From positions 1 to 64,000 of the forward strand of contig NZ_SMFQ01000004.1 in NCBI RefSeq assembly GCF_004339015.1: DNA of 64,000 nt. Reading direction: 5' to 3'. The position numbers and the translations under genes were made by a program. Shown here piece by piece: positions 1-64,000 of this stretch (position 1 is the stretch's first letter; every line of letters begins with the position of its first letter). The notes under the pieces were generated by a model, which worked only from the letters and a program-made list of their open reading frames with translations, was not told where the DNA came from and searched no databases. The stretch comes from Cocleimonas flava (lineage in GTDB: Bacteria; Pseudomonadota; Gammaproteobacteria; Thiotrichales; Thiotrichaceae).

Positions 1-680
1 CAATCGTGCCGTTGTCTGTATTGGTTAATGTAACAGTAAATGTTTCATCAGGCTCAACTGTGGTATCACCGTTGACAGGAACACTGATAGTACCCGACGT
101 ATCGCCTGCCAGAATAACGATGCTCGTTGTTGTCGGTGCCACGTAATCGGCATCACCGAGTGTGCCTGTACCTTCGTTCACTGTGAATGTAATTGTGGTG
201 TCCGTTAACGCGGCCTGATCCAGCGTTACCGGGAAGTCTGCATTGATAGTACCTGTATCACCTTCGACAACCGTAACATTTCCGATGCTGACCACAACAT
301 CGTCATCATTGGTGATCGTACCTGTGCCCGCAGCTGTTCCAATCGTGCCGTTGTCTGTATTGGTTAATGTAACAGTAAATGTTTCATCAGGTTCAACCGT
401 GGCATCACCGTTGACAGGAACACTGATGGTTGCCGTTGTATCCCCAGCTGGAATAACGACAGTTGTCGTTGCCGGTGCCACATAATCGTTATCACCAACT
501 GTGCCTGAGCTATCAGTGACTGTGAAAGTAACTGTTATATCCGTACTCGCTGGCTGCGTTAAGGTAACTGGGAAGTCTGCACTGACAGTGCCTGTATTGC
601 CTTCTGTTACCGTTACATCACCAATATTTACGATGCGAACTGGTGGAACAACTGCTGTGTTCACAGTATTTGAAGGTACT
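1..680 (-). repeat. Tandem 339-bp Calx-beta repeats
   Basis: The block starting at 1 recurs from 340 with only scattered substitutions over its first 80 bases and weaker identity afterwards. The 339-bp period is 113 codons, so reading frame is kept. The array probably continues beyond the left edge. Confidence 0.85.
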
Positions 681-2740
681 GGAGTAGTAATCTCATCAGA
701 TACCACATCTGCAGTATTAACCACCACAGTTGCATCGGCTTCAGCAACTGTAACCACATGATCACCAGTAAGAACACAAGTGGCTGCTGGTGCAAGGGTA
801 GGACAAGTGGCAGTATTCGGGGTTAACTGGTCATCAGAGACCACAATATTGTTTAATGTGACGTTGCCATCATTAGTCGCTGTCACTGTATATTCCAGAG
901 TATCACCCAGGGTCACATCCGTTGAACTATCCGCATCTGTTTTTAGCGTCGCTGCTGATTTTACTATCGCTAGACTTGAACTCTGCGTGATCGTAGTAAC
1001 AACAGTATTATCTGTTGTGTCATCTTCTGTTACAGGATCGTTGGCTGGGTCTTCAGCGGAAGGAGTAGCCGTGTTACTAATATCTGTACCAGCATCTACT
1101 TGAGCCTGTGTAATAGTTCTTATGCCAGTACAACTTACACTGGCACCTACGGCAAGTGTAGCTATTGGACAACCAGAAAGCGTTCCAGTATCAATATCTG
1201 GATCTGTGACTGTTAAATCATTTAAAGCAACATTACCTGTATTATTAAATGTAAAGGTATAGGTCAGTGGTCCTGCTGCTGTAATAGGGCCATTAGATGT
1301 TTTTACCATATTATAGGATGGTGACATCGGATCTACGACTACAAGGTAATCTTCAACTTCACCGCCGGTTATAGATCCACTGTAACTAACACCAGTAGAA
1401 CTACTAAATCTGAATCTTAGATAGGTATCTCCACCGGTTGCTGTATACGGTACAGGTAAAATCAAGCTTGTATTTTCAACAGTTGTACTGTTGATGAAAA
1501 CATCACTCAGTAATTTTTCCCCTGGATCGGCAAAATTATCATTAATATTCAAATCCATCCAGGCACTTAAATAGCCTGTACCGAATGTTGTCACATCAAT
1601 GGATACATTTTCTGAAGCTGCTACATGTTGACCATCCAGTAAAACACCATTTCTTCTAACGGCATCTTCATCATCATAATAAGGATCGCCTGAACTGCCA
1701 TCGTTATCATCACCTAATGCGTCGGCAGTAGGTTGATTTGCAGAATCATGGTCTGCTCCCAGACCATTACCCAGGATAGTATCTAATGAAATAGAATTAT
1801 GACTAGCTGCTCCGTAAATATTAGGCGCATCACCATAATCAGTGTTGGGGCCTAAAATTTCTTCAGCATGCGCATCAACTAATGATAATTGTAATAAACG
1901 ATAGGCTCCATTATTTGCGGTATCATAATACCCATAAGCATTATCATTTTGAAAACGAGCGTTTATTGTACTTATACTGTTTATTCCTGTTCCTCCGGTC
2001 CAACTAGCTGCTGAACGACAAGAGATAACAGGTGTAGTTGGAGTATCTGCACAGTTACCGTTAGTTAAACCCTGACCTTTAAATTTAACATTATGACCAC
2101 CAGCAAATGAACCTGTGCTATAGGTAACATTAGTATTGCTCGATACATATGCAGCACCAGGACCTGTAAGATAAATGTCATCTGTGTCAGTGGAACTTGT
2201 ATTAGGAGAAGCAACACCGTTATGGTCCAAATCAAACCCTGTTGCTGTCACTCTGTCTATAAACACAGGTGTCGTTGTACCCTGAGCAACAATAGTTATC
2301 GTTGTATCGACAAATGCGACATCATCACCAGCGTCTTTATCACGCAGGTTAACACTAAGAATTCCACCACTGGCATACACACAGCTTCCACCACCTGTGG
2401 TTGCACCTAAAACATAGTCATTATCTTCAGAATTAACCGTTACGATAATATCTAAAGGTGTACCTTGCCATGATGCAGTAGTACCAAAACGATAAGTAGT
2501 TGGAGCAGAACCACAGTCTGTACCAGATAACACTGTTCTAGTGCCATCAAGCGCAATACTGAGTGCGTTGACTGATGTCGACCCTAGAAAAAAAGCAATG
2601 AATAACACTGATATTTTCAGAAAACCAAGAAACCATTGAATAGATTTTTTAGAATACCTTGAAGTAGATTTTTGATAATTAGTCGCATTATCAAATATGG
2701 TAGTAAATAACTTATAGTTATTTAAAAACTGAAAATTCAT
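1..2740 (-). CDS. Large secreted GEVED / DUF11 / Calx-beta repeat protein, 5' part only
   Basis: The frame is open from an ATG at 2740 to the window edge (913 codons), so the 3' end is missing. The first 60 residues hold a long polar start and a hydrophobic stretch ending in STSVNA, a likely signal peptide. A GEVED-type domain ends with GEVEDY near residues 460-465. Two DUF11-like modules follow (about 480-580 and 590-690; motifs such as YTFTFNNTGN and YTVTATNDGN), then Calx-beta units with VEPDETFTV and NDD endings. The last two units repeat with a 113-residue period. Calx-beta and DUF11 modules are typical of bacterial surface adhesins; Calx-beta binds calcium in known members. The role as an exported adhesin or matrix protein is inferred. 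No enzyme motif is seen. Domain content links it to the DUF11 locus at 18031-28438. Confidence 0.85.
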   Translation of the reverse strand, partial: MNFQFLNNYKLFTTIFDNATNYQKSTSRYSKKSIQWFLGFLKISVLFIAFFLGSTSVNALSIALDGTRTVLSGTDCGSAPTTYRFGTTASWQGTPLDIIVTVNSEDNDYVLGATTGGGSCVYASGGILSVNLRDKDAGDDVAFVDTTITIVAQGTTTPVFIDRVTATGFDLDHNGVASPNTSSTDTDDIYLTGPGAAYVSSNTNVTYSTGSFAGGHNVKFKGQGLTNGNCADTPTTPVISCRSAASWTGGTGINSISTINARFQNDNAYGYYDTANNGAYRLLQLSLVDAHAEEILGPNTDYGDAPNIYGAASHNSISLDTILGNGLGADHDSANQPTADALGDDNDGSSGDPYYDDEDAVRRNGVLLDGQHVAASENVSIDVTTFGTGYLSAWMDLNINDNFADPGEKLLSDVFINSTTVENTSLILPVPYTATGGDTYLRFRFSSSTGVSYSGSITGGEVEDYLVVVDPMSPSYNMVKTSNGPITAAGPLTYTFTFNNTGNVALNDLTVTDPDIDTGTLSGCPIATLAVGASVSCTGIRTITQAQVDAGTDISNTATPSAEDPANDPVTEDDTTDNTVVTTITQSSSLAIVKSAATLKTDADSSTDVTLGDTLEYTVTATNDGNVTLNNIVVSDDQLTPNTATCPTLAPAATCVLTGDHVVTVAEADATVVVNTADVVSDEITTPVPSNTVNTAVVPPVRIVNIGDVTVTEGNTGTVSADFPVTLTQPASTDITVTFTVTDSSGTVGDNDYVAPATTTVVIPAGDTTATISVPVNGDATVEPDETFTVTLTNTDNGTIGTAAGTGTITNDDDVVVSIGNVTVVEGDTGTINADFPVTLDQAALTDTTITFTVNEGTGTLGDADYVAPTTTSIVILAGDTSGTISVPVNGDTTVEPDETFTVTLTNTDNGTI

Positions 2741-3142
2741 TGTTTATGCCTATTATTTTTATTTTTTATCTAGGTTAAATTTGCCTAGTTCCGTAATACA
2801 GCGAGCTTGCCTCAGGTAAATATCACGAAAATCCCCTTAAGTGCTTGTTATAAATATACTTTTTATGCAAAATATATTTATTCACGTATACTCTGATACT
2901 AACAAGCTATACCTTAATCAGGAATGAACACTTATCGTAAAATCTAAGGAAATTAATCATTTACATTTTTTATAAACATGTTCGTAATAGTATTGATGGA
3001 CAGAAAATTAATAGTTAGTCAAAAACGGTGACTTAAAGAGGTGATTCAATTTTGAAGCCACCCCCCACCTTATGGGCACATTTTTAATGTGCTAAGTCTT
3101 TAGATGAATCTCTTATTTTTATTATATTTAAGTATTCACAAA
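2741..3142. other. Intergenic region with dispersed element copy 1
   Basis: About 400 AT-rich bases between the start of the Calx-beta gene and the end of the small secreted gene. It must hold the promoter of the Calx-beta gene, but I see no convincing -35/-10 pair. The only distinct signal is the C-rich element at 3057-3085. Confidence 0.5.
3057..3085 (+). repeat. Dispersed C-rich element, copy 1
   Basis: GCCA, six C, ACCTTAT, GGGCACA and five T. It lies 58 nt past the stop codon of the minus-strand gene ending at 3143, so its G-rich strand would be in that transcript. Confidence 0.8.
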
Positions 3143-3586
3143 TTAATTAAAAAGGAAATTATTAGAAATTTCCGAACTACCGAACCAAAATCCATCACTT
3201 GCAGAAACAGAATACTGTGATACTGGTGGCAATTTCATGACAAAGCGTGTCTTTAATCCATCAGTAACTTGATCGTAAGTCATTGTAATTTTACCTACTT
3301 TAGCGCTTCCGACTGTTATTTCAGTTTCTTCGGAGCTTATAGTAAGACTGTCAGAAAAAACGGTGATGCCAGAGTAAGTCTCAACAACGTTATAAAAAAT
3401 GGTAAAACTACCTAATCCTGCAAGACCTGAATTTTCAAAATTAGCACTCATTACTAGCCTTGGAGTTGAAGAACCATTCAAATCTACATTATTTATTCCA
3501 ACGTTATAATCTACTTCAAATGCATTCACTGAAGTCGAAACAAAATAAAATGTGAGGGTTGCCATTAAGGATATAAATCTATACAT
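3143..3586 (-). CDS. Small secreted protein of unknown function
   Basis: A 147-residue protein from the ATG at 3586, chosen because GGAG sits six bases upstream; a TTG four codons earlier is less likely. A signal peptide is clear: a short start, a hydrophobic core and FVSTSVNA before FEVDYN. The mature part is rich in beta-forming and polar residues and has no cysteine or recognisable motif. The signal-peptide end STSVNA is shared with the neighbouring Calx-beta protein. Both genes are on the minus strand, but 400 bp and one dispersed element separate them, so a shared operon is uncertain. I do not recognise the family; a periplasmic or surface role is inferred from the signal peptide only. 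Confidence 0.7.
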   Translation of the reverse strand: MYRFISLMATLTFYFVSTSVNAFEVDYNVGINNVDLNGSSTPRLVMSANFENSGLAGLGSFTIFYNVVETYSGITVFSDSLTISSEETEITVGSAKVGKITMTYDQVTDGLKTRFVMKLPPVSQYSVSASDGFWFGSSEISNNFLFN

Positions 3587-3835
3587 ATTTTTCTCCAAGA
3601 TGTTTGGTAAAAAACCATTTACACAAACACATATTGTTTGTATGCAAATTACATTACTCTATTTATCTTGAAATAACCAATTTATTTACAGTATCAATTT
3701 AAATGAATAAAACGTTTATGGAGAGTTACTATTCAAACCATGTATTAAATGTAATATGGAAATATTGAAGAAATTGTTTTCAATATGATTAAAAAAAGAA
3801 CGTCCCAGACTTCTGTTTATTGGCGATTACTTTAA

Positions 3836-3865
3836 GCCACCCCCCTACTTTCAGGCACTTTTTTT
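3836..3865 (+). repeat. Dispersed C-rich element, copy 2
   Basis: GCCA, six C, TACTTTCA, GGCAC and seven T. It lies 15 nt beyond the stop codon of the minus-strand gene 3880-4392. Confidence 0.85.
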
Positions 3866-3879
3866 AAATCTTAATTATT

Positions 3880-4392
3880 TTAATTAGTTAGATTTCTTTT
3901 TACATATCCTGCTTTTCTTATCGCAACCACACATTCAACCAAGGTGCATAACTCACCAGTACTAAGATACAGACCATATTCAAATACAGGATTACTACGA
4001 CCACGTTCTTCTAGTTCTTTAAAAATCTGTTCTTCTTGTTCTCTGGGGAAATCAAAACGTAGCTCCAAATCAGTAGTGCCTGGACGTTGAAAATCTACCG
4101 TCAGTTTACGCGTCCATACCTGATAATCACTAAAGACTTTAGCACAGGCTAATGGTGCAATTGGGTCTGCCAGAGATGCTTGAAAGCCGCCAAACATGCC
4201 GCCACCATGATTTTTGGAAATCCATGTCAGTGGCAAAGTAATCCTGACTTTACGCCAATTATCAGACAACGATGTAACTTTAATCCGCATCATCCACCAC
4301 GCAGGCCACCACTCCAATTGTTTTTCTTCAGAGAGAAAGCCAAAATATTTCTCTACAAATTTAATAGTATTAAATTGAAAAAATTTACTCAC
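3880..4392 (-). CDS. DUF4442 / PaaI-like hotdog-fold protein
   Basis: 170 residues from a GTG start preceded by AGGGTG. The centre has the hotdog thioesterase-like signature NHGGGMFGGFQASLADPIAPLA, written here as HGGG (about residue 63) followed by a helix carrying D-P. DUF4442 proteins of this length are common in proteobacteria and are grouped with acyl-CoA thioesterases of the PaaI type. The substrate is unknown. No signal peptide, so probably cytoplasmic. It stands alone, divergent from rplU. I am fairly sure of the fold, not of catalysis. Confidence 0.75.
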   Translation of the reverse strand: MSKFFQFNTIKFVEKYFGFLSEEKQLEWWPAWWMMRIKVTSLSDNWRKVRITLPLTWISKNHGGGMFGGFQASLADPIAPLACAKVFSDYQVWTRKLTVDFQRPGTTDLELRFDFPREQEEQIFKELEERGRSNPVFEYGLYLSTGELCTLVECVVAIRKAGYVKRNLTN

Positions 4393-4527
4393 ACAATCAC
4401 CCTAAATTAGCCCTTATAATTAACTCGATAATCTTAGCTTAAAAAGCAAAGTGCTGAGTTAACTAAATAACCGTATTAGCACCCGAAAAACATATTCAAT
4501 AAAAATTGATTTATTTCCCTAGATACC

Positions 4528-4556
4528 TTGACAACACGGGCACTTTCACGTGTAAT
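4528..4556 (+). promoter_or_regulatory. Predicted sigma-70 promoter of rplU
   Basis: TTGACA at 4528-4533 and TGTAAT at 4551-4556 with a 17-bp spacer, about 75 nt before the rplU start. The leader that follows contains GCGCC (from about 4559) that can pair with GGTGC near 4588, a possible leader hairpin. A strong AAGGAAG ribosome site precedes the ATG. Confidence 0.65.
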
Positions 4557-4632
4557 CGCGCGCCACGGCGAAAGTACAATCTATATGGTGCTGTCGCTGC
4601 TTTTTTAACACTCGTATCGAAGGAAGAATAAA

Positions 4633-5361
4633 ATGTACGCAGTAATCAAAACAGGTGGTAAACAATACCGTGTTGAGCCTGGAAACGTTCTTAAAGTAGA
4701 ATCTTTAGACGCAGAAGTTGGCGCTACAGTTAATTTCGAAGAAGTATTAATGATCGCTGATGGTGATGATGTCACTGTTGGAACACCTACAATTGCAAGT
4801 GCAAAAGTAGTTGCTGAAGTAATTGCACATGGTCGTGCAAAGAAAGTTGAGATCGTTAAATTTAGACGTCGTAAGCATCACCAAAAACGTACTGGTCACC
4901 GCCAGAACTTTACACAAATCCAAATTCAGAACATCAATGGTAAAGGCGCTCCTGCAAAGAAAGCAAAAGCGGCAACTAAAGATACTGATGCTGAAACTAC
5001 AGAAAAATCAGCTAAGAAAGCCGCTGCTAAACCTGCTGCAAAGAAAGAAACTGCAGAAAAGAAGCCAGCCGCTAAAAAAGCAGCACCAAAGAAGTCTACA
5101 GCTAAAGATGACCTAACTAAAATCGAAGGTGTAGGACCTAAAGCTGCAGAAGCATTAGTAGCAGCTGGTCTTGTGACTTTCGCTGATGTTGCTAAAGCTA
5201 AAGTACCTGCAATTCAGACTATTCTTGATGAAGCTGACGGAAAATTCGGCGCAATGAAGCCTGATACTTGGCCAAAACAAGCAAAGCTTGCAGCCGATGG
5301 AAAGTGGGATGAGCTGAAAACATTACAAGACGAATTAGATGGTGGAATCGAAAAGAAATAA
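4633..5361 (+). CDS. rplU: 50S ribosomal protein L21 with Ala/Lys-rich linker and C-terminal helix-hairpin-helix-like domain
   Basis: Residues 1-103 are a normal L21 (start [17 protein letters not shown], core [16 protein letters not shown]), which binds 23S rRNA in the large subunit. Standard L21 ends near residue 103. Here it continues for about 140 residues: an Ala/Lys/Glu-rich linker (about 104-158) and a compact domain starting [17 protein letters not shown], a helix-hairpin-helix-type motif like those found in L21 extensions of some bacteria. The role of the extension is unknown; the linker is strongly basic and may contact RNA. The usual partner rpmA (L27) is not downstream. A strong terminator follows instead, and the next gene is an RDD protein. 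Confidence 0.93.
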
Positions 5362-5412
5362 TTTCTTTTTAATCATTAATTTGTATCTGTTTGCAGTCAT
5401 TTGCAATCATAG

Positions 5413-5444
5413 AAAAAGCAGTTCATCTTGAACTGCTTTTTTTT
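5413..5444 (+). terminator. Intrinsic terminator of rplU
   Basis: A 12-bp perfect stem (5414-5425 with 5429-5440, core AGCAGTTCA/TGAACTGCT) with a 3-nt loop, running into eight T. It shows rplU is transcribed alone. Confidence 0.9.
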
Positions 5445-5554
5445 GCCTGTTATTTCTAGTAAATTACTTTTCATACACTGGGATTTATCTTTATCAATCT
5501 GGATATGTTCGAGATACAATAAAATCATCAATTATCTATAAATAGAAATGATCA

Positions 5555-6262
5555 ATGACGCTCGACACCCTTTATCAAGTTAATACACCTGAAGGCATAA
5601 GCTTAAGACTTTCACCAGCTGGGCCTGTTGTCAGAATGCTTGCCTGGACCATTGATATTCTAATCCGTCTGGGGATTAATGCCGTCTTTTTTACGGCGTT
5701 GGCTTTTTTTGGCAAAACAGGTTTAGGTATCGCACTTATTTTATCATTTCTACTCGAATGGTTTTACCCCGTTTATTTTGAGCTTTATAAAAAAGGTCAA
5801 ACACCGGGTAAAAAAATGTTTAATTTATATGTGTCGATGGAAGATGCTAGCCCTATCAGCCCAGGCGCATCAATTATCAGAAACCTTTTAAGATTTGTCG
5901 ATTTTCTTCCCTTCTTATACGGCTTTGGTTTTATCAGCATGTTACTTACCAAACGTTTTCAACGTCTTGGAGACCTTGTAGCGGGTACCGTTGTTCTGCA
6001 TAAATCGCTCAACTATCCAACCATTGAAGAAGATAAAACAAAAGCAATTTCTCCTCCTGTTGCATTAAATCTAAACGAGCAACAGGCACTTATTCGGTTT
6101 CAACAACGTATCCCTTACTTAACCGCTGAACGTGCAGAAGAACTCGCTCAAATTGCCACGCCATTATTATTAAAGAATTCAAATGAAAATAGCATTGAAA
6201 ACAAGCAAGCCAGCTCCCGATTATTAGGTATTGCAAACTGGATCATGGGAGCTAAGCACTAA
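5555..6262 (+). CDS. RDD family membrane protein
   Basis: 235 residues. Residues 20-160 form an RDD domain: arginine and aspartate in the first membrane helix (RMLAWTIDILIR), a second hydrophobic segment, the loop KKGQTPGKKMFNL, and a third helix followed by KRFQRLGDLVAGTVVL. This is diagnostic of RDD membrane proteins. The cytoplasmic tail of about 75 residues is polar. It is the first gene of a compact run: its stop overlaps the start of the SpoIIM-like gene (TAATG). RDD genes commonly sit with MoxR/DUF58 clusters. Function within the complex is unknown; a membrane assembly or transport role is inferred. Confidence 0.85.
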   Translation: MTLDTLYQVNTPEGISLRLSPAGPVVRMLAWTIDILIRLGINAVFFTALAFFGKTGLGIALILSFLLEWFYPVYFELYKKGQTPGKKMFNLYVSMEDASPISPGASIIRNLLRFVDFLPFLYGFGFISMLLTKRFQRLGDLVAGTVVLHKSLNYPTIEEDKTKAISPPVALNLNEQQALIRFQQRIPYLTAERAEELAQIATPLLLKNSNENSIENKQASSRLLGIANWIMGAKH

Positions 6263-7278
6263 TGAGTTCAGTCAGACAATCGCAATTCATCGAAAAAAAC
6301 ACCGCTCTTTGGGACTCTTTTGAAAACTGGTTAGACTATCAAGACCTGTCATTCTGGAAAAAAAGAAGCAAAAAGAACAAAATTGAAGCACCAGAAGAAA
6401 TAGATTTACCAAAAGTCTATCGCCAGATTTGCCATCACTTTGCCTTGGCAAATTCTCGAATGTATAACCCAGTACTTGTCGACAAATTGAACAAGCTAGT
6501 GGTTCGTGGCCATCATAAGCTATACAGCAGCAGAACTAATTTCATCGGCAATATAATGAAATATTTTGCCGTCGATTTCCCTCGCTTAGTCAGACAAGAA
6601 TGGAAAATAGTCAGCATTGCTGCAGCCCTTTTTTATGTTCCTTTTATCGCTATTATTATTGCCATCCAGTTTTTTCCTGATCTTATTTATAGCGTGATGG
6701 ATGGCAGCATGGTTAATAATCTGGAAGACATGTACGAACCTGAGCGTAATCAACGATTTGGCCGTGAACGAGAATCTGATACCGATTTATACATGTTTGG
6801 TTATTATATAAAACACAATATTGGCATTGATTTTAAGATGTTTGCAGGTGGCCTGTTATTTGGTGTTGGCGCCATCTTCTTCCTGGTTTTTAACGGTATC
6901 TTTCTTGGTGCGGCATTTGGTCATATGACCCATATCGGTTATATCGATAGCTTCTGGGGCTTTGTTGTTGGGCATGGCGCATTTGAGTTAAATGCCATGG
7001 TTTTATCAGGTGCTGCGGGTTTAAAACTTGCTGAGGCTCTGATTCGCCCAGGTAGAAAAACCCGAGGGCGAGCACTGATAGACAATGGAAAAATCGCTGT
7101 ATTGATAATGTACGGCGTGGTCGTGATGAGTGTAATCGCTGCATTTCTGGAAGCCTTCTGGTCATCAACAGTCATGCCTGTGATGATTAAATATGTTGCC
7201 GGCGCGATACTCTGGTCTGTGGTTGGTATGTATTTCTATTTTCTTGGTCGCACGAGTCGGGCTTCAATACACTCATGA
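6262..7278 (+). CDS. SpoIIM-like (stage II sporulation protein M family) membrane protein
   Basis: 338 residues. A polar, basic N-terminal part of about 120 residues is followed by five or six hydrophobic helices, with FGHMTHIGYIDSFWGFVVGHG and the FELNAMVLSGAAGLKLAEAL stretch typical of the SpoIIM/DUF95 family. In non-sporulating bacteria this family occurs beside RDD and MoxR genes and has nothing to do with spores. The start overlaps the RDD stop by one base, and the stop overlaps the next start (ATGA), so translation is probably coupled. Exact function unknown. Confidence 0.85.
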   Translation: MSSVRQSQFIEKNTALWDSFENWLDYQDLSFWKKRSKKNKIEAPEEIDLPKVYRQICHHFALANSRMYNPVLVDKLNKLVVRGHHKLYSSRTNFIGNIMKYFAVDFPRLVRQEWKIVSIAAALFYVPFIAIIIAIQFFPDLIYSVMDGSMVNNLEDMYEPERNQRFGRERESDTDLYMFGYYIKHNIGIDFKMFAGGLLFGVGAIFFLVFNGIFLGAAFGHMTHIGYIDSFWGFVVGHGAFELNAMVLSGAAGLKLAEALIRPGRKTRGRALIDNGKIAVLIMYGVVVMSVIAAFLEAFWSSTVMPVMIKYVAGAILWSVVGMYFYFLGRTSRASIHS

Positions 7279-8879
7279 ATCTCAATGAAATAACAGCCAA
7301 TATCCGTTTGAGAAACCCTTGGGAAGCCATTGATCTTGGGTTTTCGATGGTACAAAAGTGGTGGCTATCCATATACCTGCCTCTTGCACTTCTAACCTTT
7401 GGCATTGCTTCCGTTTTATACCTTATTTTCCCAAAAGGTAATGTCTGGATTGCCAGCCTGATTTTCTGGTGGTTAAAACCACTCTATGACCGAGTCATAT
7501 TACATATTTTAAGTCATAAACTGTTTAATGATGAACTGAGTACCTGGCAAGTGCTTAAAGCACTCCCTTCATTAATCTGGAATACTGGTCTATTTCAGAG
7601 CCTGACATTTAGACGATTCTCATTATCCAGAGGTTTTAATTTACCTATCTGGCAATTGGAACAGTTAAGGGGATCTCGGAGGTCCGAACGACAATCGGTA
7701 TTGCATCAAATCGCGCACACTTATGCTGCCTGGTTAACCATTGTGATGGTCAATATCGAAATTGTTATTGTCATTTCATTATTTGGCTTATTTATGCTTT
7801 TCCTTCCCGAGAAAACAGCCAATGATTTTTTTGTGGGGATGTTTTCAAACAAAGTAGAATACGAAAGATGGATCGATCTACTAAATTATTTATTTTATGT
7901 CTTTGCGGTCACACTGATTCATCCGTTTTATATCGGTGCAAGTTTTGCCCTGTATATCAATAGAAGAACGCAACTCGAAGCATGGGATATTGAACTGGAC
8001 TTTAAAAAGCTAGCATTGCGTTTTGAAACGCTCGCTAGAAATCTAATACCCGCCCTTCTTTGTGTATTTACCTTATCTCTATTATCTACGTCATCACCTG
8101 TAGCGGCAGATGAAGCAACTAATCTAGATACAACCTCAGAAACTCAAGTCACTGAGTTTCTTTCTGATGAGAGACTTCCCGCAGAATCGTCAAAGCAAGT
8201 CATCAAAGAAACAATGTTAACCAAAGAGTTAAATGACAAGCAAACCGTCACTTACTGGGTTAGAAAAGATACCGCCAAAAAACCGAAAAATGATCCTGAC
8301 AAATTTTCATTTGCAGACTTCTTCGAACCCTTTGCAAAAATAATGGGTTTCATCATTGAGTTTGCCTTATGGATATTGGTCGCTATTGTTTTATTCCTGT
8401 TATTCTATTTTCGTGATAGTTGGTTACACCTCTTCAATATCGAACGAAAAGCCAAGAAAGAGAGCTATCAAGCACCTGAAGTTATGTTCGGTATGGATGT
8501 TAGACCCGATTCATTACCTGATGACATCATCAGTGAATCCAGGAAACTCTGGGACAATAAACAACACAGAGAGTCGCTGAGTTTATTGTACCGTGGCGCA
8601 TTAATTAGACTCATTAATATTGAGCACGTGCAACTTAAAGACAGCTTTACAGAAGGCGATGTACTCAAACATTCACAAAAGAAAATAAGTGAAGCAAAAC
8701 ACCTATTTCTGGATAATCTAACCAATAACTGGAAGATGATCGCCTATGCGCACAGACACCCTACAAATGAAGCGATGGAACAGTTATTCAATACATGGGT
8801 TAGTGATTTTGCCATTGAAAACGTGTTATCAGATTTAGAATCAAACACTCCAAAAAAAGATGGTAGTAAAGATGAGTAA
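7275..8879 (+). CDS. DUF4129 domain membrane protein
   Basis: 534 residues, start overlapping the previous stop by four bases. Several N-terminal membrane segments (about 20-65, 155-180, 210-240, 255-275) are followed by an exposed polar stretch, a further helix near 360-385, and a cytoplasmic C-terminal DUF4129 region with SRKLWDNKQHRESLSLLYRG and a C-terminal HPTNEAMEQLF stretch. DUF4129 proteins are regular members of MoxR/DUF58 clusters. The C-terminal part resembles a helical adaptor, but no catalytic residues are apparent. It overlaps the following gene by eight bases. Confidence 0.82.
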   Translation: MNLNEITANIRLRNPWEAIDLGFSMVQKWWLSIYLPLALLTFGIASVLYLIFPKGNVWIASLIFWWLKPLYDRVILHILSHKLFNDELSTWQVLKALPSLIWNTGLFQSLTFRRFSLSRGFNLPIWQLEQLRGSRRSERQSVLHQIAHTYAAWLTIVMVNIEIVIVISLFGLFMLFLPEKTANDFFVGMFSNKVEYERWIDLLNYLFYVFAVTLIHPFYIGASFALYINRRTQLEAWDIELDFKKLALRFETLARNLIPALLCVFTLSLLSTSSPVAADEATNLDTTSETQVTEFLSDERLPAESSKQVIKETMLTKELNDKQTVTYWVRKDTAKKPKNDPDKFSFADFFEPFAKIMGFIIEFALWILVAIVLFLLFYFRDSWLHLFNIERKAKKESYQAPEVMFGMDVRPDSLPDDIISESRKLWDNKQHRESLSLLYRGALIRLINIEHVQLKDSFTEGDVLKHSQKKISEAKHLFLDNLTNNWKMIAYAHRHPTNEAMEQLFNTWVSDFAIENVLSDLESNTPKKDGSKDE

Positions 8880-10218
8880 ACCACTCGGAATCACTATCAC
8901 TGCTTTATTCGCGTTATTACTCGGTGGCGCTATCTATGTGTTTTTAGAAACGCATGAGAAAAAAGAAAAAACCATCCACACGGGTTTATTTGGCGAAGCT
9001 AGAAGCAACCCATTATATGCCGGACGCGTTTTCCTTAAACGTATGGGTATCCCAACAGAAACCAAAACCAGCGTTCAGGGTTTTACTGGCTATCCAAGTA
9101 CCGACACCGTTATCGTCATCAATTCTAAACGCACAACACTATCCGCTTATCAAACTCAGCAACTCATCAACTGGGTTAAAAGAGGCGGTCATGTGATTGC
9201 ACTCGCTACGAATAAGTGGCGCTTTCACCGATCAGATAAAAGTCTGGAATCGGATGATGCTGAATCAATTGACTCTATAGAGGGCTACCAAAGTACCTCT
9301 ATCGACAGTCGATTGACAGATAATATGTACAGTCCCGATCCTCTGCAAAATTACATGGGAATCAGTACTGGTAACAAAATTCAGTATGAAGACTTATCAG
9401 CTGCTGATAAAAAGCAGCTTGATCAAATTGAAGAACACCAAGAAGAAAACGATAGTGCAGATGACTCGACTGAACATCTATTCAAAATCAAATTACAGGA
9501 TGCTCCAAAAGCACTAGCCATTCAAAACAGTTGGTTTCACCCTATTCTTGTAGACCCTTATTATCAGGATAAAACAGAAATCGTAAAACTACGTTCTTCT
9601 AATTTCATCGTGAGACAAAAAATAGAAAACGGATTAGTTACTTTAGTTTCTTCATTAGACTTCATAGAGAATAAACAAATTGAGAAAGCTGATCATGCAG
9701 AAATCTTCTGGCACCTGATACATGGCATCAATCAACCTATCGACCAACCTTCAAAAGTCTGGTTGATCCATAGTGACAAAATGCCACCGTTATGGGATTT
9801 GATCTGGCGAAATGCCAGGATGTTTATTATCTCTTTACTGGTACTATTTATTGCATGGTTATTACTGGCAACTCGCCGCTTTGGTCCTGCAATCCCTAAG
9901 CACGCAGAAGATCGTCGTAGCTTGACTGAACACATCAGTAGCAGTGGTTCTTTCTATTGGAAACACAACCATAAACAAGAACTTCTTGAAAGCACCCGGG
10001 ATGCTATCAATCAAAAGTTAGTGCTATCACACCCTAACTGGAATCATTTAAACGAAGAGCAGCAAGTAACTCTTGTGGTTAAAGACCTGGAATTGAGTAA
10101 AGCAATTAAGGTAGACCCTAAAGATATTTATCGCGCACTTTTTTCAACATCCATTGAAAAGCCTGATGAATTTACGCAGACCATTCGCACCCTTGAAATC
10201 ATTAGAAGTACGAAATAG
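8872..10218 (+). CDS. DUF4350 domain protein, membrane anchored
   Basis: 448 residues from the ATG at 8872, which overlaps the DUF4129 stop; an ATG four codons upstream is possible but has a poorer upstream sequence. One N-terminal membrane helix (GITITALFALLLGGAIYVFL) leads into a DUF4350/GATase-like domain with SNPLYAGRVFLKRMG, DTVIVINS and the INWVKRGGHVIALA pattern. A second helix (about 315-335) ends in ATRRFGP, followed by a cytoplasmic tail. The family lacks a known activity; the fold resembles ThuA/class I amidotransferases. The gene order RDD, SpoIIM, DUF4129, DUF4350, MoxR, DUF58 is conserved in many proteobacteria. Confidence 0.82.
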   Translation: MSKPLGITITALFALLLGGAIYVFLETHEKKEKTIHTGLFGEARSNPLYAGRVFLKRMGIPTETKTSVQGFTGYPSTDTVIVINSKRTTLSAYQTQQLINWVKRGGHVIALATNKWRFHRSDKSLESDDAESIDSIEGYQSTSIDSRLTDNMYSPDPLQNYMGISTGNKIQYEDLSAADKKQLDQIEEHQEENDSADDSTEHLFKIKLQDAPKALAIQNSWFHPILVDPYYQDKTEIVKLRSSNFIVRQKIENGLVTLVSSLDFIENKQIEKADHAEIFWHLIHGINQPIDQPSKVWLIHSDKMPPLWDLIWRNARMFIISLLVLFIAWLLLATRRFGPAIPKHAEDRRSLTEHISSSGSFYWKHNHKQELLESTRDAINQKLVLSHPNWNHLNEEQQVTLVVKDLELSKAIKVDPKDIYRALFSTSIEKPDEFTQTIRTLEIIRSTK

Positions 10219-10296
10219 AAACAGAAACAGACAACTAAAACTGAAAATATAAATACTTATCAATACGATACAAACGAATTAATGAAAGGCCACAGT

Positions 10297-11274
10297 ATGA
10301 CCGAAATGACAAATATGACGCTTGAACAAGCTAGTGAATTAGCTCAACAATTAAAAACAGAAATTGGCAAAGCTGTTATTGGCCAAAAACAGGTAATACA
10401 TGAAACGCTAATTGCATTGATTGCGGGTGGCAATGTATTAATTGAAGGCGTTCCTGGTCTTGGCAAAACCTTATTAGTGCGGGCTCTGGCAGCAACGTTT
10501 TCAGGTCAATTTAACCGTATTCAGTTCACCCCGGATCTGATGCCTGCTGATGTAACAGGACATACACTCTATGATCTGGACAATAAATCTTTCAGCGTTC
10601 GTAAAGGTCCTGTATTTACCAATTTACTACTTGCAGATGAAATCAATCGTGCGCCAGCCAAAACCCAATCTGCTCTATTAGAAGTAATGCAGGAACGTCA
10701 GGTGACCATTGAAGGTGAAGCGCATCCTGTGCCACTACCATTCATGACATTAGCGACACAAAACCCGCTAGAACAGGAAGGCACCTACCCTTTACCCGAA
10801 GCACAACTTGATCGTTTTCTACTAAAAATCTACATCAATTACCCACGAGATAACGAAGAAAGTTTAATGGTTGCCGCTGTGACGAATAAGCAAACTGGTA
10901 ATCAACTGAATATTTCAAATGTATCAGCAGTAGCCACTCCGGCGACAATACAAGCCATGCAAGCTTTAGCAGCGGATATTGAAGTCGATAAAAGTGTCAT
11001 TGAATACGCGGTAAGAATCGTTCAGGCAACGCGAGATTGGCAAGGTCTGAGTATTGGCTCTGGACCCAGAGGAAGCATTGCTTTAATCAGCGCTGCACGC
11101 GCTCAGGCGATGTTACATGCTCGCGATTACATTACACCTGATGACATTAAAGCAATTGCATTGCCGGCCTTACGTCACCGTGTAGCTCTTGCTCCCGAGA
11201 TGGAATTAGAAGGTTATTCAACGGATCAGATATTGCAGGGTATCCTCGATAAAATCGAAGCACCTAGACAATAA
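10297..11274 (+). CDS. MoxR-family AAA+ ATPase
   Basis: 325 residues from the ATG at 10297, preceded by AAAGG seven bases upstream; the ATG five codons earlier has no ribosome site. Walker A is GVPGLGKT, Walker B LLLADEINRA, then the MoxR pattern KTQSALLEVMQE, sensor motif ATQNPLEQEGTYPLPEAQLDRF and a C-terminal lid. MoxR ATPases act as chaperone-like factors for partner proteins with von Willebrand A or DUF58 domains, here the next gene. It is separated from the DUF4350 gene by about 78 bp, but strand and context place it in the same operon. Confidence 0.93.
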   Translation: MTEMTNMTLEQASELAQQLKTEIGKAVIGQKQVIHETLIALIAGGNVLIEGVPGLGKTLLVRALAATFSGQFNRIQFTPDLMPADVTGHTLYDLDNKSFSVRKGPVFTNLLLADEINRAPAKTQSALLEVMQERQVTIEGEAHPVPLPFMTLATQNPLEQEGTYPLPEAQLDRFLLKIYINYPRDNEESLMVAAVTNKQTGNQLNISNVSAVATPATIQAMQALAADIEVDKSVIEYAVRIVQATRDWQGLSIGSGPRGSIALISAARAQAMLHARDYITPDDIKAIALPALRHRVALAPEMELEGYSTDQILQGILDKIEAPRQ

Positions 11275-11305
11275 AGCACTTTTTAAATCCATAGATAATA
11301 AAAAC

Positions 11306-12640
11306 ATGCTTTCTAAACTCCCAATCCCGGATCGACAAACCTTCTATTTGATAGCGGCGCTTGCTGCTATCGGTTTGATTACAATATTCATCCCTGCGCT
11401 AACCCTGCTGTGGAAGATTTCAGCAGCCATAATTGCTGTTATTCTTGTTGCTGATTTGATTATTAGCACCTTCATTTCAAACCCCAAAGATATCATCACG
11501 GTAGAACGCCACTTACCCGGTTCAATACCATTGGGAGTCAGCCGTCATATTGAATTAATCATCCATAATAAAAGTAGCAAGCCGCAAAACCTCGATATAT
11601 TTGATCATTTTCCGAATGAAGTCCATGCAGAAGGCTTACCCGTCAATGTCAGTATTCCGGGAGAACAGCATGCAGAAATACAGTACAAAATAATTGCCAA
11701 TCAAAGAGGAAAATTAATTTTTCCCAAGGTGCAAATCAAACTGCAATCGGTGTTTAAGTTTTGGCGTATAAATCAGTATTTACCAGTCAACAGTGAAACC
11801 AATGTGTATCCAAACTTTGCGGCTATTGCTCATTATGCGCTATTAGCCACTGACAATAATTTAAGTCAAATGGGCATCATCAAAAAAAGAAGGCGTGGCG
11901 AAGGTCAGAATTTTCATCAGCTAAGAGAATATCGTGAAGGCGACGCGATGCGTCAAATAGACTGGAAAGCTACCTCTAGAGTGCAAAAACTTATCTCGCG
12001 TGAGTACCAGGACGAGAAAGATCAGGAGATTATTTTCATGCTGGATTGTGGTCACCGGATGATGGCTAAAGATGATGACCTTTCACATTTCGATCACACC
12101 TTAAACGCTTTATTACTGCTTTCCTATGTGGCTCTGCGACAAGGTGATGCTGTCGGCTTAATGACATTTTCGGGAGAAGATCAACGCTGGTTTAGTCCAC
12201 GCAAAGGACAACACAATGTGCAGCAAATCCTTAACACGGTGTATGACCTTCAACCCAGTACCTCATCCCCTGATTACAGCAAAGCAGCAACTGACTTATT
12301 AATTCGTCATAAAAAACGTGCCTTGGTGATTATTTTAACCAACACCCGAGATGAAGATGGCGATGATCTGCTGCCTGCGATAAGCATCTTGAAAAAGCGC
12401 CATCTGGTATTACTCGCTAGCCTTCGTGAATCGAGTATTGCCGATATGTTAGATAAACCGATTGAAGATTTAAACGACGCGCTGGACAACTCAGCGGCGC
12501 ATCATTATTTGCAGCAACGCAAAAGTACCTTTGAAGAATTAGTCAACAACGGCATTCGAGCCATGGACGTCAGTCCTGATAAGCTCACAGTGGATTTAAT
12601 TAATGCGTATTTATCGATAAAAAGTAGCGGTACATTATAA
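11306..12640 (+). CDS. DUF58 domain protein (MoxR partner)
   Basis: 444 residues. Two N-terminal membrane helices (about 12-30 and 33-50) precede a beta-rich region and the DUF58 signature GEGQNFHQLREYREGDAMR followed by IDWKATSR (about residues 195-225). The C-terminal half has a von Willebrand A-like layout with FMLDCGHRM. DUF58 proteins are the usual partners of MoxR ATPases. This is the last gene of the plus-strand run and converges on the 12859 gene, with dispersed element copy 3 in between. The pathway is not known for this cluster; envelope integrity or stress is a common suggestion. Confidence 0.9.
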   Translation: MLSKLPIPDRQTFYLIAALAAIGLITIFIPALTLLWKISAAIIAVILVADLIISTFISNPKDIITVERHLPGSIPLGVSRHIELIIHNKSSKPQNLDIFDHFPNEVHAEGLPVNVSIPGEQHAEIQYKIIANQRGKLIFPKVQIKLQSVFKFWRINQYLPVNSETNVYPNFAAIAHYALLATDNNLSQMGIIKKRRRGEGQNFHQLREYREGDAMRQIDWKATSRVQKLISREYQDEKDQEIIFMLDCGHRMMAKDDDLSHFDHTLNALLLLSYVALRQGDAVGLMTFSGEDQRWFSPRKGQHNVQQILNTVYDLQPSTSSPDYSKAATDLLIRHKKRALVIILTNTRDEDGDDLLPAISILKKRHLVLLASLRESSIADMLDKPIEDLNDALDNSAAHHYLQQRKSTFEELVNNGIRAMDVSPDKLTVDLINAYLSIKSSGTL

Positions 12641-12672
12641 GGGGATCACATCGTTTTTAGCTTATGTATGAA

Positions 12673-12708
12673 TTAGACAAGGATGATAAATTAGACATGT
12701 ATGATAAA
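12673..12708 (+). repeat. Two tandem 18-bp direct repeats
   Basis: TTAGACAAGGATGATAAA at 12673-12690 is followed directly by TTAGACATGTATGATAAA; 16 of 18 bases agree. It lies just before dispersed element copy 3. Confidence 0.8.
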
Positions 12709-12722
12709 TGCCTAAACTAAAA

Positions 12723-12751
12723 CCCACCCCCCTACTTTGGAGGCTTTTTTT
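12723..12751 (+). repeat. Dispersed C-rich element, copy 3
   Basis: CCCA, six C, TACTTT, GGAGGC and seven T, between the convergent DUF58 and 12859 genes. The T tract lies 110 nt past the DUF58 stop codon. Confidence 0.85.
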
Positions 12752-12858
12752 GCTATCTTTATGGATTTATTAAATGTTATGAGTCTGGCAAACAGATGGA
12801 TTATTTAGTGTTTTGCTTTTGCTTAGCTTGTGCTTAACTAATGATTAATTAAAAAACA

Positions 12859-13299
12859 TTAAAGCATTTGAGACAACATCAGTATCACCACAAAAGCGGC
12901 GACCGAATATGCCACTAGCTGCATCAATCGACCTTTGTGATCTATGACAGATCCCATATTGGTAATTTGATTCTTACTCGCGACTTTTACAGTTGGCACC
13001 GACATTTTTTTGCTACGAATAGAACCACGCTTAAACTTTTTATTGAATTCAGTAAAGTCTACTTCGATAGTCTCATTAATGGATGCTTTTGCTAACGCCT
13101 GCACTAAGGGTAACTCACGGTGATGAATGGGTTTCACAGAATGTAATTGCTTACGCCAATTGAGTTTAGCCATGGCAGAAACCGAACGTTCATTGCCGTA
13201 CTCATCAATCAGGAAATACTCAACTACACCTTTGCCTGAAGAAACTTCTTTAAACTTCTGTTGTTTCAAGCGATAGCGAATTCGTTGTGTGTAAGTCAT
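12859..13299 (-). CDS. Small protein with C-terminal membrane anchor; paralogue of the 60422-60805 gene
   Basis: 146 residues. An N-terminal soluble part (about 1-95) is followed by a basic linker and one hydrophobic segment at the extreme C-terminus (LVAYSVAAFVVILMLSQML), as in a tail anchor. The central part aligns with the product of 60422-60805: YFLIDEYGNERSVS against FHLTDESGFQRKVS, then HRELPLVQ against REHPLIQ, and NETIEVDFTEFN against DETINIEFTQYN. I do not recognise the family. No signal peptide and no catalytic residue pattern is visible. It lies between the MoxR operon and rlmD without evident functional linkage. Confidence 0.75.
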   Translation of the reverse strand: MTYTQRIRYRLKQQKFKEVSSGKGVVEYFLIDEYGNERSVSAMAKLNWRKQLHSVKPIHHRELPLVQALAKASINETIEVDFTEFNKKFKRGSIRSKKMSVPTVKVASKNQITNMGSVIDHKGRLMQLVAYSVAAFVVILMLSQML

Positions 13300-13388
13300 A
13301 AACTTGAGATTAGCAGAATACTATTTAGTGCCTAATAATTTCAGATAAGGGGCTTTTTTTCAGCGTTAAATGTATATAAAAACGGTGT

Positions 13389-14738
13389 TTATCGCTCAAA
13401 CACCGCTATAGATTCTACATGGGCAGTCTGCGGGAACATATCCATCACACCTGCTCCCACGAGCTTGTAGCCATGCGTATGCACCAATTCGCCGGCATCG
13501 CGTGCCAAAGTTGCAGGATGACAAGATACATAGACAATACGTTTCGCTTTTAACTTACCAAAGTACTCAATAATTTCTTTAGCGCCAGAACGCGGTGGAT
13601 CGAGCAGAATGCAATCGTATTGTTTTTTCAGCCATGGCTCACTTTTTAACTCTAATTCTGTACCCATTAAATTACAGACAAAATACTCGGTATTATCGAT
13701 GCCATTAGCCTTAGCTGTTTCACGCGCACGCTTAACCATGACCAAATCACCTTCTACACCCGTCACCTGCGTAGCATTTCTTGCAATAGGCAGAGTAAAG
13801 TTACCTAAACCACAGAAAAGATCCAGAACACGTTCTGAGCCTGTGAGTTTCAATAGCTCAACCGCACGCGGCACCATTTGAGTGTTGATGCTGCTATTGA
13901 CCTGAAAGAAGTCCTGAGGACCAAAGGCTACTTTGGTATCAAATGCCTTATGCTCATAATATAAACCTGGATTCTGGTCTGCTTCAGGCCAGATTAAATG
14001 CACAGTATCCGGGCCTTTAGGCTGAAGGTACAGTTGGAAACTATGCTCTTGAGCAAAGCCGATCCAGAGTTCTGTGTCTTGATCCGATAAAGGTTTTAGA
14101 TGACGGATGATCAATGCCGTATTTTCATCACCCACAGCTACTTCAATCTGTGGCGTTGAATCACGCGAATCCATCTGATAGATCAACTTCTGGAAATCTT
14201 CTAGCTTCAAGCCAACCGATTCATGCAATACCACACAGCTGTTTATATCTGCTAAGAAGCCACCATGTCTTTCGCGAAAGCCAACCAGTACTTTGTCTTT
14301 TTTGTAGACGAACTTGACGCCCAAACGTGCTTTACGTCGATACCCCCATGAGTCTCCCGTCATCGGTTCAAAGACTTCTGCAGGCTCTACTTTACCGAGG
14401 TGCTTAAGACCATCAAGCATGGATTGCTGTTTGTATTTTATTTGAGCTTCTGAACTAAGGTGCTGTAACGAACACCCCCCACAAATGTCATAGTGTTCAC
14501 ATTTAGGCTCGACACGATCGGGTGAAGCCGTTAAGACTTCTTCTATTTTACCTTCATCATGACTACGATTTTTCGAGGTATAAATAAACGTGACCTTTTC
14601 ACCCGGCAACGCACCACTAACAAATACGGCTTTTCCGTCGATATGTGCGACGCCACGTCCTTCGTGACTGAGTGATTCGATTTCTGCTTCTACAGGGTCT
14701 TGAGGTAAGCGTTGTTTTCTAGTGCGTCTGCGTGCCAT
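13389..14738 (-). CDS. rlmD: 23S rRNA (uracil-5-)-methyltransferase RlmD
   Basis: 449 residues from the ATG at 14738; a GTG seven codons upstream is possible but lies in dispersed element copy 4, and GGACA sits in front of the ATG. The N-terminal TRAM domain (about 10-70) is followed by the iron-sulfur cysteines CEHYDICGGC, with the fourth Cys near INSCVV. The SAM motif is LDLFCGLGNFTLPIA, the catalytic region has LLDPPRSGAKE and YVSCHPATLARD, with the nucleophilic Cys in SCHP. These match RlmD, which methylates U1939 of 23S rRNA using SAM. Length is normal. It is transcribed away from the 12859 gene's promoter side and appears monocistronic. Confidence 0.94.
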   Translation of the reverse strand: MARRRTRKQRLPQDPVEAEIESLSHEGRGVAHIDGKAVFVSGALPGEKVTFIYTSKNRSHDEGKIEEVLTASPDRVEPKCEHYDICGGCSLQHLSSEAQIKYKQQSMLDGLKHLGKVEPAEVFEPMTGDSWGYRRKARLGVKFVYKKDKVLVGFRERHGGFLADINSCVVLHESVGLKLEDFQKLIYQMDSRDSTPQIEVAVGDENTALIIRHLKPLSDQDTELWIGFAQEHSFQLYLQPKGPDTVHLIWPEADQNPGLYYEHKAFDTKVAFGPQDFFQVNSSINTQMVPRAVELLKLTGSERVLDLFCGLGNFTLPIARNATQVTGVEGDLVMVKRARETAKANGIDNTEYFVCNLMGTELELKSEPWLKKQYDCILLDPPRSGAKEIIEYFGKLKAKRIVYVSCHPATLARDAGELVHTHGYKLVGAGVMDMFPQTAHVESIAVFER

Positions 14739-14754
14739 TTGTGATTGTCCAAAC

Positions 14755-14783
14755 GACACCCCCCCACTTTAGAGGCTTTTTTT
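14755..14783 (+). repeat. Dispersed C-rich element, copy 4
   Basis: GACA, seven C, ACTTTA, GAGGC and seven T, directly upstream of rlmD. It forms an inverted pair with copy 5. Confidence 0.85.
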
Positions 14784-14817
14784 GATTACTAACTATTTCA
14801 AATAAACAGATAGCAAC

Positions 14818-14847
14818 AAAAAAAGTGCCCATAAGTGGGGGGGTGGC
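14818..14847 (-). repeat. Dispersed C-rich element, copy 5 (inverted)
   Basis: On the minus strand: GCCA, seven C, ACTTAT, GGGCAC and seven T. It lies 80 nt past the stop of the gene ending at 14927. Bases 14833-14845 pair perfectly over 13 bp with 14757-14769 of copy 4. Confidence 0.85.
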
Positions 14848-14926
14848 ATTTTATTGATTTAGGAACCGTTAATTACTGTATAGCTTAATTATAGCTCGGA
14901 ATTTAGGTTCGGAATTATAGTTCGGA

Positions 14927-16183
14927 TTAAAAAGTCGGGCATGATCCCACAAAGTTGCTATCAGATAAACCCCAACGGTTATCAAAAGGTGCATGAGGAT
15001 CTGACGAAACCTTGCCTGCTTCCATCGCTTCCCAAAGTTGACGCAGATTAATATGTTTTACCGAATCATTGGGATAAATCGCCAGACCACAAAACTCGTC
15101 TAATTCCTCTAACAGTCCATCAGGCAGTTCGGGATGAAAAATAGATCGGGCTAATACCTGTGCATTAACCTTATCTTCTTCAAGTTCTCCACCTGAATAG
15201 GCAATTTTATGAATCTCGGTAAAGAAACGATACAAACGTTTGTCTCTAGAAGGCGTCGAATAATAATCATATTCAGACGCAGTCATACAACTGCGCTTCC
15301 CTTGATCTTTCAGTCGCTGAATATATGCAATACCATCATTGACATAATTCACGCGCTCTTTCGCAAAAGAACACAGACTATGCATTAAACGCATAGTTTT
15401 TTCTTCAAGAGGTTCTTCTCTACGTTGTAACTTCTTAGAAATCACATCCGTAAAAGGGATGTACTCAAGCCCAACTTTCTGAGCAATTTGATACTGCTCA
15501 TTACTATAACCGGGTTGTTGCTGAATAGGTTTAGCGATATTTCTAGGCCATTTAAATCGACGGTACCCATCGCTCATGCCAACTGCATCATGTGGAATGA
15601 AGAAGGGAAATGAATACAACTGAATCATATTCTTCGGAGAGGCAGGTGTGGTTGAGCTCATGATTGCTGTTACGCCCGTATCGGTAATACCCGTCATGGC
15701 ATAAGAATGGGTGCCGGGTTCTACGTATAAATCCCCTGCTTTGATCTGTGCTAATTCAATCGGGAAAGAATCATGTGGCAGACTACGCGTACCTACACGA
15801 TCATTCATGAATTGGGCAAACGCTCTGAAGCGTTGATCTTCTGGTAATTTATCCCAGTTTGTCATGGTATTGCTGATGTACTTATTCTTCTTACCCAGAT
15901 AATGGATTTTGAATGGCAGTTTATTTTCGTAGGCAAATACCGCACGCATTAAATAGATGGCATCAGCACAATCATGAGGAATACGATCGTATTGTGGTCT
16001 GATCTTGCTCATAAAGAAATCAGGTTTCCATTGAGTGCTCACCCATTCCTGATACTTCAATTCCCAACTATCATTCCAGTAATTGTTTCCGGACTTCCAT
16101 ACTTCTGCAAAAGCCGATTTAGCCATTAATAGCATTAACAAAACAAGCGTGTACTTTAAAAAAGTAAACTGAAAAAAGCGCAT
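14927..16183 (-). CDS. Exported cysteine-peptidase-like protein of unknown function
   Basis: 418 residues, with AGGGGA in front of the ATG. Residues 1-26 are a signal peptide (basic start, LVLLMLLMAKSAFA). The mature part has a Cys at residue 72 in PHDCADAIYLMRAVFAYENKLPF and a His at 159 in AGDLYVEPGTHSYAMTG. Cys at the start of a helix followed by a His on a beta-strand with AGD upstream is the layout of papain-like NlpC/P60 or transglutaminase-like enzymes. This is an inference from pattern only; I do not recognise a named family. The C-terminal 200 residues are helical with several Cys. The gene is flanked by dispersed elements on both sides. Confidence 0.65.
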   Translation of the reverse strand: MRFFQFTFLKYTLVLLMLLMAKSAFAEVWKSGNNYWNDSWELKYQEWVSTQWKPDFFMSKIRPQYDRIPHDCADAIYLMRAVFAYENKLPFKIHYLGKKNKYISNTMTNWDKLPEDQRFRAFAQFMNDRVGTRSLPHDSFPIELAQIKAGDLYVEPGTHSYAMTGITDTGVTAIMSSTTPASPKNMIQLYSFPFFIPHDAVGMSDGYRRFKWPRNIAKPIQQQPGYSNEQYQIAQKVGLEYIPFTDVISKKLQRREEPLEEKTMRLMHSLCSFAKERVNYVNDGIAYIQRLKDQGKRSCMTASEYDYYSTPSRDKRLYRFFTEIHKIAYSGGELEEDKVNAQVLARSIFHPELPDGLLEELDEFCGLAIYPNDSVKHINLRQLWEAMEAGKVSSDPHAPFDNRWGLSDSNFVGSCPTF

Positions 16184-16266
16184 TTTTATCCCCTAATAAA
16201 TAAACAGCCCAGCTTTAAAACAAAGCAATTTAATTCTCTTTTTTACCGTTAAAAGAATTCTTTTTT

Positions 16267-16293
16267 ACACCCCCCACTTACAGAGGCTTTTTT
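16267..16293 (+). repeat. Dispersed C-rich element, copy 6
   Basis: ACA, six C, ACTTACA, GAGGC and six T, 67 nt past the stop codon of the minus-strand YdgA-like gene. Confidence 0.8.
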
Positions 16294-16359
16294 ATTATTA
16301 GGCTTTAAAAGACGGTATTAAATTGCAAACGGCAGTATAGCAATATTGAGTAGAAAGCT

Positions 16360-17721
16360 CTACTGCATCAATAACTTGTTCTGTTTGTACAGCAATGAAA
16401 ACTGTTTTTTTCGTATAGCGGTGCGTTTAGAAATATACGCATAAAGCAGATCGTCTAGCGTGACTTTCGACTCTGCTTCCAGTAAATATGAAAAACGCGT
16501 AGATTCACCCGAATTTTCTGAAGGTTTTAAATGCCCAATAAGTGTGGATACTCCACTAGGATTAGAGGCTTTAATTTCAATCGAAGGGTTATTCATATTT
16601 AGCTCATCTCTGGATGAGAAAAGAGCCTTATAAAAACTCACAGGGTATTGTTGTTGTAGGCGATGTATCTGATTTTGTAATTGCCAGATTTTATCCTGAC
16701 CTTCAGGCAGTTCGCCATTTTCCTGAAGTTCCCATTGCGTTTGCATTTGCAGGTTATCTAATTCTGCTTTGGATTCCATCACCTGTAGAAAGGTTGCTTG
16801 CTGAATTCCGGAACTCTGAGCCGTTATCTGTAACTGATCAATAGGTAAATCATCACTATTTTCTGTGCTTGTTTTATTTAAGCGTGTGAAATTCAATGTG
16901 AGAAAAGTATCGATCACATCGTCTTTAAAGGTTATTTGGCTATGACCTTTAAAACCAGTAAGGATGGATTCAGATAAACGTTGAGAATTAATGCGCAATT
17001 GGGGTATCTGTATCGATGCGTTTTTATACGATACACCCGCATCTACTGATTCTGTTGACGTTTTAATTGACGGATTATTTGTATCATTCCCGTTTGAATC
17101 TGATAACTTATTTGGATATTGAAAATTCATCAAACCATTATCAGCACTTAACTGAATAATAGGTGAAGCGTAATCTAAGCGGGAAAGTTCCAATGAGCCG
17201 CGATAAGACAAGGTACTCAGATTATAAATAGCCGTTAACTTTGCATCTAACCACTCAGCGTTAAACGAGGATTCGAAACTTGATTCCTTATCAAACCCTA
17301 TTATCACAACACCAGTGGGCAAATCATTGGGGAAAATATTCTGAATATTTTCCTTAGACTCTGCAGAAAAACTTTCTGGGTCGATGCGAATAAACCAACG
17401 AGACACACCGTAATCGACCCCCTTCTTGGTTATGAATAACGGCCCATTCAGGGATTTCAGCGTTAACACAAAATCACCTAACCAATCGTCTAGCAACGGT
17501 ATATCGGAACTTACACGTACTGAAGCTGATGACCCGAGAAGGTGTTTTTTATAGTCGAGCAACTCTAAACGAAAGGGCTTTTCGCCTAACTTATCCGTTT
17601 GAATTTCCAGTACCTGACGAAAGTCTTTTTCTGCCTGAACTCCCAAGTACCAACTCATCACTGCCCATAGTAAAAAAGTTGATAAGCAGATCATCACCAA
17701 AATGGATAAAAGTTTTCTCAT
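16360..17721 (-). CDS. YdgA-like DUF945 family protein
   Basis: 453 residues. One N-terminal membrane helix (LLSILVMICLSTFLLWAVM) leaves the rest in the periplasm. The following pattern fits DUF945/YdgA proteins: a helix AEKDFRQVLEIQTD, then YKKHLLGSSASVRVS, and long beta-rich stretches with repeated LSxLxYxG segments. The C-terminus carries a LLYAYISKRTA helix region. YdgA in E. coli is an inner-membrane-anchored periplasmic protein whose function is not firmly known. Family assignment is from overall pattern and so moderate. It is divergent from the DUF11 locus starting at 18031. Confidence 0.65.
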   Translation of the reverse strand: MRKLLSILVMICLSTFLLWAVMSWYLGVQAEKDFRQVLEIQTDKLGEKPFRLELLDYKKHLLGSSASVRVSSDIPLLDDWLGDFVLTLKSLNGPLFITKKGVDYGVSRWFIRIDPESFSAESKENIQNIFPNDLPTGVVIIGFDKESSFESSFNAEWLDAKLTAIYNLSTLSYRGSLELSRLDYASPIIQLSADNGLMNFQYPNKLSDSNGNDTNNPSIKTSTESVDAGVSYKNASIQIPQLRINSQRLSESILTGFKGHSQITFKDDVIDTFLTLNFTRLNKTSTENSDDLPIDQLQITAQSSGIQQATFLQVMESKAELDNLQMQTQWELQENGELPEGQDKIWQLQNQIHRLQQQYPVSFYKALFSSRDELNMNNPSIEIKASNPSGVSTLIGHLKPSENSGESTRFSYLLEAESKVTLDDLLYAYISKRTAIRKKQFSLLYKQNKLLMQ

Positions 17722-18030
17722 TGATAGATATTTCTACTCTTATGTTTTGTTATGAAATAATTAAGTTACGATACAAAAGTGTCACAAACTGACAAAAATG
17801 CGTCATTTTATACCACTTAAGTTATTGTATTAAAATGATTTAACTCTATTTTTACATGACTCTATTAAGTTTAGATTCATCCGCAAGTTGTTAGTATTGG
17901 ATAGATTCAATACTTTTATTTTGGGTCATTAGAGTATTACTTTAAATAATAAAAATAATTTAGAAAAAATCAGGATAAAACCATAGTTAAAGATCGATGT
18001 AAAAGATCAACAGTAATAAAAATAAAAATT
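17722..18030. other. Divergent intergenic region with weak hairpin
   Basis: About 309 AT-rich bases between the YdgA-like gene and the DUF11 locus. A 7-bp inverted repeat AGTATTG/CAATACT (17893-17914) is followed by TTTATTTT on the plus strand, a possible weak attenuator in the leader of the DUF11 locus. No confident promoter boxes were identified. Confidence 0.4.
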
Positions 18031-19164
18031 ATGCCACAAACACCACATACATTTGCCTCTAATAGCATCATAGAGAAAATAGCTCATACAGTTGTACACA
18101 CTAAAACTGTCATAGCTACTGCTGTGTGCCTGCTTTATCTAGGCTCTCCTAGTATGGCAATAGCGCAAGGTGTTAACGCTGGCACAGAAATACAAAACAT
18201 CGCCACTGTAACCTATGAAATAGCTGGGGAAGACCAGTCTCCCATAGAGAGTACCCCTGTTGGAAACAGTAATCCCGGTGTAGGCAACGGCTCACCCACG
18301 ATGTTCAGAGTAGACCGTAAAATAGATCTCACTGTTACAGGAAATAACGACGCAAATGTCGTACCTGGTGAAACTCAATCAGAAGTTACGTTTACCTTAA
18401 CCAACGAAGGTAACGATACTCAGGAGTTCACATTAACGCCTGAAGCTGCAGTTGTCAGCGATGATTTTGATCCAGCAAACTGTAGTTATGAAGTGACTGC
18501 AATAAGCGGAACACCCTTACCGGGCGTTGTAATACCAACGACAGGCAACATCCTTTTAGGTCCTGACCAACAGGCAAGCATTGCGGTAACTTGTGATATT
18601 CCGGTGGTTTCTGGAGGCTCTTTATTAAGCTCTGGAGATACCTCATTAATATCACTTACAGCTCAGGCTGTTAAAAATTCTGATGATTCCATGACTACTG
18701 AAACCAGCGGTGTAGATACTGCTGAAAATATAGAAACCGTTTTTGCTGATGACCAGGGAACCGATGATGCAAATCGCGATGCAAGTCATTCAGCCCGTAG
18801 AACGTATCTCGTTTCAGTCTCTGCTACACCACCTACTCTGTCTATCGAAAAAAGTATCGTTAGCTTTTTAGATACCAATGGCGGCACAACGAAAACATCT
18901 GGCACAGAAGTGACGTACAAAATTCTTGTTACTTCAAGCGGTACGGGCTCTATCAATAATGTAGAGATTACAGACCCTACTCCGGCGAATATGACGTATA
19001 AGCCATCAAGCATAATTTTGAATAGTACAAATCAGAGTGACGCTAATGATGTTGCTGACAATACAGATTTTGGTATATCAATTGCGAATACCGCGACCAT
19101 TAAACTCGGAAATATAACTGCGGGTAGCACCCAGGAAATTCAACTTACTTACACCATTAATTAA
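18031..19164 (+). CDS. Exported DUF11 domain protein A
   Basis: 377 residues. The ATG lacks a clear ribosome site, so the start may differ. A long polar N-terminus is followed by TAVCLLYLGSPSMAIAQG, a signal peptide with cleavage near residue 46. The mature part begins with the GTEIQNIATVTYEIAG motif, then beta-sandwich modules, and ends in a DUF11 repeat (EVTYKILVTSSGTGSINNVEITDPTP). It is paralogous to the protein at 19761: ATVTYEIAG/ASISYNVGG, VDRKIDLTV/VDKKIDLSV, NVVPG, FTLTNEGN/FTVTNEGN. DUF11 modules build surface and adhesin stalks. First gene of a five-gene surface locus; function inferred from family and context. Confidence 0.8.
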   Translation: MPQTPHTFASNSIIEKIAHTVVHTKTVIATAVCLLYLGSPSMAIAQGVNAGTEIQNIATVTYEIAGEDQSPIESTPVGNSNPGVGNGSPTMFRVDRKIDLTVTGNNDANVVPGETQSEVTFTLTNEGNDTQEFTLTPEAAVVSDDFDPANCSYEVTAISGTPLPGVVIPTTGNILLGPDQQASIAVTCDIPVVSGGSLLSSGDTSLISLTAQAVKNSDDSMTTETSGVDTAENIETVFADDQGTDDANRDASHSARRTYLVSVSATPPTLSIEKSIVSFLDTNGGTTKTSGTEVTYKILVTSSGTGSINNVEITDPTPANMTYKPSSIILNSTNQSDANDVADNTDFGISIANTATIKLGNITAGSTQEIQLTYTIN

Positions 19165-19175
19165 AGGAATACACA

Positions 19176-19679
19176 ATGAATAGGTATATAAAAATAAAAA
19201 AATTAGCAGTAGGCGTTATTGCTTCTCTTTTATTATTGTCGACTCAATCTTTTGCCGCACAGCAAGGACATCTCAAAGTTACGTCTAAAGCGCAAAAAAT
19301 GATTGTTGTGAATAATAATGGGCAAAAAGCCTATAAATTTGTTCCTGCCACTAAAATTCTTCCTGGAGAATTAGTGCAATACAATACGTATTTTCAAAAT
19401 ATTGGCAATCAACCAGCTAATAACATCAATATCGTAAACCCGATTCCGAAACACACGGTTTACCTTCCAAATTCTGCCCAGGGCAAAAATACAAACATCG
19501 TATTTTCTGTTGATGGTGGAAAACACTATGGGAAAGCAGGCACGCTAAAAGTTCGAGATAAAACGGGAAAGATTGTTCCAGCAAGACCTTCGGACTACAC
19601 CCACATCCAATGGCGATACAATGGAAATTTAGCGCCTAATGTTCAACAGGCAGTAGCATTCAGAGTTCGCCTGCTATAA
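19176..19679 (+). CDS. Exported single-module DUF11-like protein B
   Basis: 167 residues. It follows gene A by 11 bp with AAAGGA in front of the ATG, so they are probably co-transcribed. A signal peptide ending LLLLSTQSFAA is clear. The mature protein is one DUF11-like module: LVQYNTYFQNIGNQPANNINIVNPIPKHTVYLPNSA, and ends in HIQWRYNGNLAPNVQQAVAFRVRLL. That last pattern (conserved beta strands closing FRVRL) is also seen at the end of protein E (LFRVRVK). A single-domain DUF11 protein beside multi-domain ones suggests a subunit or cap; this is inference. Confidence 0.78.
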   Translation: MNRYIKIKKLAVGVIASLLLLSTQSFAAQQGHLKVTSKAQKMIVVNNNGQKAYKFVPATKILPGELVQYNTYFQNIGNQPANNINIVNPIPKHTVYLPNSAQGKNTNIVFSVDGGKHYGKAGTLKVRDKTGKIVPARPSDYTHIQWRYNGNLAPNVQQAVAFRVRLL

Positions 19680-19760
19680 ACCCTGATCTTACATAGACAA
19701 ACATTAAAAAAAATATGTGATCTTTTAAATACAAACCACAAACCTTAATAGAGAAATACA

Positions 19761-20816
19761 ATGAAAATGAAAATAATCTCAAGTTTAATTAGTGTGGCAG
19801 TTTTATCCGCTGTTACACACCCCATTTATGCAGCAGGTACTGCGGCAGACACAGACATCAATAATACAGCTTCTATTAGTTATAATGTTGGCGGAACCGC
19901 TCAAACACCGATTGAAAGCTCAGAAACTGGTAATAGCATTGCGGGTGTTGGTGCGGGAACAGCGACAACGTTCAAAGTGGATAAAAAAATCGACTTGTCT
20001 GTAACACCTGGCTCTAATGTCAATGTGGTTCCAGGCACATCTGCACAATCTATTACTTTCACCGTAACTAATGAAGGAAACAGTACAGAAAATTTCAACT
20101 TAACTCCTTCACAAGTAACAGGTGATATCTTTGATACTTCAGCTTGTTCCGTTGCTGCTCCTGCATCACTCCCAGTTTCAATTGCTGCGGACGGTACAGC
20201 AAGTGTGACGGTAAACTGTGATATTCCCGCAAGTGGTGGTGTAGTCGTTAATGGTGCAACCTCGGATATTGACTTACTTGCAGTAGTTGATGGTGTCACA
20301 GAAACAACAGGTACAGATACAGCTAATGCAGTAGATACAGTATTTGCTGATGACATTGGTACAGCAACTGACGAGGCTATAGCTGGAACAGGAGCAGCAG
20401 GAAACAGAAACGCTGCGCACTCTGCGATTAATACTTACGTCGTTAACACTGCAGATATTACTGTTAAGAAAACATCTGCAGTAACCGCAGACCCTATTAA
20501 TGGATCAACAAATCCAAAGCGTATTCCTGGTGCTACAATTGAATACACAATCGAAGTAACAAACGCTGATGGAGCTGCAGATGCCGCAGGACTTATCATT
20601 TCTGATATTTTACCTGTTGGTACTGGTGCTGTAGGTGGTGCAACCGCTTCTACCAATGGGCTTGAATTCGTAAGTTGCTCTTCAACGGGTGATGCAACTG
20701 CAGCAGTAACGTGTAGCGAATCAGGCGGAACAGTTACTACAAGTGCCTTCACTTTACCGGGTGGATCGGGCTCAGCGTCTGTTCAAACACTTACCATTAT
20801 TGCAACTGTAAAATAA
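19761..20816 (+). CDS. Exported DUF11 domain protein C
   Basis: 351 residues, 81 bp after gene B. Signal peptide MKMKIISSLISVAVLSAVTHPIYAAG. The N-terminal half matches protein A (see VDKKIDLSV, NVVPG, FTVTNEGN, and the common VDTVFADD). The C-terminal half is a DUF11 module beginning VKKTSAVTADPINGSTNPKRIPGATIEYTIEVTN. That DPINGxxNPKxIPGA start recurs in protein E (27128). Composition is acidic and Ala/Thr/Gly-rich, typical of secreted beta-sandwich proteins. An inverted repeat with a 13-bp stem sits between this gene and the next. Confidence 0.8.
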   Translation: MKMKIISSLISVAVLSAVTHPIYAAGTAADTDINNTASISYNVGGTAQTPIESSETGNSIAGVGAGTATTFKVDKKIDLSVTPGSNVNVVPGTSAQSITFTVTNEGNSTENFNLTPSQVTGDIFDTSACSVAAPASLPVSIAADGTASVTVNCDIPASGGVVVNGATSDIDLLAVVDGVTETTGTDTANAVDTVFADDIGTATDEAIAGTGAAGNRNAAHSAINTYVVNTADITVKKTSAVTADPINGSTNPKRIPGATIEYTIEVTNADGAADAAGLIISDILPVGTGAVGGATASTNGLEFVSCSSTGDATAAVTCSESGGTVTTSAFTLPGGSGSASVQTLTIIATVK

Positions 20817-20835
20817 GCCAGCCTATTTTATAGAA

Positions 20836-20867
20836 ACCACACTAATCTCATCACAGATTAGTGTGGT
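20836..20867 (+). other. Strong hairpin between gene C and the giant gene D
   Basis: ACCACACTAATCT (20836-20848) and AGATTAGTGTGGT (20855-20867) pair perfectly over 13 bp with a 6-nt loop. No T tract follows, so it is not a standard intrinsic terminator. It may stabilise the 3' end of the upstream mRNA or reduce expression of the giant gene. Confidence 0.8.
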
Positions 20868-20893
20868 CATTCTAATAAAAATAAGTAAAAAAT

Positions 20894-23800
20894 ATGCGGC
20901 ACATCAGCAATATAGCGTCTAGCTTCAAGCGCAAGCTTCAGAGAAACAGAATTACTTCTAAGTCTTCCTTGGGTAGCTCTGTGGGCACTATATTCTCAAT
21001 CTTCCTGTTATTGATATTGATAACATTTCATTCATCCGCGACTGCTGAAACGTTAATCACTAATACAGCCACGGCTAATTATTCTATAAACGGTATCGAT
21101 AAAAACAAATCGAGTAGCGTGCAATTTACAACCGATAATATTGTTGTTGCCACCGGAATTACACTCCAGAAAAAATCCAATATCAGTCGAGCCATTGTTG
21201 GTCAAATCATAGATTACAGTTTGATTGTTACTAATAATGCTGATGCAATTCAGGCCAATCTATCCATTGAGGATTTATTACCAACAGGTTTAGAATACCA
21301 GCAAGCTAGCGCTAAACTTAACAACTCAAGCATAAATACTAGTGACATATCACTAAACGATAATGATATTACCTTTAGTTTGGGGGATATGCCTGCAAAC
21401 GCAATCTGGACTATCACCTATAAAGCCAAGGTCACAACGACTGCTCCTTTGGGTTCAGCGATCAATCAGGCAATTGCAAGCTCAGACACCACTGAATCTT
21501 CGCCTGCACAGGCCACAGTTACTATTTATGAGCAAGTTATCGTAGTACCTGTAATACCCACCGTGCCTTTAGAGATAGAGAAGAAAGCGAACATTAACAC
21601 CGCTAAGGTCGGTGATAGTATTGTCTACGCAATAAACATAAAAAATCCAAATTCCAAAAACATACCCAGTGTCACACTCACAGATATCTTGCCTGTCGGT
21701 TTGGCGTATAAAGTCGGGTCTGCAACATTAAACAATAACGCTATAACAGCAGATACTTCAGAAGGTTTACGTTTTAATTTAGGGAGCATGTCATCTAATA
21801 GTGAATGGACAGTTACCTATGAAACCACTGTTACTGATGAAGTCACTTCTAGAGATTTGGAAAACTCAGTGACAGCGACTTCATCTGATACAGATGCTAA
21901 CTCTAATACCAGTAAAGCATTAGTGACTGTTGTTAATGATTCTATACAAATCACGAAAACAAGCAGCGAAGAAAATGTATACGTTGGAGATATTGTCACT
22001 TACGACGTTGTTGTGAGAAACCCAGCACTGCACGATTTAAGCAATTTGATTGTAAAAGATACCCTCCCTAATGGTTTCATTTATCAATCAAATAGTTTTA
22101 CATTAGATGGTCAAGCACTCTCAGATTCTGAGATTTCTTATAGTGGTAATAATTTATCCATCAATGTTGATTCACTTGCTATAGGTAGCACTTTGACACT
22201 GAGTTATAAAGTGTTAATCAGTGATGCTTCTGCGAGTGGTGATGTAGTCAATCAGGTTCTGGCAAACAGTACTTTTGGGACTTCAGATATAGCGACAGCA
22301 AGTGTCAAAGTACGTACCCCATCAACCATAAATTTCTTAAAAATTAATGAAGCGGGTAATATCGAAAATATCCCCTCGAGTGCGTATAACGCTGATCAAA
22401 ATGGTGGTAAAAACTGGCAAGAGATTAGTCAGATTACGTTGCCTAATGGAACAGTTATCAGTCTACCAAATCCACAGCCTATAATTGATGCGGAAGATTA
22501 TTCTGTTTCAGAACCGGTTATCATTGAAGTAATCGATAAAGACCAAAACGTTGATCCGGATAAGCTCGAAACCATTATAGTCACAGTAACTGTTCCCGGT
22601 ACCAACGATACTGAAATTCTATTACTCACGGAAACAAGTACCGATTCTGGAATTTTCAGAGGGGCTGTTTTAACTACGGCAGCATCTACTCAAAAACAAA
22701 ATGGCGTTTTAACAATTGCAGATGGCATTAAGATCAGCGTTTCTTATCTGGATCAGGATGATAAAACAGACACAAGTGCAACTGCGGCTTTAGTGGTTCC
22801 TGATACAAAGCTTTCACTGTCTAAGACAGTAGATAAAAGCTCTGCGTCAATTGGTGAATTAGTCAAATATTCTCTGGATTTCCAAAATACCACTGGATTC
22901 AATTTATCTAATATCCAAGTAAATGACTTTCTGCCACTTGGATTTCGCTATGTTTCAAACACGGCATACCTGAATGGAGAAAAATTAACAGAGGGAGTGA
23001 GCGCAAACGGTCGTAAATTATTATTTAGCGTTAATAATTTAACAGCTGGTAGCACTGCAACGATTGAATACATAACAAAAATCACCGCAGGCGTACAAAC
23101 CGGTAAAGCAACCAATACCGCAGTCCTTTCCAGTGGAGGCTTAACATCAAATACTGCATACGCAAGTATTGAAATTGATGACGACTTGATGCGTACTAAA
23201 AACATTTTGACCGGACGAGTCTATATCGGTTGTGATACGCATTCATCGAAAAACAAATCTGTACCAAAAGTTTTGAAAGATGCCAGAATTTATTTAGAAA
23301 CAGGACGCAGTGTCCTTACCGATAAAGACGGCTTTTGGCACATGGAAGGGGTTCTTCCTGGTAGTCATGTATTGCAACTAGACACAGATTCATTACCAAA
23401 GGGTTACACTCCTTTACTGTGTGAAGACAATACGCGTCATGCGGGAGATGCGAAATCACAATTTGTTGATTTAACTGCTGGGTCTTTATGGCAGGTTAAT
23501 TTTCATGTTAAAGAAGGTCTTGATGCAAAAGAATCTACTGAACCTGACAGCCCTGTATCGCCTAAAGCTAAAAAGAAAGGCGCAAATCCGATAACGCTTT
23601 TTGGTGCTAATTACTTAAAATCAGCAGAACCTGGTTTTGAAATCCTTTGGCCTAGAAACAACCATGTACCAGATGTTGCATCTATTAAAGTTTTCATCAA
23701 AAGCTCACCTCAGGAAAAAATTGAAGTGTTCCTAAATGGAAAGAAAATTAGTGCACTCAACTATGATGGCAGTGACAGCAATAAAGCGCGCACCGTCAAA

Positions 23801-26800
23801 ATTAGTCGCTGGTTAGGTATCGATATTGATACACGCATAAAAAATAATGCATTACTTGTTATTGCCAAGGACAAGTCAGGAAAAGTCGTTGCCAAAGAAA
23901 CAAGAAATATTCACTTTTCTGGCATACCTGCTTCTGCCGAATACTTACCCGAAGAGTCTGTATTAGTAGCTGATGGTAAAACCACACCTGTCATCGCTTT
24001 ACGCATAAAAGATGAAGATGGCTACCCTATGCGCGCGAACACGCATGGCTATTTAACACTAGACAACAGTAACTACCAAATTAAGACGTTAAACGAAGCT
24101 GACCAAGATAGACTCAATATCAATGAATCATTATCGGGTAGTTATAAATACATTGTTGAAGAAGATGGGATTGCAAGAGTAGAGCTCAACCCGACGACTC
24201 AATCAGGTGAAGTGAGATTTACTGTCAACTTTACAGAATCTCAATCTAAAACCATCAGTGCCTGGTTGAAACCACAGTTACGTGACTGGATTTTAGTCGG
24301 TATCGCTGAAGGCACACTGGCACACAAAACAATCACCGGAAATATGCAAACACTCGAAAGTCTGGGTAAATCAGATGAGTTTTATAAGCGTGGACGCTTT
24401 GCTTTCTTTGCCAAAGGTCAGATTAAAGGAAAATACTTATTAACCGCAGCGTACGATACGCATAAAGCAGAGAATGAAGTTGGCAGTCAATTAGCGGGCA
24501 ATATCGACCCTGATGAATGGTATTCAATTTATGCTGACAATAGCAGCAGTCAATACGATGCACCAAGCTCGCGTAAACTATATCTTAAGATAGAAAAAGA
24601 TAATTTCTATGCGCTTTTTGGTGACTATCAAACAGCCATGACAGTGACCGAATTAGCCAGCTATGAACGCGTATTAAATGGTATCAAAACAGAATACCGT
24701 GGGCAGCGCTTCAATGTTAAAGGCTTTATCAGTGAAACCAGCAACAACCATCAACAAGATGAAATTCAAGGTGATGGAACTTCTGGTCTTTACCGCTTAA
24801 GTGAAAACATCATCCCAAACAGTGAGTCGATTAAAATCGAAACGCGAGATCGTTTTCACTCAGACCGTATCGAAGAGACAAAACAACTGACTCGTTATCA
24901 AGACTATAGTATTGACTACGATGCTGGCACCCTATTCTTTAAATCTCCTATTGCAAGCAGAGACAGTAATTTCAATCCTAACATTATCGTCATTGATTAT
25001 GATTCCGAAGAAGACACAAACAAAACCATAGTGGCTGGTGGACGCGCATCCATGAAGTCTTTCAACGATAAGCTTGAAACAGGCGCAAGTATTATTTATG
25101 AAGAAAATACCAATGGAAAAGCTGATCAGTTAGTTGCGGCTGATGCTACCTACAACATCACTAAAGATACTAAATTACATATCGAAGTAGCTGAATCGAA
25201 AACGACTGAAAGTGATTTCGAAAAAAGACAAGCAATGATTATCGAACTGGAAAAAGAAGTGGAGCAAATGGAAGCCCGTCTTTATGCAAAAAAGCATGAT
25301 GAAGATTTTGGCATAAGCTCACAAACCAGTGAAAGTGGCACTGAAAAAGTAGGTGCAGAAGTCACTTATCGTTTGAATGACAAGACAAGATTAACCTCTC
25401 AGCTATTGTATGAAAACAATATTGAGAACGATAACAAACGCAAATTAGCGCAGGTAGGTATTGAGCATCGATATAAAAATATCGAATTAAATGCCGGTTT
25501 ACGCCATACGCAAGAAAATCTTGGCAGTAATGATACCAGTGATGATATCACGACTACTTCTGACGTCAGTACCCATGAAAAAATCACCACGAATACCGTT
25601 ATCTTAGGCGGCAGATACACAACCAAAAATGATAAAATTACGCTTCGTACTGACTTGGAAAAGAACTTCTCTTCTGATGATGGTAGCGAATTAAGCCCTG
25701 ACCGTTTTGTTGTTGGTGTGGATGTGAAACTCCAACAAGGATTCACCGTCTTTGCTGAAAATGAAACCACAGACAATGGCATTGTTACAACGCATAACAA
25801 CCGCGTAGGGGTGTATAAAGACCTGTGGAAAGATGCCAAAGGTAAGACAACTTATACACAAGAACGTACGGCAGAAGGCCAACGTAATTACGCTACCTTA
25901 GGGCTTAGTCAAAAACTTAAAGTGACGGATAAAATCAGCGCTGATTTTAGTATTGATCGTGCAGTTACAGTAGGTGATCAAAAATTCTTCAATACCGATG
26001 AAACGACCATTCAAGGAACAGACAGTGATGACTATACAGCGTTCTCTGTAGGTTTAGGTGCTAACGAAGAAGTCTGGAGTTGGACAACTCGTGCTGAATA
26101 CCGCAATGGTAAGGTTTACGACAAGGTAAATTTCCTGGCCAGTGTTATTCGTCACCTTGATGATGGCAAACACCTCAGCGCTAAATTCTCCTACTACGAT
26201 CAAGACAGTACCGAAGGAGATGCGGAGCAAAATATCAAACTCAGCTTAGGGTCTGCATGGCATCCGAAAGATGAGAGTTTTGTATTCTTCAGTCGCTTAG
26301 ATTTAATTAGTGAAAAGGAAAATTCTATTGATGAAAGCAGTGAGTTTTCATCATCGGATACCGATACACGAAAGATCGTGCACAATATGCATTTCAATAA
26401 AATTCTTAATAAGGATGCGAAAAGAAAACTGCAATTCAGCATTCATCATGGCATTAAACATGTAAAAGATGAAAACAGCGGAGTTAAATACAGCACAACG
26501 GTTGATACAACTACAGTTGAATTACGTAAAGACATCAACAAACGCTGGGATATCGGAGCCCATGCAGGTTACTTGCATGACTGGAAAAGCAATACCATGG
26601 AAACAGTAGCCGGTGTATCAGTCGGTGTCACTCCTGCAAAAAATACCTGGATTGAAGCAGGTTACAATTTCGAAGGTTTTGATGATGAAGATTTTGACGA
26701 AAGTAACTTCAAACGAAAAGGCCCCTATGTCGACTTTAGATACAAATTTAATCAAGATTCACTCAATCTCAATAAACCACGTTCTCACAGAAAAGATGAT

Positions 26801-26851
26801 AAACAAGCAGATCAAAAAGCAAACAAAGAAATCATGCTAGAAGCTGAGTAA
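20894..26851 (+). CDS. Giant DUF11-repeat protein with C-terminal outer-membrane beta-barrel
   Basis: 1985 residues; no good ribosome site precedes the ATG. A long basic N-terminus and helix (GTIFSIFLLLILITFHSSATA) act as an extended signal peptide. DUF11 modules follow at about 90-205, 225-345, 350-465 and 640-760, with an interposed beta domain near 500-630. A carboxypeptidase-regulatory/SdrB-like module (about 770-870: ILTGRVYIGC, TDKDGFWHMEGVLPGSH) and Big-like domains (about 900-1090) precede a region of about 850 residues of alternating amphipathic strands, the pattern of a large outer-membrane barrel, with a short coiled-coil insert near 1455. The last strand YVDFRYKF is followed by a charged tail. 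Likely the membrane anchor of the locus; surface display is inferred. Confidence 0.82.
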   Translation: MRHISNIASSFKRKLQRNRITSKSSLGSSVGTIFSIFLLLILITFHSSATAETLITNTATANYSINGIDKNKSSSVQFTTDNIVVATGITLQKKSNISRAIVGQIIDYSLIVTNNADAIQANLSIEDLLPTGLEYQQASAKLNNSSINTSDISLNDNDITFSLGDMPANAIWTITYKAKVTTTAPLGSAINQAIASSDTTESSPAQATVTIYEQVIVVPVIPTVPLEIEKKANINTAKVGDSIVYAINIKNPNSKNIPSVTLTDILPVGLAYKVGSATLNNNAITADTSEGLRFNLGSMSSNSEWTVTYETTVTDEVTSRDLENSVTATSSDTDANSNTSKALVTVVNDSIQITKTSSEENVYVGDIVTYDVVVRNPALHDLSNLIVKDTLPNGFIYQSNSFTLDGQALSDSEISYSGNNLSINVDSLAIGSTLTLSYKVLISDASASGDVVNQVLANSTFGTSDIATASVKVRTPSTINFLKINEAGNIENIPSSAYNADQNGGKNWQEISQITLPNGTVISLPNPQPIIDAEDYSVSEPVIIEVIDKDQNVDPDKLETIIVTVTVPGTNDTEILLLTETSTDSGIFRGAVLTTAASTQKQNGVLTIADGIKISVSYLDQDDKTDTSATAALVVPDTKLSLSKTVDKSSASIGELVKYSLDFQNTTGFNLSNIQVNDFLPLGFRYVSNTAYLNGEKLTEGVSANGRKLLFSVNNLTAGSTATIEYITKITAGVQTGKATNTAVLSSGGLTSNTAYASIEIDDDLMRTKNILTGRVYIGCDTHSSKNKSVPKVLKDARIYLETGRSVLTDKDGFWHMEGVLPGSHVLQLDTDSLPKGYTPLLCEDNTRHAGDAKSQFVDLTAGSLWQVNFHVKEGLDAKESTEPDSPVSPKAKKKGANPITLFGANYLKSAEPGFEILWPRNNHVPDVASIKVFIKSSPQEKIEVFLNGKKISALNYDGSDSNKARTVKISRWLGIDIDTRIKNNALLVIAKDKSGKVVAKETRNIHFSGIPASAEYLPEESVLVADGKTTPVIALRIKDEDGYPMRANTHGYLTLDNSNYQIKTLNEADQDRLNINESLSGSYKYIVEEDGIARVELNPTTQSGEVRFTVNFTESQSKTISAWLKPQLRDWILVGIAEGTLAHKTITGNMQTLESLGKSDEFYKRGRFAFFAKGQIKGKYLLTAAYDTHKAENEVGSQLAGNIDPDEWYSIYADNSSSQYDAPSSRKLYLKIEKDNFYALFGDYQTAMTVTELASYERVLNGIKTEYRGQRFNVKGFISETSNNHQQDEIQGDGTSGLYRLSENIIPNSESIKIETRDRFHSDRIEETKQLTRYQDYSIDYDAGTLFFKSPIASRDSNFNPNIIVIDYDSEEDTNKTIVAGGRASMKSFNDKLETGASIIYEENTNGKADQLVAADATYNITKDTKLHIEVAESKTTESDFEKRQAMIIELEKEVEQMEARLYAKKHDEDFGISSQTSESGTEKVGAEVTYRLNDKTRLTSQLLYENNIENDNKRKLAQVGIEHRYKNIELNAGLRHTQENLGSNDTSDDITTTSDVSTHEKITTNTVILGGRYTTKNDKITLRTDLEKNFSSDDGSELSPDRFVVGVDVKLQQGFTVFAENETTDNGIVTTHNNRVGVYKDLWKDAKGKTTYTQERTAEGQRNYATLGLSQKLKVTDKISADFSIDRAVTVGDQKFFNTDETTIQGTDSDDYTAFSVGLGANEEVWSWTTRAEYRNGKVYDKVNFLASVIRHLDDGKHLSAKFSYYDQDSTEGDAEQNIKLSLGSAWHPKDESFVFFSRLDLISEKENSIDESSEFSSSDTDTRKIVHNMHFNKILNKDAKRKLQFSIHHGIKHVKDENSGVKYSTTVDTTTVELRKDINKRWDIGAHAGYLHDWKSNTMETVAGVSVGVTPAKNTWIEAGYNFEGFDDEDFDESNFKRKGPYVDFRYKFNQDSLNLNKPRSHRKDDKQADQKANKEIMLEAE

Positions 26852-26883
26852 TCCATACCCTGATTCATTGGAAAAAACATCTA

Positions 26884-26912
26884 GGCACCCCCCACCTTTA
26901 AGCCCTTTTTTT
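26884..26912 (+). repeat. Dispersed C-rich element, copy 7
   Basis: GGCA, six C, ACCTTTAA, GCCC and seven T, 33 nt past the stop of the giant gene. Here the flanks are GGC and GCC, the swapped form of the GCC and GGC seen in other copies, which keeps pairing possible. Confidence 0.8.
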
Positions 26913-27127
26913 ATTTACGACGTAGAGTTAATAATAACGGGTAAAACAATGATAAAACTGTCAATAAGTCTGTACCAAGTATCCAGAAAAACCAACAAAG
27001 CGTGTGCAATTAATATAAAATAATTGCATACAAGAGAAATAATCAACATTACCACGAAAGTATTATCGCCAACATAATAACAACTCTATGGCTACATAGT
27101 ATTTACATTTAAAGATTCATACCGCTG

Positions 27128-28438
27128 ATGTTAAAAACTTTTTTACGCTTTATCCCCACATTACTAGGCTTACTGTTTAGCATTCTCGCTAATGAGTTAA
27201 TGGCTGCTGGGCTGATTGTGAATGAAGCTTCAAACGGGATAAGTGGCGCAAAAGAATTCTATGAATTTATGGTTGTTGGTGACTCTGCAAACCCTACTTC
27301 TCCGGTCAATATTAATCAATGGATAGTAGATGATAACAATGGTGATTGGGGAGGAAGCATTACTGGCGTTGGTATCTCATCCGGATACATTCGATTTGAT
27401 TCGCAAACTGATCCCGCCAATTGTTCTGGCTTAAACGCAATAACCCCGGGGTCTATTATCGTTGTCTATAATGGTGATGATACCAATGCAAATATGCCAA
27501 GTGACGACGCCACTGATTCAAATGGAGATGGTGTTTATATATTTCCTGCTGAAGGAAGCTGCTTAAAAACCTGTGCAGGGCCTCCAAGCTCGTCCGATGC
27601 AGGCTATTCTAGTTGCAGCACTCCGGCTACGCCGAATTATTCTACAATTGCCATGCGAAATGGTGGAGATTCCGCACAATCCAGAGATGCGAGTGGCAAT
27701 TTGTTTCATGGTTTTACCTATGGAGACATACCAAGTCCCTACCCAACAAACTCTTTTAATGTGTCAACGGGTAGTGGTTCGTTAAGCACATTTCTATTTT
27801 CTTGTGGCAGTTGGTATATTGGCTCAAATTTTTCAAAGATATCTGCGATTGCCGATACGCCTGGGTCTACAAACAACGCTGCTAATGAGATATTTAGAAC
27901 AAATATTCAGTCTGGTAGTTTTAATTACAGCAATCTGTCAGATGCTGCGAATTGTGCTGTGTTGTCAGATCCTAGCATCAGCTTACGAAAAAGTGCCCTG
28001 ACAATATCTGACCCCATAAATGGCACCAGCAACCCAAAAACCATTCCGGGTGCCTTAAAACAATACGCAATAGAAGCAACAAACGCTGGTATCGGCGTCG
28101 CTGATCTTAATTCAATTGTGGTAACTGATGCTATACCCGCCAATACCGCTTTATACGTCGATGACATTTCCGGGGTTAGTACAGGTCCAATCCGCTTTGT
28201 TGATGGATCTCCACCCAGTGGACTCAGTTACAACTATGCAGGTTTATCAAGTGCATCGGACAATCTTAGCTTTTCCAATAATGGGGGCAGCAGTTATACC
28301 TATACACCAACACCAGATGCAGATGGCGTAGATGCCAATGTCACCCATATTCGTGTATCTACAACCGGTCAATTTCTGGGAACGACTGTAGCGGGTGATC
28401 CTTCATTTCAACTACTGTTTAGAGTAAGAGTAAAATAA
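27128..28438 (+). CDS. Exported lamin-tail-like / DUF11 protein E
   Basis: 436 residues. Signal peptide LLGLLFSILANELMAAG. The N-terminal half starts GLIVNEASNGISGAKEFYEFMVVG and continues with INQWIVDDNNGDW, the pattern of lamin-tail-domain (LTD) proteins in bacteria, often found on secreted proteins. The C-terminal third is a DUF11 module (LRKSALTISDPINGTSNPKTIPGA) close to that of protein C, ending in LLFRVRVK. It lies 276 bp after the giant gene with dispersed element copy 7 between, so it may have its own promoter. It converges on murJ. The surface role is inferred from family and neighbours. Confidence 0.75.
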   Translation: MLKTFLRFIPTLLGLLFSILANELMAAGLIVNEASNGISGAKEFYEFMVVGDSANPTSPVNINQWIVDDNNGDWGGSITGVGISSGYIRFDSQTDPANCSGLNAITPGSIIVVYNGDDTNANMPSDDATDSNGDGVYIFPAEGSCLKTCAGPPSSSDAGYSSCSTPATPNYSTIAMRNGGDSAQSRDASGNLFHGFTYGDIPSPYPTNSFNVSTGSGSLSTFLFSCGSWYIGSNFSKISAIADTPGSTNNAANEIFRTNIQSGSFNYSNLSDAANCAVLSDPSISLRKSALTISDPINGTSNPKTIPGALKQYAIEATNAGIGVADLNSIVVTDAIPANTALYVDDISGVSTGPIRFVDGSPPSGLSYNYAGLSSASDNLSFSNNGGSSYTYTPTPDADGVDANVTHIRVSTTGQFLGTTVAGDPSFQLLFRVRVK

Positions 28439-28462
28439 GTATATCGATAGTAACCGCTATTA

Positions 28463-28490
28463 GTCACCCCCCTACTTTCAGGCATTTTTT
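28463..28490 (+). repeat. Dispersed C-rich element, copy 8
   Basis: GTCA, six C, TACTTTCA, GGCA and six T, between the convergent protein E and murJ genes, 25 nt past the stop of the former. Confidence 0.85.
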
Positions 28491-28512
28491 ATAAAAATTA
28501 CGCCTGATTAAA

Positions 28513-30096
28513 TTACATCATTATGGTATTTTTTCTAACACCTAATATGAAAAGTGTACCGAAATAACTCGCCATAGCGGCAAACACCAAGCCTAACAAA
28601 GTCAGTGCTTTGCTGCCTAAACCAGCAGCCTGCCACCAACTTTCGGCAGGATTAAAGTAAGTAACAATCACCGCCATTGCGATTAGACCAACCGCAATAC
28701 GAAGAAAGTCTTTGACCCATACTTTTTTAAACGCTTGTTGGGGTTGATAGATTTGTTGCTTACGTAATTGATAAAACAGCAAGCCAGCGTTGATATAACC
28801 CGATAATGCTGTTGCCAGTGCTAACCCGGCGTGTGGCCCGAGAATACCCGATTGATACCACGGATAGACGATTAAGGCGCTCAATACAATATTACTGGCC
28901 ATCGAAAAAATACCAATTTTTACAGGCGTCTTGGTATCTTGGCGTGAGTAAAAACCAGGTGCTAAAACCTTCACTAAAATAAATGCCGGCAAACCAAACG
29001 AATAAGTCATTAAACTCATACTCGCCATTTCAACCAGCGTCCAGTCATTGACACCGTTGGCTAGTACCGTTGCCAAAATAGGTTTTGCTAGTAGCATTAA
29101 CCCAAGCATTGCGGGTAATGCAATCAGTAAACCCAATCGGATACCCCAATCCAGTGTTTGACTAAATGCTTTGCCTTTTGCATTGATGTGGTCACCCGAA
29201 AGCTTGGGCAGAATTACAATGCCAATCGCCACACCGATGATCGCTAAAGGCAGTTCTACAAAACGATCTGAGGCGTATAGCCAACTGATGCTGCCCACCG
29301 CTAGCATTGAGGCGATTGCGGTATTAATGAGTATATTGATTTGTGCGACTGACGAACCCAATAATGCCGGCACCATCAGTTTCATGATGCGTTTAACGCC
29401 TTCGTGCCCTCTTTTAAAACTGGGTTTTGGCATTAATCCTAATTTGATTAAGGTAGGTAGTTGAAAAGCGAGTTGTAAAATACCGCCAATGATCACACCC
29501 CAGGCCAACGCTTCAACAGGTTGTTCAAAATGTGGCGCCCACCAGATTACCGATGAAATTAACGCGACATTTAACAGTACAGGCGTAAATGCAGGTACGG
29601 CAAACTTCTGGAACGTGTTTAATATTGCGCTGACAAACGCAGATAATGCGATAAAGAAGATGTACGGGAAGGTGATCAATAACAGGTGTGCGGTTAAATC
29701 AGCTTGTGAGCTGTCTTTAACATTAGCCTCATCACCAAATAAAAAACCGGGTGCAAAAATGATCGCTAACAAAGGTGCTGCAATCATCCCAATGATGGTA
29801 ATAATAAAGAGCACTAGCGTTAATGTGCCAGCCACATGATTGAGTAACTTCTGTAAATCTTCCTGACTTTTACTTTCTTTGTATTCTGCTAAAACCGGAA
29901 TAAATGCCAGCGAAAATGCACCTTCGGCAACCATTCTGCGTAAAAGATTGGGGATGCGAAATGCAACAAAGAAGGCATCAAGCGCACCACCAGCAGGGAA
30001 AAAATGAAAGATAATCGCATCACGTGCTAGCCCAAGCACACGGGATATCATTGTCATAGCGCTTACGATAGCGCCCGAGCGGAGCATTCGACTCAT
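28513..30096 (-). CDS. murJ: Lipid II flippase MurJ
   Basis: 527 residues with about 14 hydrophobic helices, matching the MurJ/MviN length. The start is typical: SGAIVSAMTMISRVLGLARDAII, then FFVAFRIPNLLRRMVAEGAFSLAFIPVLAEY, a family hallmark, and later VALPLAIIGVAIGIVILPKLS-like segments. MurJ flips lipid-linked peptidoglycan precursor across the inner membrane. In many gammaproteobacteria murJ sits beside ribF or rpsT; here it is alone between the DUF11 locus and an AraC gene, on the opposite strand from the former. Confidence 0.94.
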   Translation of the reverse strand: MSRMLRSGAIVSAMTMISRVLGLARDAIIFHFFPAGGALDAFFVAFRIPNLLRRMVAEGAFSLAFIPVLAEYKESKSQEDLQKLLNHVAGTLTLVLFIITIIGMIAAPLLAIIFAPGFLFGDEANVKDSSQADLTAHLLLITFPYIFFIALSAFVSAILNTFQKFAVPAFTPVLLNVALISSVIWWAPHFEQPVEALAWGVIIGGILQLAFQLPTLIKLGLMPKPSFKRGHEGVKRIMKLMVPALLGSSVAQINILINTAIASMLAVGSISWLYASDRFVELPLAIIGVAIGIVILPKLSGDHINAKGKAFSQTLDWGIRLGLLIALPAMLGLMLLAKPILATVLANGVNDWTLVEMASMSLMTYSFGLPAFILVKVLAPGFYSRQDTKTPVKIGIFSMASNIVLSALIVYPWYQSGILGPHAGLALATALSGYINAGLLFYQLRKQQIYQPQQAFKKVWVKDFLRIAVGLIAMAVIVTYFNPAESWWQAAGLGSKALTLLGLVFAAMASYFGTLFILGVRKNTIMM

Positions 30097-30177
30097 TCAA
30101 ATTCTCAGGTTATTTTTGTCAGGCGGAGTGTATTACGCAACCGCATTAACAACAAGACGTCACAGTAAGTTTAAAAG

Positions 30178-31083
30178 CTAAAGAAGCGTATTACGCGCAA
30201 CTCCCGGGGTGATACCCGTAATCTGTTTAAATGCCTTTCTGAATGCGACTTCGCTGCTATAGCCAACCAGTTCTGCAATTTCCAACATCGATTTTTTACC
30301 TTCTTTTAATTCGGCATTGGCGAGTTGCATACGCCATTCACCCACATAGGTCATCGGCGGTTTACCTAATAACTCAGAGAATCGTGCAGAAAATGGCGCT
30401 CGGGATATGCCCGCTTCCATCGCCAGTTTTTCAACCGTCCACGCTTCGGCAGGATTATCGTGAATCGCAGTCAGCGCACGACTAACTTGAGTATCGGTTA
30501 AAGCCGCTAATATTCCTGATTGCGGCGCACTGTCATTGATATGCGAACGCACCGCATAGATAAATAGAATCTCAGACAGTTTATCAATCACCACATCTGA
30601 ACCCGTGACGGAGTTGTCTGTTTCTGACTTCATCAAATCAATTAATATTTGTAAACGCGGCTCAATAACATTGCCACTGCCTTTTACTATCACCGTGTCG
30701 GGTAATGCATTGATTACAGGATTGCGTCTAGGATCATCAAAATCAAAGTAACCACAGATTAAAGCGGTAGCGCCATCGACATCACATGAATCTACTTCAA
30801 TAGGATTTGAAACGTGTTCATCTTCGTTATAAATCTCAACATCCGTGATGCTATGTTTCGAGTCTCGGGGGAAGACAATCAAGTCTCCCGTATGCAGTGG
30901 AATGGCCTTTTCTTCATCGGGTAGATGCAGAAAACAATTGCCCCCTGCAATTAAATGGAAGGTACTGCGCCCTGAACCGGATGTGTCTATCACCCACGAT
31001 CCACAATAACTGGCATGAAAAAACACGCTGGCTTTAAATCGTAATAATCGCAACACACTACTGAGAACATCTGCATTAATCAT
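30178..31083 (-). CDS. AraC-family transcriptional regulator with N-terminal cupin
   Basis: 301 residues, with AAGGAG in front of the ATG. The N-terminal half is a cupin-type sensor (SGRSTFHLIAGGNCFLHLP, HTGDLIVFPRDSKH). The C-terminal hundred residues hold two helix-turn-helix motifs (WTVEKLAMEAGISRAPFSARF; MLEIAELVGYSSEVAFRKAF with ITGITPG). This is the AraC type that often senses small molecules and represses or activates a neighbouring enzyme gene. It is divergent from the ECF sigma gene, with dispersed element copy 9 in between, so a link to that gene is possible but unproven. The inducer is unknown. Confidence 0.9.
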   Translation of the reverse strand: MINADVLSSVLRLLRFKASVFFHASYCGSWVIDTSGSGRSTFHLIAGGNCFLHLPDEEKAIPLHTGDLIVFPRDSKHSITDVEIYNEDEHVSNPIEVDSCDVDGATALICGYFDFDDPRRNPVINALPDTVIVKGSGNVIEPRLQILIDLMKSETDNSVTGSDVVIDKLSEILFIYAVRSHINDSAPQSGILAALTDTQVSRALTAIHDNPAEAWTVEKLAMEAGISRAPFSARFSELLGKPPMTYVGEWRMQLANAELKEGKKSMLEIAELVGYSSEVAFRKAFKQITGITPGVARNTLL

Positions 31084-31197
31084 GATTACTCCTTATTCGA
31101 AAAAAAGCCCCTAGCTTTTCATAGAATCGTTTTTTTAAAACAAAACTCTCATCCCGTTAAAGCATAAATTCCTTAGGTCATTTTAAACAGCAAAATG

Positions 31198-31225
31198 AAA
31201 AAGTCCCTTAAAGTGGGGGGGTGCC
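31198..31225 (-). repeat. Dispersed C-rich element, copy 9
   Basis: On the minus strand: GGCA, seven C, ACTTTAA, GGGAC and a T-rich end. One of two copies in a divergent intergenic region, about 115 nt upstream of the AraC gene. Confidence 0.78.
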
Positions 31226-31363
31226 TTTCTTGAATATTGAATCGTTATTCACAATAAAAATAAACAAAAAGACGATCAGACATATTAGCGAGATTCCCAG
31301 ACGTAGTTGCAAATTGAGCAAATCCCTAAAATACAATCATAGACAGATTATAAGGAACTCAAA

Positions 31364-31933
31364 ATGAATCCACTAAATACATTACTACAAAAAGCAGCAA
31401 CACAGAATCAAGCTGCCTTTCAACAACTCTATACTGAAGTGTCACCGAAATTATTTGCGTTGTGCTTACGCTTAGTCAATTACGATAATGAAGCTGCGGA
31501 AGAAATTCTTCAAGAAGCTTTTATCAAAATATGGAATAAAGCCGATAAGTTTGACGTAGAAAAAGGGAATGCAATGGCGTGGATGAGTACCATTGTTCGT
31601 AATCAAACATTTGACCGTTTACGCAGCTATAAATCACGCCCTGAATTGGTAGAAGAAACAGAATACGAAACCATCGAATACACGGCCAACGATTTACAAC
31701 CAGAACAGAAGCTTCTTTACAGACAACAAATAGCTAAATTCAAGGATATGCTGGACGAGCTACCCGCAAACCAACGCGAATGTATCACTCATTCTATTGT
31801 TTATGGACGATCACATTCTCAAATTGCAGATGAGATGAATGTTCCTTTAGGTACTGTGAAAGCCTGGTTACGAAGAAATATCAAAATCATCCAGGATGTG
31901 ATGTCAGATACTGATGCTTACGGGTTACATTAA
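31364..31933 (+). CDS. ECF-type RNA polymerase sigma factor
   Basis: 189 residues, with AAGGA upstream of the ATG. Region 2 is AFQQLYTEVSPKLFALCLRLV then EEILQEAFIKIWNKADKFD and the -10 binding helix; region 4 is LPANQRECITHSIVYGRSHSQIADEMNVPLGTVKAWLRR. ECF sigma factors redirect RNA polymerase to stress or envelope genes and are usually controlled by an anti-sigma factor encoded next door. Here the neighbours are an AraC gene (divergent) and yigZ (convergent), so no anti-sigma is adjacent. A short hairpin overlapping the stop (31917-31941, CTTACGG/CCGTAAG) may end the transcript. Confidence 0.9.
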   Translation: MNPLNTLLQKAATQNQAAFQQLYTEVSPKLFALCLRLVNYDNEAAEEILQEAFIKIWNKADKFDVEKGNAMAWMSTIVRNQTFDRLRSYKSRPELVEETEYETIEYTANDLQPEQKLLYRQQIAKFKDMLDELPANQRECITHSIVYGRSHSQIADEMNVPLGTVKAWLRRNIKIIQDVMSDTDAYGLH

Positions 31934-31941
31934 TCCGTAAG
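31917..31941 (+). terminator. Possible weak terminator of the ECF sigma gene
   Basis: A 7-bp stem CTTACGG/CCGTAAG with an 11-nt loop that contains the stop codon. Only TTT follows, so termination strength is doubtful. Confidence 0.35.
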
Positions 31942-31990
31942 TTTGGCACTTAAGAGATTGATATTGTTTAATATTAAGGATATATAAAAG

Positions 31991-32611
31991 CTATTCTGAA
32001 TCTATCTCAGTACCTTTCCAACCAGCCGTTAGCGTGTATAAATCATCGACACAATCAACAGGCAAACTGACGTTTAGTGAAGCTTTATCAGAATATTCGC
32101 TGGCTAAAAGAATGCCTTTCTGACTTTCAATCCAGCGCCTTAACGTCGGTTCATCGGCATAATCACATTCAATTTTAACGTCTTGATGCGGTACTTGCTC
32201 AATCAGTGTGAGTAATTCAGACGCCTGTTGCGTGGCAGTGCCATAAGCCCGAACCAAGCCGCCTGCACCTAACTTGATACCACCAAAATAGCGTATCACG
32301 ACAGCTACCACATCTCCGATATTCTTATGTTGTAACACATTAAGAATAGGCTTACCGGCGGTGCCACTCGGTTCACCATCGTCATTGGCGGCTGCGCTCG
32401 CCGCATTATCAGGATTACCTAGAATGTATGCCCAGCAATGATGCCTCGCATCGGGATATTCCGCTTTGGCTTGATCGACTAATTGAATCGCTTCTTCTCT
32501 GGAGGTAGCGGGCGCAATCCAGCAAATAAATCGGCTTTTTTTGATTTCGTATTCTTCAATGACTTTGCTTTTGGGTACTCGATACGATGCTATAACAGGC
32601 TTATTACTCAC
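31991..32611 (-). CDS. yigZ: YigZ / IMPACT family protein
   Basis: 206 residues from a GTG start at 32611. The family core is complete: KKSRFICWIAPATSREEA, DARHHCWAYILG, DDGEPSGTAGKPIL and VVIRYFGGIKLGAGGLVRAYGTA, followed by a C-terminal ferredoxin-like half. IMPACT/YigZ proteins are conserved and are related to a eukaryotic translation regulator; the bacterial role is not settled. Cytoplasmic. It is convergent with the ECF gene and separated from the DUF1501 gene by dispersed element copy 10. Confidence 0.92.
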   Translation of the reverse strand: MSNKPVIASYRVPKSKVIEEYEIKKSRFICWIAPATSREEAIQLVDQAKAEYPDARHHCWAYILGNPDNAASAAANDDGEPSGTAGKPILNVLQHKNIGDVVAVVIRYFGGIKLGAGGLVRAYGTATQQASELLTLIEQVPHQDVKIECDYADEPTLRRWIESQKGILLASEYSDKASLNVSLPVDCVDDLYTLTAGWKGTEIDSE

Positions 32612-32686
32612 TAACTTAAATCATCCCATGACTATTTTATAGATTTAGAATATCTAATGCGCATAGAATACAACAATAAACAGTAT

Positions 32687-32716
32687 GCCACCCCCCTACT
32701 TTGAGGCAGTTTTTTT
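32687..32716 (+). repeat. Dispersed C-rich element, copy 10
   Basis: GCCA, six C, TACTTTGA, GGCAG and seven T, closest to the consensus of all copies. It lies 46 nt past the stop of the minus-strand DUF1501 gene. Confidence 0.88.
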
Positions 32717-32761
32717 AAAAGCATATTCGGGTATTGTTAGATTACTGATTTAAGCTCTGGA

Positions 32762-34363
32762 TTAACTGATAAACAAATCATTTAAATAAGCACTAGTGAT
32801 ATCTGAGGGATTGCTAGCGAAATTAGACACATTGGGGAATATTTCTGGTATCAATGATTCCTCTAAACCAAACCACTGACAGATACTCGCATTCACTTGA
32901 TCTTGTGAAGTGGTTGGAATAATACGGCCTTTATCACTGTAATCATCAGGACCATCTGGATTAAGATCAGGCAATGTACCTATCATAGTGCCACCATTAA
33001 GCGTACCTGAAGCTGGATTTCCTGAACCACCCATAACAAAGTGATGTGAACCCCAGGCATGATCAGTACCTCCACCGGCATTGATACTCAGTGTACGACC
33101 AAAGTCAGACATGGAGAAAGTAGTGACTTTATCTGCATGGCCTAATTCTTCCATCGCTTTCTGGAATTTCCACAAACCCAGGCTTAGTTCACGTAATAGT
33201 TTTGCGTGTCCATCAGCCTGTCTCGCGTGGGTATCGTAACCACCTAAGCCCACGAAAAATATTTGTCGCTTATAATTCCCCGTATTAAAATCATCGTTAA
33301 CGCCTAAATCAATCATCTTAGCGACATTTTCCATGCGTGGTATAAAACCCGTATCAATCCCTTGTTGAAACCCTAAATCATCGGTTGAAGGCACATCGAA
33401 CAAGCTCTCGCCATAAGGTCCTTTAGTACTATACGTTATGTCTTTGCGTTCCCATGTAGCGGTTAACAGGTCAAAATTATTCATTGAACGTTCGAGTAAT
33501 CCTGCACTGAGTTTTTGAAAAGGATCTTTATTTTTACCAACTGCAATTAACTCTCTAAATAAATCACGTCTCTCATCGCTCCATGAACCTGCATTTAATT
33601 TCATGTCGTTAAACGAAGAAGGATTGCCCGGATTTAAAATCAACGGACTTGTTGTATCTCCTATCAATAAGCGACTATTTCCTGAATATGAAATATTTAA
33701 GCCCAGTGATGAATTATTGTTAACGCCTGCCCAGCTATCTGCAATCTTACCTGCCCAGCCAATTGCATCCAGATTGTCAGCTTGCCCTGTTTGAAGCGCT
33801 CGTTGTTGATGATTATGCGCAAATAAAAATAGCGGTAAATTAGCGGTTTTATTTTGAATCTGTTCTCGCGTTACGGGTGCTACCATATTTCCCGAATTAG
33901 CAATAATAGACAATTTATCATCGGTAACAAGTTGCGCGAACTCAGGCATTACAGCGTTTACCCCTAATGGAATTCCTTTAGCGCCAAGATCATAAAAACC
34001 TTTGGTATAAGCTGATTCTTGAGATAGGTTAACATTGTATAGATTCGAACTACCTCCACCCATTGTACCGTTATGCATGGCTGAGCTTATCGATGATAAA
34101 CCAAGATCATTTTTTTGTACGGCAAGCGCAGCACGAATAGCGGCATAATCAGCATGTGTTGCATCGCTAGGTACCAGCATATTAAAACCGTCATTTCCGC
34201 CCAGCATAAAGACACAAACCAGTGCTTTGTAATCTGAAAAATCCGGCGTTGCCGCGACTGCTTGATTCATCAGCGCTAGTTGACCTACAGTACCTAAGGT
34301 ACTAGAAGCACCACCCGCGGCAAGTAGCTGCATAAATTTTCGACGATTCATTTTACTAGTCAT
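32762..34363 (-). CDS. Tat-exported DUF1501 family protein
   Basis: 533 residues. The N-terminus carries a twin-arginine signal (NRRKFMQLLAAGGAS, then a hydrophobic core and AVAA). The mature part has the DUF1501 pattern: YKALVCVFMLGGNDGFNMLVP near residue 45, later FFVGLGGYDTHARQ and TFSMSDFGRTLSINAGGGTDHAWG. DUF1501 proteins belong to the sulfatase/alkaline-phosphatase-like superfamily and are exported. The gene directly follows the DUF1800 gene on the same strand (92-bp gap). DUF1800/DUF1501 pairs are common in environmental bacteria; their substrate is not known. Confidence 0.92.
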   Translation of the reverse strand: MTSKMNRRKFMQLLAAGGASSTLGTVGQLALMNQAVAATPDFSDYKALVCVFMLGGNDGFNMLVPSDATHADYAAIRAALAVQKNDLGLSSISSAMHNGTMGGGSSNLYNVNLSQESAYTKGFYDLGAKGIPLGVNAVMPEFAQLVTDDKLSIIANSGNMVAPVTREQIQNKTANLPLFLFAHNHQQRALQTGQADNLDAIGWAGKIADSWAGVNNNSSLGLNISYSGNSRLLIGDTTSPLILNPGNPSSFNDMKLNAGSWSDERRDLFRELIAVGKNKDPFQKLSAGLLERSMNNFDLLTATWERKDITYSTKGPYGESLFDVPSTDDLGFQQGIDTGFIPRMENVAKMIDLGVNDDFNTGNYKRQIFFVGLGGYDTHARQADGHAKLLRELSLGLWKFQKAMEELGHADKVTTFSMSDFGRTLSINAGGGTDHAWGSHHFVMGGSGNPASGTLNGGTMIGTLPDLNPDGPDDYSDKGRIIPTTSQDQVNASICQWFGLEESLIPEIFPNVSNFASNPSDITSAYLNDLFIS

Positions 34364-34455
34364 GGAAATATTTCCTGATTGTTTTAATTTTTTTATTCTT
34401 TTACTTTTACTTTTACTTTTAGAACGAATACTTTAAATAATTTTAAAAGTTGTCG

Positions 34456-37290
34456 TTACTTTTGCACCATATAAGCACTAGATGTAGCGATGTAGCGTAT
34501 AGTTTCAGAGACTAAATAATGTGCCGCTCGTACTGTATTAGAATTATTATAAGTACCCGACGTTAACATAAAGTTGGTTAAGGCCTGTCTAAAGGTAGCG
34601 TCCATGGTGTTACCTAACATGATTTTATCAAGATGGTCTAATAACGCATTTACTGCTATTTCACGGTCTTCAATATTTCTCATATTACTAAAGTCACCAT
34701 TTGTATCACCATCTAAAGCTTGTTCGAATAGCTCAAACTCACGATCGTAATTAACAATAATATTGGTACTCCAGGTCGTTTTATTTGCTGCAAATTCAGC
34801 CAGTGTTTCCTCATTTATATTATTTATCCAGTTCTTTTCATATCGTTGCATATGACTGGCTATTTTATTATGCGCACTCAATATATTGCCGTCTGTTTGT
34901 ATTTGAGATTCTGGTGAAACCAGTTTGTTAACAGAAAACTCCGTGTTACTAGGGATGTAATCAGGTTGATAAAAGTTAAATACTGAACTTGATCTCAACG
35001 GGGCTTGCCCAAAATCATTACTAGGGAAACTATAGGTATAAACGCCATTTACCGTTGCACTTCTACCGTCACCTCTATCGCTATCCGCTCTGCCTTTCCA
35101 GCCATTTAATGGCGTTGCATTAAAACTTCTAAGTAATTGAGTAAAGACTAATATCGGTTCTTTGAGTTTGCCAAAATAGGCGCTTTGGTTGCTTGAATCT
35201 CTTGCTTCAGAATCAGTAAGAATAGCGTTAACAACTGCTTTTAAATCACCTTTTACGCCTGCGCCATTATCATTAAAAACACTAGCTACTCTGGCGACAT
35301 ACGCAGATGAAGGGTTTGACGTAACCAGATTCATAATCAGATTTTTACTGACAAATGGAGCAATATTAGGATGTTGGAATATCACATCTAAAGCAGCATC
35401 TAATCCACTGCCGTCAGTGCCAGAATTTAATGCAAATGTTTTACCTAAGACCGTTACATCACCATCGCCACCTTCGGCAACCTCATCTTCGTGATGTTCA
35501 GGATGAAATACCATGGGAGCAGCATAATCTGCCCTTCCCAGATTAGTCCCACCATAGTAAGTATTTCCTTTGGTATCCCAACCGGTCATTACTTTGGCTA
35601 GTTCGACGATATCTTCTTGCCCATAGGTTGGTACTTGAACAGAACCAGAATCTGGGTAGCTATTCACATTGCCATCGCGATTTGGTGAACCATCTAAATT
35701 AAGTTCGGACAAACCAATTGTGAATAATTGAATCAATTCACGTGCATAGTTCTCATCAGGGCGTGTCGATGTTTCAGGGTTCGCTTTTTGGTTACCCTGA
35801 TAAGTCAGATAAACGCCCATTGTGGCACTTCGTGAAACCTCGCCTAAAAGCGTTCGATAATTGCCAAATGCATTTTTAGCCAATATGTCATAAAAGTAAG
35901 CAAGACTATCACCGCGTTGATCTAAACGCGGATCTTTTGCAGAGACAACAATTAACTGGCTTAAGGCATAAGCGATACGTTGTCTTAATTGATCACTACC
36001 ATGTCGGACATTATCCGGATGACCCAATGCATTCTCAAACCAGGTCGACATTTGATAATATTTTACATTCCAGTTAGGTAAATCTACACCTGAGTTAAAG
36101 GTATACCCGGATTGTACCCAGCCTATGGAAGGTTCAGCTAATTGTGCGACTTCTGCGGTTCTTTGTAGATGTGTTTTATGGGAATCAGATGGATTGTCAT
36201 AGGCTGATGACATATCAAGCTGGTTCTCAATCCATGCGTCTACTCCTATCTTAACAACCGTGTCGATATCTTCTTCTGTAGCGCCAAAAGTAGCCTGACT
36301 TAATAAACGATAAGCGCTATTAACTGATGCTGCCCGTGATGAGTCTTCAGGGTATTCGTCTTTACTATTGATGACCCCATCAGCATCTGAATCAGATTCA
36401 TCCGTACTATCACATACATCGCCCTTGCCATCATTATCAGTATCTTGTTGATTTTTATTGGGTGCTGCAGGGCAATTATCAACTGAATTTATTATTCCAT
36501 CGTAATCATCATCACTGATATCCGTAGTATCACAGGCATCACCGACACCGTTATTGTCTAGGTCACTCTGATCTGTATTTGATATTGCAGGGCAATTATC
36601 ATTACTGTTCAAAATACCGTCACTATCATTGTCGCGATTGTCTGTTGTATCACAAGCATCGCCCTTACCATCATTGTCAATGTCACTTTGGTTGGGGTTT
36701 GATTTAGCCGGACAATTATCTGTTTCATTGGGGTGACCATCGGCATCATCATCACGATCATTACTCAAATCGCAAACATCACCACTGCCATCATTATCTA
36801 TATCTTGTTGATCAGGGTTCGCAATACTTGGGCAATTATCTAAGTTATCTGCAATACCATCCTGATCATAATCCTGGTCAGTGGCAGTCACATCTAATTG
36901 ATCTAATAAACTCTGAATTTTTGCTACTGAATCAACGTCACCTTCGTTTAATTCAGCGACTTTTTCATTAATTTTTGCCAGATTTGAATTATTAACACCT
37001 TGCAAACCCGCATCGATATAATCTTGTACTTGTGGTGTTGCTGATGCCCCTGCAGTTTGGGCGTACTGACTTATCTTTAGCAGAGCTATCTGACTTACAT
37101 CAGGTGTATCAGGAATATTTGGAGTATCAGGAGTATCAGGAGTATCAGGAGTATCAGGAGTATTTGGATCATCCAGGGTTTCAGATGAATCGGAGTCTAA
37201 ATGTTCGTTAGTATCAGAACCGGATCCTCCACCGCCACACCCACTGAGTACCAGTACCGAAGCAAATAGAATAGGAAGTAGCTTGCCCAT
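34456..37290 (-). CDS. DUF1800 lipoprotein with thrombospondin type 3 repeats
   Basis: 944 residues from the ATG at 37290, picked because GGAG lies seven bases upstream; two earlier ATGs lie at 37302-37305. The start [23 protein letters not shown] is a lipoprotein signal with lipobox LSGC. A Thr-Pro-Asp repeat linker (about 40-65) is followed by a helical stretch and five or six calcium-binding type 3 repeats (about 135-330; [13 protein letters not shown], DIDNDGxGDVCD). The DUF1800 domain starts at [22 protein letters not shown] and has [28 protein letters not shown] and the FYQPDYIPS region. DUF1800 proteins work with DUF1501 partners, here the next gene. Role unknown. Confidence 0.92.
36361..36880 (-). 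repeat. 120-bp tandem repeats encoding thrombospondin type 3 units
   Basis: Related 120-bp units; the string GGGCAATTATC ends at 36480, 36600, 36720 and 36840, giving an exact period. Each unit encodes a 40-residue aspartate-rich repeat. Confidence 0.85.
37100..37166 (-). repeat. 9-bp microsatellite in the DUF1800 gene
   Basis: About seven imperfect copies of a 9-bp unit (AGTATCAGG on the plus strand) encoding Thr-Pro-Asp. Copy-number change would alter linker length without shifting the frame. Confidence 0.85.
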
Positions 37291-37462
37291 AGAAAACTCC
37301 ATCATTATTTTTATTATTGATCAACCTCACAAACCAGACACATAAGCTAAATCAATCATAAGTATATCTAATGATTACATACAACTTAGCCATGTTCACT
37401 TCGATCAGACAAGTGGTTAGTGAGTTTAATCTGTTTCCTATATTTACTTATTACTTATATCA

Positions 37463-37492
37463 GGCACCCCCCTACTTTGAGCGAGATTTTTT
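37463..37492 (+). repeat. Dispersed C-rich element, copy 11
   Basis: GGCA, six C, TACTTTGA, GCGAGA and six T, 30 nt past the stop of the minus-strand HAD gene. The GGC block is degenerate. Confidence 0.78.
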
Positions 37493-37521
37493 AACAGAAA
37501 ACAATGAGTTTTAACTCATGG

Positions 37522-38217
37522 CTATTCATCCAACTTTCCATCCAGTTCAGTCAGGCTTTGAATAACTATAGTAGGATCGATTCCCCATGGGTCAAAAATT
37601 GCCTGTTCTGTGCGTTTCACCCATGCAGCACTCATCCCTATATTTACTGCACCAATCACATCAAAAGGATTGCTAGAGACTAACCAGGCGTTATCAGTAG
37701 TGGATTCAGATTGCTTCATAAAGTGATGATAAACAGAAGGATTCGGCTTAAATGTTTTTAGATCATCGACACTCACAACACCATCGAAAAAGTCTCTTAT
37801 ACCTGCTGTCACCAGTAACATCTCTACTGCTTCAGCACTGCCATTAGAGAAGGCATATAGTTTGTGTCCTGAATCTTTCATTGCAGTCAAACCATCGGTG
37901 ACATCATCAAAAGCTGGTAAGGTTTTATAGCTTTCTAGCAATGCCTGTTTATCTGATTCAGGCAAATTCAATCCATAAAATATACAAGTGTATTCAAGTG
38001 CCTGCGCTGTACAAACTGCGAAGTTCTGGTATTCCTGCATTAGACCACGTCTAAAAGAGTATTCCAGTTGTTTCTCTCTCCAGGTGTTTGAGAATCCCTG
38101 AGCACTAACGCCTTCAATACCACCAACAATTTCTTCTAATTTACTCACAACGCCGTGCGTATTTATGAGTGTTCCGTATACATCAAAAGCGATACTTTTC
38201 TGTGAGCTAGCGGGCAT
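37522..38217 (-). CDS. Haloacid dehalogenase type II family protein
   Basis: 231 residues, with AAGGA in front of the ATG. HAD motif I is FDVYGTLINTHG with the nucleophilic Asp, motif II AFSNGSAEAVEML, the Lys is in DLKTFKPNPSVYHHF, and motif III is WLVSSNPFDVIGAVNIGMSAAWVKR. This matches L-2-haloacid dehalogenase-type proteins, which share a DVYGTL start; many act as phosphatases instead. Cytoplasmic. Neighbours (DUF3530 hydrolase upstream, DUF1800 gene downstream) do not reveal a pathway. Confidence 0.88.
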   Translation of the reverse strand: MPASSQKSIAFDVYGTLINTHGVVSKLEEIVGGIEGVSAQGFSNTWREKQLEYSFRRGLMQEYQNFAVCTAQALEYTCIFYGLNLPESDKQALLESYKTLPAFDDVTDGLTAMKDSGHKLYAFSNGSAEAVEMLLVTAGIRDFFDGVVSVDDLKTFKPNPSVYHHFMKQSESTTDNAWLVSSNPFDVIGAVNIGMSAAWVKRTEQAIFDPWGIDPTIVIQSLTELDGKLDE

Positions 38218-38363
38218 AATTAATCCTTCTTATGTTCTGTTTATTGTTTAAAGATGATAGTTATTTATAAAAATATTTATAAAGTAGCAATGTAACAATA
38301 CAGCTTAGTCTATTTCTAGAGTAATACTGTACGTATACCCATCTTGATTAGATGACACCAAAA

Positions 38364-39200
38364 TCAAAGACTATTCAACCACGTTGCAACAGCAGCGGTG
38401 ACTTCATTTCCTTTACCTTTAAAATAATGATCCCCACCCGGAACAATCACTTGAGATGACTTTGGATTTCCTGCCATTTTAATATCAGTAAGACGACCTT
38501 CCGCCATTCTAAGCACTGCCGGATAATCTTTATCACCGTATATATCGAGTACAGGAACTTTCATTTCAGCCAATGGAAATGGTTCTGCCATCTTTTGCTT
38601 ATAATCAGTGGCACCCATACCTGCACCGATATAGCCAATCACAGACTCATCCAGTAACCCTTTTTGATTGCGAACCCAATCCATCGCCATGTGCGCGCCA
38701 CAACTGTGAGCAAGAATCACTATTTTCTTTACACCCTGTTGTTTTAAATAGGTGATGCCCATATCTATGCGCGCTGCCGCTTGCGGGAATAAAGGCACAT
38801 AATCATAGTACTTAGCTGATTTTTCTAACACTGGCATTTGTAAAGATAGGGTGCGCCAGCCACTTACTGGCAGTTGGGTTCGTAATGGATATATGGCGTC
38901 TTCCCAGTTTGGATGAAATCCACGTCCGTGAAGAATAAGTACTGCACCTTTCTCAGCTTTATCAGATTCCTCAGCTTCAGCCTCCATATCTATCGCCATA
39001 AATGCATGGCCTTCATTGACTGTATCCTCAAGGAAGATTACCTCTCCGTCGAGAACTGCATCTTCGACTTCAACTGCCATGCGCTTTTCGCGTTCTAGAT
39101 CGGCTTTAGTGACAATGGCTTTAGCAAAAACATTAAAAGACATACTAGATAACACTAATAACATGCTGATTAATAGTGTATTTATAATCCTTATTCTCAT
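38364..39200 (-). CDS. Exported DUF3530-like alpha/beta hydrolase
   Basis: 278 residues, with GAGGAGAAA before the ATG. Signal peptide: IINTLLISMLLVLSSMSFNVFAKA. The alpha/beta hydrolase core has VLILHGRGFHPNWED, the nucleophile elbow AHSCGAHMAMDW (Ser), an acidic residue in DIYGDKDYPAVL and the final His in PGGDHYF. Together with YDYVPLFPQAAARI this resembles DUF3530 proteins. The substrate is unknown. It lies 146 bp upstream of the HAD gene on the same strand and may be co-transcribed, and is divergent from parE. Confidence 0.8.
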   Translation of the reverse strand: MRIRIINTLLISMLLVLSSMSFNVFAKAIVTKADLEREKRMAVEVEDAVLDGEVIFLEDTVNEGHAFMAIDMEAEAEESDKAEKGAVLILHGRGFHPNWEDAIYPLRTQLPVSGWRTLSLQMPVLEKSAKYYDYVPLFPQAAARIDMGITYLKQQGVKKIVILAHSCGAHMAMDWVRNQKGLLDESVIGYIGAGMGATDYKQKMAEPFPLAEMKVPVLDIYGDKDYPAVLRMAEGRLTDIKMAGNPKSSQVIVPGGDHYFKGKGNEVTAAVATWLNSL

Positions 39201-39535
39201 TGTTTCTCCTCAATACTCATGACTTGTTATGACCTTCACAGGAGTTATTTCATTTGCCTGTAAAAATGGATTTCTTGAGAATATCATAGCCACAAGCGAG
39301 GAATCTATTTCACTATCCGCAAAAAAGGGTTAAAACCTGTTAAACAGCATTGCTGAAAAGGGTGATTTTAGACAGCCCTGTTTCCTTTTTGTTCTTTACC
39401 TTTCAGTCGATTAAAGGTACTTTGTCAGTTACCGTAAGAAAGCCTGACACATCAGAAATATCTTTCTTAACATAGGGCTTAAACACTATAAAAATCCATC
39501 TCTGCAAGAGATGTTTAAAAGGGTTTGTATAAATA
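39201..39535. other. Divergent intergenic region upstream of parE
   Basis: 335 bases between the DUF3530 gene and parE. It must carry promoters for both. No dispersed element and no clear hairpin with a T tract is seen. Confidence 0.4.
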
Positions 39536-41422
39536 ATGAGTAATGACTATAACGCTGAATCGATAAAAGTTTTAAGCGGGCTTGACCCTGTACGAAAAAG
39601 ACCGGGCATGTACACCGAAACGACCCGTCCTAATCATCTTGCTCAGGAAGTTATTGATAATAGTGTCGATGAGGCACTCGCTGGTTTTGCCAATAAAATA
39701 CACGTCACTCTGCACGCCGATGGCTCACTCTCAGTAACCGATAATGGCCGTGGTATGCCGGTTGATATTCACCCGGAAAAAGGTGTTTCTGGCGTTGAAG
39801 TAATCTTGAGTACCTTACACGCAGGTGGTAAGTTTTCAGACAAAAATTACGAGTTCTCTGGCGGTTTGCACGGTGTCGGCATCTCCGTGGTAAATGCACT
39901 ATCACTTATCCTTGAAGTCAGAATCAAACGCGATGGCAAAGAATACGAAATGGTATTCGAAAACGGTCACAAAGCATCCGAACTTGAAGTCATCAATACT
40001 GTTGGCAAAAAGAATACCGGAACATCGCTGCACTTCTGGCCCAATGGACAATACTTCGACACCGTTAAGTTTTCGGTTAGACGCCTAAAGCACAACCTCC
40101 GTGCGAAAGCCGTATTATGCCCTGGCTTACACATTGCATTCACTGAAGAAGCCAAGAATGAAACCGTAGAATGGTATTACGAAGATGGTATTCAGGATTA
40201 CCTACTAGAAGCTATTGACGGTTTTGAAAGATTACCGCTTGAGCCTTTTCTAGGCGAATTTAAAAGCAAAGGCGAAGCTGTCGATTGGGCATTATGCTGG
40301 TTACCCGAAGGTGGCGAACTGGTTCAGGAAAGCTATGTAAACCTGATTCCTACTTCACAAGGTGGCACACACACCAATGGCCTAAGAACAGGCTTGACTG
40401 ATGCCTTGCGTGACTTCGCTGAATTTAGAAATCTATTACCACGTGGGCTAAAACTGGCTCCTGATGATATTTGGGATAAGCTGTGCTTTATCCTGTCTTA
40501 CAAAATGCTCGATCCCCAGTTTTCTGGTCAAACCAAAGAACGTTTATCTTCACGTGCGGCAGCAGGCTTTGTTTCGGGCGTGGTCAAAGACGCGTTTAGT
40601 TTATACCTAAATCAAAACCCAACGGTTGGCGACTTGATCGCCGAACACGTTATCAATAACGCACAAAAGCGAGCAAAAGCATCTAAAAAAGTAGTTCGTA
40701 AGAAAATTGCTACTGGCCCGGCACTTCCTGGCAAGTTAGCGGATTGTAGCTCACAGGACCTCAATCAAACTGAAATATTTCTGGTAGAGGGTGACTCGGC
40801 AGGTGGTTCTGCCAAACAGGCACGAAGTCGTGAATTTCAGGCAATCATGCCATTGCGCGGTAAAATTCTGAATACCTGGGAAGTCGATTCTTCACAAGTT
40901 CTAGCCTCTAACGAAATACACGATATTTCAGTGGCGATTGGCGTCGAGCCTGATAGTCAGGACTTAAGCGAATTACGCTACGGCAAAATTTGTATTCTCG
41001 CCGATGCAGACTCGGATGGTGCGCATATCGCCACCTTAATCTGCGCCCTGTTCGTGCAACACTTTTCTACCTTGGTAGCTGCGGGACATGTGTATATTGC
41101 AATGCCACCTTTGTACCGAATTGATATCGGTAAAAAAGTAGAATACGCACTCGATGAAGAAGAGTTAAAGGCCACGCTGGATCGCATCGAAGCGGAAAAA
41201 ATGACGGGCAAAATCAGTGTCACACGCTTCAAAGGTCTGGGTGAGATGAATCCACTGCAACTTCGTGAAACCAGTATGGATCCTGATACACGACGTCTGG
41301 TTCAACTGACCATGCATAATCCTGAAGAAACACGTGCAGTGATGGATTTATTATTAGCCAAGAAACGCGCCCCTGATAGAAAAGCCTGGCTCGAAGAAAA
41401 AGGTAATTTAGCTATTATCTAA
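39536..41422 (+). CDS. parE: DNA topoisomerase IV subunit B
   Basis: 628 residues, matching ParE rather than the longer GyrB. The start MYTETTRPNHLAQEVIDNSVDEAL is the ParE form; the ATPase motifs DNGRGMPVD and LHGVGISVVNALS follow. The TOPRIM region has LVEGDSAGGSAKQARSR and LADADSDGAHIATL, and the C-terminal tail ends RFKGLGEMNPLQLRETSMDPDTR. With ParC it decatenates daughter chromosomes. parC is not in the window. The ATG has no clear ribosome site. A dispersed element follows before the antiporter gene. Confidence 0.96.
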   Translation: MSNDYNAESIKVLSGLDPVRKRPGMYTETTRPNHLAQEVIDNSVDEALAGFANKIHVTLHADGSLSVTDNGRGMPVDIHPEKGVSGVEVILSTLHAGGKFSDKNYEFSGGLHGVGISVVNALSLILEVRIKRDGKEYEMVFENGHKASELEVINTVGKKNTGTSLHFWPNGQYFDTVKFSVRRLKHNLRAKAVLCPGLHIAFTEEAKNETVEWYYEDGIQDYLLEAIDGFERLPLEPFLGEFKSKGEAVDWALCWLPEGGELVQESYVNLIPTSQGGTHTNGLRTGLTDALRDFAEFRNLLPRGLKLAPDDIWDKLCFILSYKMLDPQFSGQTKERLSSRAAAGFVSGVVKDAFSLYLNQNPTVGDLIAEHVINNAQKRAKASKKVVRKKIATGPALPGKLADCSSQDLNQTEIFLVEGDSAGGSAKQARSREFQAIMPLRGKILNTWEVDSSQVLASNEIHDISVAIGVEPDSQDLSELRYGKICILADADSDGAHIATLICALFVQHFSTLVAAGHVYIAMPPLYRIDIGKKVEYALDEEELKATLDRIEAEKMTGKISVTRFKGLGEMNPLQLRETSMDPDTRRLVQLTMHNPEETRAVMDLLLAKKRAPDRKAWLEEKGNLAII

Positions 41423-41482
41423 TGTAGATTACACTCTTAACTTACTGTTTTAAAAACTCTAAAACTATATGATTAATAATAA

Positions 41483-41511
41483 GTACACCCCCCTACTTTG
41501 GGGCACTTTTT
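41483..41511 (+). repeat. Dispersed C-rich element, copy 12
   Basis: GTACA, six C, TACTTT, GGGGCAC and five T, 61 nt past parE. The C run can pair with GGGG around a six-base loop, giving the most terminator-like copy. It lies 18 nt before the next start. Confidence 0.85.
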
Positions 41512-41529
41512 CTAATAATAATAAATCGT

Positions 41530-43203
41530 ATGGACACTCTTAATACATTATTTGCATCAATTAATTACCGCGATCCAGTATGGATTGCGGTTGCATATTT
41601 GTGTGGTTTTTTGATCTGGCAAATAAAACTTCCGCCTATGGTAGGTTACCTATTAGCAGGTTTCATTCTGAGTGTATCCGGTGCTACAGGCGGAGAATTT
41701 CTCGATGAGATGGCAGACCTAGGCGTCACGCTATTATTGTTTACCATCGGTTTAAAACTCAATATCAAACAACTGTTACGGCCTGAGATATGGGCAGTAA
41801 CCACCATCCACATGGCACTTATAACCCTGATTACCGCTTTCGTACTGGTATTACTGGCTGCCGTTAAAATCCCTATTTTTTCGCAAATGAGCACGCAATC
41901 AATCTTGATTGTCAGCTTTGCTCTTTCTTTTTCCAGCACCGTGTTTGCCGTTAAAGTTTTTGAAGACAAAGGCGGCATGGCATCCCAATATGGACGTATC
42001 GCTATTGGTGTATTGATCATGCAGGACATTGCTGCAGTGATCTTTCTATCAGTATCTACAGCGAAAATTCCTTCTGTGTGGGCCGCAGTCATGATCGGCG
42101 TGTTGATACTGTCAAAACCGATACTTATTTTCTTATTAAAGCGCGCGGGTCATGGTGAATTACTGATTTTATATGGACTGGTGTTAGCGCTAGGTGGATC
42201 ATCGTTATTTGAGTTAGTCAGTTTGAAAGGCGATCTTGGTGCACTCTTCTTTGGCTTGTTATTGGCGCAACACCCAAAGTCTGGTGAGTTGGCAAAATCA
42301 CTGCTAAGTTTGAAAGAGTTATTTTTGGTAGGCTTCTTCCTCAGCATCGGCATATCAGTAGTTATTACTCAAGAAACGTTGCTTATCACACTGTTTTTAT
42401 TACTGATAATTCCGATAAAAGTCATTCTATTTAACACCCTGTTTATGCGTTTTAAAGTACGCGCCAGACCATCTTCTCTGGCTTCTTTTTCACTCGGAAA
42501 CTTTAGTGAATTTGGTCTGATTGTTACTGCGATTGCGGTTAATAATCAATGGTTAGACCCTCAATGGTTGGCAATTATGGCTATTGCCGTGGTTGGATCC
42601 TTTGTGATTGCCTCACCGCTGAATGTATTCAACACCAATATTTATGATCTGATGCCTGAATTTCTACAGAAATTCGAACACAAACAGCGCCTTCCCGGAG
42701 AAGATTTGATCGTCCTTAAAAACACCCGTGTGCTCATTTGCGGCATGGGTCGTATCGGTGTCGGCGCTTATGATCAAATGCATTTGAAATACGATGGAAA
42801 TATTATTGGTATTGATTTTGATGATGCGTGCGAAGAACATGATAAAGCGGGTTTACGCAATACCATCCGCGGGGATGCCACCAGCCCTGACTTTTGGCGT
42901 AGAGTTAAAATCGAAAACGTGGATTTGTCGCTGGTAATGCTATGCATGCCAAACTATAAAAGTAATGTAAATGCTGCCATTGCTTTACGCGAATGGGGCT
43001 ACAAAGGCGAAATAGCAGCAGTAACGAAATATAAAGATGAAGAACAAGAACTTCATCAGAACGGTGTGGATATCACCTTTAATATCTATGCTGAGATTGG
43101 CACTGGTTTTGCGCAACACGTACTACAGCAAAATGCCCAGTCTGAAGATGCTGCCGAGCTGATATCCGAATACGCTTCAGAAACCATCGCTGAGAAAAAC
43201 TGA
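41530..43203 (+). CDS. CPA2-family cation:proton antiporter with TrkA-N domain
   Basis: 557 residues. About 12 hydrophobic helices span residues 15-375, with QIKLPPMVGYLLAGFILS, FTIGLKLNIKQLL and LGNFSEFGLIVTAIAV, the KefB/KefC-type pattern. A Rossmann TrkA-N domain starts near residue 399 (VLICGMGRIGVGAYDQM) and continues to about 510. Such proteins exchange K+ or Na+ for protons at the inner membrane, with the NAD(H)-binding domain regulating activity. The C-terminal regulatory part is short. Located 107 bp after parE but with element copy 12 between; translation is probably independent. Confidence 0.9.
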   Translation: MDTLNTLFASINYRDPVWIAVAYLCGFLIWQIKLPPMVGYLLAGFILSVSGATGGEFLDEMADLGVTLLLFTIGLKLNIKQLLRPEIWAVTTIHMALITLITAFVLVLLAAVKIPIFSQMSTQSILIVSFALSFSSTVFAVKVFEDKGGMASQYGRIAIGVLIMQDIAAVIFLSVSTAKIPSVWAAVMIGVLILSKPILIFLLKRAGHGELLILYGLVLALGGSSLFELVSLKGDLGALFFGLLLAQHPKSGELAKSLLSLKELFLVGFFLSIGISVVITQETLLITLFLLLIIPIKVILFNTLFMRFKVRARPSSLASFSLGNFSEFGLIVTAIAVNNQWLDPQWLAIMAIAVVGSFVIASPLNVFNTNIYDLMPEFLQKFEHKQRLPGEDLIVLKNTRVLICGMGRIGVGAYDQMHLKYDGNIIGIDFDDACEEHDKAGLRNTIRGDATSPDFWRRVKIENVDLSLVMLCMPNYKSNVNAAIALREWGYKGEIAAVTKYKDEEQELHQNGVDITFNIYAEIGTGFAQHVLQQNAQSEDAAELISEYASETIAEKN

Positions 43204-43214
43204 ATAATTGTTTA

Positions 43215-43244
43215 GTCACCCCCCTACTTTAGGGGCGTTTTTTT
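43215..43244 (+). repeat. Dispersed C-rich element, copy 13
   Basis: GTCA, six C, TACTTTA, GGGGCG and seven T, 12 nt past the antiporter stop. The last four C can pair with GGGG around a seven-base loop. Confidence 0.86.
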
Positions 43245-43308
43245 AGTCTGCCCACTAGATTAATCAACCAATACATTAGTCAATACAAGAAGAGAAACCA
43301 TAGTAACA

Positions 43309-44151
43309 ATGCCTACACTTAAAACAGTCGATGAATACATCAACCTCAAACCAGTTGCTGCAGACAAGCGCCTAACTTATGGTGATGATCCCGAACAATT
43401 TGGCGATTTATATTTGCCTAAAGATTCGGAAAAACCTGTTTCTGTGATTGTATTACTTCACGGTGGTTGTTGGCGTGCTGCGCATAGTCTGTTGCAATTA
43501 GGCGAACTCTGCCGCTCATTAACTGATTTGGGTTACGCGGTATGGAATTTAGAATACCGACGTCTAGGCAATGGAGGCGGCTGGCCAACAACCTTCACAG
43601 ATGTAGCCAAAGGCACAGATTACCTAACAAGCATCGCCACAGAATACTCACTGGATTTAACACAAGTCATTACCATGGGTCATTCAGCAGGTGGACATCT
43701 GGCCTTATGGTTAGCGAATAGACCGCAATTAACGACTGATAGCGAGTTATACACTCAGAATCCTTTAAACGTCTCTGCGGTGATTTCATTAGCTGGAATA
43801 CCTGACTTAGAGAGCGGAGTAACGGAAAACATCTGTCGTGGTGCCTGCCAGGAGTTAATGGGCGGATTACCGGAAGAATACCCCGAACGTTATCAACAAG
43901 GATCTCCGCATCATTTATCATTAAGTAAAAAAGGAATGAGAGACAACTTCCCGCAAATTCATTTACTGGGTGAACTTGATCCTATTGTTCCACTCGATTA
44001 TCTAAAAACTGCCCTAAACCAGCAACAAGACCAATACACGCTTCAAGTGATTCCCGATATTGGTCATTTTGAAATGGTAATGCCGGATACTGTTTCATGG
44101 CCTTATATAAAACGATCTTTGCAAATGCTAAATGAATCATCAAGCTTGTAA
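43309..44151 (+). CDS. Alpha/beta hydrolase, kynurenine-formamidase-like
   Basis: 280 residues without a signal peptide. The oxyanion motif is VLLHGGCWRAAHS, the nucleophile elbow MGHSAGGHLALWLANR, the acid in LGELDPIVPLDYL and the His in DIGHFEMVMP, completing the triad. The HGGxW start and overall spacing resemble KynB/AFMID-like and carboxylesterase-type hydrolases. No tryptophan-degradation gene is nearby, so the specific activity is open. Located between the antiporter gene and ung. Confidence 0.83.
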   Translation: MPTLKTVDEYINLKPVAADKRLTYGDDPEQFGDLYLPKDSEKPVSVIVLLHGGCWRAAHSLLQLGELCRSLTDLGYAVWNLEYRRLGNGGGWPTTFTDVAKGTDYLTSIATEYSLDLTQVITMGHSAGGHLALWLANRPQLTTDSELYTQNPLNVSAVISLAGIPDLESGVTENICRGACQELMGGLPEEYPERYQQGSPHHLSLSKKGMRDNFPQIHLLGELDPIVPLDYLKTALNQQQDQYTLQVIPDIGHFEMVMPDTVSWPYIKRSLQMLNESSSL

Positions 44152-44208
44152 TAAAGATAACTTACATAGACTACTAAACCCTTAATAAGCTAAATACAAA
44201 TCCTGACG

Positions 44209-44904
44209 ATGAATACAAATAGTAAACTAGAACAAAGCTGGTTAGACAAAATCGGTGAAGAATTTGATAAGCCCTATATGCAGGAATTAAAGCAATTTCT
44301 TCACAATGAGAAAGCTCAGGGTAAAAACATTCTTCCACCTGCTTCATTGTGGTTTAACGCATTAAATAACATGCCATTCGAAAAACTCAAAGTGGTGGTT
44401 CTGGGTCAAGACCCCTATCCTACAGCCGGTCATGCTCATGGACTTTGCTTTTCTGTTTTACCTGACGTAAAGCCACTCCCCAAATCTTTATTGAATATAA
44501 ACAAAGAGTTACAAAGTGATCTTGGTATAGACAATAGCCATACCGGTTATTTACAAAGCTGGGCAGAACAAGGCGTGTTATTACTCAATGCCGTACTAAC
44601 CGTTGAAGAAGGCAATGCAAATGCACATCAAGGCAAAGGCTGGGAAAGGTTTACCGACTCCATCATACAAACCATTAATGAAGAAAAAGAACACGTGGTT
44701 TTTATACTCTGGGGCGCTTACGCGCAGAAAAAAGGCGTATTTATCGACACCTCAAAACACCTTGTGATTAAGTCTGCTCACCCTTCTCCGTTATCCGCGT
44801 ATCGTGGATTTTTTGAGAGCAAGCCTTTTTCTAGAACCAATGCATATTTGGAAGAGTTTGGTGAAACACCAATTGATTGGCAATTACCAAAAAACAGCCT
44901 GTAA
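44209..44904 (+). CDS. ung: Uracil-DNA glycosylase (family 1)
   Basis: 231 residues. Motif A is [19 protein letters not shown] with the catalytic Asp at residue 68; the usual sixth residue His (GQDPYH) is Pro. The uracil-binding stretch [24 protein letters not shown] and the motif [12 protein letters not shown] with the His are present. The enzyme removes uracil from DNA by base excision repair. Length matches family 1. The last residues (KNSL) and the stop codon lie within dispersed element copy 14, see finding. It converges on the 45010 gene. Confidence 0.94.
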
Positions 44905-44917
44905 GTAGGGGGGTGTC
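44889..44917 (-). repeat. Dispersed C-rich element, copy 14 (overlaps ung 3' end)
   Basis: On the minus strand: GACA, six C, TACTTA, CAGGC and a T tract. It covers the last four sense codons and the stop of ung, and lies 93 nt past the stop of the gene ending at 45010. Confidence 0.82.
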
Positions 44918-45009
44918 ATTTTCTAACTAACATGCATTGTGATTTTGTTTTTCTTAGCGCTTCTTTCTAACTCGTCACACATAAAACGGCTTCAATTTTA
45001 TAATATAAC

Positions 45010-48000
45010 TTATGCTTTAAAATATTGTTTAATCGCTAAAAAGAATGAAATTCTTTCATTCTCAGCTAACGTTTTATATTTTTCATGAAAGTCAGCTTCA
45101 CTCAGATTGTAATGCATAATAACTTCTTCAATCTGTATCTGTTTTTGCCCTTGATCAATGTCGTAAAAATCTTTATCCGCCATATACCAAACTAATAAAT
45201 ATGGTGTCACGGTAGTTTGTTTAAATTCTTCGCTAAATAAGTCTTTTGCAATACACGCTCGTATAAATAGTATTTTATCGACTGCTTCAATATCACTGCT
45301 TTTATTTATAAATGTCTGAAAATCAAAATTATCCTTTGTACAACCTTCAAGACGATCTTCGAAAGTTGTTTCAGAATTCTCAGGCTTCGGCATCTGTTGT
45401 AAACGTTGTGCCATTTTTACGTATATTTTTTCATTACTAATATTTGACGCTCTTTCTAATACAATTGAAATTGCTGTATTTAAGTCTTCATACCCTAAAT
45501 CTTCGTAAAACATATCGAACATGGGCACCAGTAAATAACTCTTCTTCCAAGTATTTTTATTCATTTCAGCTTCTTTCACAAAAAGTGACTGCCACTTACT
45601 TTTATCGTTTTCTTTTGTCGTTAATATACGAAGAAATGAGAATCCAGGCTGATAAGGGTTATTATTTAGATAGTCATTTACCTTATCCCATTCCTTGTTT
45701 TTGTGAAGATCATTGATGAACTCAAGCACTCTGTCCGGCTGCTTTTCAAATTGTGTCATCGTATACTCGACCTGATCATCTTCTGGCACCATCGCTTTTT
45801 TTATCTGTTCTTTATGATGGATTATTCTTTGATTAAACAGTGTCGTGTTGTTCTTATTATCAATTTTAATTGGATAGGATTCTGTTTTTTGGAGTTCAGC
45901 AAAGAATAGCAGCGCACCCTTGATTAAGGGATGATCACTATCCTTCATCAATGATTGTATCTCTTCAAACCGCGCATCTTCGAGCAACCCAAAATGCATA
46001 ATCCAATACAAGGCTAAATGCGGATCGCCTTTGAAATAAGGTTTACCAGCGTTGTAACGGGTATCAACGGCTTCAACGTTTTTCCAATAATCTATGGGAC
46101 CATCACTTCTGTGCTTCCAGTTTGAAAAAGTCCACATTATCCAGAAGAAACGATAGGCAAGGTCTTTAGAAGATATATGATCTTCCTTTAAGGGTTTATC
46201 CGCTTTTACTAACTCCAATGAATAGTCATCATGGCTCATAAGATACATCCCAGTGCCATGACGTTTGTCTTCAACTATCTGATCACTCTCAATGTAATGA
46301 CCATAGTGTTCTCCGAATTCAAGTTCCTGTAATTCAAAACCAGCGAAGTTATAGTAAAGTGAATGCCAGTTTCGTAAATACCCTTTAAAGGCAGTTAAGA
46401 GTAAGTCATCATCAATCTGATCTTGATTGAGGTTATCTTTTAGAAGACTTTTGTCCTGCTTCAATAGATTAAAAAGTGAATCTTCATCAACCCTATTTTT
46501 TTCATTTAAAACACCATCAACGAATACATTTTTATTCGTTGTACTGTATTCATGATTAAATATCATTTTTTCATCCAGGCCCTTAACACTATGATCTTTT
46601 GCATGAATCAGTACATCAGTCTGCAGATTACCTGCTACCTCTATAAACCATGATCTCGAAGCAGCCGGTAAATAGGTAAAATTATTAACCAGAAAATCCT
46701 GTGCGAACAGTATGAGTGCAAAACCTTTATTTTGAACATAATTATCTACACGTACATTTCCAGCAACAATTAGAAAAGTATTGCTTTGAAAAAACGTTTC
46801 AGTTTCTGCCATCAAAGTTCCATTGACGATTAAATCACCCGTAATAAATAGCGAGGTTTCATCGGCGTTTAAGCGCAAAGATTCATCAACAACTAAATTC
46901 CCCTCTATCACTTTTAAGGGTGAATACTTCATAAAGGATTTGTAGTTCTTATCGCTGAATTTTTCTTTCAATCCTGGGTGCTGTTTTAACAGCGCTTCCT
47001 TTTCAAATTTCTGCTCTTTATATTTTTTATTTAATGCATCTACAGATTTATAATGCTGTAAAAGCGCAGAACGCTCTTTTTTACTGCTAACGTCAAGATC
47101 ATAGCTTTTCTGCTTTGTTAGTTCTTCCTTAAACCAGCTGTCTCGTTTTTCTTTCGACTCAAAGAAAAGTGTGTGATAAGTAAAGTCTTCTTTATCTGGA
47201 CCTTCTGCCCAATGTTGCACCATATTTTCATATAAATCATAAACATGCTGATCGATATAAACCGAATTATCGATAGTTTGAGCAAAAATTTCGCTTGTTT
47301 TTTTAGCCGTAAAAATTTCAATGATTTCTACTTGAGAGATTTCTACAAAACCTTTGCTCACTCTATTTATTAAATGTTGAATTTCATCAGACATAGAATA
47401 TGTCATCACACTGTTGTCTCGATAATGACTTCTAAACCCACCAAGTTTGCAAGAACCAATAACGTATCCGTTTATTTTACGATTCTGTAATACGAAGTAA
47501 TTAATTTTTGATTTTGATACTGATTCCTCGTTCTTTTTAATCCAGAAATATAGCCGCCCTTCTTCAATATCTGTTTCATCAAATGGTTTAAAATTACTTT
47601 GAGGTATCGGAAGCTTAAGCTCTGAAATATCTTCAGAGAGGTATGATTCTGTTTTGACCAAATGTTCAAAGATAATGCCTTCTGGATTGGGTCTAATCTC
47701 TTCATGCTCATCAATTTTTTTGACTTCGCTGGCAAACGATTCAAAAGTATATGGTTTAGTTTCTTTTACCTCTAACACAGAACTCATTGCTTGTTCTGAG
47801 GTTTCTTGATTGGGATACCACAAGGTATAAAAGTCTTCATAGATAAAAGTATTATTTTTTATCTGGTCTTTACTGACCTTAATCGCTGTTTCATAAACTT
47901 CATAACGCAAGGACTGGTTTTTTCCTGTTTCAACCGTATAAATTGCTTTTGCACTATCGGGGTAATAATCTACATAAGGAACACCTGCGGTTATCTCTGA

Positions 48001-48372
48001 TATATATTGATTTTCCTCATCGTAATACTCATCAGTCCCTAAGAAAATCTCCGAGTACCCGGTTGAAAAGGCAGTTTCAACAAACTTATCAAGTTCATTG
48101 TAAAGCTGCTCTTTAGCAGCTGATTTTATTAAATTAATGGGAGTGATTTTTTCGAAGTTCAGAGGTGATACCTGAAAAGATACATTGGGTATCAACGTTA
48201 CTGTGTAACTTTCTTTGTTTTGTTTATGTGATTCCTGTTTCTGTGACCTATGTTTCTGTGGCTTAGTAACAAGAAGAACCTTATATAAACTCTCTTTTTG
48301 ATTGGTGAAAAAGTATTTTGTATCGGTTGAAATATTTTCTATAAAATCTAACTTTTTGTCTTCGTGGGTCAT
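45010..48372 (-). CDS. Large orphan cytoplasmic protein with beta-solenoid-like centre
   Basis: 1120 residues, no signal peptide or membrane segment. I do not recognise the family. The N-terminal half (1-480) is rich in Lys, Glu and Ser. Residues about 500-600 show repeated short strands with regularly spaced Val/Leu and Asn/Asp (EGNLVVDESLRLNADE, ITGDLIVNGTLMAE, VAGNVRVDNYVQN, VAGNLQTDVLI), like a right-handed beta-solenoid of the bactofilin or filament type. The C-terminal part (about 720-1120) is helical and Glu/Lys-rich, with DPHLALYWIMHFGLLEDARFEE. It is flanked by dispersed elements (copies 14 and 15) and is unlike its neighbours ung and the DsrE-like gene. A structural or immunity/adaptor role is only a guess. 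Confidence 0.7.
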   Translation of the reverse strand: MTHEDKKLDFIENISTDTKYFFTNQKESLYKVLLVTKPQKHRSQKQESHKQNKESYTVTLIPNVSFQVSPLNFEKITPINLIKSAAKEQLYNELDKFVETAFSTGYSEIFLGTDEYYDEENQYISEITAGVPYVDYYPDSAKAIYTVETGKNQSLRYEVYETAIKVSKDQIKNNTFIYEDFYTLWYPNQETSEQAMSSVLEVKETKPYTFESFASEVKKIDEHEEIRPNPEGIIFEHLVKTESYLSEDISELKLPIPQSNFKPFDETDIEEGRLYFWIKKNEESVSKSKINYFVLQNRKINGYVIGSCKLGGFRSHYRDNSVMTYSMSDEIQHLINRVSKGFVEISQVEIIEIFTAKKTSEIFAQTIDNSVYIDQHVYDLYENMVQHWAEGPDKEDFTYHTLFFESKEKRDSWFKEELTKQKSYDLDVSSKKERSALLQHYKSVDALNKKYKEQKFEKEALLKQHPGLKEKFSDKNYKSFMKYSPLKVIEGNLVVDESLRLNADETSLFITGDLIVNGTLMAETETFFQSNTFLIVAGNVRVDNYVQNKGFALILFAQDFLVNNFTYLPAASRSWFIEVAGNLQTDVLIHAKDHSVKGLDEKMIFNHEYSTTNKNVFVDGVLNEKNRVDEDSLFNLLKQDKSLLKDNLNQDQIDDDLLLTAFKGYLRNWHSLYYNFAGFELQELEFGEHYGHYIESDQIVEDKRHGTGMYLMSHDDYSLELVKADKPLKEDHISSKDLAYRFFWIMWTFSNWKHRSDGPIDYWKNVEAVDTRYNAGKPYFKGDPHLALYWIMHFGLLEDARFEEIQSLMKDSDHPLIKGALLFFAELQKTESYPIKIDNKNNTTLFNQRIIHHKEQIKKAMVPEDDQVEYTMTQFEKQPDRVLEFINDLHKNKEWDKVNDYLNNNPYQPGFSFLRILTTKENDKSKWQSLFVKEAEMNKNTWKKSYLLVPMFDMFYEDLGYEDLNTAISIVLERASNISNEKIYVKMAQRLQQMPKPENSETTFEDRLEGCTKDNFDFQTFINKSSDIEAVDKILFIRACIAKDLFSEEFKQTTVTPYLLVWYMADKDFYDIDQGQKQIQIEEVIMHYNLSEADFHEKYKTLAENERISFFLAIKQYFKA

Positions 48373-48727
48373 TTAGTACCTTTACAATCAACTTATAAAA
48401 TTTGATAGATTACATGTACGTTTTACTCTATCTCTTTATTAAATAAATAGTAACTCTTAATTCAGTTAACTTATTGAAATACCTCAATTAACTAAAAATA
48501 TCTAAAAACCCCCTATAAGTGGGGGGGTGTATTAATTTTACTGGATACTAAAAAATCACAATGGCTTATAACAAATTAGAGAAAAAACATCTAAAACACT
48601 CATTCATGCGTACAGACTTCAATGCTATTGTTGATTGTTATCTACTAAAAACTCATAAAGTAATAATCTAACGGTTTCTTTATTCAAGTATATTCTGATA
48701 AATTTCAGAAAAACTCAGGAAGGTATA
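48373..48727. other. Divergent intergenic region with element copy 15 and a 36-codon open frame
   Basis: 355 AT-rich bases between the orphan gene and the DsrE-like gene. It holds element copy 15 (48504-48530). An open frame 48561-48671 (MAYNKLEKKH..., 36 residues) has no ribosome site. The 15-base string CTAAAAACTCATAAA occurs at 48645-48659 and again at 48731-48745, the latter encoding the start of the next protein. Confidence 0.5.
48504..48530 (-). repeat. Dispersed C-rich element, copy 15
   Basis: On the minus strand: ACA, seven C, ACTTATA, GGGGG and five T. The second copy in a divergent region, about 132 nt upstream of the orphan gene start. Confidence 0.78.
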
Positions 48728-49258
48728 ATGCTAAAAACTCATAAACTTAAAGTTATTTTCTTATTTACGTTCTCATTGTTAAGCGCACTTTTTATCGCAT
48801 CTACGAATGTTTTTGCTAACAATGATAAGACAACGAGTGTTACTCAGGATAGCTTGCAAATTGCTGAAATACTCAGCCATACAAAATCACCAGACGGCAT
48901 AGTCTTTGAATTGATTGGAAGTGAAAATAATGACTATCTTCCGAATGCATTAGAAAAAATTGAGGACTACAAAAAACAGCTTCAAGCCAAGTTTCCTGAG
49001 CTTGATATTGCGGTTGTTTCACATGGCGCAGAACAATTTAAATTGACCAAAAACAAAGCCAGTAAATCAAAGAAATCACATACACTGGTTCAACGATTGG
49101 TAGCGGCAGATGTGCCTGTTTATATTTGCGAAACCCACGCTAGTTGGCGCGGCGTTACACCAGAGGATTTTCCAGAGTACATTACCCCTACTCCACAAGG
49201 CCCAACACAAATTAGACAATACCAGGAACTGGGATATACCTTGGTGGTAGTTGAATAA
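48728..49258 (+). CDS. Exported DsrE-like protein
   Basis: 176 residues, with AGGAAGG in front of the ATG. Signal peptide LKVIFLFTFSLLSALFIASTNVFAN. The mature part resembles a DsrE/DsrF-like fold: FELIGSENNDYLPNALEKIEDYKKQL, LDIAVVSHGAEQF, and the segment VPVYICETHASWRGVTPEDFPEYI with a Cys where DsrE-type proteins often have their sulfur-carrying residue, ending GYTLVVVE. DsrE-fold proteins in the cytoplasm transfer sulfur; exported versions are less studied. No other sulfur-oxidation genes are in the window. The fold assignment is from pattern and so moderate. Confidence 0.65.
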   Translation: MLKTHKLKVIFLFTFSLLSALFIASTNVFANNDKTTSVTQDSLQIAEILSHTKSPDGIVFELIGSENNDYLPNALEKIEDYKKQLQAKFPELDIAVVSHGAEQFKLTKNKASKSKKSHTLVQRLVAADVPVYICETHASWRGVTPEDFPEYITPTPQGPTQIRQYQELGYTLVVVE

Positions 49259-49272
49259 CTGCAACGCCCAAT

Positions 49273-49304
49273 AAAAAAGCCACTTGTTTAAAAGTGGCTT
49301 TTTT
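49273..49304. terminator. Bidirectional terminator
   Basis: A 13-bp stem (49273-49285 with 49292-49304; AGCCACTT/AAGTGGCT core) flanked by A and T tracts, between the convergent DsrE-like and transaminase genes. It can act in both directions. Confidence 0.88.
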
Positions 49305-49332
49305 CTGATCAGATAAATTTCTAATCTGGCTA

Positions 49333-50184
49333 TTAAGAAGCTTTGAGTGCTTCTTCCATATAGATTCCACGCAACTTCTGTGCAATCGGCCCTGGTGTAC
49401 CATCACCGATTTTCTGCCCATCGATTGAAACTACAGGCGTTACAAAAGTCGTTGCTGAGGTCACGAATGCTTCAGCAGCAGCCAAGGCTTCATCTACTGT
49501 GAATGATCTTTCCTCGATTTTTATGCCTTCTTCTTCTGCCAGTCTTAGTGCTGCTTTACGTGTAATACCAGCAAGAATTTCATTGCCTAAATGACGCGTA
49601 ACAACCGTTCCGTCTTGTGTCACAATATACGCATTGCTTGAACTGCCTTCGGTTACAAAGCCATCTTCTACTAGCCATGCATCATCAGCACCTGCTGCTT
49701 TAGCCTGCATTTTTGCCATGCTCGCGGCCAGTAACGAAACGGTTTTAATATCGCGACGTTGCCAACGTATATCGGGCGAAGTAATAACAGTTATTCCCAC
49801 TTTAGCCTGCGGGCTCTCCAGTAAATTCTTCTTCTGGGTAAACATCACTAAAGAAGGTTTTGTATTGGCTGGATAGGTAAAGTCGCGATCTGCTGCACCG
49901 CGAGTAACTTGCAAATAAACCAAACCTTCTTCAATGCCATTTTTTTCAATCAATGTTTTTTGAATGGTTTCGATCTCTTCGGCAGATGCTGGATGCTGCA
50001 TTTCCAATTCATCCAATGAGCGCTTTAAACGCCACATGTGACCTTCATTATCGATTAGCTTGCCATTTAATACCGAAGATACTTCGTATACGGCATCGGC
50101 AAATAGAAATCCTCTGTCAAATACTGAAATTTTAGCGTCTTCTTCAGGCAGGAATTTACCGTTTACATAAACAATTCTACTCAT
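49333..50184 (-). CDS. Class IV aminotransferase, D-amino-acid transaminase-like
   Basis: 283 residues. The start RIVYVNGKFLPEEDAKISVFDRGFLFADAVYEV is typical of D-amino-acid transaminases; KTVSLLAASMAKMQAKAAGADDAWLVEDGFVTEGSSSNAY carries the catalytic Lys region and the PLP phosphate contacts. The enzyme class swaps amino groups between D-amino acids and 2-oxo acids with PLP. It lies 46 bp downstream of the DgcA-like gene, on the same strand, completing a three-gene run with DgcN. This suggests D-glutamate or related D-amino-acid use. Branched-chain aminotransferase or ADC lyase are relatives, but the start and context favour D-amino acids. Confidence 0.88.
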   Translation of the reverse strand: MSRIVYVNGKFLPEEDAKISVFDRGFLFADAVYEVSSVLNGKLIDNEGHMWRLKRSLDELEMQHPASAEEIETIQKTLIEKNGIEEGLVYLQVTRGAADRDFTYPANTKPSLVMFTQKKNLLESPQAKVGITVITSPDIRWQRRDIKTVSLLAASMAKMQAKAAGADDAWLVEDGFVTEGSSSNAYIVTQDGTVVTRHLGNEILAGITRKAALRLAEEEGIKIEERSFTVDEALAAAEAFVTSATTFVTPVVSIDGQKIGDGTPGPIAQKLRGIYMEEALKAS

Positions 50185-50230
50185 TTTATTCTTCCTAATT
50201 AACTAGCCATGAGAGACTAGTATGTATTCT

Positions 50231-51211
50231 CTAACCCCAGAGCTCCGGCTCTGGTGGATATAATTCGCTCTTATCAAAGCGTAATGGATTTTCTCTATCT
50301 TTTGCTAAAAGCAACGGTCCATCGAGATCTACAATAGCGGTATTTTGTGCTACTAAAATCGCAGGCGCCATCGCAAGAGAAGTCGCCAACATACAACCGA
50401 CCATGATAGTTAAACCGTTTGCTTCAGCTTCCTCTTTCAAGGCAAATGCTTCTGTTAAACCACCGGTTTTATCAAGCTTGATATTGATCATGTCGTATTT
50501 GCCGATAATATCTTTTAACGACTCTCTATCATGACAGGACTCATCAGCACACAGAGCAATCGGTCTATCCAGTGTTTTCAGAATCTCATCATCACCCGCA
50601 GGGAATGGTTGTTCGATCATTTCAACACCCAGTTCATGCAGCTTTGGCACAAGCTCCTGATAGGTTTCTGCTGTCCAACCTTCATTTGCATCGACGATTA
50701 AACGAGAATTAGGCGCACCAAGACGAACTGCCTGTACACGCTGAATATCCCCTTCTCCACCAAGTTTGAGCTTCAACAAGGGTCGATCAGCATTCTTTGC
50801 TGCTGATTCCCGCATTTTCTCGGGTGTTTCTAGTGATAAAGTGTAGGCCGTTGTCAGGTTTTGCATATCCGCGATACCTGCAATATTCCAGGCACGCGTA
50901 TTTTTCTGCTTCGCTTCCAAATCCCAAAAAGCACAATCCAGCGCATTTCTTGCTGCGCCTGATTCCAATTTGGTTTGCAGTGCACCTCTGTCTAAACCAT
51001 TCTTTATATCATCTTCTAATGACATAATGAGTTCGATAACAGAATCAATCGACTCGCCATAGCGTGCATAAGGTACGCACTCTCCACGACCCGTATGCTT
51101 GCCATCGCTTAACTCAACGACAACCACATCCACTTTTGTTTTACTGCCTCGGGAGATAGTAAAACTGCCTTCGATAGGAAAGGACTCAGATCTAGCAGAT
51201 AGAGAAATCAT
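50231..51211 (-). CDS. dgcA: DgcA-like enolase-superfamily racemase/epimerase
   Basis: 326 residues of the muconate-lactonizing/enolase superfamily. The KxK pair is in LLKLKLGGEG, metal ligands in LIVDANEGW, EQPFPAGDD and CADESCHD, the second lysine in MINIKLDKTGG. This is the L-Ala-D/L-Glu epimerase-like type. DgcA, as reported for marine proteobacteria, racemises N-acetyl-D-glutamate to the L form after DgcN acts. The start overlaps the stop of the upstream DgcN-like gene by one base (TAATG), showing translational coupling. The assignment to DgcA rather than a dipeptide epimerase rests on that linkage. Confidence 0.85.
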   Translation of the reverse strand: MISLSARSESFPIEGSFTISRGSKTKVDVVVVELSDGKHTGRGECVPYARYGESIDSVIELIMSLEDDIKNGLDRGALQTKLESGAARNALDCAFWDLEAKQKNTRAWNIAGIADMQNLTTAYTLSLETPEKMRESAAKNADRPLLKLKLGGEGDIQRVQAVRLGAPNSRLIVDANEGWTAETYQELVPKLHELGVEMIEQPFPAGDDEILKTLDRPIALCADESCHDRESLKDIIGKYDMINIKLDKTGGLTEAFALKEEAEANGLTIMVGCMLATSLAMAPAILVAQNTAIVDLDGPLLLAKDRENPLRFDKSELYPPEPELWG

Positions 51212-52209
51212 TACACTAACTGCTCAACAATACGTGAAACTCCGTGACGTACAGGGTCAACCGCAACCAAACCATGCTCTTTTTCAATTTTAGCCAGATA
51301 CTCTGTGGCTTCTTCATCAGATAATTTAGATGTGTTCACTGAGATACCCACAAACTTGGCGTCTTTATTGGTCAGTTTTGCCGCGCGTAAACACGCATCC
51401 ATGCATTCATCTAATTCTGGTAAGCTGAAAGTCGGAAGGCCGCGCATATGAGTGCGTGTGGGCTCATGACATAAGACCAACGCATCTGGTTGAGAACCAT
51501 GAATCAGTCCCATCGTTACACCAGAATAAGATGCATGGAATAATGATCCCTGCCCTTCGATAACATCCCAATGGTCTGCATCATTTTCTGGCGCTAAGGT
51601 TTCAACAGCACCCGCTATAAAATCAGCGATAACCGCATCGATAGATACACCTTCACCAGTAATTAAAATACCAGTCTGACCTGTTGCTCTAAAATCTGCT
51701 TTAGCGCCTTGAGCTCGTAATTCTTTTTCTATCGCCAAAGCGGTATACATTTTTCCGCAAGAACAATCTGTTCCAACAGGCAATAGTCTTTTACCGGTTC
51801 GTTTAACCCCAACTGCTACAGGATAGGTTGCCGTTGGATGACGAACATCGAATAATGTACGACCATACTTTTCTGCATCACTCACTAACACTGGAATGTC
51901 ATTAAGCTTATTGTGTAAGCCAGCTGCAACATCTAAACCTTTTGATAAGGCTTCGCGTAACACTTCAATCCATAAGTCAGAAATAACACCACCACGATTA
52001 GCAACGCCAATGACCAGAGTTTTAACACCTGCTTCTATGGCATCATCAATACTCATATCGGTCAAACCAAGGTCAGCATTACAGCCTTCCATTCTGAATT
52101 GCCCTTTGGCATTTTCAGGGCGCCAGTCACAAATGCCTTGAGCTACTTTGGCAGCAAGTGGGTCTGCAGCATCACCAAGAAATAATAAGTAAGGGGTTTG
52201 TATATGCAT
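51211..52209 (-). CDS. dgcN: DgcN-like DUF1611 protein
   Basis: 332 residues. The N-terminal part has the Rossmann-type pattern of DUF1611 (LLFLGDAADPLAAKVAQGICDW, TLVIGVANRGG); the P-loop is VGTDCSCGKMYTALA near residue 150, followed by a GQTGILITGEG stretch and VIEGQGSLFHASYSGVTMGLIHGS. DUF1611 includes DgcN, which N-acetylates D-glutamate. The gene is first of the run DgcN, DgcA, transaminase. The upstream region (52210-52599) has two small palindromes that may be operators. Confidence 0.85.
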   Translation of the reverse strand: MHIQTPYLLFLGDAADPLAAKVAQGICDWRPENAKGQFRMEGCNADLGLTDMSIDDAIEAGVKTLVIGVANRGGVISDLWIEVLREALSKGLDVAAGLHNKLNDIPVLVSDAEKYGRTLFDVRHPTATYPVAVGVKRTGKRLLPVGTDCSCGKMYTALAIEKELRAQGAKADFRATGQTGILITGEGVSIDAVIADFIAGAVETLAPENDADHWDVIEGQGSLFHASYSGVTMGLIHGSQPDALVLCHEPTRTHMRGLPTFSLPELDECMDACLRAAKLTNKDAKFVGISVNTSKLSDEEATEYLAKIEKEHGLVAVDPVRHGVSRIVEQLV

Positions 52210-52599
52210 AGTTTGAATCTCATTATAATCGTTTAAGTGTATTAACTACGTATCTCGACAACTAAATACACATTGGTATTTTGAGGCACATGGTGCCCGG
52301 GAAGAGGCTTGATTGAAGTTATCGTTTTATGTCTCCAAATATTAGTAAAATATTTGCAGAATCATCTTGTGTTTTACAGTCAATTACACGCCCTAATCAG
52401 AATATAATTTCGCCAGACTGATGAAAAACAGAATATTTTAGTGAACATTAATCTCATCGGCATATTTCTTATGAGATCATAGCTATGATGAAAACTGACA
52501 AATCCTTGTCGTGTTAACGATACGCTTGTGTATTAAATGGTTATCCAGAAACTGAAAAACCATCTATTTATTTGGGCAATGGAAGTAAGCGATAACGCC
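52210..52599. other. Intergenic region upstream of dgcN with two palindromes
   Basis: 390 bases between dgcN and pgeF. GGCAC-ATG-GTGCC (52285-52297) and CAAATATT-AGTAA-AATATTTG (52336-52356) are inverted repeats that could bind a regulator of the D-amino-acid run. No dispersed element occurs here. Confidence 0.45.
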
Positions 52600-53367
52600 T
52601 CAAGTCAAACAAATGAGCGAAATTTGTCGACCATATTCTTTTAAACCTTGATGCGTATTTCGACGAAAACTAAAAAACTCGTCTTCTAACTCGTAAGTAT
52701 CTAAGCCTAAATTTTCACCCTGTATTTGGCTACGTTTGCATTGTTCTAACAAATATGAAGGTAAATCAAAGTAAAATTTGTCCTGCTCTTCTTTGATAAA
52801 CTGCTCTGTAGCAAAGCCACTGAGTGATTGAAGTTGCAGAAGAAAGTCGTCACGGACTTCATAAGACTTCTGATGGATAGTAGGTCCGATGCAGGCGTGA
52901 ATATTTTCTCTGTTTGCGCCGATAGCACACATACTTTCAACCATGCTTTCGATGATTCCAGAAACCGAGCCTTTCCAACCTGAATGCGCTGCACCGATAA
53001 CACCCGCTGATTTATCGGCAAACAATACGGGAGCACAATCAGCACCCAAGACACTCAGTGCCATGCCTTTTTCTCTAGTTACAAGCCCATCACCCGGATG
53101 GTAGTCATCTGAGCTTTTCTTATCGATGGTATACACTTTGGTACTGTGTATCTGATTAAGCCCAAATAGTTGAGATTCTTGCAAACCAAGTGCTGCTATC
53201 GCTCGCCAACGGTTTTCTATGACATTATCCAGAGGATCAGCAGATGCAGGGCCACAATTAAGTGAATCATAAATACCCGATGACACCCCCCCACTTTTAG
53301 TGAAAAAGCCGTGTTTAACTCGGGGAATAGCGGTCAACTCGCTGCTTTGTTTATACTTTACTTCCAT
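52600..53367 (-). CDS. pgeF: Laccase-domain protein PgeF (YfiH family)
   Basis: 255 residues from the ATG at 53367, with AGG nine bases upstream; a TTG three codons earlier is possible. Hallmarks: KHGFFTKSGGVSSGIYDSLN, NQIHSTKV with the His, DGLVT, GADCAPVLFAD with the Cys, and AAHSGWKGSVSGI with the second His, followed by ACIGPTI. The His-Cys-His set binds zinc. The family includes PgeF, which removes peptidoglycan-editing errors, and also purine-nucleoside activities in homologues. In many genomes it follows rluD; here it lies next to a LysR gene. Codons for SGGV contain a seven-base G run resembling the dispersed element. Confidence 0.92.
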   Translation of the reverse strand: MEVKYKQSSELTAIPRVKHGFFTKSGGVSSGIYDSLNCGPASADPLDNVIENRWRAIAALGLQESQLFGLNQIHSTKVYTIDKKSSDDYHPGDGLVTREKGMALSVLGADCAPVLFADKSAGVIGAAHSGWKGSVSGIIESMVESMCAIGANRENIHACIGPTIHQKSYEVRDDFLLQLQSLSGFATEQFIKEEQDKFYFDLPSYLLEQCKRSQIQGENLGLDTYELEDEFFSFRRNTHQGLKEYGRQISLICLT

Positions 53368-53479
53368 CAAACTCAACCTTGATTTTTGATTTTAGGTTTA
53401 ACAATCTTCTTTATTGTTACTATTTTAGTTATACGAATGCCGATGTCTACTTTCGTTTCTAGCCAACGTAATCTCTCAC

Positions 53480-54406
53480 TTAGTCTTGTAATGCACCATA
53501 TAAAGCTGCGATCAAATGCGCCTTGGGATCAGCTGTTCGCTCTATTAACCCTGTCGTTAAACGCATTGGATTAGTACCTAATGTAAAGGTTCGAATATTA
53601 CGTGGCCTAAGATTTTCGTGCGGGCTCTGGATCGAAAGACTATTGGTGATTTTTTTCTTGCCACCGACAGCACCTTTAATTTCATGTTCCACAATATTAG
53701 ATGGAACAATGGCTACACCTAAACCACAAGAAACCATTTCCCAGATCGAACCAATATGATCCGTTTCTACTGCCGTTTTAACTTTAATACCTAAATCTTT
53801 GATCTCGGTATTGATTAGTTCACCCAGCCAACTGGTTCGTTTGAAACGTATGTAGGGATTATTCTCTAATACTTCTATAGCGGTTTTTCCCTTCGCTTTC
53901 TTTTGCGCTATCACCACTAACTCTTCTGAAGCAAACGGATTCCAACTCATACCAGTCGGTAATTTTGTCGGTTCACTGACGATGGCTGCATCTAATACGC
54001 CACGATAAACGCTCCGGGATAATTCATCGGATAAGCCCGTTGTGACACTCACAAATAAATTAGGATGTTCTGATAATAATTGCTTTAAAGCGACAGGAAC
54101 CAGTGTTCTTTGAACCGATGCATGAGCGCCTAACTGAAGAGACCCTGATAGTTGCTCTTTACTCATTTCCCCCAAATCATTACAGAGACGTAATATTTCC
54201 CGGGATTTTTGCGCCAGGGCAATTGCTTTTGCCGTAGGTAAAGGAGGTCTTTTACTACGATCAAATAAGACTTCTCCAAACTCCGCTTCCAAGGCTTTTA
54301 TTTGAAGACTGATTGCTGATTGAGTAAGTCCCAAGGCATCACCAGCTGCTGCAAATCCACCAAAATCTAGAATATTAACTAATGTTTTAAGTTGACGAAT
54401 TTCCAT
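53480..54406 (-). CDS. LysR-family transcriptional regulator
   Basis: 308 residues from the ATG at 54406 (MEIRQLKTLVNIL), with CAGGA upstream; the frame extends further upstream but without family resemblance. The winged helix is LDFGGFAAAGDALGLTQSAISLQIKALEAEFGEVLFDR, followed by the linker helix and an effector domain with LQLGAHASVQRTLVP. LysR proteins usually control the divergent gene, here gabD, 208 bp away. A role in succinate-semialdehyde or related catabolism is thus likely. The inducer is unknown. Confidence 0.9.
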   Translation of the reverse strand: MEIRQLKTLVNILDFGGFAAAGDALGLTQSAISLQIKALEAEFGEVLFDRSKRPPLPTAKAIALAQKSREILRLCNDLGEMSKEQLSGSLQLGAHASVQRTLVPVALKQLLSEHPNLFVSVTTGLSDELSRSVYRGVLDAAIVSEPTKLPTGMSWNPFASEELVVIAQKKAKGKTAIEVLENNPYIRFKRTSWLGELINTEIKDLGIKVKTAVETDHIGSIWEMVSCGLGVAIVPSNIVEHEIKGAVGGKKKITNSLSIQSPHENLRPRNIRTFTLGTNPMRLTTGLIERTADPKAHLIAALYGALQD

Positions 54407-54614
54407 GGATTCCTGCTGTAAACAATGAATTAAAATACCATTATAGTAAATATTTTTAATTATATGTTTAAAAAACATTCGTTTGACTAATATTAATAGC
54501 AATACTACGCTTATTGTTTAGTAATTTATTGCGCCTTTTTATGGATAAATACAGTTAAACTTTATACATAAAAACAACCATTCACTTAAGCATAAACCCA
54601 ACCACGAGATCACT

Positions 54615-56075
54615 ATGAAATTAAACGATAACAGCTTATTTCGCCAACAAGCCTATGTAAACGGAAACTGGATTGATGCTGATGACGGTAAAACTTTTGA
54701 AGTAACAAATCCTGCCACCAATGAAGTAATCGGCACTGTTCCTGACTTAGGTGCGGCAGAAACTAAACGTGCGATTGAAGCCGCTAATGAAGCATGGCCA
54801 GCATGGCGAGCTAAAACTGCCGCAGAAAGATCTGCTATTTTAGAAACCTGGTTTAATCTCATTATGGAAAACCAGGCTGATTTGGCTGCTTTAATGACCT
54901 TGGAACAAGGCAAATCAATTGCAGAATCAACCGGTGAAGTCGCTTATGGCGCATCATTCATCAAATGGTTCGCAGAAGAATGTAAACGTGTTTACGGCGA
55001 TACTATCCCTTCAAAAAACACCGACCAGCGCATTGTTGTAACGAAAGAACCTATTGGTGTTTGTGCGGCTATTACGCCCTGGAACTTCCCAAATGCAATG
55101 ATCACCCGTAAAGCCGCGCCTGCATTTGGTGCCGGTTGTCCGATGGTAGTAAAACCCGCCGAAGCCACACCTTTTTCTGCGCTTGCACTAGCAGAATTAG
55201 CTGAACGTGCAGGAATACCAGCAGGTATTTTTAGTGTCGTGACAGCCTCTCAAGGTAAAGATGTTGGCGAGGAAATGACGACTAACCCCATCGTAAGAAA
55301 AGTAACGTTTACCGGCTCTACAGCAGTTGGAAAAATACTGATGAAACAATGCTCAAGTACTCTGAAGAAAATGTCTTTAGAGCTTGGTGGAAATGCCCCA
55401 TTTATTGTTTTTGAAGATGCTGACTTAGATGCCGCTGTGGAAGGTTTGATGGTTTCTAAATATCGTAACAGTGGACAGACCTGTGTCTGCACGAATCGCA
55501 CCATCGTTCATGAGAGTGTTTACGATGAATTTGCTGCAAAACTAGCGGCTAAAGTTGGCGAACTTAAAGTTGGAGATGGCTTTGAAGAAGGCGTTAATCA
55601 AGGTCCATTAATCAATATGGCAGCGGTAGAAAAAGTCGAAGACCACATTAGTGATGCTGTAGAAAAAGGCGCTAAAGTACTTGTGGGTGGCAAACGCCAC
55701 GAACTAGGCAAGACCTTCTTTGAGCCTACTCTGCTTGCCAATGTGACCACTGATATGAAAGTCACCTATGAAGAAACATTCGGACCTGTTGCTCCACTGT
55801 TTAGCTTTAAAACAGAAGCAGAAGCGATTCAAATGGCTAATGATACTGAATTTGGATTGGCAGCTTACTTTTTCTCACGCGATATCGGACGTTCTTGGCG
55901 AGTATCTGAAGCCTTAGAATATGGCATGGTTGGAGTGAACTCTGGTCTGATTTCAACAGAAGTGGCTCCATTCGGTGGTGTTAAAGAGTCTGGCTTGGGC
56001 CGTGAAGGATCTAAATTTGGACTTGATGAATACCTAGAAACGAAATACATCTGTATGGCCGGCGTATCATCATAA
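54615..56075 (+). CDS. gabD: Succinate-semialdehyde dehydrogenase
   Basis: 486 residues, the usual length. Signatures: AAITPWNFPNAMITRKAAPAFGAGC, the cofactor loop VVKPAEATPFSALALAELAERAG, FTGSTAVGKILM, the catalytic Glu in SLELGGNAPF (about 255) and Cys in NSGQTCVCTNR (about 288). GabD oxidises succinate semialdehyde to succinate with NAD(P)+. The extra Cys two residues after the catalytic one is seen in many GabD proteins and allows redox control. No gabT is adjacent. It is divergent from the LysR gene and followed by a strong terminator. Confidence 0.9.
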   Translation: MKLNDNSLFRQQAYVNGNWIDADDGKTFEVTNPATNEVIGTVPDLGAAETKRAIEAANEAWPAWRAKTAAERSAILETWFNLIMENQADLAALMTLEQGKSIAESTGEVAYGASFIKWFAEECKRVYGDTIPSKNTDQRIVVTKEPIGVCAAITPWNFPNAMITRKAAPAFGAGCPMVVKPAEATPFSALALAELAERAGIPAGIFSVVTASQGKDVGEEMTTNPIVRKVTFTGSTAVGKILMKQCSSTLKKMSLELGGNAPFIVFEDADLDAAVEGLMVSKYRNSGQTCVCTNRTIVHESVYDEFAAKLAAKVGELKVGDGFEEGVNQGPLINMAAVEKVEDHISDAVEKGAKVLVGGKRHELGKTFFEPTLLANVTTDMKVTYEETFGPVAPLFSFKTEAEAIQMANDTEFGLAAYFFSRDIGRSWRVSEALEYGMVGVNSGLISTEVAPFGGVKESGLGREGSKFGLDEYLETKYICMAGVSS

Positions 56076-56201
56076 TCCTTTTTGTAACAATACGTTTTTA
56101 TTAAATTGATAGATTAATCCGCCTCTTAACATTCGAAAAAAGCTGAGCGAATAAAAATAAAAAGGAGTAAATCGATCTGTATTGATATAGATCGATAATA
56201 G

Positions 56202-56230
56202 AAAAGGTTGCCACAATGGCAACCTTTTTT
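56202..56230 (+). terminator. Intrinsic terminator of gabD
   Basis: An 11-bp stem (56202-56212 with 56218-56228; GGTTGCC/GGCAACC core) and a T tract. A second hairpin lies just upstream. Confidence 0.88.
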
Positions 56231-56300
56231 ACGTTTACGTACTACGAATGACAAACAATTCATTCATTTCAGTAAACTTTTGCATTCAGATTAGATATTA

Positions 56301-56329
56301 GGCACCCCCCTACTTTGAGGGCTTTTTTT
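56301..56329 (+). repeat. Dispersed C-rich element, copy 16
   Basis: GGCA, six C, TACTTTGA, GGGC and seven T, 70 nt after the gabD terminator. Confidence 0.87.
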
Positions 56330-56567
56330 ATTGGCTATTATAATTTGCTTTCTTAATATAACTAAAAAAATCCTACACCCAGATTTACCTCAAAAATCTA
56401 TATTTATTACACCATATTTCTATTAAATATTTTTATAGTAGATACACGTCTTTTATTGTGTAGAGCACGGTATACCGTACATCATTAATTTATATTGCAT
56501 GCAATTAATGTGTGTTACTATTTATGCATCCTCATATGACAAAATTCTAACAATAAACATAACATTG

Positions 56568-58529
56568 ATGCATAAACTCTTATCCAAAAGATTCAAAGGT
56601 ATTTTACCTTTAGGCTTTGCAATGATCATCAGCTTGATGATCTTGACGTCATTGGTTGCTGTGTCGCAAATAAAACAAAGAGCAGACACCATACTTAGCT
56701 CTATTCAACAACATTCAATTAACAATAAACAACTGAGAAACATGTCTCATGCCGAGACATCAAGATCGACTATTTTAGTCAGCATGGTAGAGACTAATGA
56801 TTCATTCCTGCTTGATGAATTATTTTTTGATTTGAATGCTCAAACAACAAAGTTTAATGCAGCACGTGAAATTTTAATGATGCAGGAAATGAACAGCACA
56901 TTAAAAGAGATGCTAGAACAACAGCGCAAACTATCTCTGATATACGAACCATTGTTGAATGAAATCTACAGCCTATTGCTAGATAAGAAGAAAATCCCTG
57001 CATCTGATCTCATCATTCAACAAATTTTACCACGACAAAAAGCAGTGCTTGATCTATTTAAAGACATGGCAGATTTTCAATACGATATTGAAACCGAAGC
57101 GAATCTGGAATCTAAAAATAACAATCATCAAGTACTTACCAATGTCATCATTTTTGATATTACCAGTATCATAATTAGTATCTTTTTAACCAGATTCATA
57201 CTGAGAAAACAAAAAGAACAAGATAAAAAACTCGCGTATCTTGCCTCTACAGATATTCTTACAGAATTACCAAACCGTTCGAATCTGATCAGTAATATTA
57301 CTCATCATATTACTAATAATCCTGTTAGACCATTTGCTGTCATCTTCTTTGATATTGATTACTTCAAGAGTATCAATGACAACTATGGACATGAGGTTGG
57401 CGACGAAATACTCAAGGAATTTGCCAATAAAATAAACTGGTTCATCAAGCCACAGGATGTTTTATCGCGATTTGGTGGAGATGAGTTCGTCTTACTATTG
57501 CGCAGCATCAGGAGTGAACAGGAAGCGATTGATCTGGTGACTAAACTTTCCAATGAATTAGACACCGCTATTACCATCAATGAAAATGAGATTTTCATGT
57601 CTGCAAGTATCGGCGCAAGTCTTTACCCTCAGGATGGTAATGATGCAAAAACATTACTGACCAATGCAGATATCGCGATGTATTCGGCGAAACAATTAGG
57701 TAGAAATTGTTTTCAGTTTTTCTCCAAGCAAACCAGCGACCGTTTGGAAAAAGAGCATGCGATGTGCCATGCCTTACATTCTGTGCTTAAAAATGGCAAT
57801 AAGGACAACCAGTTATGCCTACAGTACCAACCGCTATTAAACATCAAAAGCGGTGATACAACAGAATGTGAAGCCTTGTTACGCTGGAAAAACCATAAAG
57901 GCGAGAGCATTCCGGCTGATGAGTTTATTCCGTTAGCCGAGAAAACAAATCTAATCGAAAAACTCAATCTGTTTGTAATTGATGAAGCCTGCAAGCAACA
58001 AAGCATATGGCAACAATCGAAGAATATAAACATGCGCATCAATATTAACTTATCGGGCAATAAGATTATATTTTCCAAGTTGCTGAAACGATTTATTGAG
58101 AATGTTAATCACTACAATCTAAACCCTAATTTGTTTGGTATCGAATTGACGGAAAGAACCATCCATGAGGTGTCGAAAGATACAATCAAAGATCTTGAAC
58201 AAATGAGAGAGAAAGGCGTAAAGATTTCCATCGATGACTTTGGAACGGGCTATTCATCATTGAGTTATCTTAAGAAACTCCCTATTACGACGTTAAAAAT
58301 AGATAAGGAATTCATTGTGGGTTTACCTGACGATAAGGCAGATCATGCCCTAGTGAAAGCTATTATCACACTAGGTCACTCACTGAATCTGGATGTGGTT
58401 GCAGAGGGCGTAGAAACCTATGAGCAATTCGCATTTTTGAAAAAGTATTCCTGCGATATCGCCCAGGGGTTTTATTATCACCGACCATTACCCGGAAATA
58501 AAATATCTTACTTACAACTAGCAGCATAA
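56568..58529 (+). CDS. GGDEF-EAL cyclic-di-GMP enzyme with membrane sensor
   Basis: 653 residues from the ATG at 56568 (MHKLLSKRF); an upstream ATG at 56499 would add 23 residues without a family match. Two membrane helices (about 15-35 and 195-215) enclose a helical sensor of about 155 residues. The GGDEF domain (about 235-395) has an intact RFGGDEF near 302 and the EAL domain (about 410-650) has ECEALLRW near 433, IDDFGTGYSSLSYLKK and VVAEGVET. Both active sites look intact, so the protein may both make and degrade cyclic di-GMP, or one domain may be regulatory. It likely tunes motility or attachment. No ribosome site is obvious. Confidence 0.92.
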   Translation: MHKLLSKRFKGILPLGFAMIISLMILTSLVAVSQIKQRADTILSSIQQHSINNKQLRNMSHAETSRSTILVSMVETNDSFLLDELFFDLNAQTTKFNAAREILMMQEMNSTLKEMLEQQRKLSLIYEPLLNEIYSLLLDKKKIPASDLIIQQILPRQKAVLDLFKDMADFQYDIETEANLESKNNNHQVLTNVIIFDITSIIISIFLTRFILRKQKEQDKKLAYLASTDILTELPNRSNLISNITHHITNNPVRPFAVIFFDIDYFKSINDNYGHEVGDEILKEFANKINWFIKPQDVLSRFGGDEFVLLLRSIRSEQEAIDLVTKLSNELDTAITINENEIFMSASIGASLYPQDGNDAKTLLTNADIAMYSAKQLGRNCFQFFSKQTSDRLEKEHAMCHALHSVLKNGNKDNQLCLQYQPLLNIKSGDTTECEALLRWKNHKGESIPADEFIPLAEKTNLIEKLNLFVIDEACKQQSIWQQSKNINMRININLSGNKIIFSKLLKRFIENVNHYNLNPNLFGIELTERTIHEVSKDTIKDLEQMREKGVKISIDDFGTGYSSLSYLKKLPITTLKIDKEFIVGLPDDKADHALVKAIITLGHSLNLDVVAEGVETYEQFAFLKKYSCDIAQGFYYHRPLPGNKISYLQLAA

Positions 58530-58563
58530 TGGCTATTAGATAAGTCATTATGCGTGCTTAAGA

Positions 58564-59331
58564 TTATTCTTTTAAACGATAACCCGTTTTAAACATCCAG
58601 CTAATTACGGCTAGACAGGCAACCAGAAAGAATACAATCATCCCCAGACTGAGACCGACATTAACATCTGACACTTCAAAAAAGCTCCAACGGAAACCGC
58701 TCACCAAATACAATACAGGGTTGAATAAAGTCACTGTTTGCCAGAATGGTGGCAACATGCTGACGGAATAAAAACTCCCACCGAGAAATACTAAAGGCGT
58801 AATAATTAGCAACGGAATGATTTGCAGCTTTTCGAAGTTATTCGCCCATAAACCAATAATAAAGCCGAATAAACTAAACGAAATACACGTCAAAATTAAA
58901 AATGTAGCCATCCAGACAGGATGAGCAATTTTTAAATCCACAAAGAAACTCGCTGTGATTAAAATCACTACCCCTAGCACAAATGATTTACTCGCCGCTG
59001 CACCGACATAACCCACCATTATTTCAAAAAAGGAAACAGGCGCCGACAGTACTTCATAAATACTACCGGTAAATTTAGGGAAGAAAATACCGAATGAGGC
59101 ATTTGCTATGCTCTGGGTTAATAAAGACAGCATGGTTAAACCAGGTACTATAAACAGGCCGTATGAAACACCTTCTATGGTATCTATTCTAGAGCCTATC
59201 GCAGAACCAAACACTACGAAATAAAGCGCGGTTGAAATCACAGGAGACGCCAAACTTTGAAATAAGGTTTTCCAGGCACGCAGCATTTCATATTTATAGA
59301 TAACTTTAATCGCTTGGAAATTAATGCGCAT
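58564..59331 (-). CDS. ABC-2 type transporter permease, YadH-like
   Basis: 255 residues from the ATG at 59331, preceded by GGAGAAGCC; the frame extends 17 codons further but overlaps the ATPase gene. Six membrane helices and the ABC-2 pattern ([64 protein letters not shown]) match YadH. The E. coli YadGH exporter has no settled substrate. It overlaps the ATPase gene by 11 bases, so the two are co-translated. Confidence 0.9.
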
Positions 59332-60298
59332 GAGGCTTCTCCACTTTTGAGTTTTTATGCTGATTTTGATCACCACCATCATCGTGGACTAAATTCACAA
59401 AAATATCTTCTAATGAACTTTGCGTGGTCTGCATATCTTTCAAACTCAGACCCGACTCATTAATGGCTTGAAGTAATGAGGTTATACCAGTGCCATCACC
59501 TCTTGTATCGTAGGTATAGGTTATTTTAGAGCCGTCCTCAGACAAGCTAACACTGTATTTTGACAGTTGCGTTGATAACGTCTCTATAGGCTCTTTTATC
59601 TCAACAATTAACTGTTTTTGCCCCAGCTTTTGCATCAATTCTTTTTTGTCTTCGATCAATAACAATTCACCGTTATTGATCACACCTATACGATCGGCTA
59701 TTTCCTCTGCCTCTTCGATGTAATGTGTAGTCAGAATAATCGTTACACCAGACTCTTTTAAACGACGAACAATATTCCACATATCTTTACGCAGCTCTAC
59801 ATCTACCCCGGCTGTTGGTTCATCAAGGAACAGAATTTTAGGCTGGTGCGATAACGCTTTGGCAATCAGAACTCGCCTTTTCATACCGCCAGACAACGTT
59901 CTTAGCTCATTGTCCTTCTTGTCCCAAAGGGTGAGTTCTCTCAATAATTCTTCGAGATAAGCATCGTCTTTCTTTTTACCAAACAAGCCACGACTAAAAT
60001 TGATCGTATTCCAGACGGTTTCAAATGCTCCCAAGGTTAATTCTTGAGGAACCAAACCAATCAGTTCTCTGGATTCACGATAATTTTTAATGATGTCGTG
60101 ATTATTGACAGTAACCGTTCCACTGCTGGGAGAAACAATTCCGCAAATTGTTGAAATCAACGTTGTTTTACCCGCCCCATTAGGACCCAGTAAAGCAAGT
60201 ATTTCCCCCTCTTTGATCTCCAGGTTAATTTCTTTAAGCGCCTGATGACCGCCTTGATAAACTTTTGAAAGATTCTGTATCGATACTATAGGATTCAT
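59321..60298 (-). CDS. ABC transporter ATP-binding protein, YadG-like
   Basis: 325 residues. Walker A is [14 protein letters not shown], the Q-loop is in LVPQELTLG, the signature [15 protein letters not shown], Walker [14 protein letters not shown], and the switch His in [14 protein letters not shown]. The C-terminal 90 residues are an extra domain typical of multidrug/YadG-type ATPases, ending in a histidine-rich tail. It energises export through the YadH-like permease. Monocistronic with that gene; the upstream terminator at 60371 belongs to the small gene at 60422. Confidence 0.93.
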
Positions 60299-60370
60299 GT
60301 CGCGATAGTACGTGCTTTGTTAACTGGCTTCAATTAACTTATGTTTCTATTAAACGTATTTTACGAACAT

Positions 60371-60400
60371 AAAAAAAGCGCTCTTTTGAGCGCTTTTTTT
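60371..60400. terminator. Terminator after the small gene 60422-60805
   Basis: A 13-bp stem (60371-60383 with 60388-60400; GCGCTC/GAGCGC core) with a TTTT loop and flanking A/T tracts, usable in both directions. Confidence 0.88.
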
Positions 60401-60421
60401 ATGTTTAATTGTGATGCTGAA

Positions 60422-60805
60422 TTAATGTATAGATTCAGTGCTCTTTATTTCAACAGATTTTAATAAAGGCCCCAAACGTACTGGCTTATTCTGCATTTCA
60501 CGTGCTAATTCTTCGATACTTTTCTCAGCTGTATCCTGATCATTTCGCTCAAACACATCGTTGTATTGAGTGAATTCGATATTTATCGTTTCATCGACAT
60601 TGGTAATAAACAAACATTGAATTAACGGATGCTCTCTCTTTCTCGGTGTTGAAATACTTACTGCATTCAAGTTTTCATCTAACTGTGTAAAACCCGATAC
60701 TTTTCTTTGAAAACCGCTTTCATCGGTCAAATGAAATGTCATTTTTCCTTCTGTTTCAGAAAGTTGCTCTTCTTCTTTTCTTGTTAGAGTGAAAGTCTTA
60801 AACAT
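60422..60805 (-). CDS. Small soluble paralogue of the 12859-13299 protein
   Basis: 127 residues, no signal peptide and no membrane helix. It aligns with the middle of the 12859 protein (FHLTDESGFQRKVS, REHPLIQ, DETINIEFTQYND) and lacks its C-terminal membrane helix. I do not recognise the family. The two small proteins, at opposite ends of the window, share about 40 residues of clear similarity. The context (upstream universal stress protein gene, divergent; downstream YadGH) does not suggest a function. Expressed alone, as a terminator directly follows. Confidence 0.72.
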   Translation of the reverse strand: MFKTFTLTRKEEEQLSETEGKMTFHLTDESGFQRKVSGFTQLDENLNAVSISTPRKREHPLIQCLFITNVDETINIEFTQYNDVFERNDQDTAEKSIEELAREMQNKPVRLGPLLKSVEIKSTESIH

Positions 60806-61135
60806 AATATTTCCCGTTTTTTTTTGTTGATTTATTTATGTACTTTATTACTTAGTTTGTCTGCCTAGCCTGCATAAACTGAACATCACAGATTAAATCG
60901 ACAAACCAATATATTTATTTTTATACCAGCTATTTTATGCATTTATTGATTCTGAGGGAAATCTATCCGACAAATGGAAGGTTAGTAAAATAGCCTAAAT
61001 GAAACGGGTTACAAGCCTATCGTTTAATGATTGATATCAAATTAAAGTGGATGATACGGTCTGAAATTTACATATTTCATTATTTTATAAAAGAAAATGA
61101 TAGAATCTTTGGAAAAATATAAATGGAAAAATAAT
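60806..61135. other. Divergent intergenic region
   Basis: 330 AT-rich bases between the small gene and the universal stress protein gene. No element copy, no hairpin with a T tract and no confident promoter boxes seen. Confidence 0.35.
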
Positions 61136-61963
61136 ATGCAATATAAAGATATTCTTGTTTACCTTGATGATGGTAAATCTAATGCAGAACGTATTACTAC
61201 CGCTTTTTCAATCGCAGAATCACAGAATGCCCGTTTAACTGCAGTTACGTTATCTGCCTTAAAACCATACCACATGCGCGCATCGGATAAAAAAATGCAA
61301 CGCACAATCCGCATGCAAGAAGCTGAAAAAAGAATCGAAGAATTCAATGCATTAGCAGCGAAAACAGGTCTTGAATACGCAAGTAAAATCATTACTGGTG
61401 ATAAAAAAGAAGCTCGCTTAAGGCTCTCTCAATTCGCACGAAACTTTGATCTTGTTATCTTTAGACAAGCCAACCCTGAAAATAAGAACTTTGAGTTAGT
61501 AGAAAAAATTGCCAGCAAAATAGTCGTGCTCTGCGGCCGACCCGTTTTTTTCATGCCTTATATTGGCGCGCATCGTATCCCTTGTAAAAACGCGATGATC
61601 GCATGGGACGGAACACCTGCAGCTACTCGTGCAGTTCACGATGCATTACCGTTATTAAAAGTTATTGATAAAGTCATCATCACCGTTGTTAGAGAAGGCA
61701 ATAGCAAAACAGCCAAAGGTGAATTGCTCGCTGATGATCTGGTTGCTCACCTGAAAAGACATGACGTTAATGCAACGGTAAACCGAATCAATGCAGGCAC
61801 CTTTGATGTAGCGACAGTCTTGCTCAATGAAATCGCTGATCACAGTATCGATATGTTAGTGATGGGTGGCTACGGAACACCCGGGCTTAAACAAAAGGTG
61901 TTTGGTGGTGTGACAGAAACAATGCTGAAAACGATGATTACACCATTAGTGATGTCGCATTAA
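61136..61963 (+). CDS. Universal stress protein (UspA) family, tandem domains
   Basis: 275 residues from the ATG at 61136 (MQYKDILVYLDDGK), the usual UspA beginning; an ATG 13 codons upstream is less likely. Two UspA-type halves: the first (1-145) ends near ASKIVVLCGRPVFFMP, the second has NAMIAWDGTPAATRAVHDALPLL and the end MLVMGGYGTPGLKQKVFGGVTETML, the ATP-binding G-2x-G-9x-G(S/T) region with a GVTE variant. Usp proteins bind ATP or act in stress survival. Cytoplasmic. It converges on lysS with two dispersed elements between. Confidence 0.88.
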   Translation: MQYKDILVYLDDGKSNAERITTAFSIAESQNARLTAVTLSALKPYHMRASDKKMQRTIRMQEAEKRIEEFNALAAKTGLEYASKIITGDKKEARLRLSQFARNFDLVIFRQANPENKNFELVEKIASKIVVLCGRPVFFMPYIGAHRIPCKNAMIAWDGTPAATRAVHDALPLLKVIDKVIITVVREGNSKTAKGELLADDLVAHLKRHDVNATVNRINAGTFDVATVLLNEIADHSIDMLVMGGYGTPGLKQKVFGGVTETMLKTMITPLVMSH

Positions 61964-61975
61964 TCGGTCAATTAG

Positions 61976-62001
61976 AAAAAATGCTTATAAGTAGGGGAAT
62001 G
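61976..62001 (-). repeat. Dispersed C-rich element, copy 17 (degenerate)
   Basis: On the minus strand: CATT, four C, TACTTAT, AAGCA and six T. The C run is shortened. It faces copy 18 as an inverted pair and lies 177 nt past lysS. Confidence 0.6.
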
Positions 62002-62034
62002 ATTAGAGGAGTGGCTTTTCTTTAAAATAAAAAA

Positions 62035-62063
62035 GCCACCCCCCTACTTTGAGGCATATTTTT
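62035..62063 (+). repeat. Dispersed C-rich element, copy 18
   Basis: GCCA, six C, TACTTTGA, GGCATA and five T, 72 nt past the universal stress protein stop. Its first bases also pair with GTGGCTTTT near 62011, a second possible hairpin. Confidence 0.85.
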
Positions 62064-62177
62064 GTAATTTATAAAAGTAGCAACTGCAATAGCCACTTAA
62101 AGTAATTAAAAATATTTAAAAGCGTTTCAACTCAACGCGCTGAGCACGCAGAGTTGAAAGCATAATGCTCTATGTTC

Positions 62178-63686
62178 TTATTCCGGACGCATGTGCGGGA
62201 ACAAGATAACATCACGAATCGATGGCGAGTCAGTCAATAACATTACCAAACGATCTATACCAATTCCTTCACCAGCTGTTGGCGGCATGCCGTATTCCAA
62301 AGCGCGAATATAGTCAGCATCGTAATGCATCGCTTCATTATCACCCGCATCTTTCTCAGCGACTTGCTTCTGGAATCTCTCTGCCTGATCTTCAGCATCA
62401 TTAAGCTCTGAAAAGCCGTTACCAATTTCACGTCCACCAATAAATAATTCAAAACGATCCGTAATAAAATCGTTGTCATCATTACGACGCGCCAAAGGTG
62501 ACACTTCAGCAGGGTATTCAGTAATGAAGGTAGGATTGAGAAGCTTTTTCTCTACGGTCTCGTCAAAGATTTCCATTTGAATCTTTCCCAGCCCCCAATA
62601 GTCTTCAACATGAAGGCCTAAGTCTTTAGCGATTTTTTGCGCGCCAGATTCTGTACTAATATCAGCTTCGGTTAAATCAGGGTTGTATTTGAGGATTGAA
62701 TCTTTTACCGAGATGCGATCAAAGGTCTTGCCAAAGTCGAACGTTTCACCTTGATAGGTTACTTCAGTTTTGCCCAGAATATGCTCGGCTAAACCACGTA
62801 ATAATTCTTCAGTAATATCCATCAAATCATGGAACGTCGCATAAGCCTGATAGAATTCGATCATAGTGAATTCAGGATTATGACGCGTTGATAACCCTTC
62901 GTTACGGAAGTTACGGTTAATCTCAAATACACGTTCAAAACCACCTACAACCAAACGCTTCAGATACAGCTCTGGCGCAATACGCATGTACATATCAATA
63001 TCTAAGGCATTATGGTGAGTCTCAAAAGGTCTTGCCGTAGCACCACCCGGAATCACTTGTAACATCGGTGTTTCTACTTCCATGAAATCATTTGATTCGA
63101 AGTAGTTACGGATATAGCTAATTACTTTAGAACGAATTTTAAAGGTATCACGCGTTTCTTCGCTCATGATTAAATCAAGATAGCGTTGACGGTAACGTTG
63201 TTCCTGATCGCTTAAACCATGGAATTTTTCTGGCAGTGGACGTAAAGATTTAGTCAGTAATTGTAGCTTATCCGCCTTAACCGTTAACTCACCTTTTTGG
63301 GTCATAAATAATAGACCTTCAACGCCGACGATATCTCCGCTATCCCAACCTTTGAAAGATTCGTATAAGTCATCACCCAATAATTTAATTTGCGCATACA
63401 CCTGAATACGACCAGACATATCTGAAATCGTGATAAAGCTCGCCTTACCCATCACACGCTTTAGCATGATACGACCAGCTACAGATACGCGCACTTCGTT
63501 CTCATCGAACCACGGTTTCTCTTTATCCCCATATTCTTTCTGAAGATTCTGCGCGTAATGATCACGTTGGAATGCATTCGGAAATGCTACTCCAGCTTCA
63601 CGCATCTGGCCCAGTTTTTCACGACGCAATGCGACTAACTGGTTTTCATCTTGTTCTGGGGCTGCTGTTTTTTGCTCTTCGCTCAT
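62178..63686 (-). CDS. lysS: Lysyl-tRNA synthetase (class II)
   Basis: 502 residues. The N-terminal anticodon-binding OB-fold ([24 protein letters not shown]) is followed by the class II core: motif 1 near [20 protein letters not shown], motif 2 [23 protein letters not shown] and motif 3 [29 protein letters not shown]. It charges tRNA-Lys. It lies 60 bp after prfB on the same strand, the conserved prfB-lysS pair of many gammaproteobacteria, presumably one transcript. Confidence 0.97.
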
Positions 63687-63746
63687 GTGACTTCTCTGTT
63701 ATTTACTTCTGCAGTTTACTGCTGTTATTTTCGTATAATGGTTAAT

Positions 63747-64000
63747 TTAAAGACCAGATTTTAAGCTGGCAGTGATAAATTGATCGAGTGAACCATCAAG
63801 TACGGCTTGAGTATTACCCGTTTCCACACCGGTTCGTAGATCTTTGATTCGTGAAGCATCTAATACATAAGAACGTATCTGGCTGCCCCAGCCAATATCT
63901 GATTTGTTATCTTCTAATTCCTGATTTTCTGCATTACGTGCTTGCATTTCCTGCTCATACAATTTCGCTTTTAATTGCTTCATTGCTGTTGCTTTATTCT
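63747..64000 (-). CDS. prfB: Peptide chain release factor 2, 3' end only
   Basis: The last 84 codons of a gene that runs off the right edge. [19 protein letters not shown], then [34 protein letters not shown] and DQFITASL match the C-terminus of RF2, which ends translation at UAA and UGA. The GGQ motif and the +1 frameshift site lie outside the window. Paired with lysS downstream. Confidence 0.93.

Follow-up and report, generated by a model that had tools for sequence, protein, structure and literature searches.

Introduction

Five adjacent genes of Cocleimonas flava, lettered here A to E and located within a 64,000-nucleotide stretch of DNA (the window), raise the question of what their DUF11-containing products build together on the cell surface and what holds these products to one another. 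In this work we are presenting a computational analysis of this locus, from which we conclude that a surface fibre, with subunits joined by split CLIPPER domains and with D as its base, is as a whole a quite probable reading; a surface layer may take the place of the fibre. The first-pass annotation had already proposed such a fibre or layer, anchored by D, with the other four proteins as subunits stacking through like modules. Its anchor and subunits belong to what is still the best-supported reading, but the stacking does not, since the evidence is of domain splitting, in which the hairpin of one subunit would complete the half-domain of the next.

Gene content of the locus

All five open reading frames lie on the plus strand at positions 18031-28438, where they had been annotated (Table 1). 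Each protein starts with a stretch recognised by eye as resembling a signal peptide, in agreement with the signal peptides attributed to all of them. Four of the proteins (A, B, C and D) exceeded the cut-off of the DUF11-type repeat model TIGR01451. Of the three said to share DUF11 parts (A, C and E), E stayed at 18.3 bits, under the cut-off of 24, and has its C-terminal domain in common with C. B is indeed a single module, one TIGR01451-type domain of which only the acceptor half is present. For D, the four DUF11 modules (four PF01345 stretches over the Pfam cut-off, E 6.6e-41) and the barrel (AlphaFold2) were recovered, whereas the carboxypeptidase-regulatory domain gave a sub-threshold match only. 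Three features come in addition to that description: a domain of D resembling 8c8k (residues 476-636), two Ig-like domains, and the split DUF11 halves.

A sortase had been reported as lacking from the neighbourhood, and PF04203 gave 0 matches in the whole genome, while the same search matched in 3 of 14 control genomes. Promoter-like sites occurred at the shuffled expectation (28 observed vs 32.7 expected) and terminator-like sites somewhat above it (13 vs 7.8 expected, sd 3.1), at uninformative positions.

Table 1. Coordinates of the genes and of the protein parts discussed in the text, numbered along the window
Feature	Positions	Strand	Length	Residues and evidence	Proposed role
Gene A	18031-19164	+	377 aa	ORF; TIGR01451; heads A-B-C-D arrays	Putative shaft subunit: donor hairpin, then middle domain, then DUF11/CLIPPER acceptor half at C-terminus
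A residues 47-97	18169-18321	+		Putative reactive Asn56 = 18196-18198	Donor hairpin at N-terminus
A residues 267-377	18829-19161	+		Lys274 = 18850-18852; Asp315 = 18973-18975	Acceptor half-domain up to C-terminus
Gene B	19176-19679	+	167 aa	Small, single domain, no donor hairpin; Asn88 (19437-19439) at Asp position	Acceptor; candidate cap/chaperone
Gene C	19761-20816	+	351 aa	ORF; TIGR01451; arrays	Putative shaft subunit, donor and acceptor
C residues 24-76	19830-19988	+		Putative reactive Asn35 = 19863-19865; docked on B (AlphaFold2)	Donor hairpin at N-terminus
C residues 230-351	20448-20813	+		Lys237 = 20469-20471; Asp282 = 20604-20606	Acceptor half-domain
Gene D	20894-26851	+	1985 aa	Donor hairpin, CLIPPER stalk, Ig-like domains, giant predicted outer-membrane barrel	Probable anchor/base
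D residues 51-82	21044-21139	+		Asn57 = 21062-21064	Donor hairpin at N-terminus
D residues 89-475	21158-22318	+		Lys, Asp, Asn in 18/18 domains of this kind	Three complete CLIPPER domains
D residues 476-636	22319-22801	+		Profile match to 8c8k (PDB cell-surface protein), E 0.001	Acidic domain
D residues 639-764	22808-23185	+		Profile matches	Fourth complete CLIPPER domain
D residues about 768-875	23195-23518	+		PF13620 sub-threshold, E 0.025 (residues 793-829); invariant positions	Carboxypeptidase-regulatory-like domain
D residues about 918-1130	23645-24283	+		AlphaFold2; PF02369 Big_1 E 0.0013, under cut-off	Two Ig-like domains ahead of barrel
D residues 1133-1953	24290-26752	+		AlphaFold2, fold comparison	Predicted barrel, about 40 strands
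D residues about 1294-1359	24773-24970	+		AlphaFold2	Small beta insert in barrel
Gene E	27128-28438	+	436 aa	C-terminal acceptor domain preceded by variable N-terminus (weak lamin-tail match)	Probable tip/cargo protein
E residues 272-436	27941-28435	+		Lys288 = 27989-27991; Asp334 = 28127-28129	Conserved acceptor domain

A DUF11/CLIPPER domain apparently divided between proteins

The DUF11 domain at the C-terminus of A, B, C and E is devoid of its last beta-hairpin, and A, C and D carry such a hairpin right after the signal peptide. A and C are thus both donor and acceptor, B and E acceptor only and D donor only, a division of roles by which the proteins would not be equivalent subunits.

Complete DUF11 domains of D, 31 in number, were used to build an HMM of 129 positions. 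Internal DUF11 domains covered it from position 2-3 to 126-129, and C-terminal domains that aligned to their end left it at positions 91-94, 1-3 residues short of the end of the protein. Such a stop at the half-domain was found in 5 of 10 A, 4 of 13 C and 4 of 10 Y proteins (Y, together with X and D', belonging to a sister module), the remaining ones being aligned less far. In the window's A the match halts at 92 of 129, three residues from the C-terminus; in the window's C the first half only was matched.

The hairpin motif also opens X, Y and D' after their signal peptides. A strict hairpin pattern, sought in residues 20-110, occurred in 8/10 A, 13/13 C and 13/13 D, and in the sister module in 10/10 X, 10/10 Y and 11/11 D', as compared with 3/11 and 0/11 in the non-donors B and E and with 13/463 and 11/167 unrelated ORFs (36/463 and 12/167 with a loose pattern). 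In the D of locus L124 the pattern failed and the Asn is present. When hairpins were joined to half-domains in a sequence-only scan, the N-terminal hairpin came out as best window in 6/10 A, 4/13 C and 6/7 short D proteins, and in 3/10 X, 3/10 Y and 9/11 D'. The gains amounted to about 4-9 bits, and windows of the hairpin-less E gained up to 10.4 bits; the scan is therefore too noisy to be taken as proof of joining. We consider complementation between subunits very probable.

Conservation of the Lys-Asp-Asn residues

In CLIPPER (the former DUF11, PF01345; PDB 9IFR) an isopeptide links Lys and Asn with the participation of an Asp, as described in the consulted sections of PMC12617251. This triad is found within one domain in 31/31 internal domains of D. 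In A, C and E it is divided between two polypeptides, Lys and Asp being C-terminal and Asn lying in the N-terminal hairpins; E has no Asn of its own and D no free acceptor. Across phyla, A retains Lys and Asp in 33/33 sequences and Asn56 in 29/31 readable ones, C retains each of the three residues in 35/35, and E both Lys and Asp in 23/23. The Asn count for A leaves out L096 and L099, whose N-terminus was not readable in one set, and the number of A sequences is 29 or 33 because family score thresholds were lower in later sets. The triad residues are among the columns at least 90% identical, which number 17 of 325 in A, 21 of 304 in C and 31 of 261 in E; further residues are invariant as well, e.g. 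Tyr296 and Pro318 in A and Lys304 in E. An independent draw gave 9/9 (Lys), 9/9 (Asp) and 8/9 (Asn) for A, 9/9 for all three residues of C, and 3/3 for E. The donor Asn of D was seen by eye in 12/13 Thiotrichaceae sequences, of which the alignment could place 6/13, all Asn. Ser replaces the donor Asn in two A proteins (L106, L129) and in the D of L042 (Thiotrichaceae) and L098.

B departs from this pattern. Its Asp is gone in 29 of 30 A-B-C-D loci (Asn in 28, Tyr in 1) and it has no conserved Lys; the count is a sum of the printed rows, namely 11 rows (10 Asn, 1 Tyr), 10 loci (9 Asn, 1 Asp) and 9 loci (9 Asn). B proteins in other arrangements keep the Asp more often, in 5/7 in each of two sets. 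Judging from residue conservation, an isopeptide bond between subunits would probably be formed.

Conservation of the gene set and the barrel of D

The gene order A-B-C-D was found in Thiotrichaceae, Campylobacterota, Ramlibacter, Geobacteraceae and Krumholzibacteriia. Of the 18 Thiotrichaceae genomes with D, 11 have it, and in the remaining 7 the array is interrupted by contig ends. It was also present in 10 of 21 other named loci, a set in which L104 had no family hit, and in 9 of 20 loci drawn from the phylum. Two outcomes had been named as counting against the first-pass annotation, a C-terminal region of D that is something other than a barrel and genes that do not stay together in relatives. 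Neither was observed, as the order is kept from Thiotrichaceae to Krumholzibacteriia and the structure prediction gives a barrel of about 40 strands.

This barrel comes from an AlphaFold2 model of D residues 900-1962 (30 sequences; pLDDT 78.5, pTM 0.68), the strands being counted in the DSSP string of the prediction. VIA-align rows for the barrel part were mostly outer-membrane barrels. FimD ushers occupied rows 1-7 with Z 12.8-13.8, but at an rmsd of 8.8-13.5 Å and with FhuA (Z 12.1) within 2 Z, so that the FimD similarity is a lead only. The usher profile (PF00577) had no match in D at E 1, and the genome's usher matches lie apart from D (C1:986711-988381). Foldseek matches included the Deinococcus SlpA barrel 8ae1 and chain A of the type IX complex 8gl6, presumably SprA, both with weak global similarity (TM-scores 0.10-0.24). 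At E 1, the search of D against NCBIfam, a library which we take to contain a SprA model, returned TIGR01451 only, and no Pfam match to the DUF560 (type XI secretion) barrel was found in A-E. A weak Pfam match at D 473-639 (E 0.054, far below its cut-off) was put down to chance, and a plain TonB receptor was dropped as being at odds with both the gene set and the stalk.

E-type domains are present in 18/18 genomes with D and in 0/39 without it. E-type proteins with differing N-termini are encoded at unlinked sites, two of them in this genome. Such strict co-occurrence, together with the very large barrel, would be expected if D were a type IX-like secretion translocon for E, with the E-type C-terminal domain as its sorting signal and A, B and C as accessories, and the FimD rows and the 8gl6 match point in the same direction. 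The lack of an usher profile match in D speaks against it, and the E domain shares its Lys and Asp with A and C, an argument for linkage and not for sorting alone. We regard the translocon as unlikely, while noting that it is partly compatible with the split-domain fibre.

Predicted docking of the hairpin

The docking of the C hairpin on the B half-domain was predicted by AlphaFold2 for B, a linker and C residues 1-80 (pTM 0.74), modelled as a single chain read through three stop codons, a construction which forces the proximity of the two pieces. The pLDDT reached 95-98 in B, 47-68 in the linker and 91-97 in the C hairpin. All 50 of the 50 VIA-align rows listed span both pieces, from residue 27-34 to 250-275, and 116 of 123 residues superimpose on the CLIPPER crystal structure 9ifr at 2.3 Å. 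By prediction, an N-terminal segment of one subunit thus fills in the Ig-like fold left incomplete in another. The docking is seen on B, which is without the catalytic Asp, and the bonding residues are on the other acceptors.

That docking is predicted despite the missing Asp is also what one would expect of a non-covalent donor-hairpin fibre of the chaperone-usher kind, with Lys, Asp and Asn serving packing only, and some DUF11 domains are without isopeptide bonds, according to the same consulted sections of PMC12617251. Since Lys and Asp do not vary in A, C and E, while the Asp is missing from B in nearly all A-B-C-D loci and no Lys is conserved there, such a fibre seems quite improbable to us. 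It is very improbable that the hairpins of A and C fold back on their own C-terminal halves, yielding circularly permuted monomers: both halves are indeed held on one chain, but the acceptor of E has no hairpin and the hairpin of D no acceptor, with the bonding residues conserved in both, and in the sequences of A and C no linker separates the hairpin from the middle domain. Complete DUF11 modules stacking by like-like contacts, without strand exchange, into a layer or fibre would recall the tandem modules that form stalks of fibrillar adhesins (PMC12617251, sections consulted), but with terminal modules incomplete and the missing hairpin docking with high confidence in the model this explanation is hardly credible.

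The proposed fibre

We infer a polar head-to-tail protein fibre, exported to the outer surface, covalently joined and presumably adhesive. Each joint would be one CLIPPER beta-sandwich to which two proteins contribute. One subunit would close with the C-terminal half, which bears Lys and the catalytic Asp, and the next would begin, once mature, with the last beta-hairpin and its reactive Asn. Docking would complete the fold and an isopeptide bond would then form spontaneously, without sortase. A and C, as donor and acceptor, would make up the shaft. The E proteins (variable N-terminus plus acceptor, no donor) are likely its tips and would be interchangeable. D, with its donor hairpin, CLIPPER stalk and barrel, probably fixes the base of the fibre to the outer membrane, where it may also serve as exit pore. 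Tentatively, and at somewhat less than an even chance, B may cap donor hairpins non-covalently as a periplasmic chaperone or terminator.

If true, a split isopeptide domain welds the fibre into a sortase-free covalent pilus of Gram-negative bacteria, whose base, shaft, tip and cap can be told apart from sequence. It would assign a function to a cassette of uncharacterised DUF11 proteins that is conserved in several phyla, explain the truncated look of terminal DUF11 domains and provide new tag/catcher pairs for protein engineering. It would also mean that rigid isopeptide-locked domains have to cross the outer membrane, a difficulty that a very wide barrel would resolve. Whether this is a new class of bacterial surface polymer over several phyla, with enzyme-free welding by split CLIPPER, a dead split domain (B) as chaperone, an anchor whose predicted barrel of about 40 strands is among the widest of its kind (single-chain, outer-membrane) and exchangeable tips, encoded at scattered sites in the genome, with the same catcher domain, we judge to be evenly balanced.

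Comparison with known systems

FimA, FimH and FimD are parts of chaperone-usher pili. The locus shares with these pili an N-terminal donor with an incomplete C-terminal Ig-like fold, a donor-less tip with its own N-terminal domain and a large outer-membrane barrel. It differs in unrelated sequences, a hairpin in place of a single strand, joints predicted to be covalent, a D that is not an usher by profile, and no PapD-type chaperone at the locus (PF00345 is absent there, its sole match in the genome being C1:984815-985144). Type V (FimA/Mfa1) pili are made from lipoprotein precursors with a protease-freed donor strand; inspection by eye revealed no Cys where A, C and D appear to be cleaved. 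In SpyTag/SpyCatcher, engineered from a CnaB isopeptide domain, tag and catcher react spontaneously. There too an isopeptide domain is split into a reacting pair, but here a CnaA-like domain appears to have been split by evolution, with its pieces at the ends of successive subunits. SlpA (8ae1) and 8gl6 chain A are likewise very large outer-membrane barrels; D differs in having a CLIPPER stalk and a donor hairpin.

The CLIPPER domains of PMC12617251 correspond to ours in fold, Lys-Asp-Asn triad and use in surface stalks, and the internal domains of D are ordinary members; in the sections consulted the bonds lie within one chain, unlike a domain split over proteins, and the terms 'split' and 'SpyTag' are absent from the main text. 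The archaeal Saci_0406 thread, in the consulted part of PMC9715654, also combines donor-strand complementation with an intermolecular isopeptide, a putative cap protein and no known sortase. It differs in that the N-terminal alpha-amino group is bonded to Asn57 two subunits away and in being archaeal, with no outer membrane; 'duf11' is absent from that text. TasA/TapA fibres share N-terminal strand exchange of beta-sandwich subunits and a small helper protein, but they are Gram-positive, the abstract (PMC10151520) mentions no covalent joint, and TapA donates its N-terminus where B would accept a hairpin. In F-ENA anchors, as far as the consulted text goes, DUF11 domains vary in number and are apparently spacers. 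Two supposed precedents fell away, the 'duf11' mentions in the consulted part of a T11SS cargo paper being mostly DUF1194 and the matching term of a Brucella review being DUF1134. No description of such a fibre was found in the open-access literature searched.

A contig scan with D alone as query returned no relative. Plasmid relatives of D, among the 20 listed of 27, are partial, being at most 66% covered and below 32% in identity.

Gene set and its conservation

The five genes constitute a real and conserved set, of greater interest than the first-pass annotation stated. All five open reading frames, A to E, are present where that annotation had placed them; four DUF11 domains of D exceed the Pfam cut-off, and A, C and E, described there as paralogous in part, are indeed partly related in sequence. 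TIGR01451 repeats score above cut-off in all of the proteins but E, where they fall under it. The intergenic gaps A-B, B-C, C-D and D-E amount to 11, 81, 77 and 276 bases. The locus lies between ordinary genes, a DUF945 protein and a sub-threshold DUF4846-like protein on the 5' side, MurJ and an AraC-type regulator on the 3' side. No sortase was found in the Cocleimonas flava genome. Its one classical chaperone-usher pair is located away from the locus, and the usher is not D.

Coordinates of the locus and of other features in the window and in the same genome (GCF_004339015.1; C1-C3, contigs; L, loci)
Feature	Position	Strand	Remarks
Genes A-E	window 18031-28438	+	377, 167, 351, 1985 and 436 aa
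B-C model input	window 19176-20000		translated through three stops: B, 28-residue linker, C 1-80
Acidic domain, D 476-636	window 22319-22801		DxDQNxD and LTETxxDSGIFRG-like motifs; match to PDB cell-surface protein 8c8k, E 0.001
Another large surface-type protein	window 2-2740	-	truncated at window edge; DUF7507 (CLIPPER_2), Calx-beta, GEVED domains
Adjoining DUF1501 and DUF1800 genes	window 32762-37305	-	thrombospondin type 3 repeats in the DUF1800 one
Chaperone-usher pair	C1:984815-988381		PapD_N and Usher matches
E-type protein, 448 aa	L121:3335-4681 (C3:204334-205680)		unlinked
E-type protein, 660 aa	L122:3598-5580 (C2:1028097-1030079)		unlinked; additional sub-threshold lamin-tail match
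Second, shorter D relative, 1217 aa, with neighbours	L050:6038-18769 (C3 ~612-625 kb)
Piece resembling the D barrel C-terminus	C2:31-657		23% identity, E 2.9e-4; in-frame TAA, close to contig start

The closest named relatives of D by sequence belong to Cocleimonas, Leucothrix and other Thiotrichaceae. Among 57 compared genomes 36 gave some match and 18, our own included, carry a D orthologue. Conservation of the gene order, which had been suggested as a check, holds: A-B-C-D was found in 11 of the 18 (with A truncated by a contig end in one), and in the remaining 7 the array is interrupted by a contig end, the order being contradicted in none. E follows downstream of D in 11/18, while in three genomes (G017, G020, G028) the contig continues past D with no adjoining E. 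Flanking genes of the window were not found beside the set in other genera, except for one weak repeat match, which argues that the set moves as a unit.

Named loci were collected via D, so that presence of D reflects selection and presence of the other genes does not. Out of 38 such loci 21 lie outside Thiotrichaceae, and 10 of these 21 are ordered A-B-C-D: metagenome-assembled genomes of one Gammaproteobacteria, one Helicobacteraceae and two Campylobacteraceae, as well as Ramlibacter paludis (isolate), Oleispira, Methylotenera, Geobacteraceae and two Krumholzibacteriia records. In a phylum-wide draw the D profile matched 56/398 genomes at 1e-20; full-length matches with >550 bits numbered 36, our own genome among them. 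From the 35 other full-length genomes 20 were retrieved, giving A-B-C-D in 9, B and D 2.4-4.0 kb apart in 6, the D' type (a D relative, see the last section) in 2 and short contigs carrying D alone in 3. Loci L089, L103, L108, L127, L131, L133, L134 and L143 have a B-D spacing of 2.4-2.9 kb; neither A nor C was recognised there, and B in this arrangement retains the catalytic Asp.

Proposed split of CLIPPER domains between subunits

A DUF11 (CLIPPER) profile of 129 positions, trained on 31 complete internal domains of D, spans nearly the whole length of these domains. Where a C-terminal domain could be aligned as far as its end, the alignment stopped at profile positions 91-94, 1-3 residues before the protein end (A 5/10, C 4/13 and Y 4/10; X and Y, like B' and D', belong to a sister module of other Thiotrichaceae genera). 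In two further A the alignment stops at 85-88, 7-10 residues before the end; only the initial portion of the profile was matched by the terminal domains of B, E and X and by those of the remaining A, C and Y, and in all of these cases the ending was read from the sequences. What the C-terminal domains lack is the last beta-hairpin, about 35 profile positions. In their mature form A, C, D, X, Y and D' begin with a hairpin of the missing type, and none was read at the start of B and E. A search of residues 20-110 with one strict hairpin pattern gave A 8/10, C 13/13, D 13/13, X 10/10, Y 10/10 and D' 11/11, as well as 3/11 for B and 0/11 for E, with unrelated ORFs of the same loci as control (13/463 and 11/167). 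Window-joining rescoring added about 4-9 bits to hairpin windows against up to +10.4 for E windows, which is suggestive at most.

As B and C share one reading frame, docking was modelled on a single chain, in which C 1-80 supplies the signal peptide and N-terminal hairpin of C. In the AlphaFold2 model, made from 27 aligned rows (15 of B alone, 9 of C alone and 3 read-through), B has a pLDDT of 95-98 and the hairpin one of 91-97, with 47-68 in the linker and a pTM of 0.74. Among the VIA-align matches to the PDB listed, 50/50 extend from model residue 27-34 to 250-275, these ranges being the first and last aligned residue only; since they cover both ends, B and the hairpin together take part in the alignments to Ig-like domains. 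Streptococcal antigen I/II C-domains led the matches listed (Z 14.3; e.g. 134 residues, 2.8 Å), and the pilin BcpA (Z 13.9, 2.3-2.5 Å) and CLIPPER crystal 9ifr (Z 11.6, 116/123 residues, 2.3 Å) were also matched.

Putative isopeptide triad

PMC12617251, in which DUF11 was renamed CLIPPER, describes the bond as Lys715-Asn806 with Asp748 involved; the 9ifr Asp, numbered from printed letters, falls one residue later than in that paper. Alignment placed Lys in the first strand, Asp in an xxDxxP turn and Asn in the final hairpin. At the split joints the acceptor, i.e. the C-terminal half-domain, holds Lys and Asp, and the donor, i.e. the N-terminal hairpin, holds Asn.

Thiotrichaceae acceptors retain Lys and Asp in A 10/10, C 13/13 and E 11/11, and donors retain Asn in A 10/10 and C 13/13. 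Distant loci gave for A Lys 10/10, Asp 10/10 and Asn in 7 of 8 readable cases, for C 11/11 at each triad position and for E 9/9 for both Lys and Asp. In the independent draw the corresponding counts were 9/9, 9/9 and 8/9 for A, 9/9 each for C and 3/3 and 3/3 for E. In the joint alignment Lys274 and Asp315 of A are kept in 33/33 and Asn56 in 29/31, Asn35, Lys237 and Asp282 of C in 35/35 each, and Lys288 and Asp334 of E in 23/23. Columns at least 90% identical number 17/325 in A, 21/304 in C and 31/261 in E; the triad residues are among these columns, as are residues of a structural kind (Tyr, Pro and Gly, for example) and a second Lys in E. The donor Asn of D was seen by eye in 12/13 Thiotrichaceae and by pattern in 9/10 distant A-B-C-D loci and 8/9 of the draw, the ninth (L124) having it on reading by eye; D of L098 has Ser at this position. 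Retention of Lys and Asp without any partner would be odd, and the bonding partner of E cannot be its own.

At the catalytic Asp position B has Asn in 28, Tyr in 1 and Asp in 1 of 30 A-B-C-D loci, and no conserved Lys column was found in B of these loci; B' has Gly there in 5/5 rows. Having neither residue conserved, B should hold a hairpin without bonding, and may act as a reversible cap, chaperone or terminator. A distant functional precedent is TapA, which, according to PMC10151520, aids TasA by strand complementation.

E proteins and D as the probable anchor

The N-terminus of E is variable: in different E proteins it resembles a lamin tail or nidogen, holds a complete DUF11 domain, or gives no match. 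The C-terminal acceptors of E proteins share 52-68% identity with that of the window's E. Counting matches that reach at least position 161 of 165, E-type domains occur in 18/18 genomes with a D orthologue versus 0/39 without; genomes carrying D' only had none. FimH of type 1 pili is a tip adhesin with a donor-less acceptor domain, and the E proteins show the pattern of such adhesins. The unlinked 448- and 660-aa E-type proteins have an N-terminal module in common and a C-terminal acceptor domain.

The barrel that the first-pass annotation had predicted at the C-terminus of D is supported by AlphaFold2 (D 900-1962, 30 sequences, pLDDT 78.5, pTM 0.68). The DSSP string gives a total of about 40 strands: 8 at D 1133-1292 and, after a small, well conserved beta insert (~D 1294-1359), another 32 that reach D 1953. 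Foldseek placed the Deinococcus SlpA barrel on top (E 1e-7, TM 0.23-0.24), followed by LptD, ushers and TonB receptors, among glycoside hydrolases matching the Ig-like part of D, with chain A of a type IX complex at rank 40. VIA-align rows 1-7 were FimD ushers (Z 12.8-13.8, rmsd 8.8-13.5 Å), with FhuA near (12.1). The barrel itself is well supported, in contrast to any specific relative. Ahead of the conserved part, 6/7 D of the genus have three additional CLIPPER domains, against 0/7 from other genera; this would be consistent with a surface-exposed stalk that varies in length.

Proposed assembly

Subunits would enter the periplasm via Sec, and their donor hairpins would be covered by B. Having no donor, E would have to be the far end of the chain, which A and C would extend, donor to acceptor. 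The donor of D would take the last acceptor, so that D would anchor and end the chain; its own wide barrel is a possible export route. A donor-strand fibre is of a known kind, and its parts here have no profile relation to the known members tested. Split DUF11/CLIPPER joints were not found described in open-access literature, and the predicted self-welding is new as far as this literature was searched. The nearest idea is an archaeal thread, for which PMC9715654 describes donor-strand complementation together with an intermolecular isopeptide that differs in kind from the proposed CLIPPER joint.

Sister module and further D relatives

In other genera of the family (L053-L070) the sister module is ordered B'-X-D'-(OmpA-type protein)-Y. 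Both X and Y are of DUF11 type, with 880-1061 aa, and D' (1960-2277 aa) is 23-28% identical to D. As in the A-B-C-D set, hairpins lie at N-termini and half-domains at C-termini. The OmpA-type protein, assigned by a PF00691 match in one sister-module member, could tie the module to peptidoglycan. The 1217-aa D relative of our genome neighbours a 1289-aa DUF11-type protein and a 1663-aa protein of near-identical repeats, the latter partly X (a stretch without letters).
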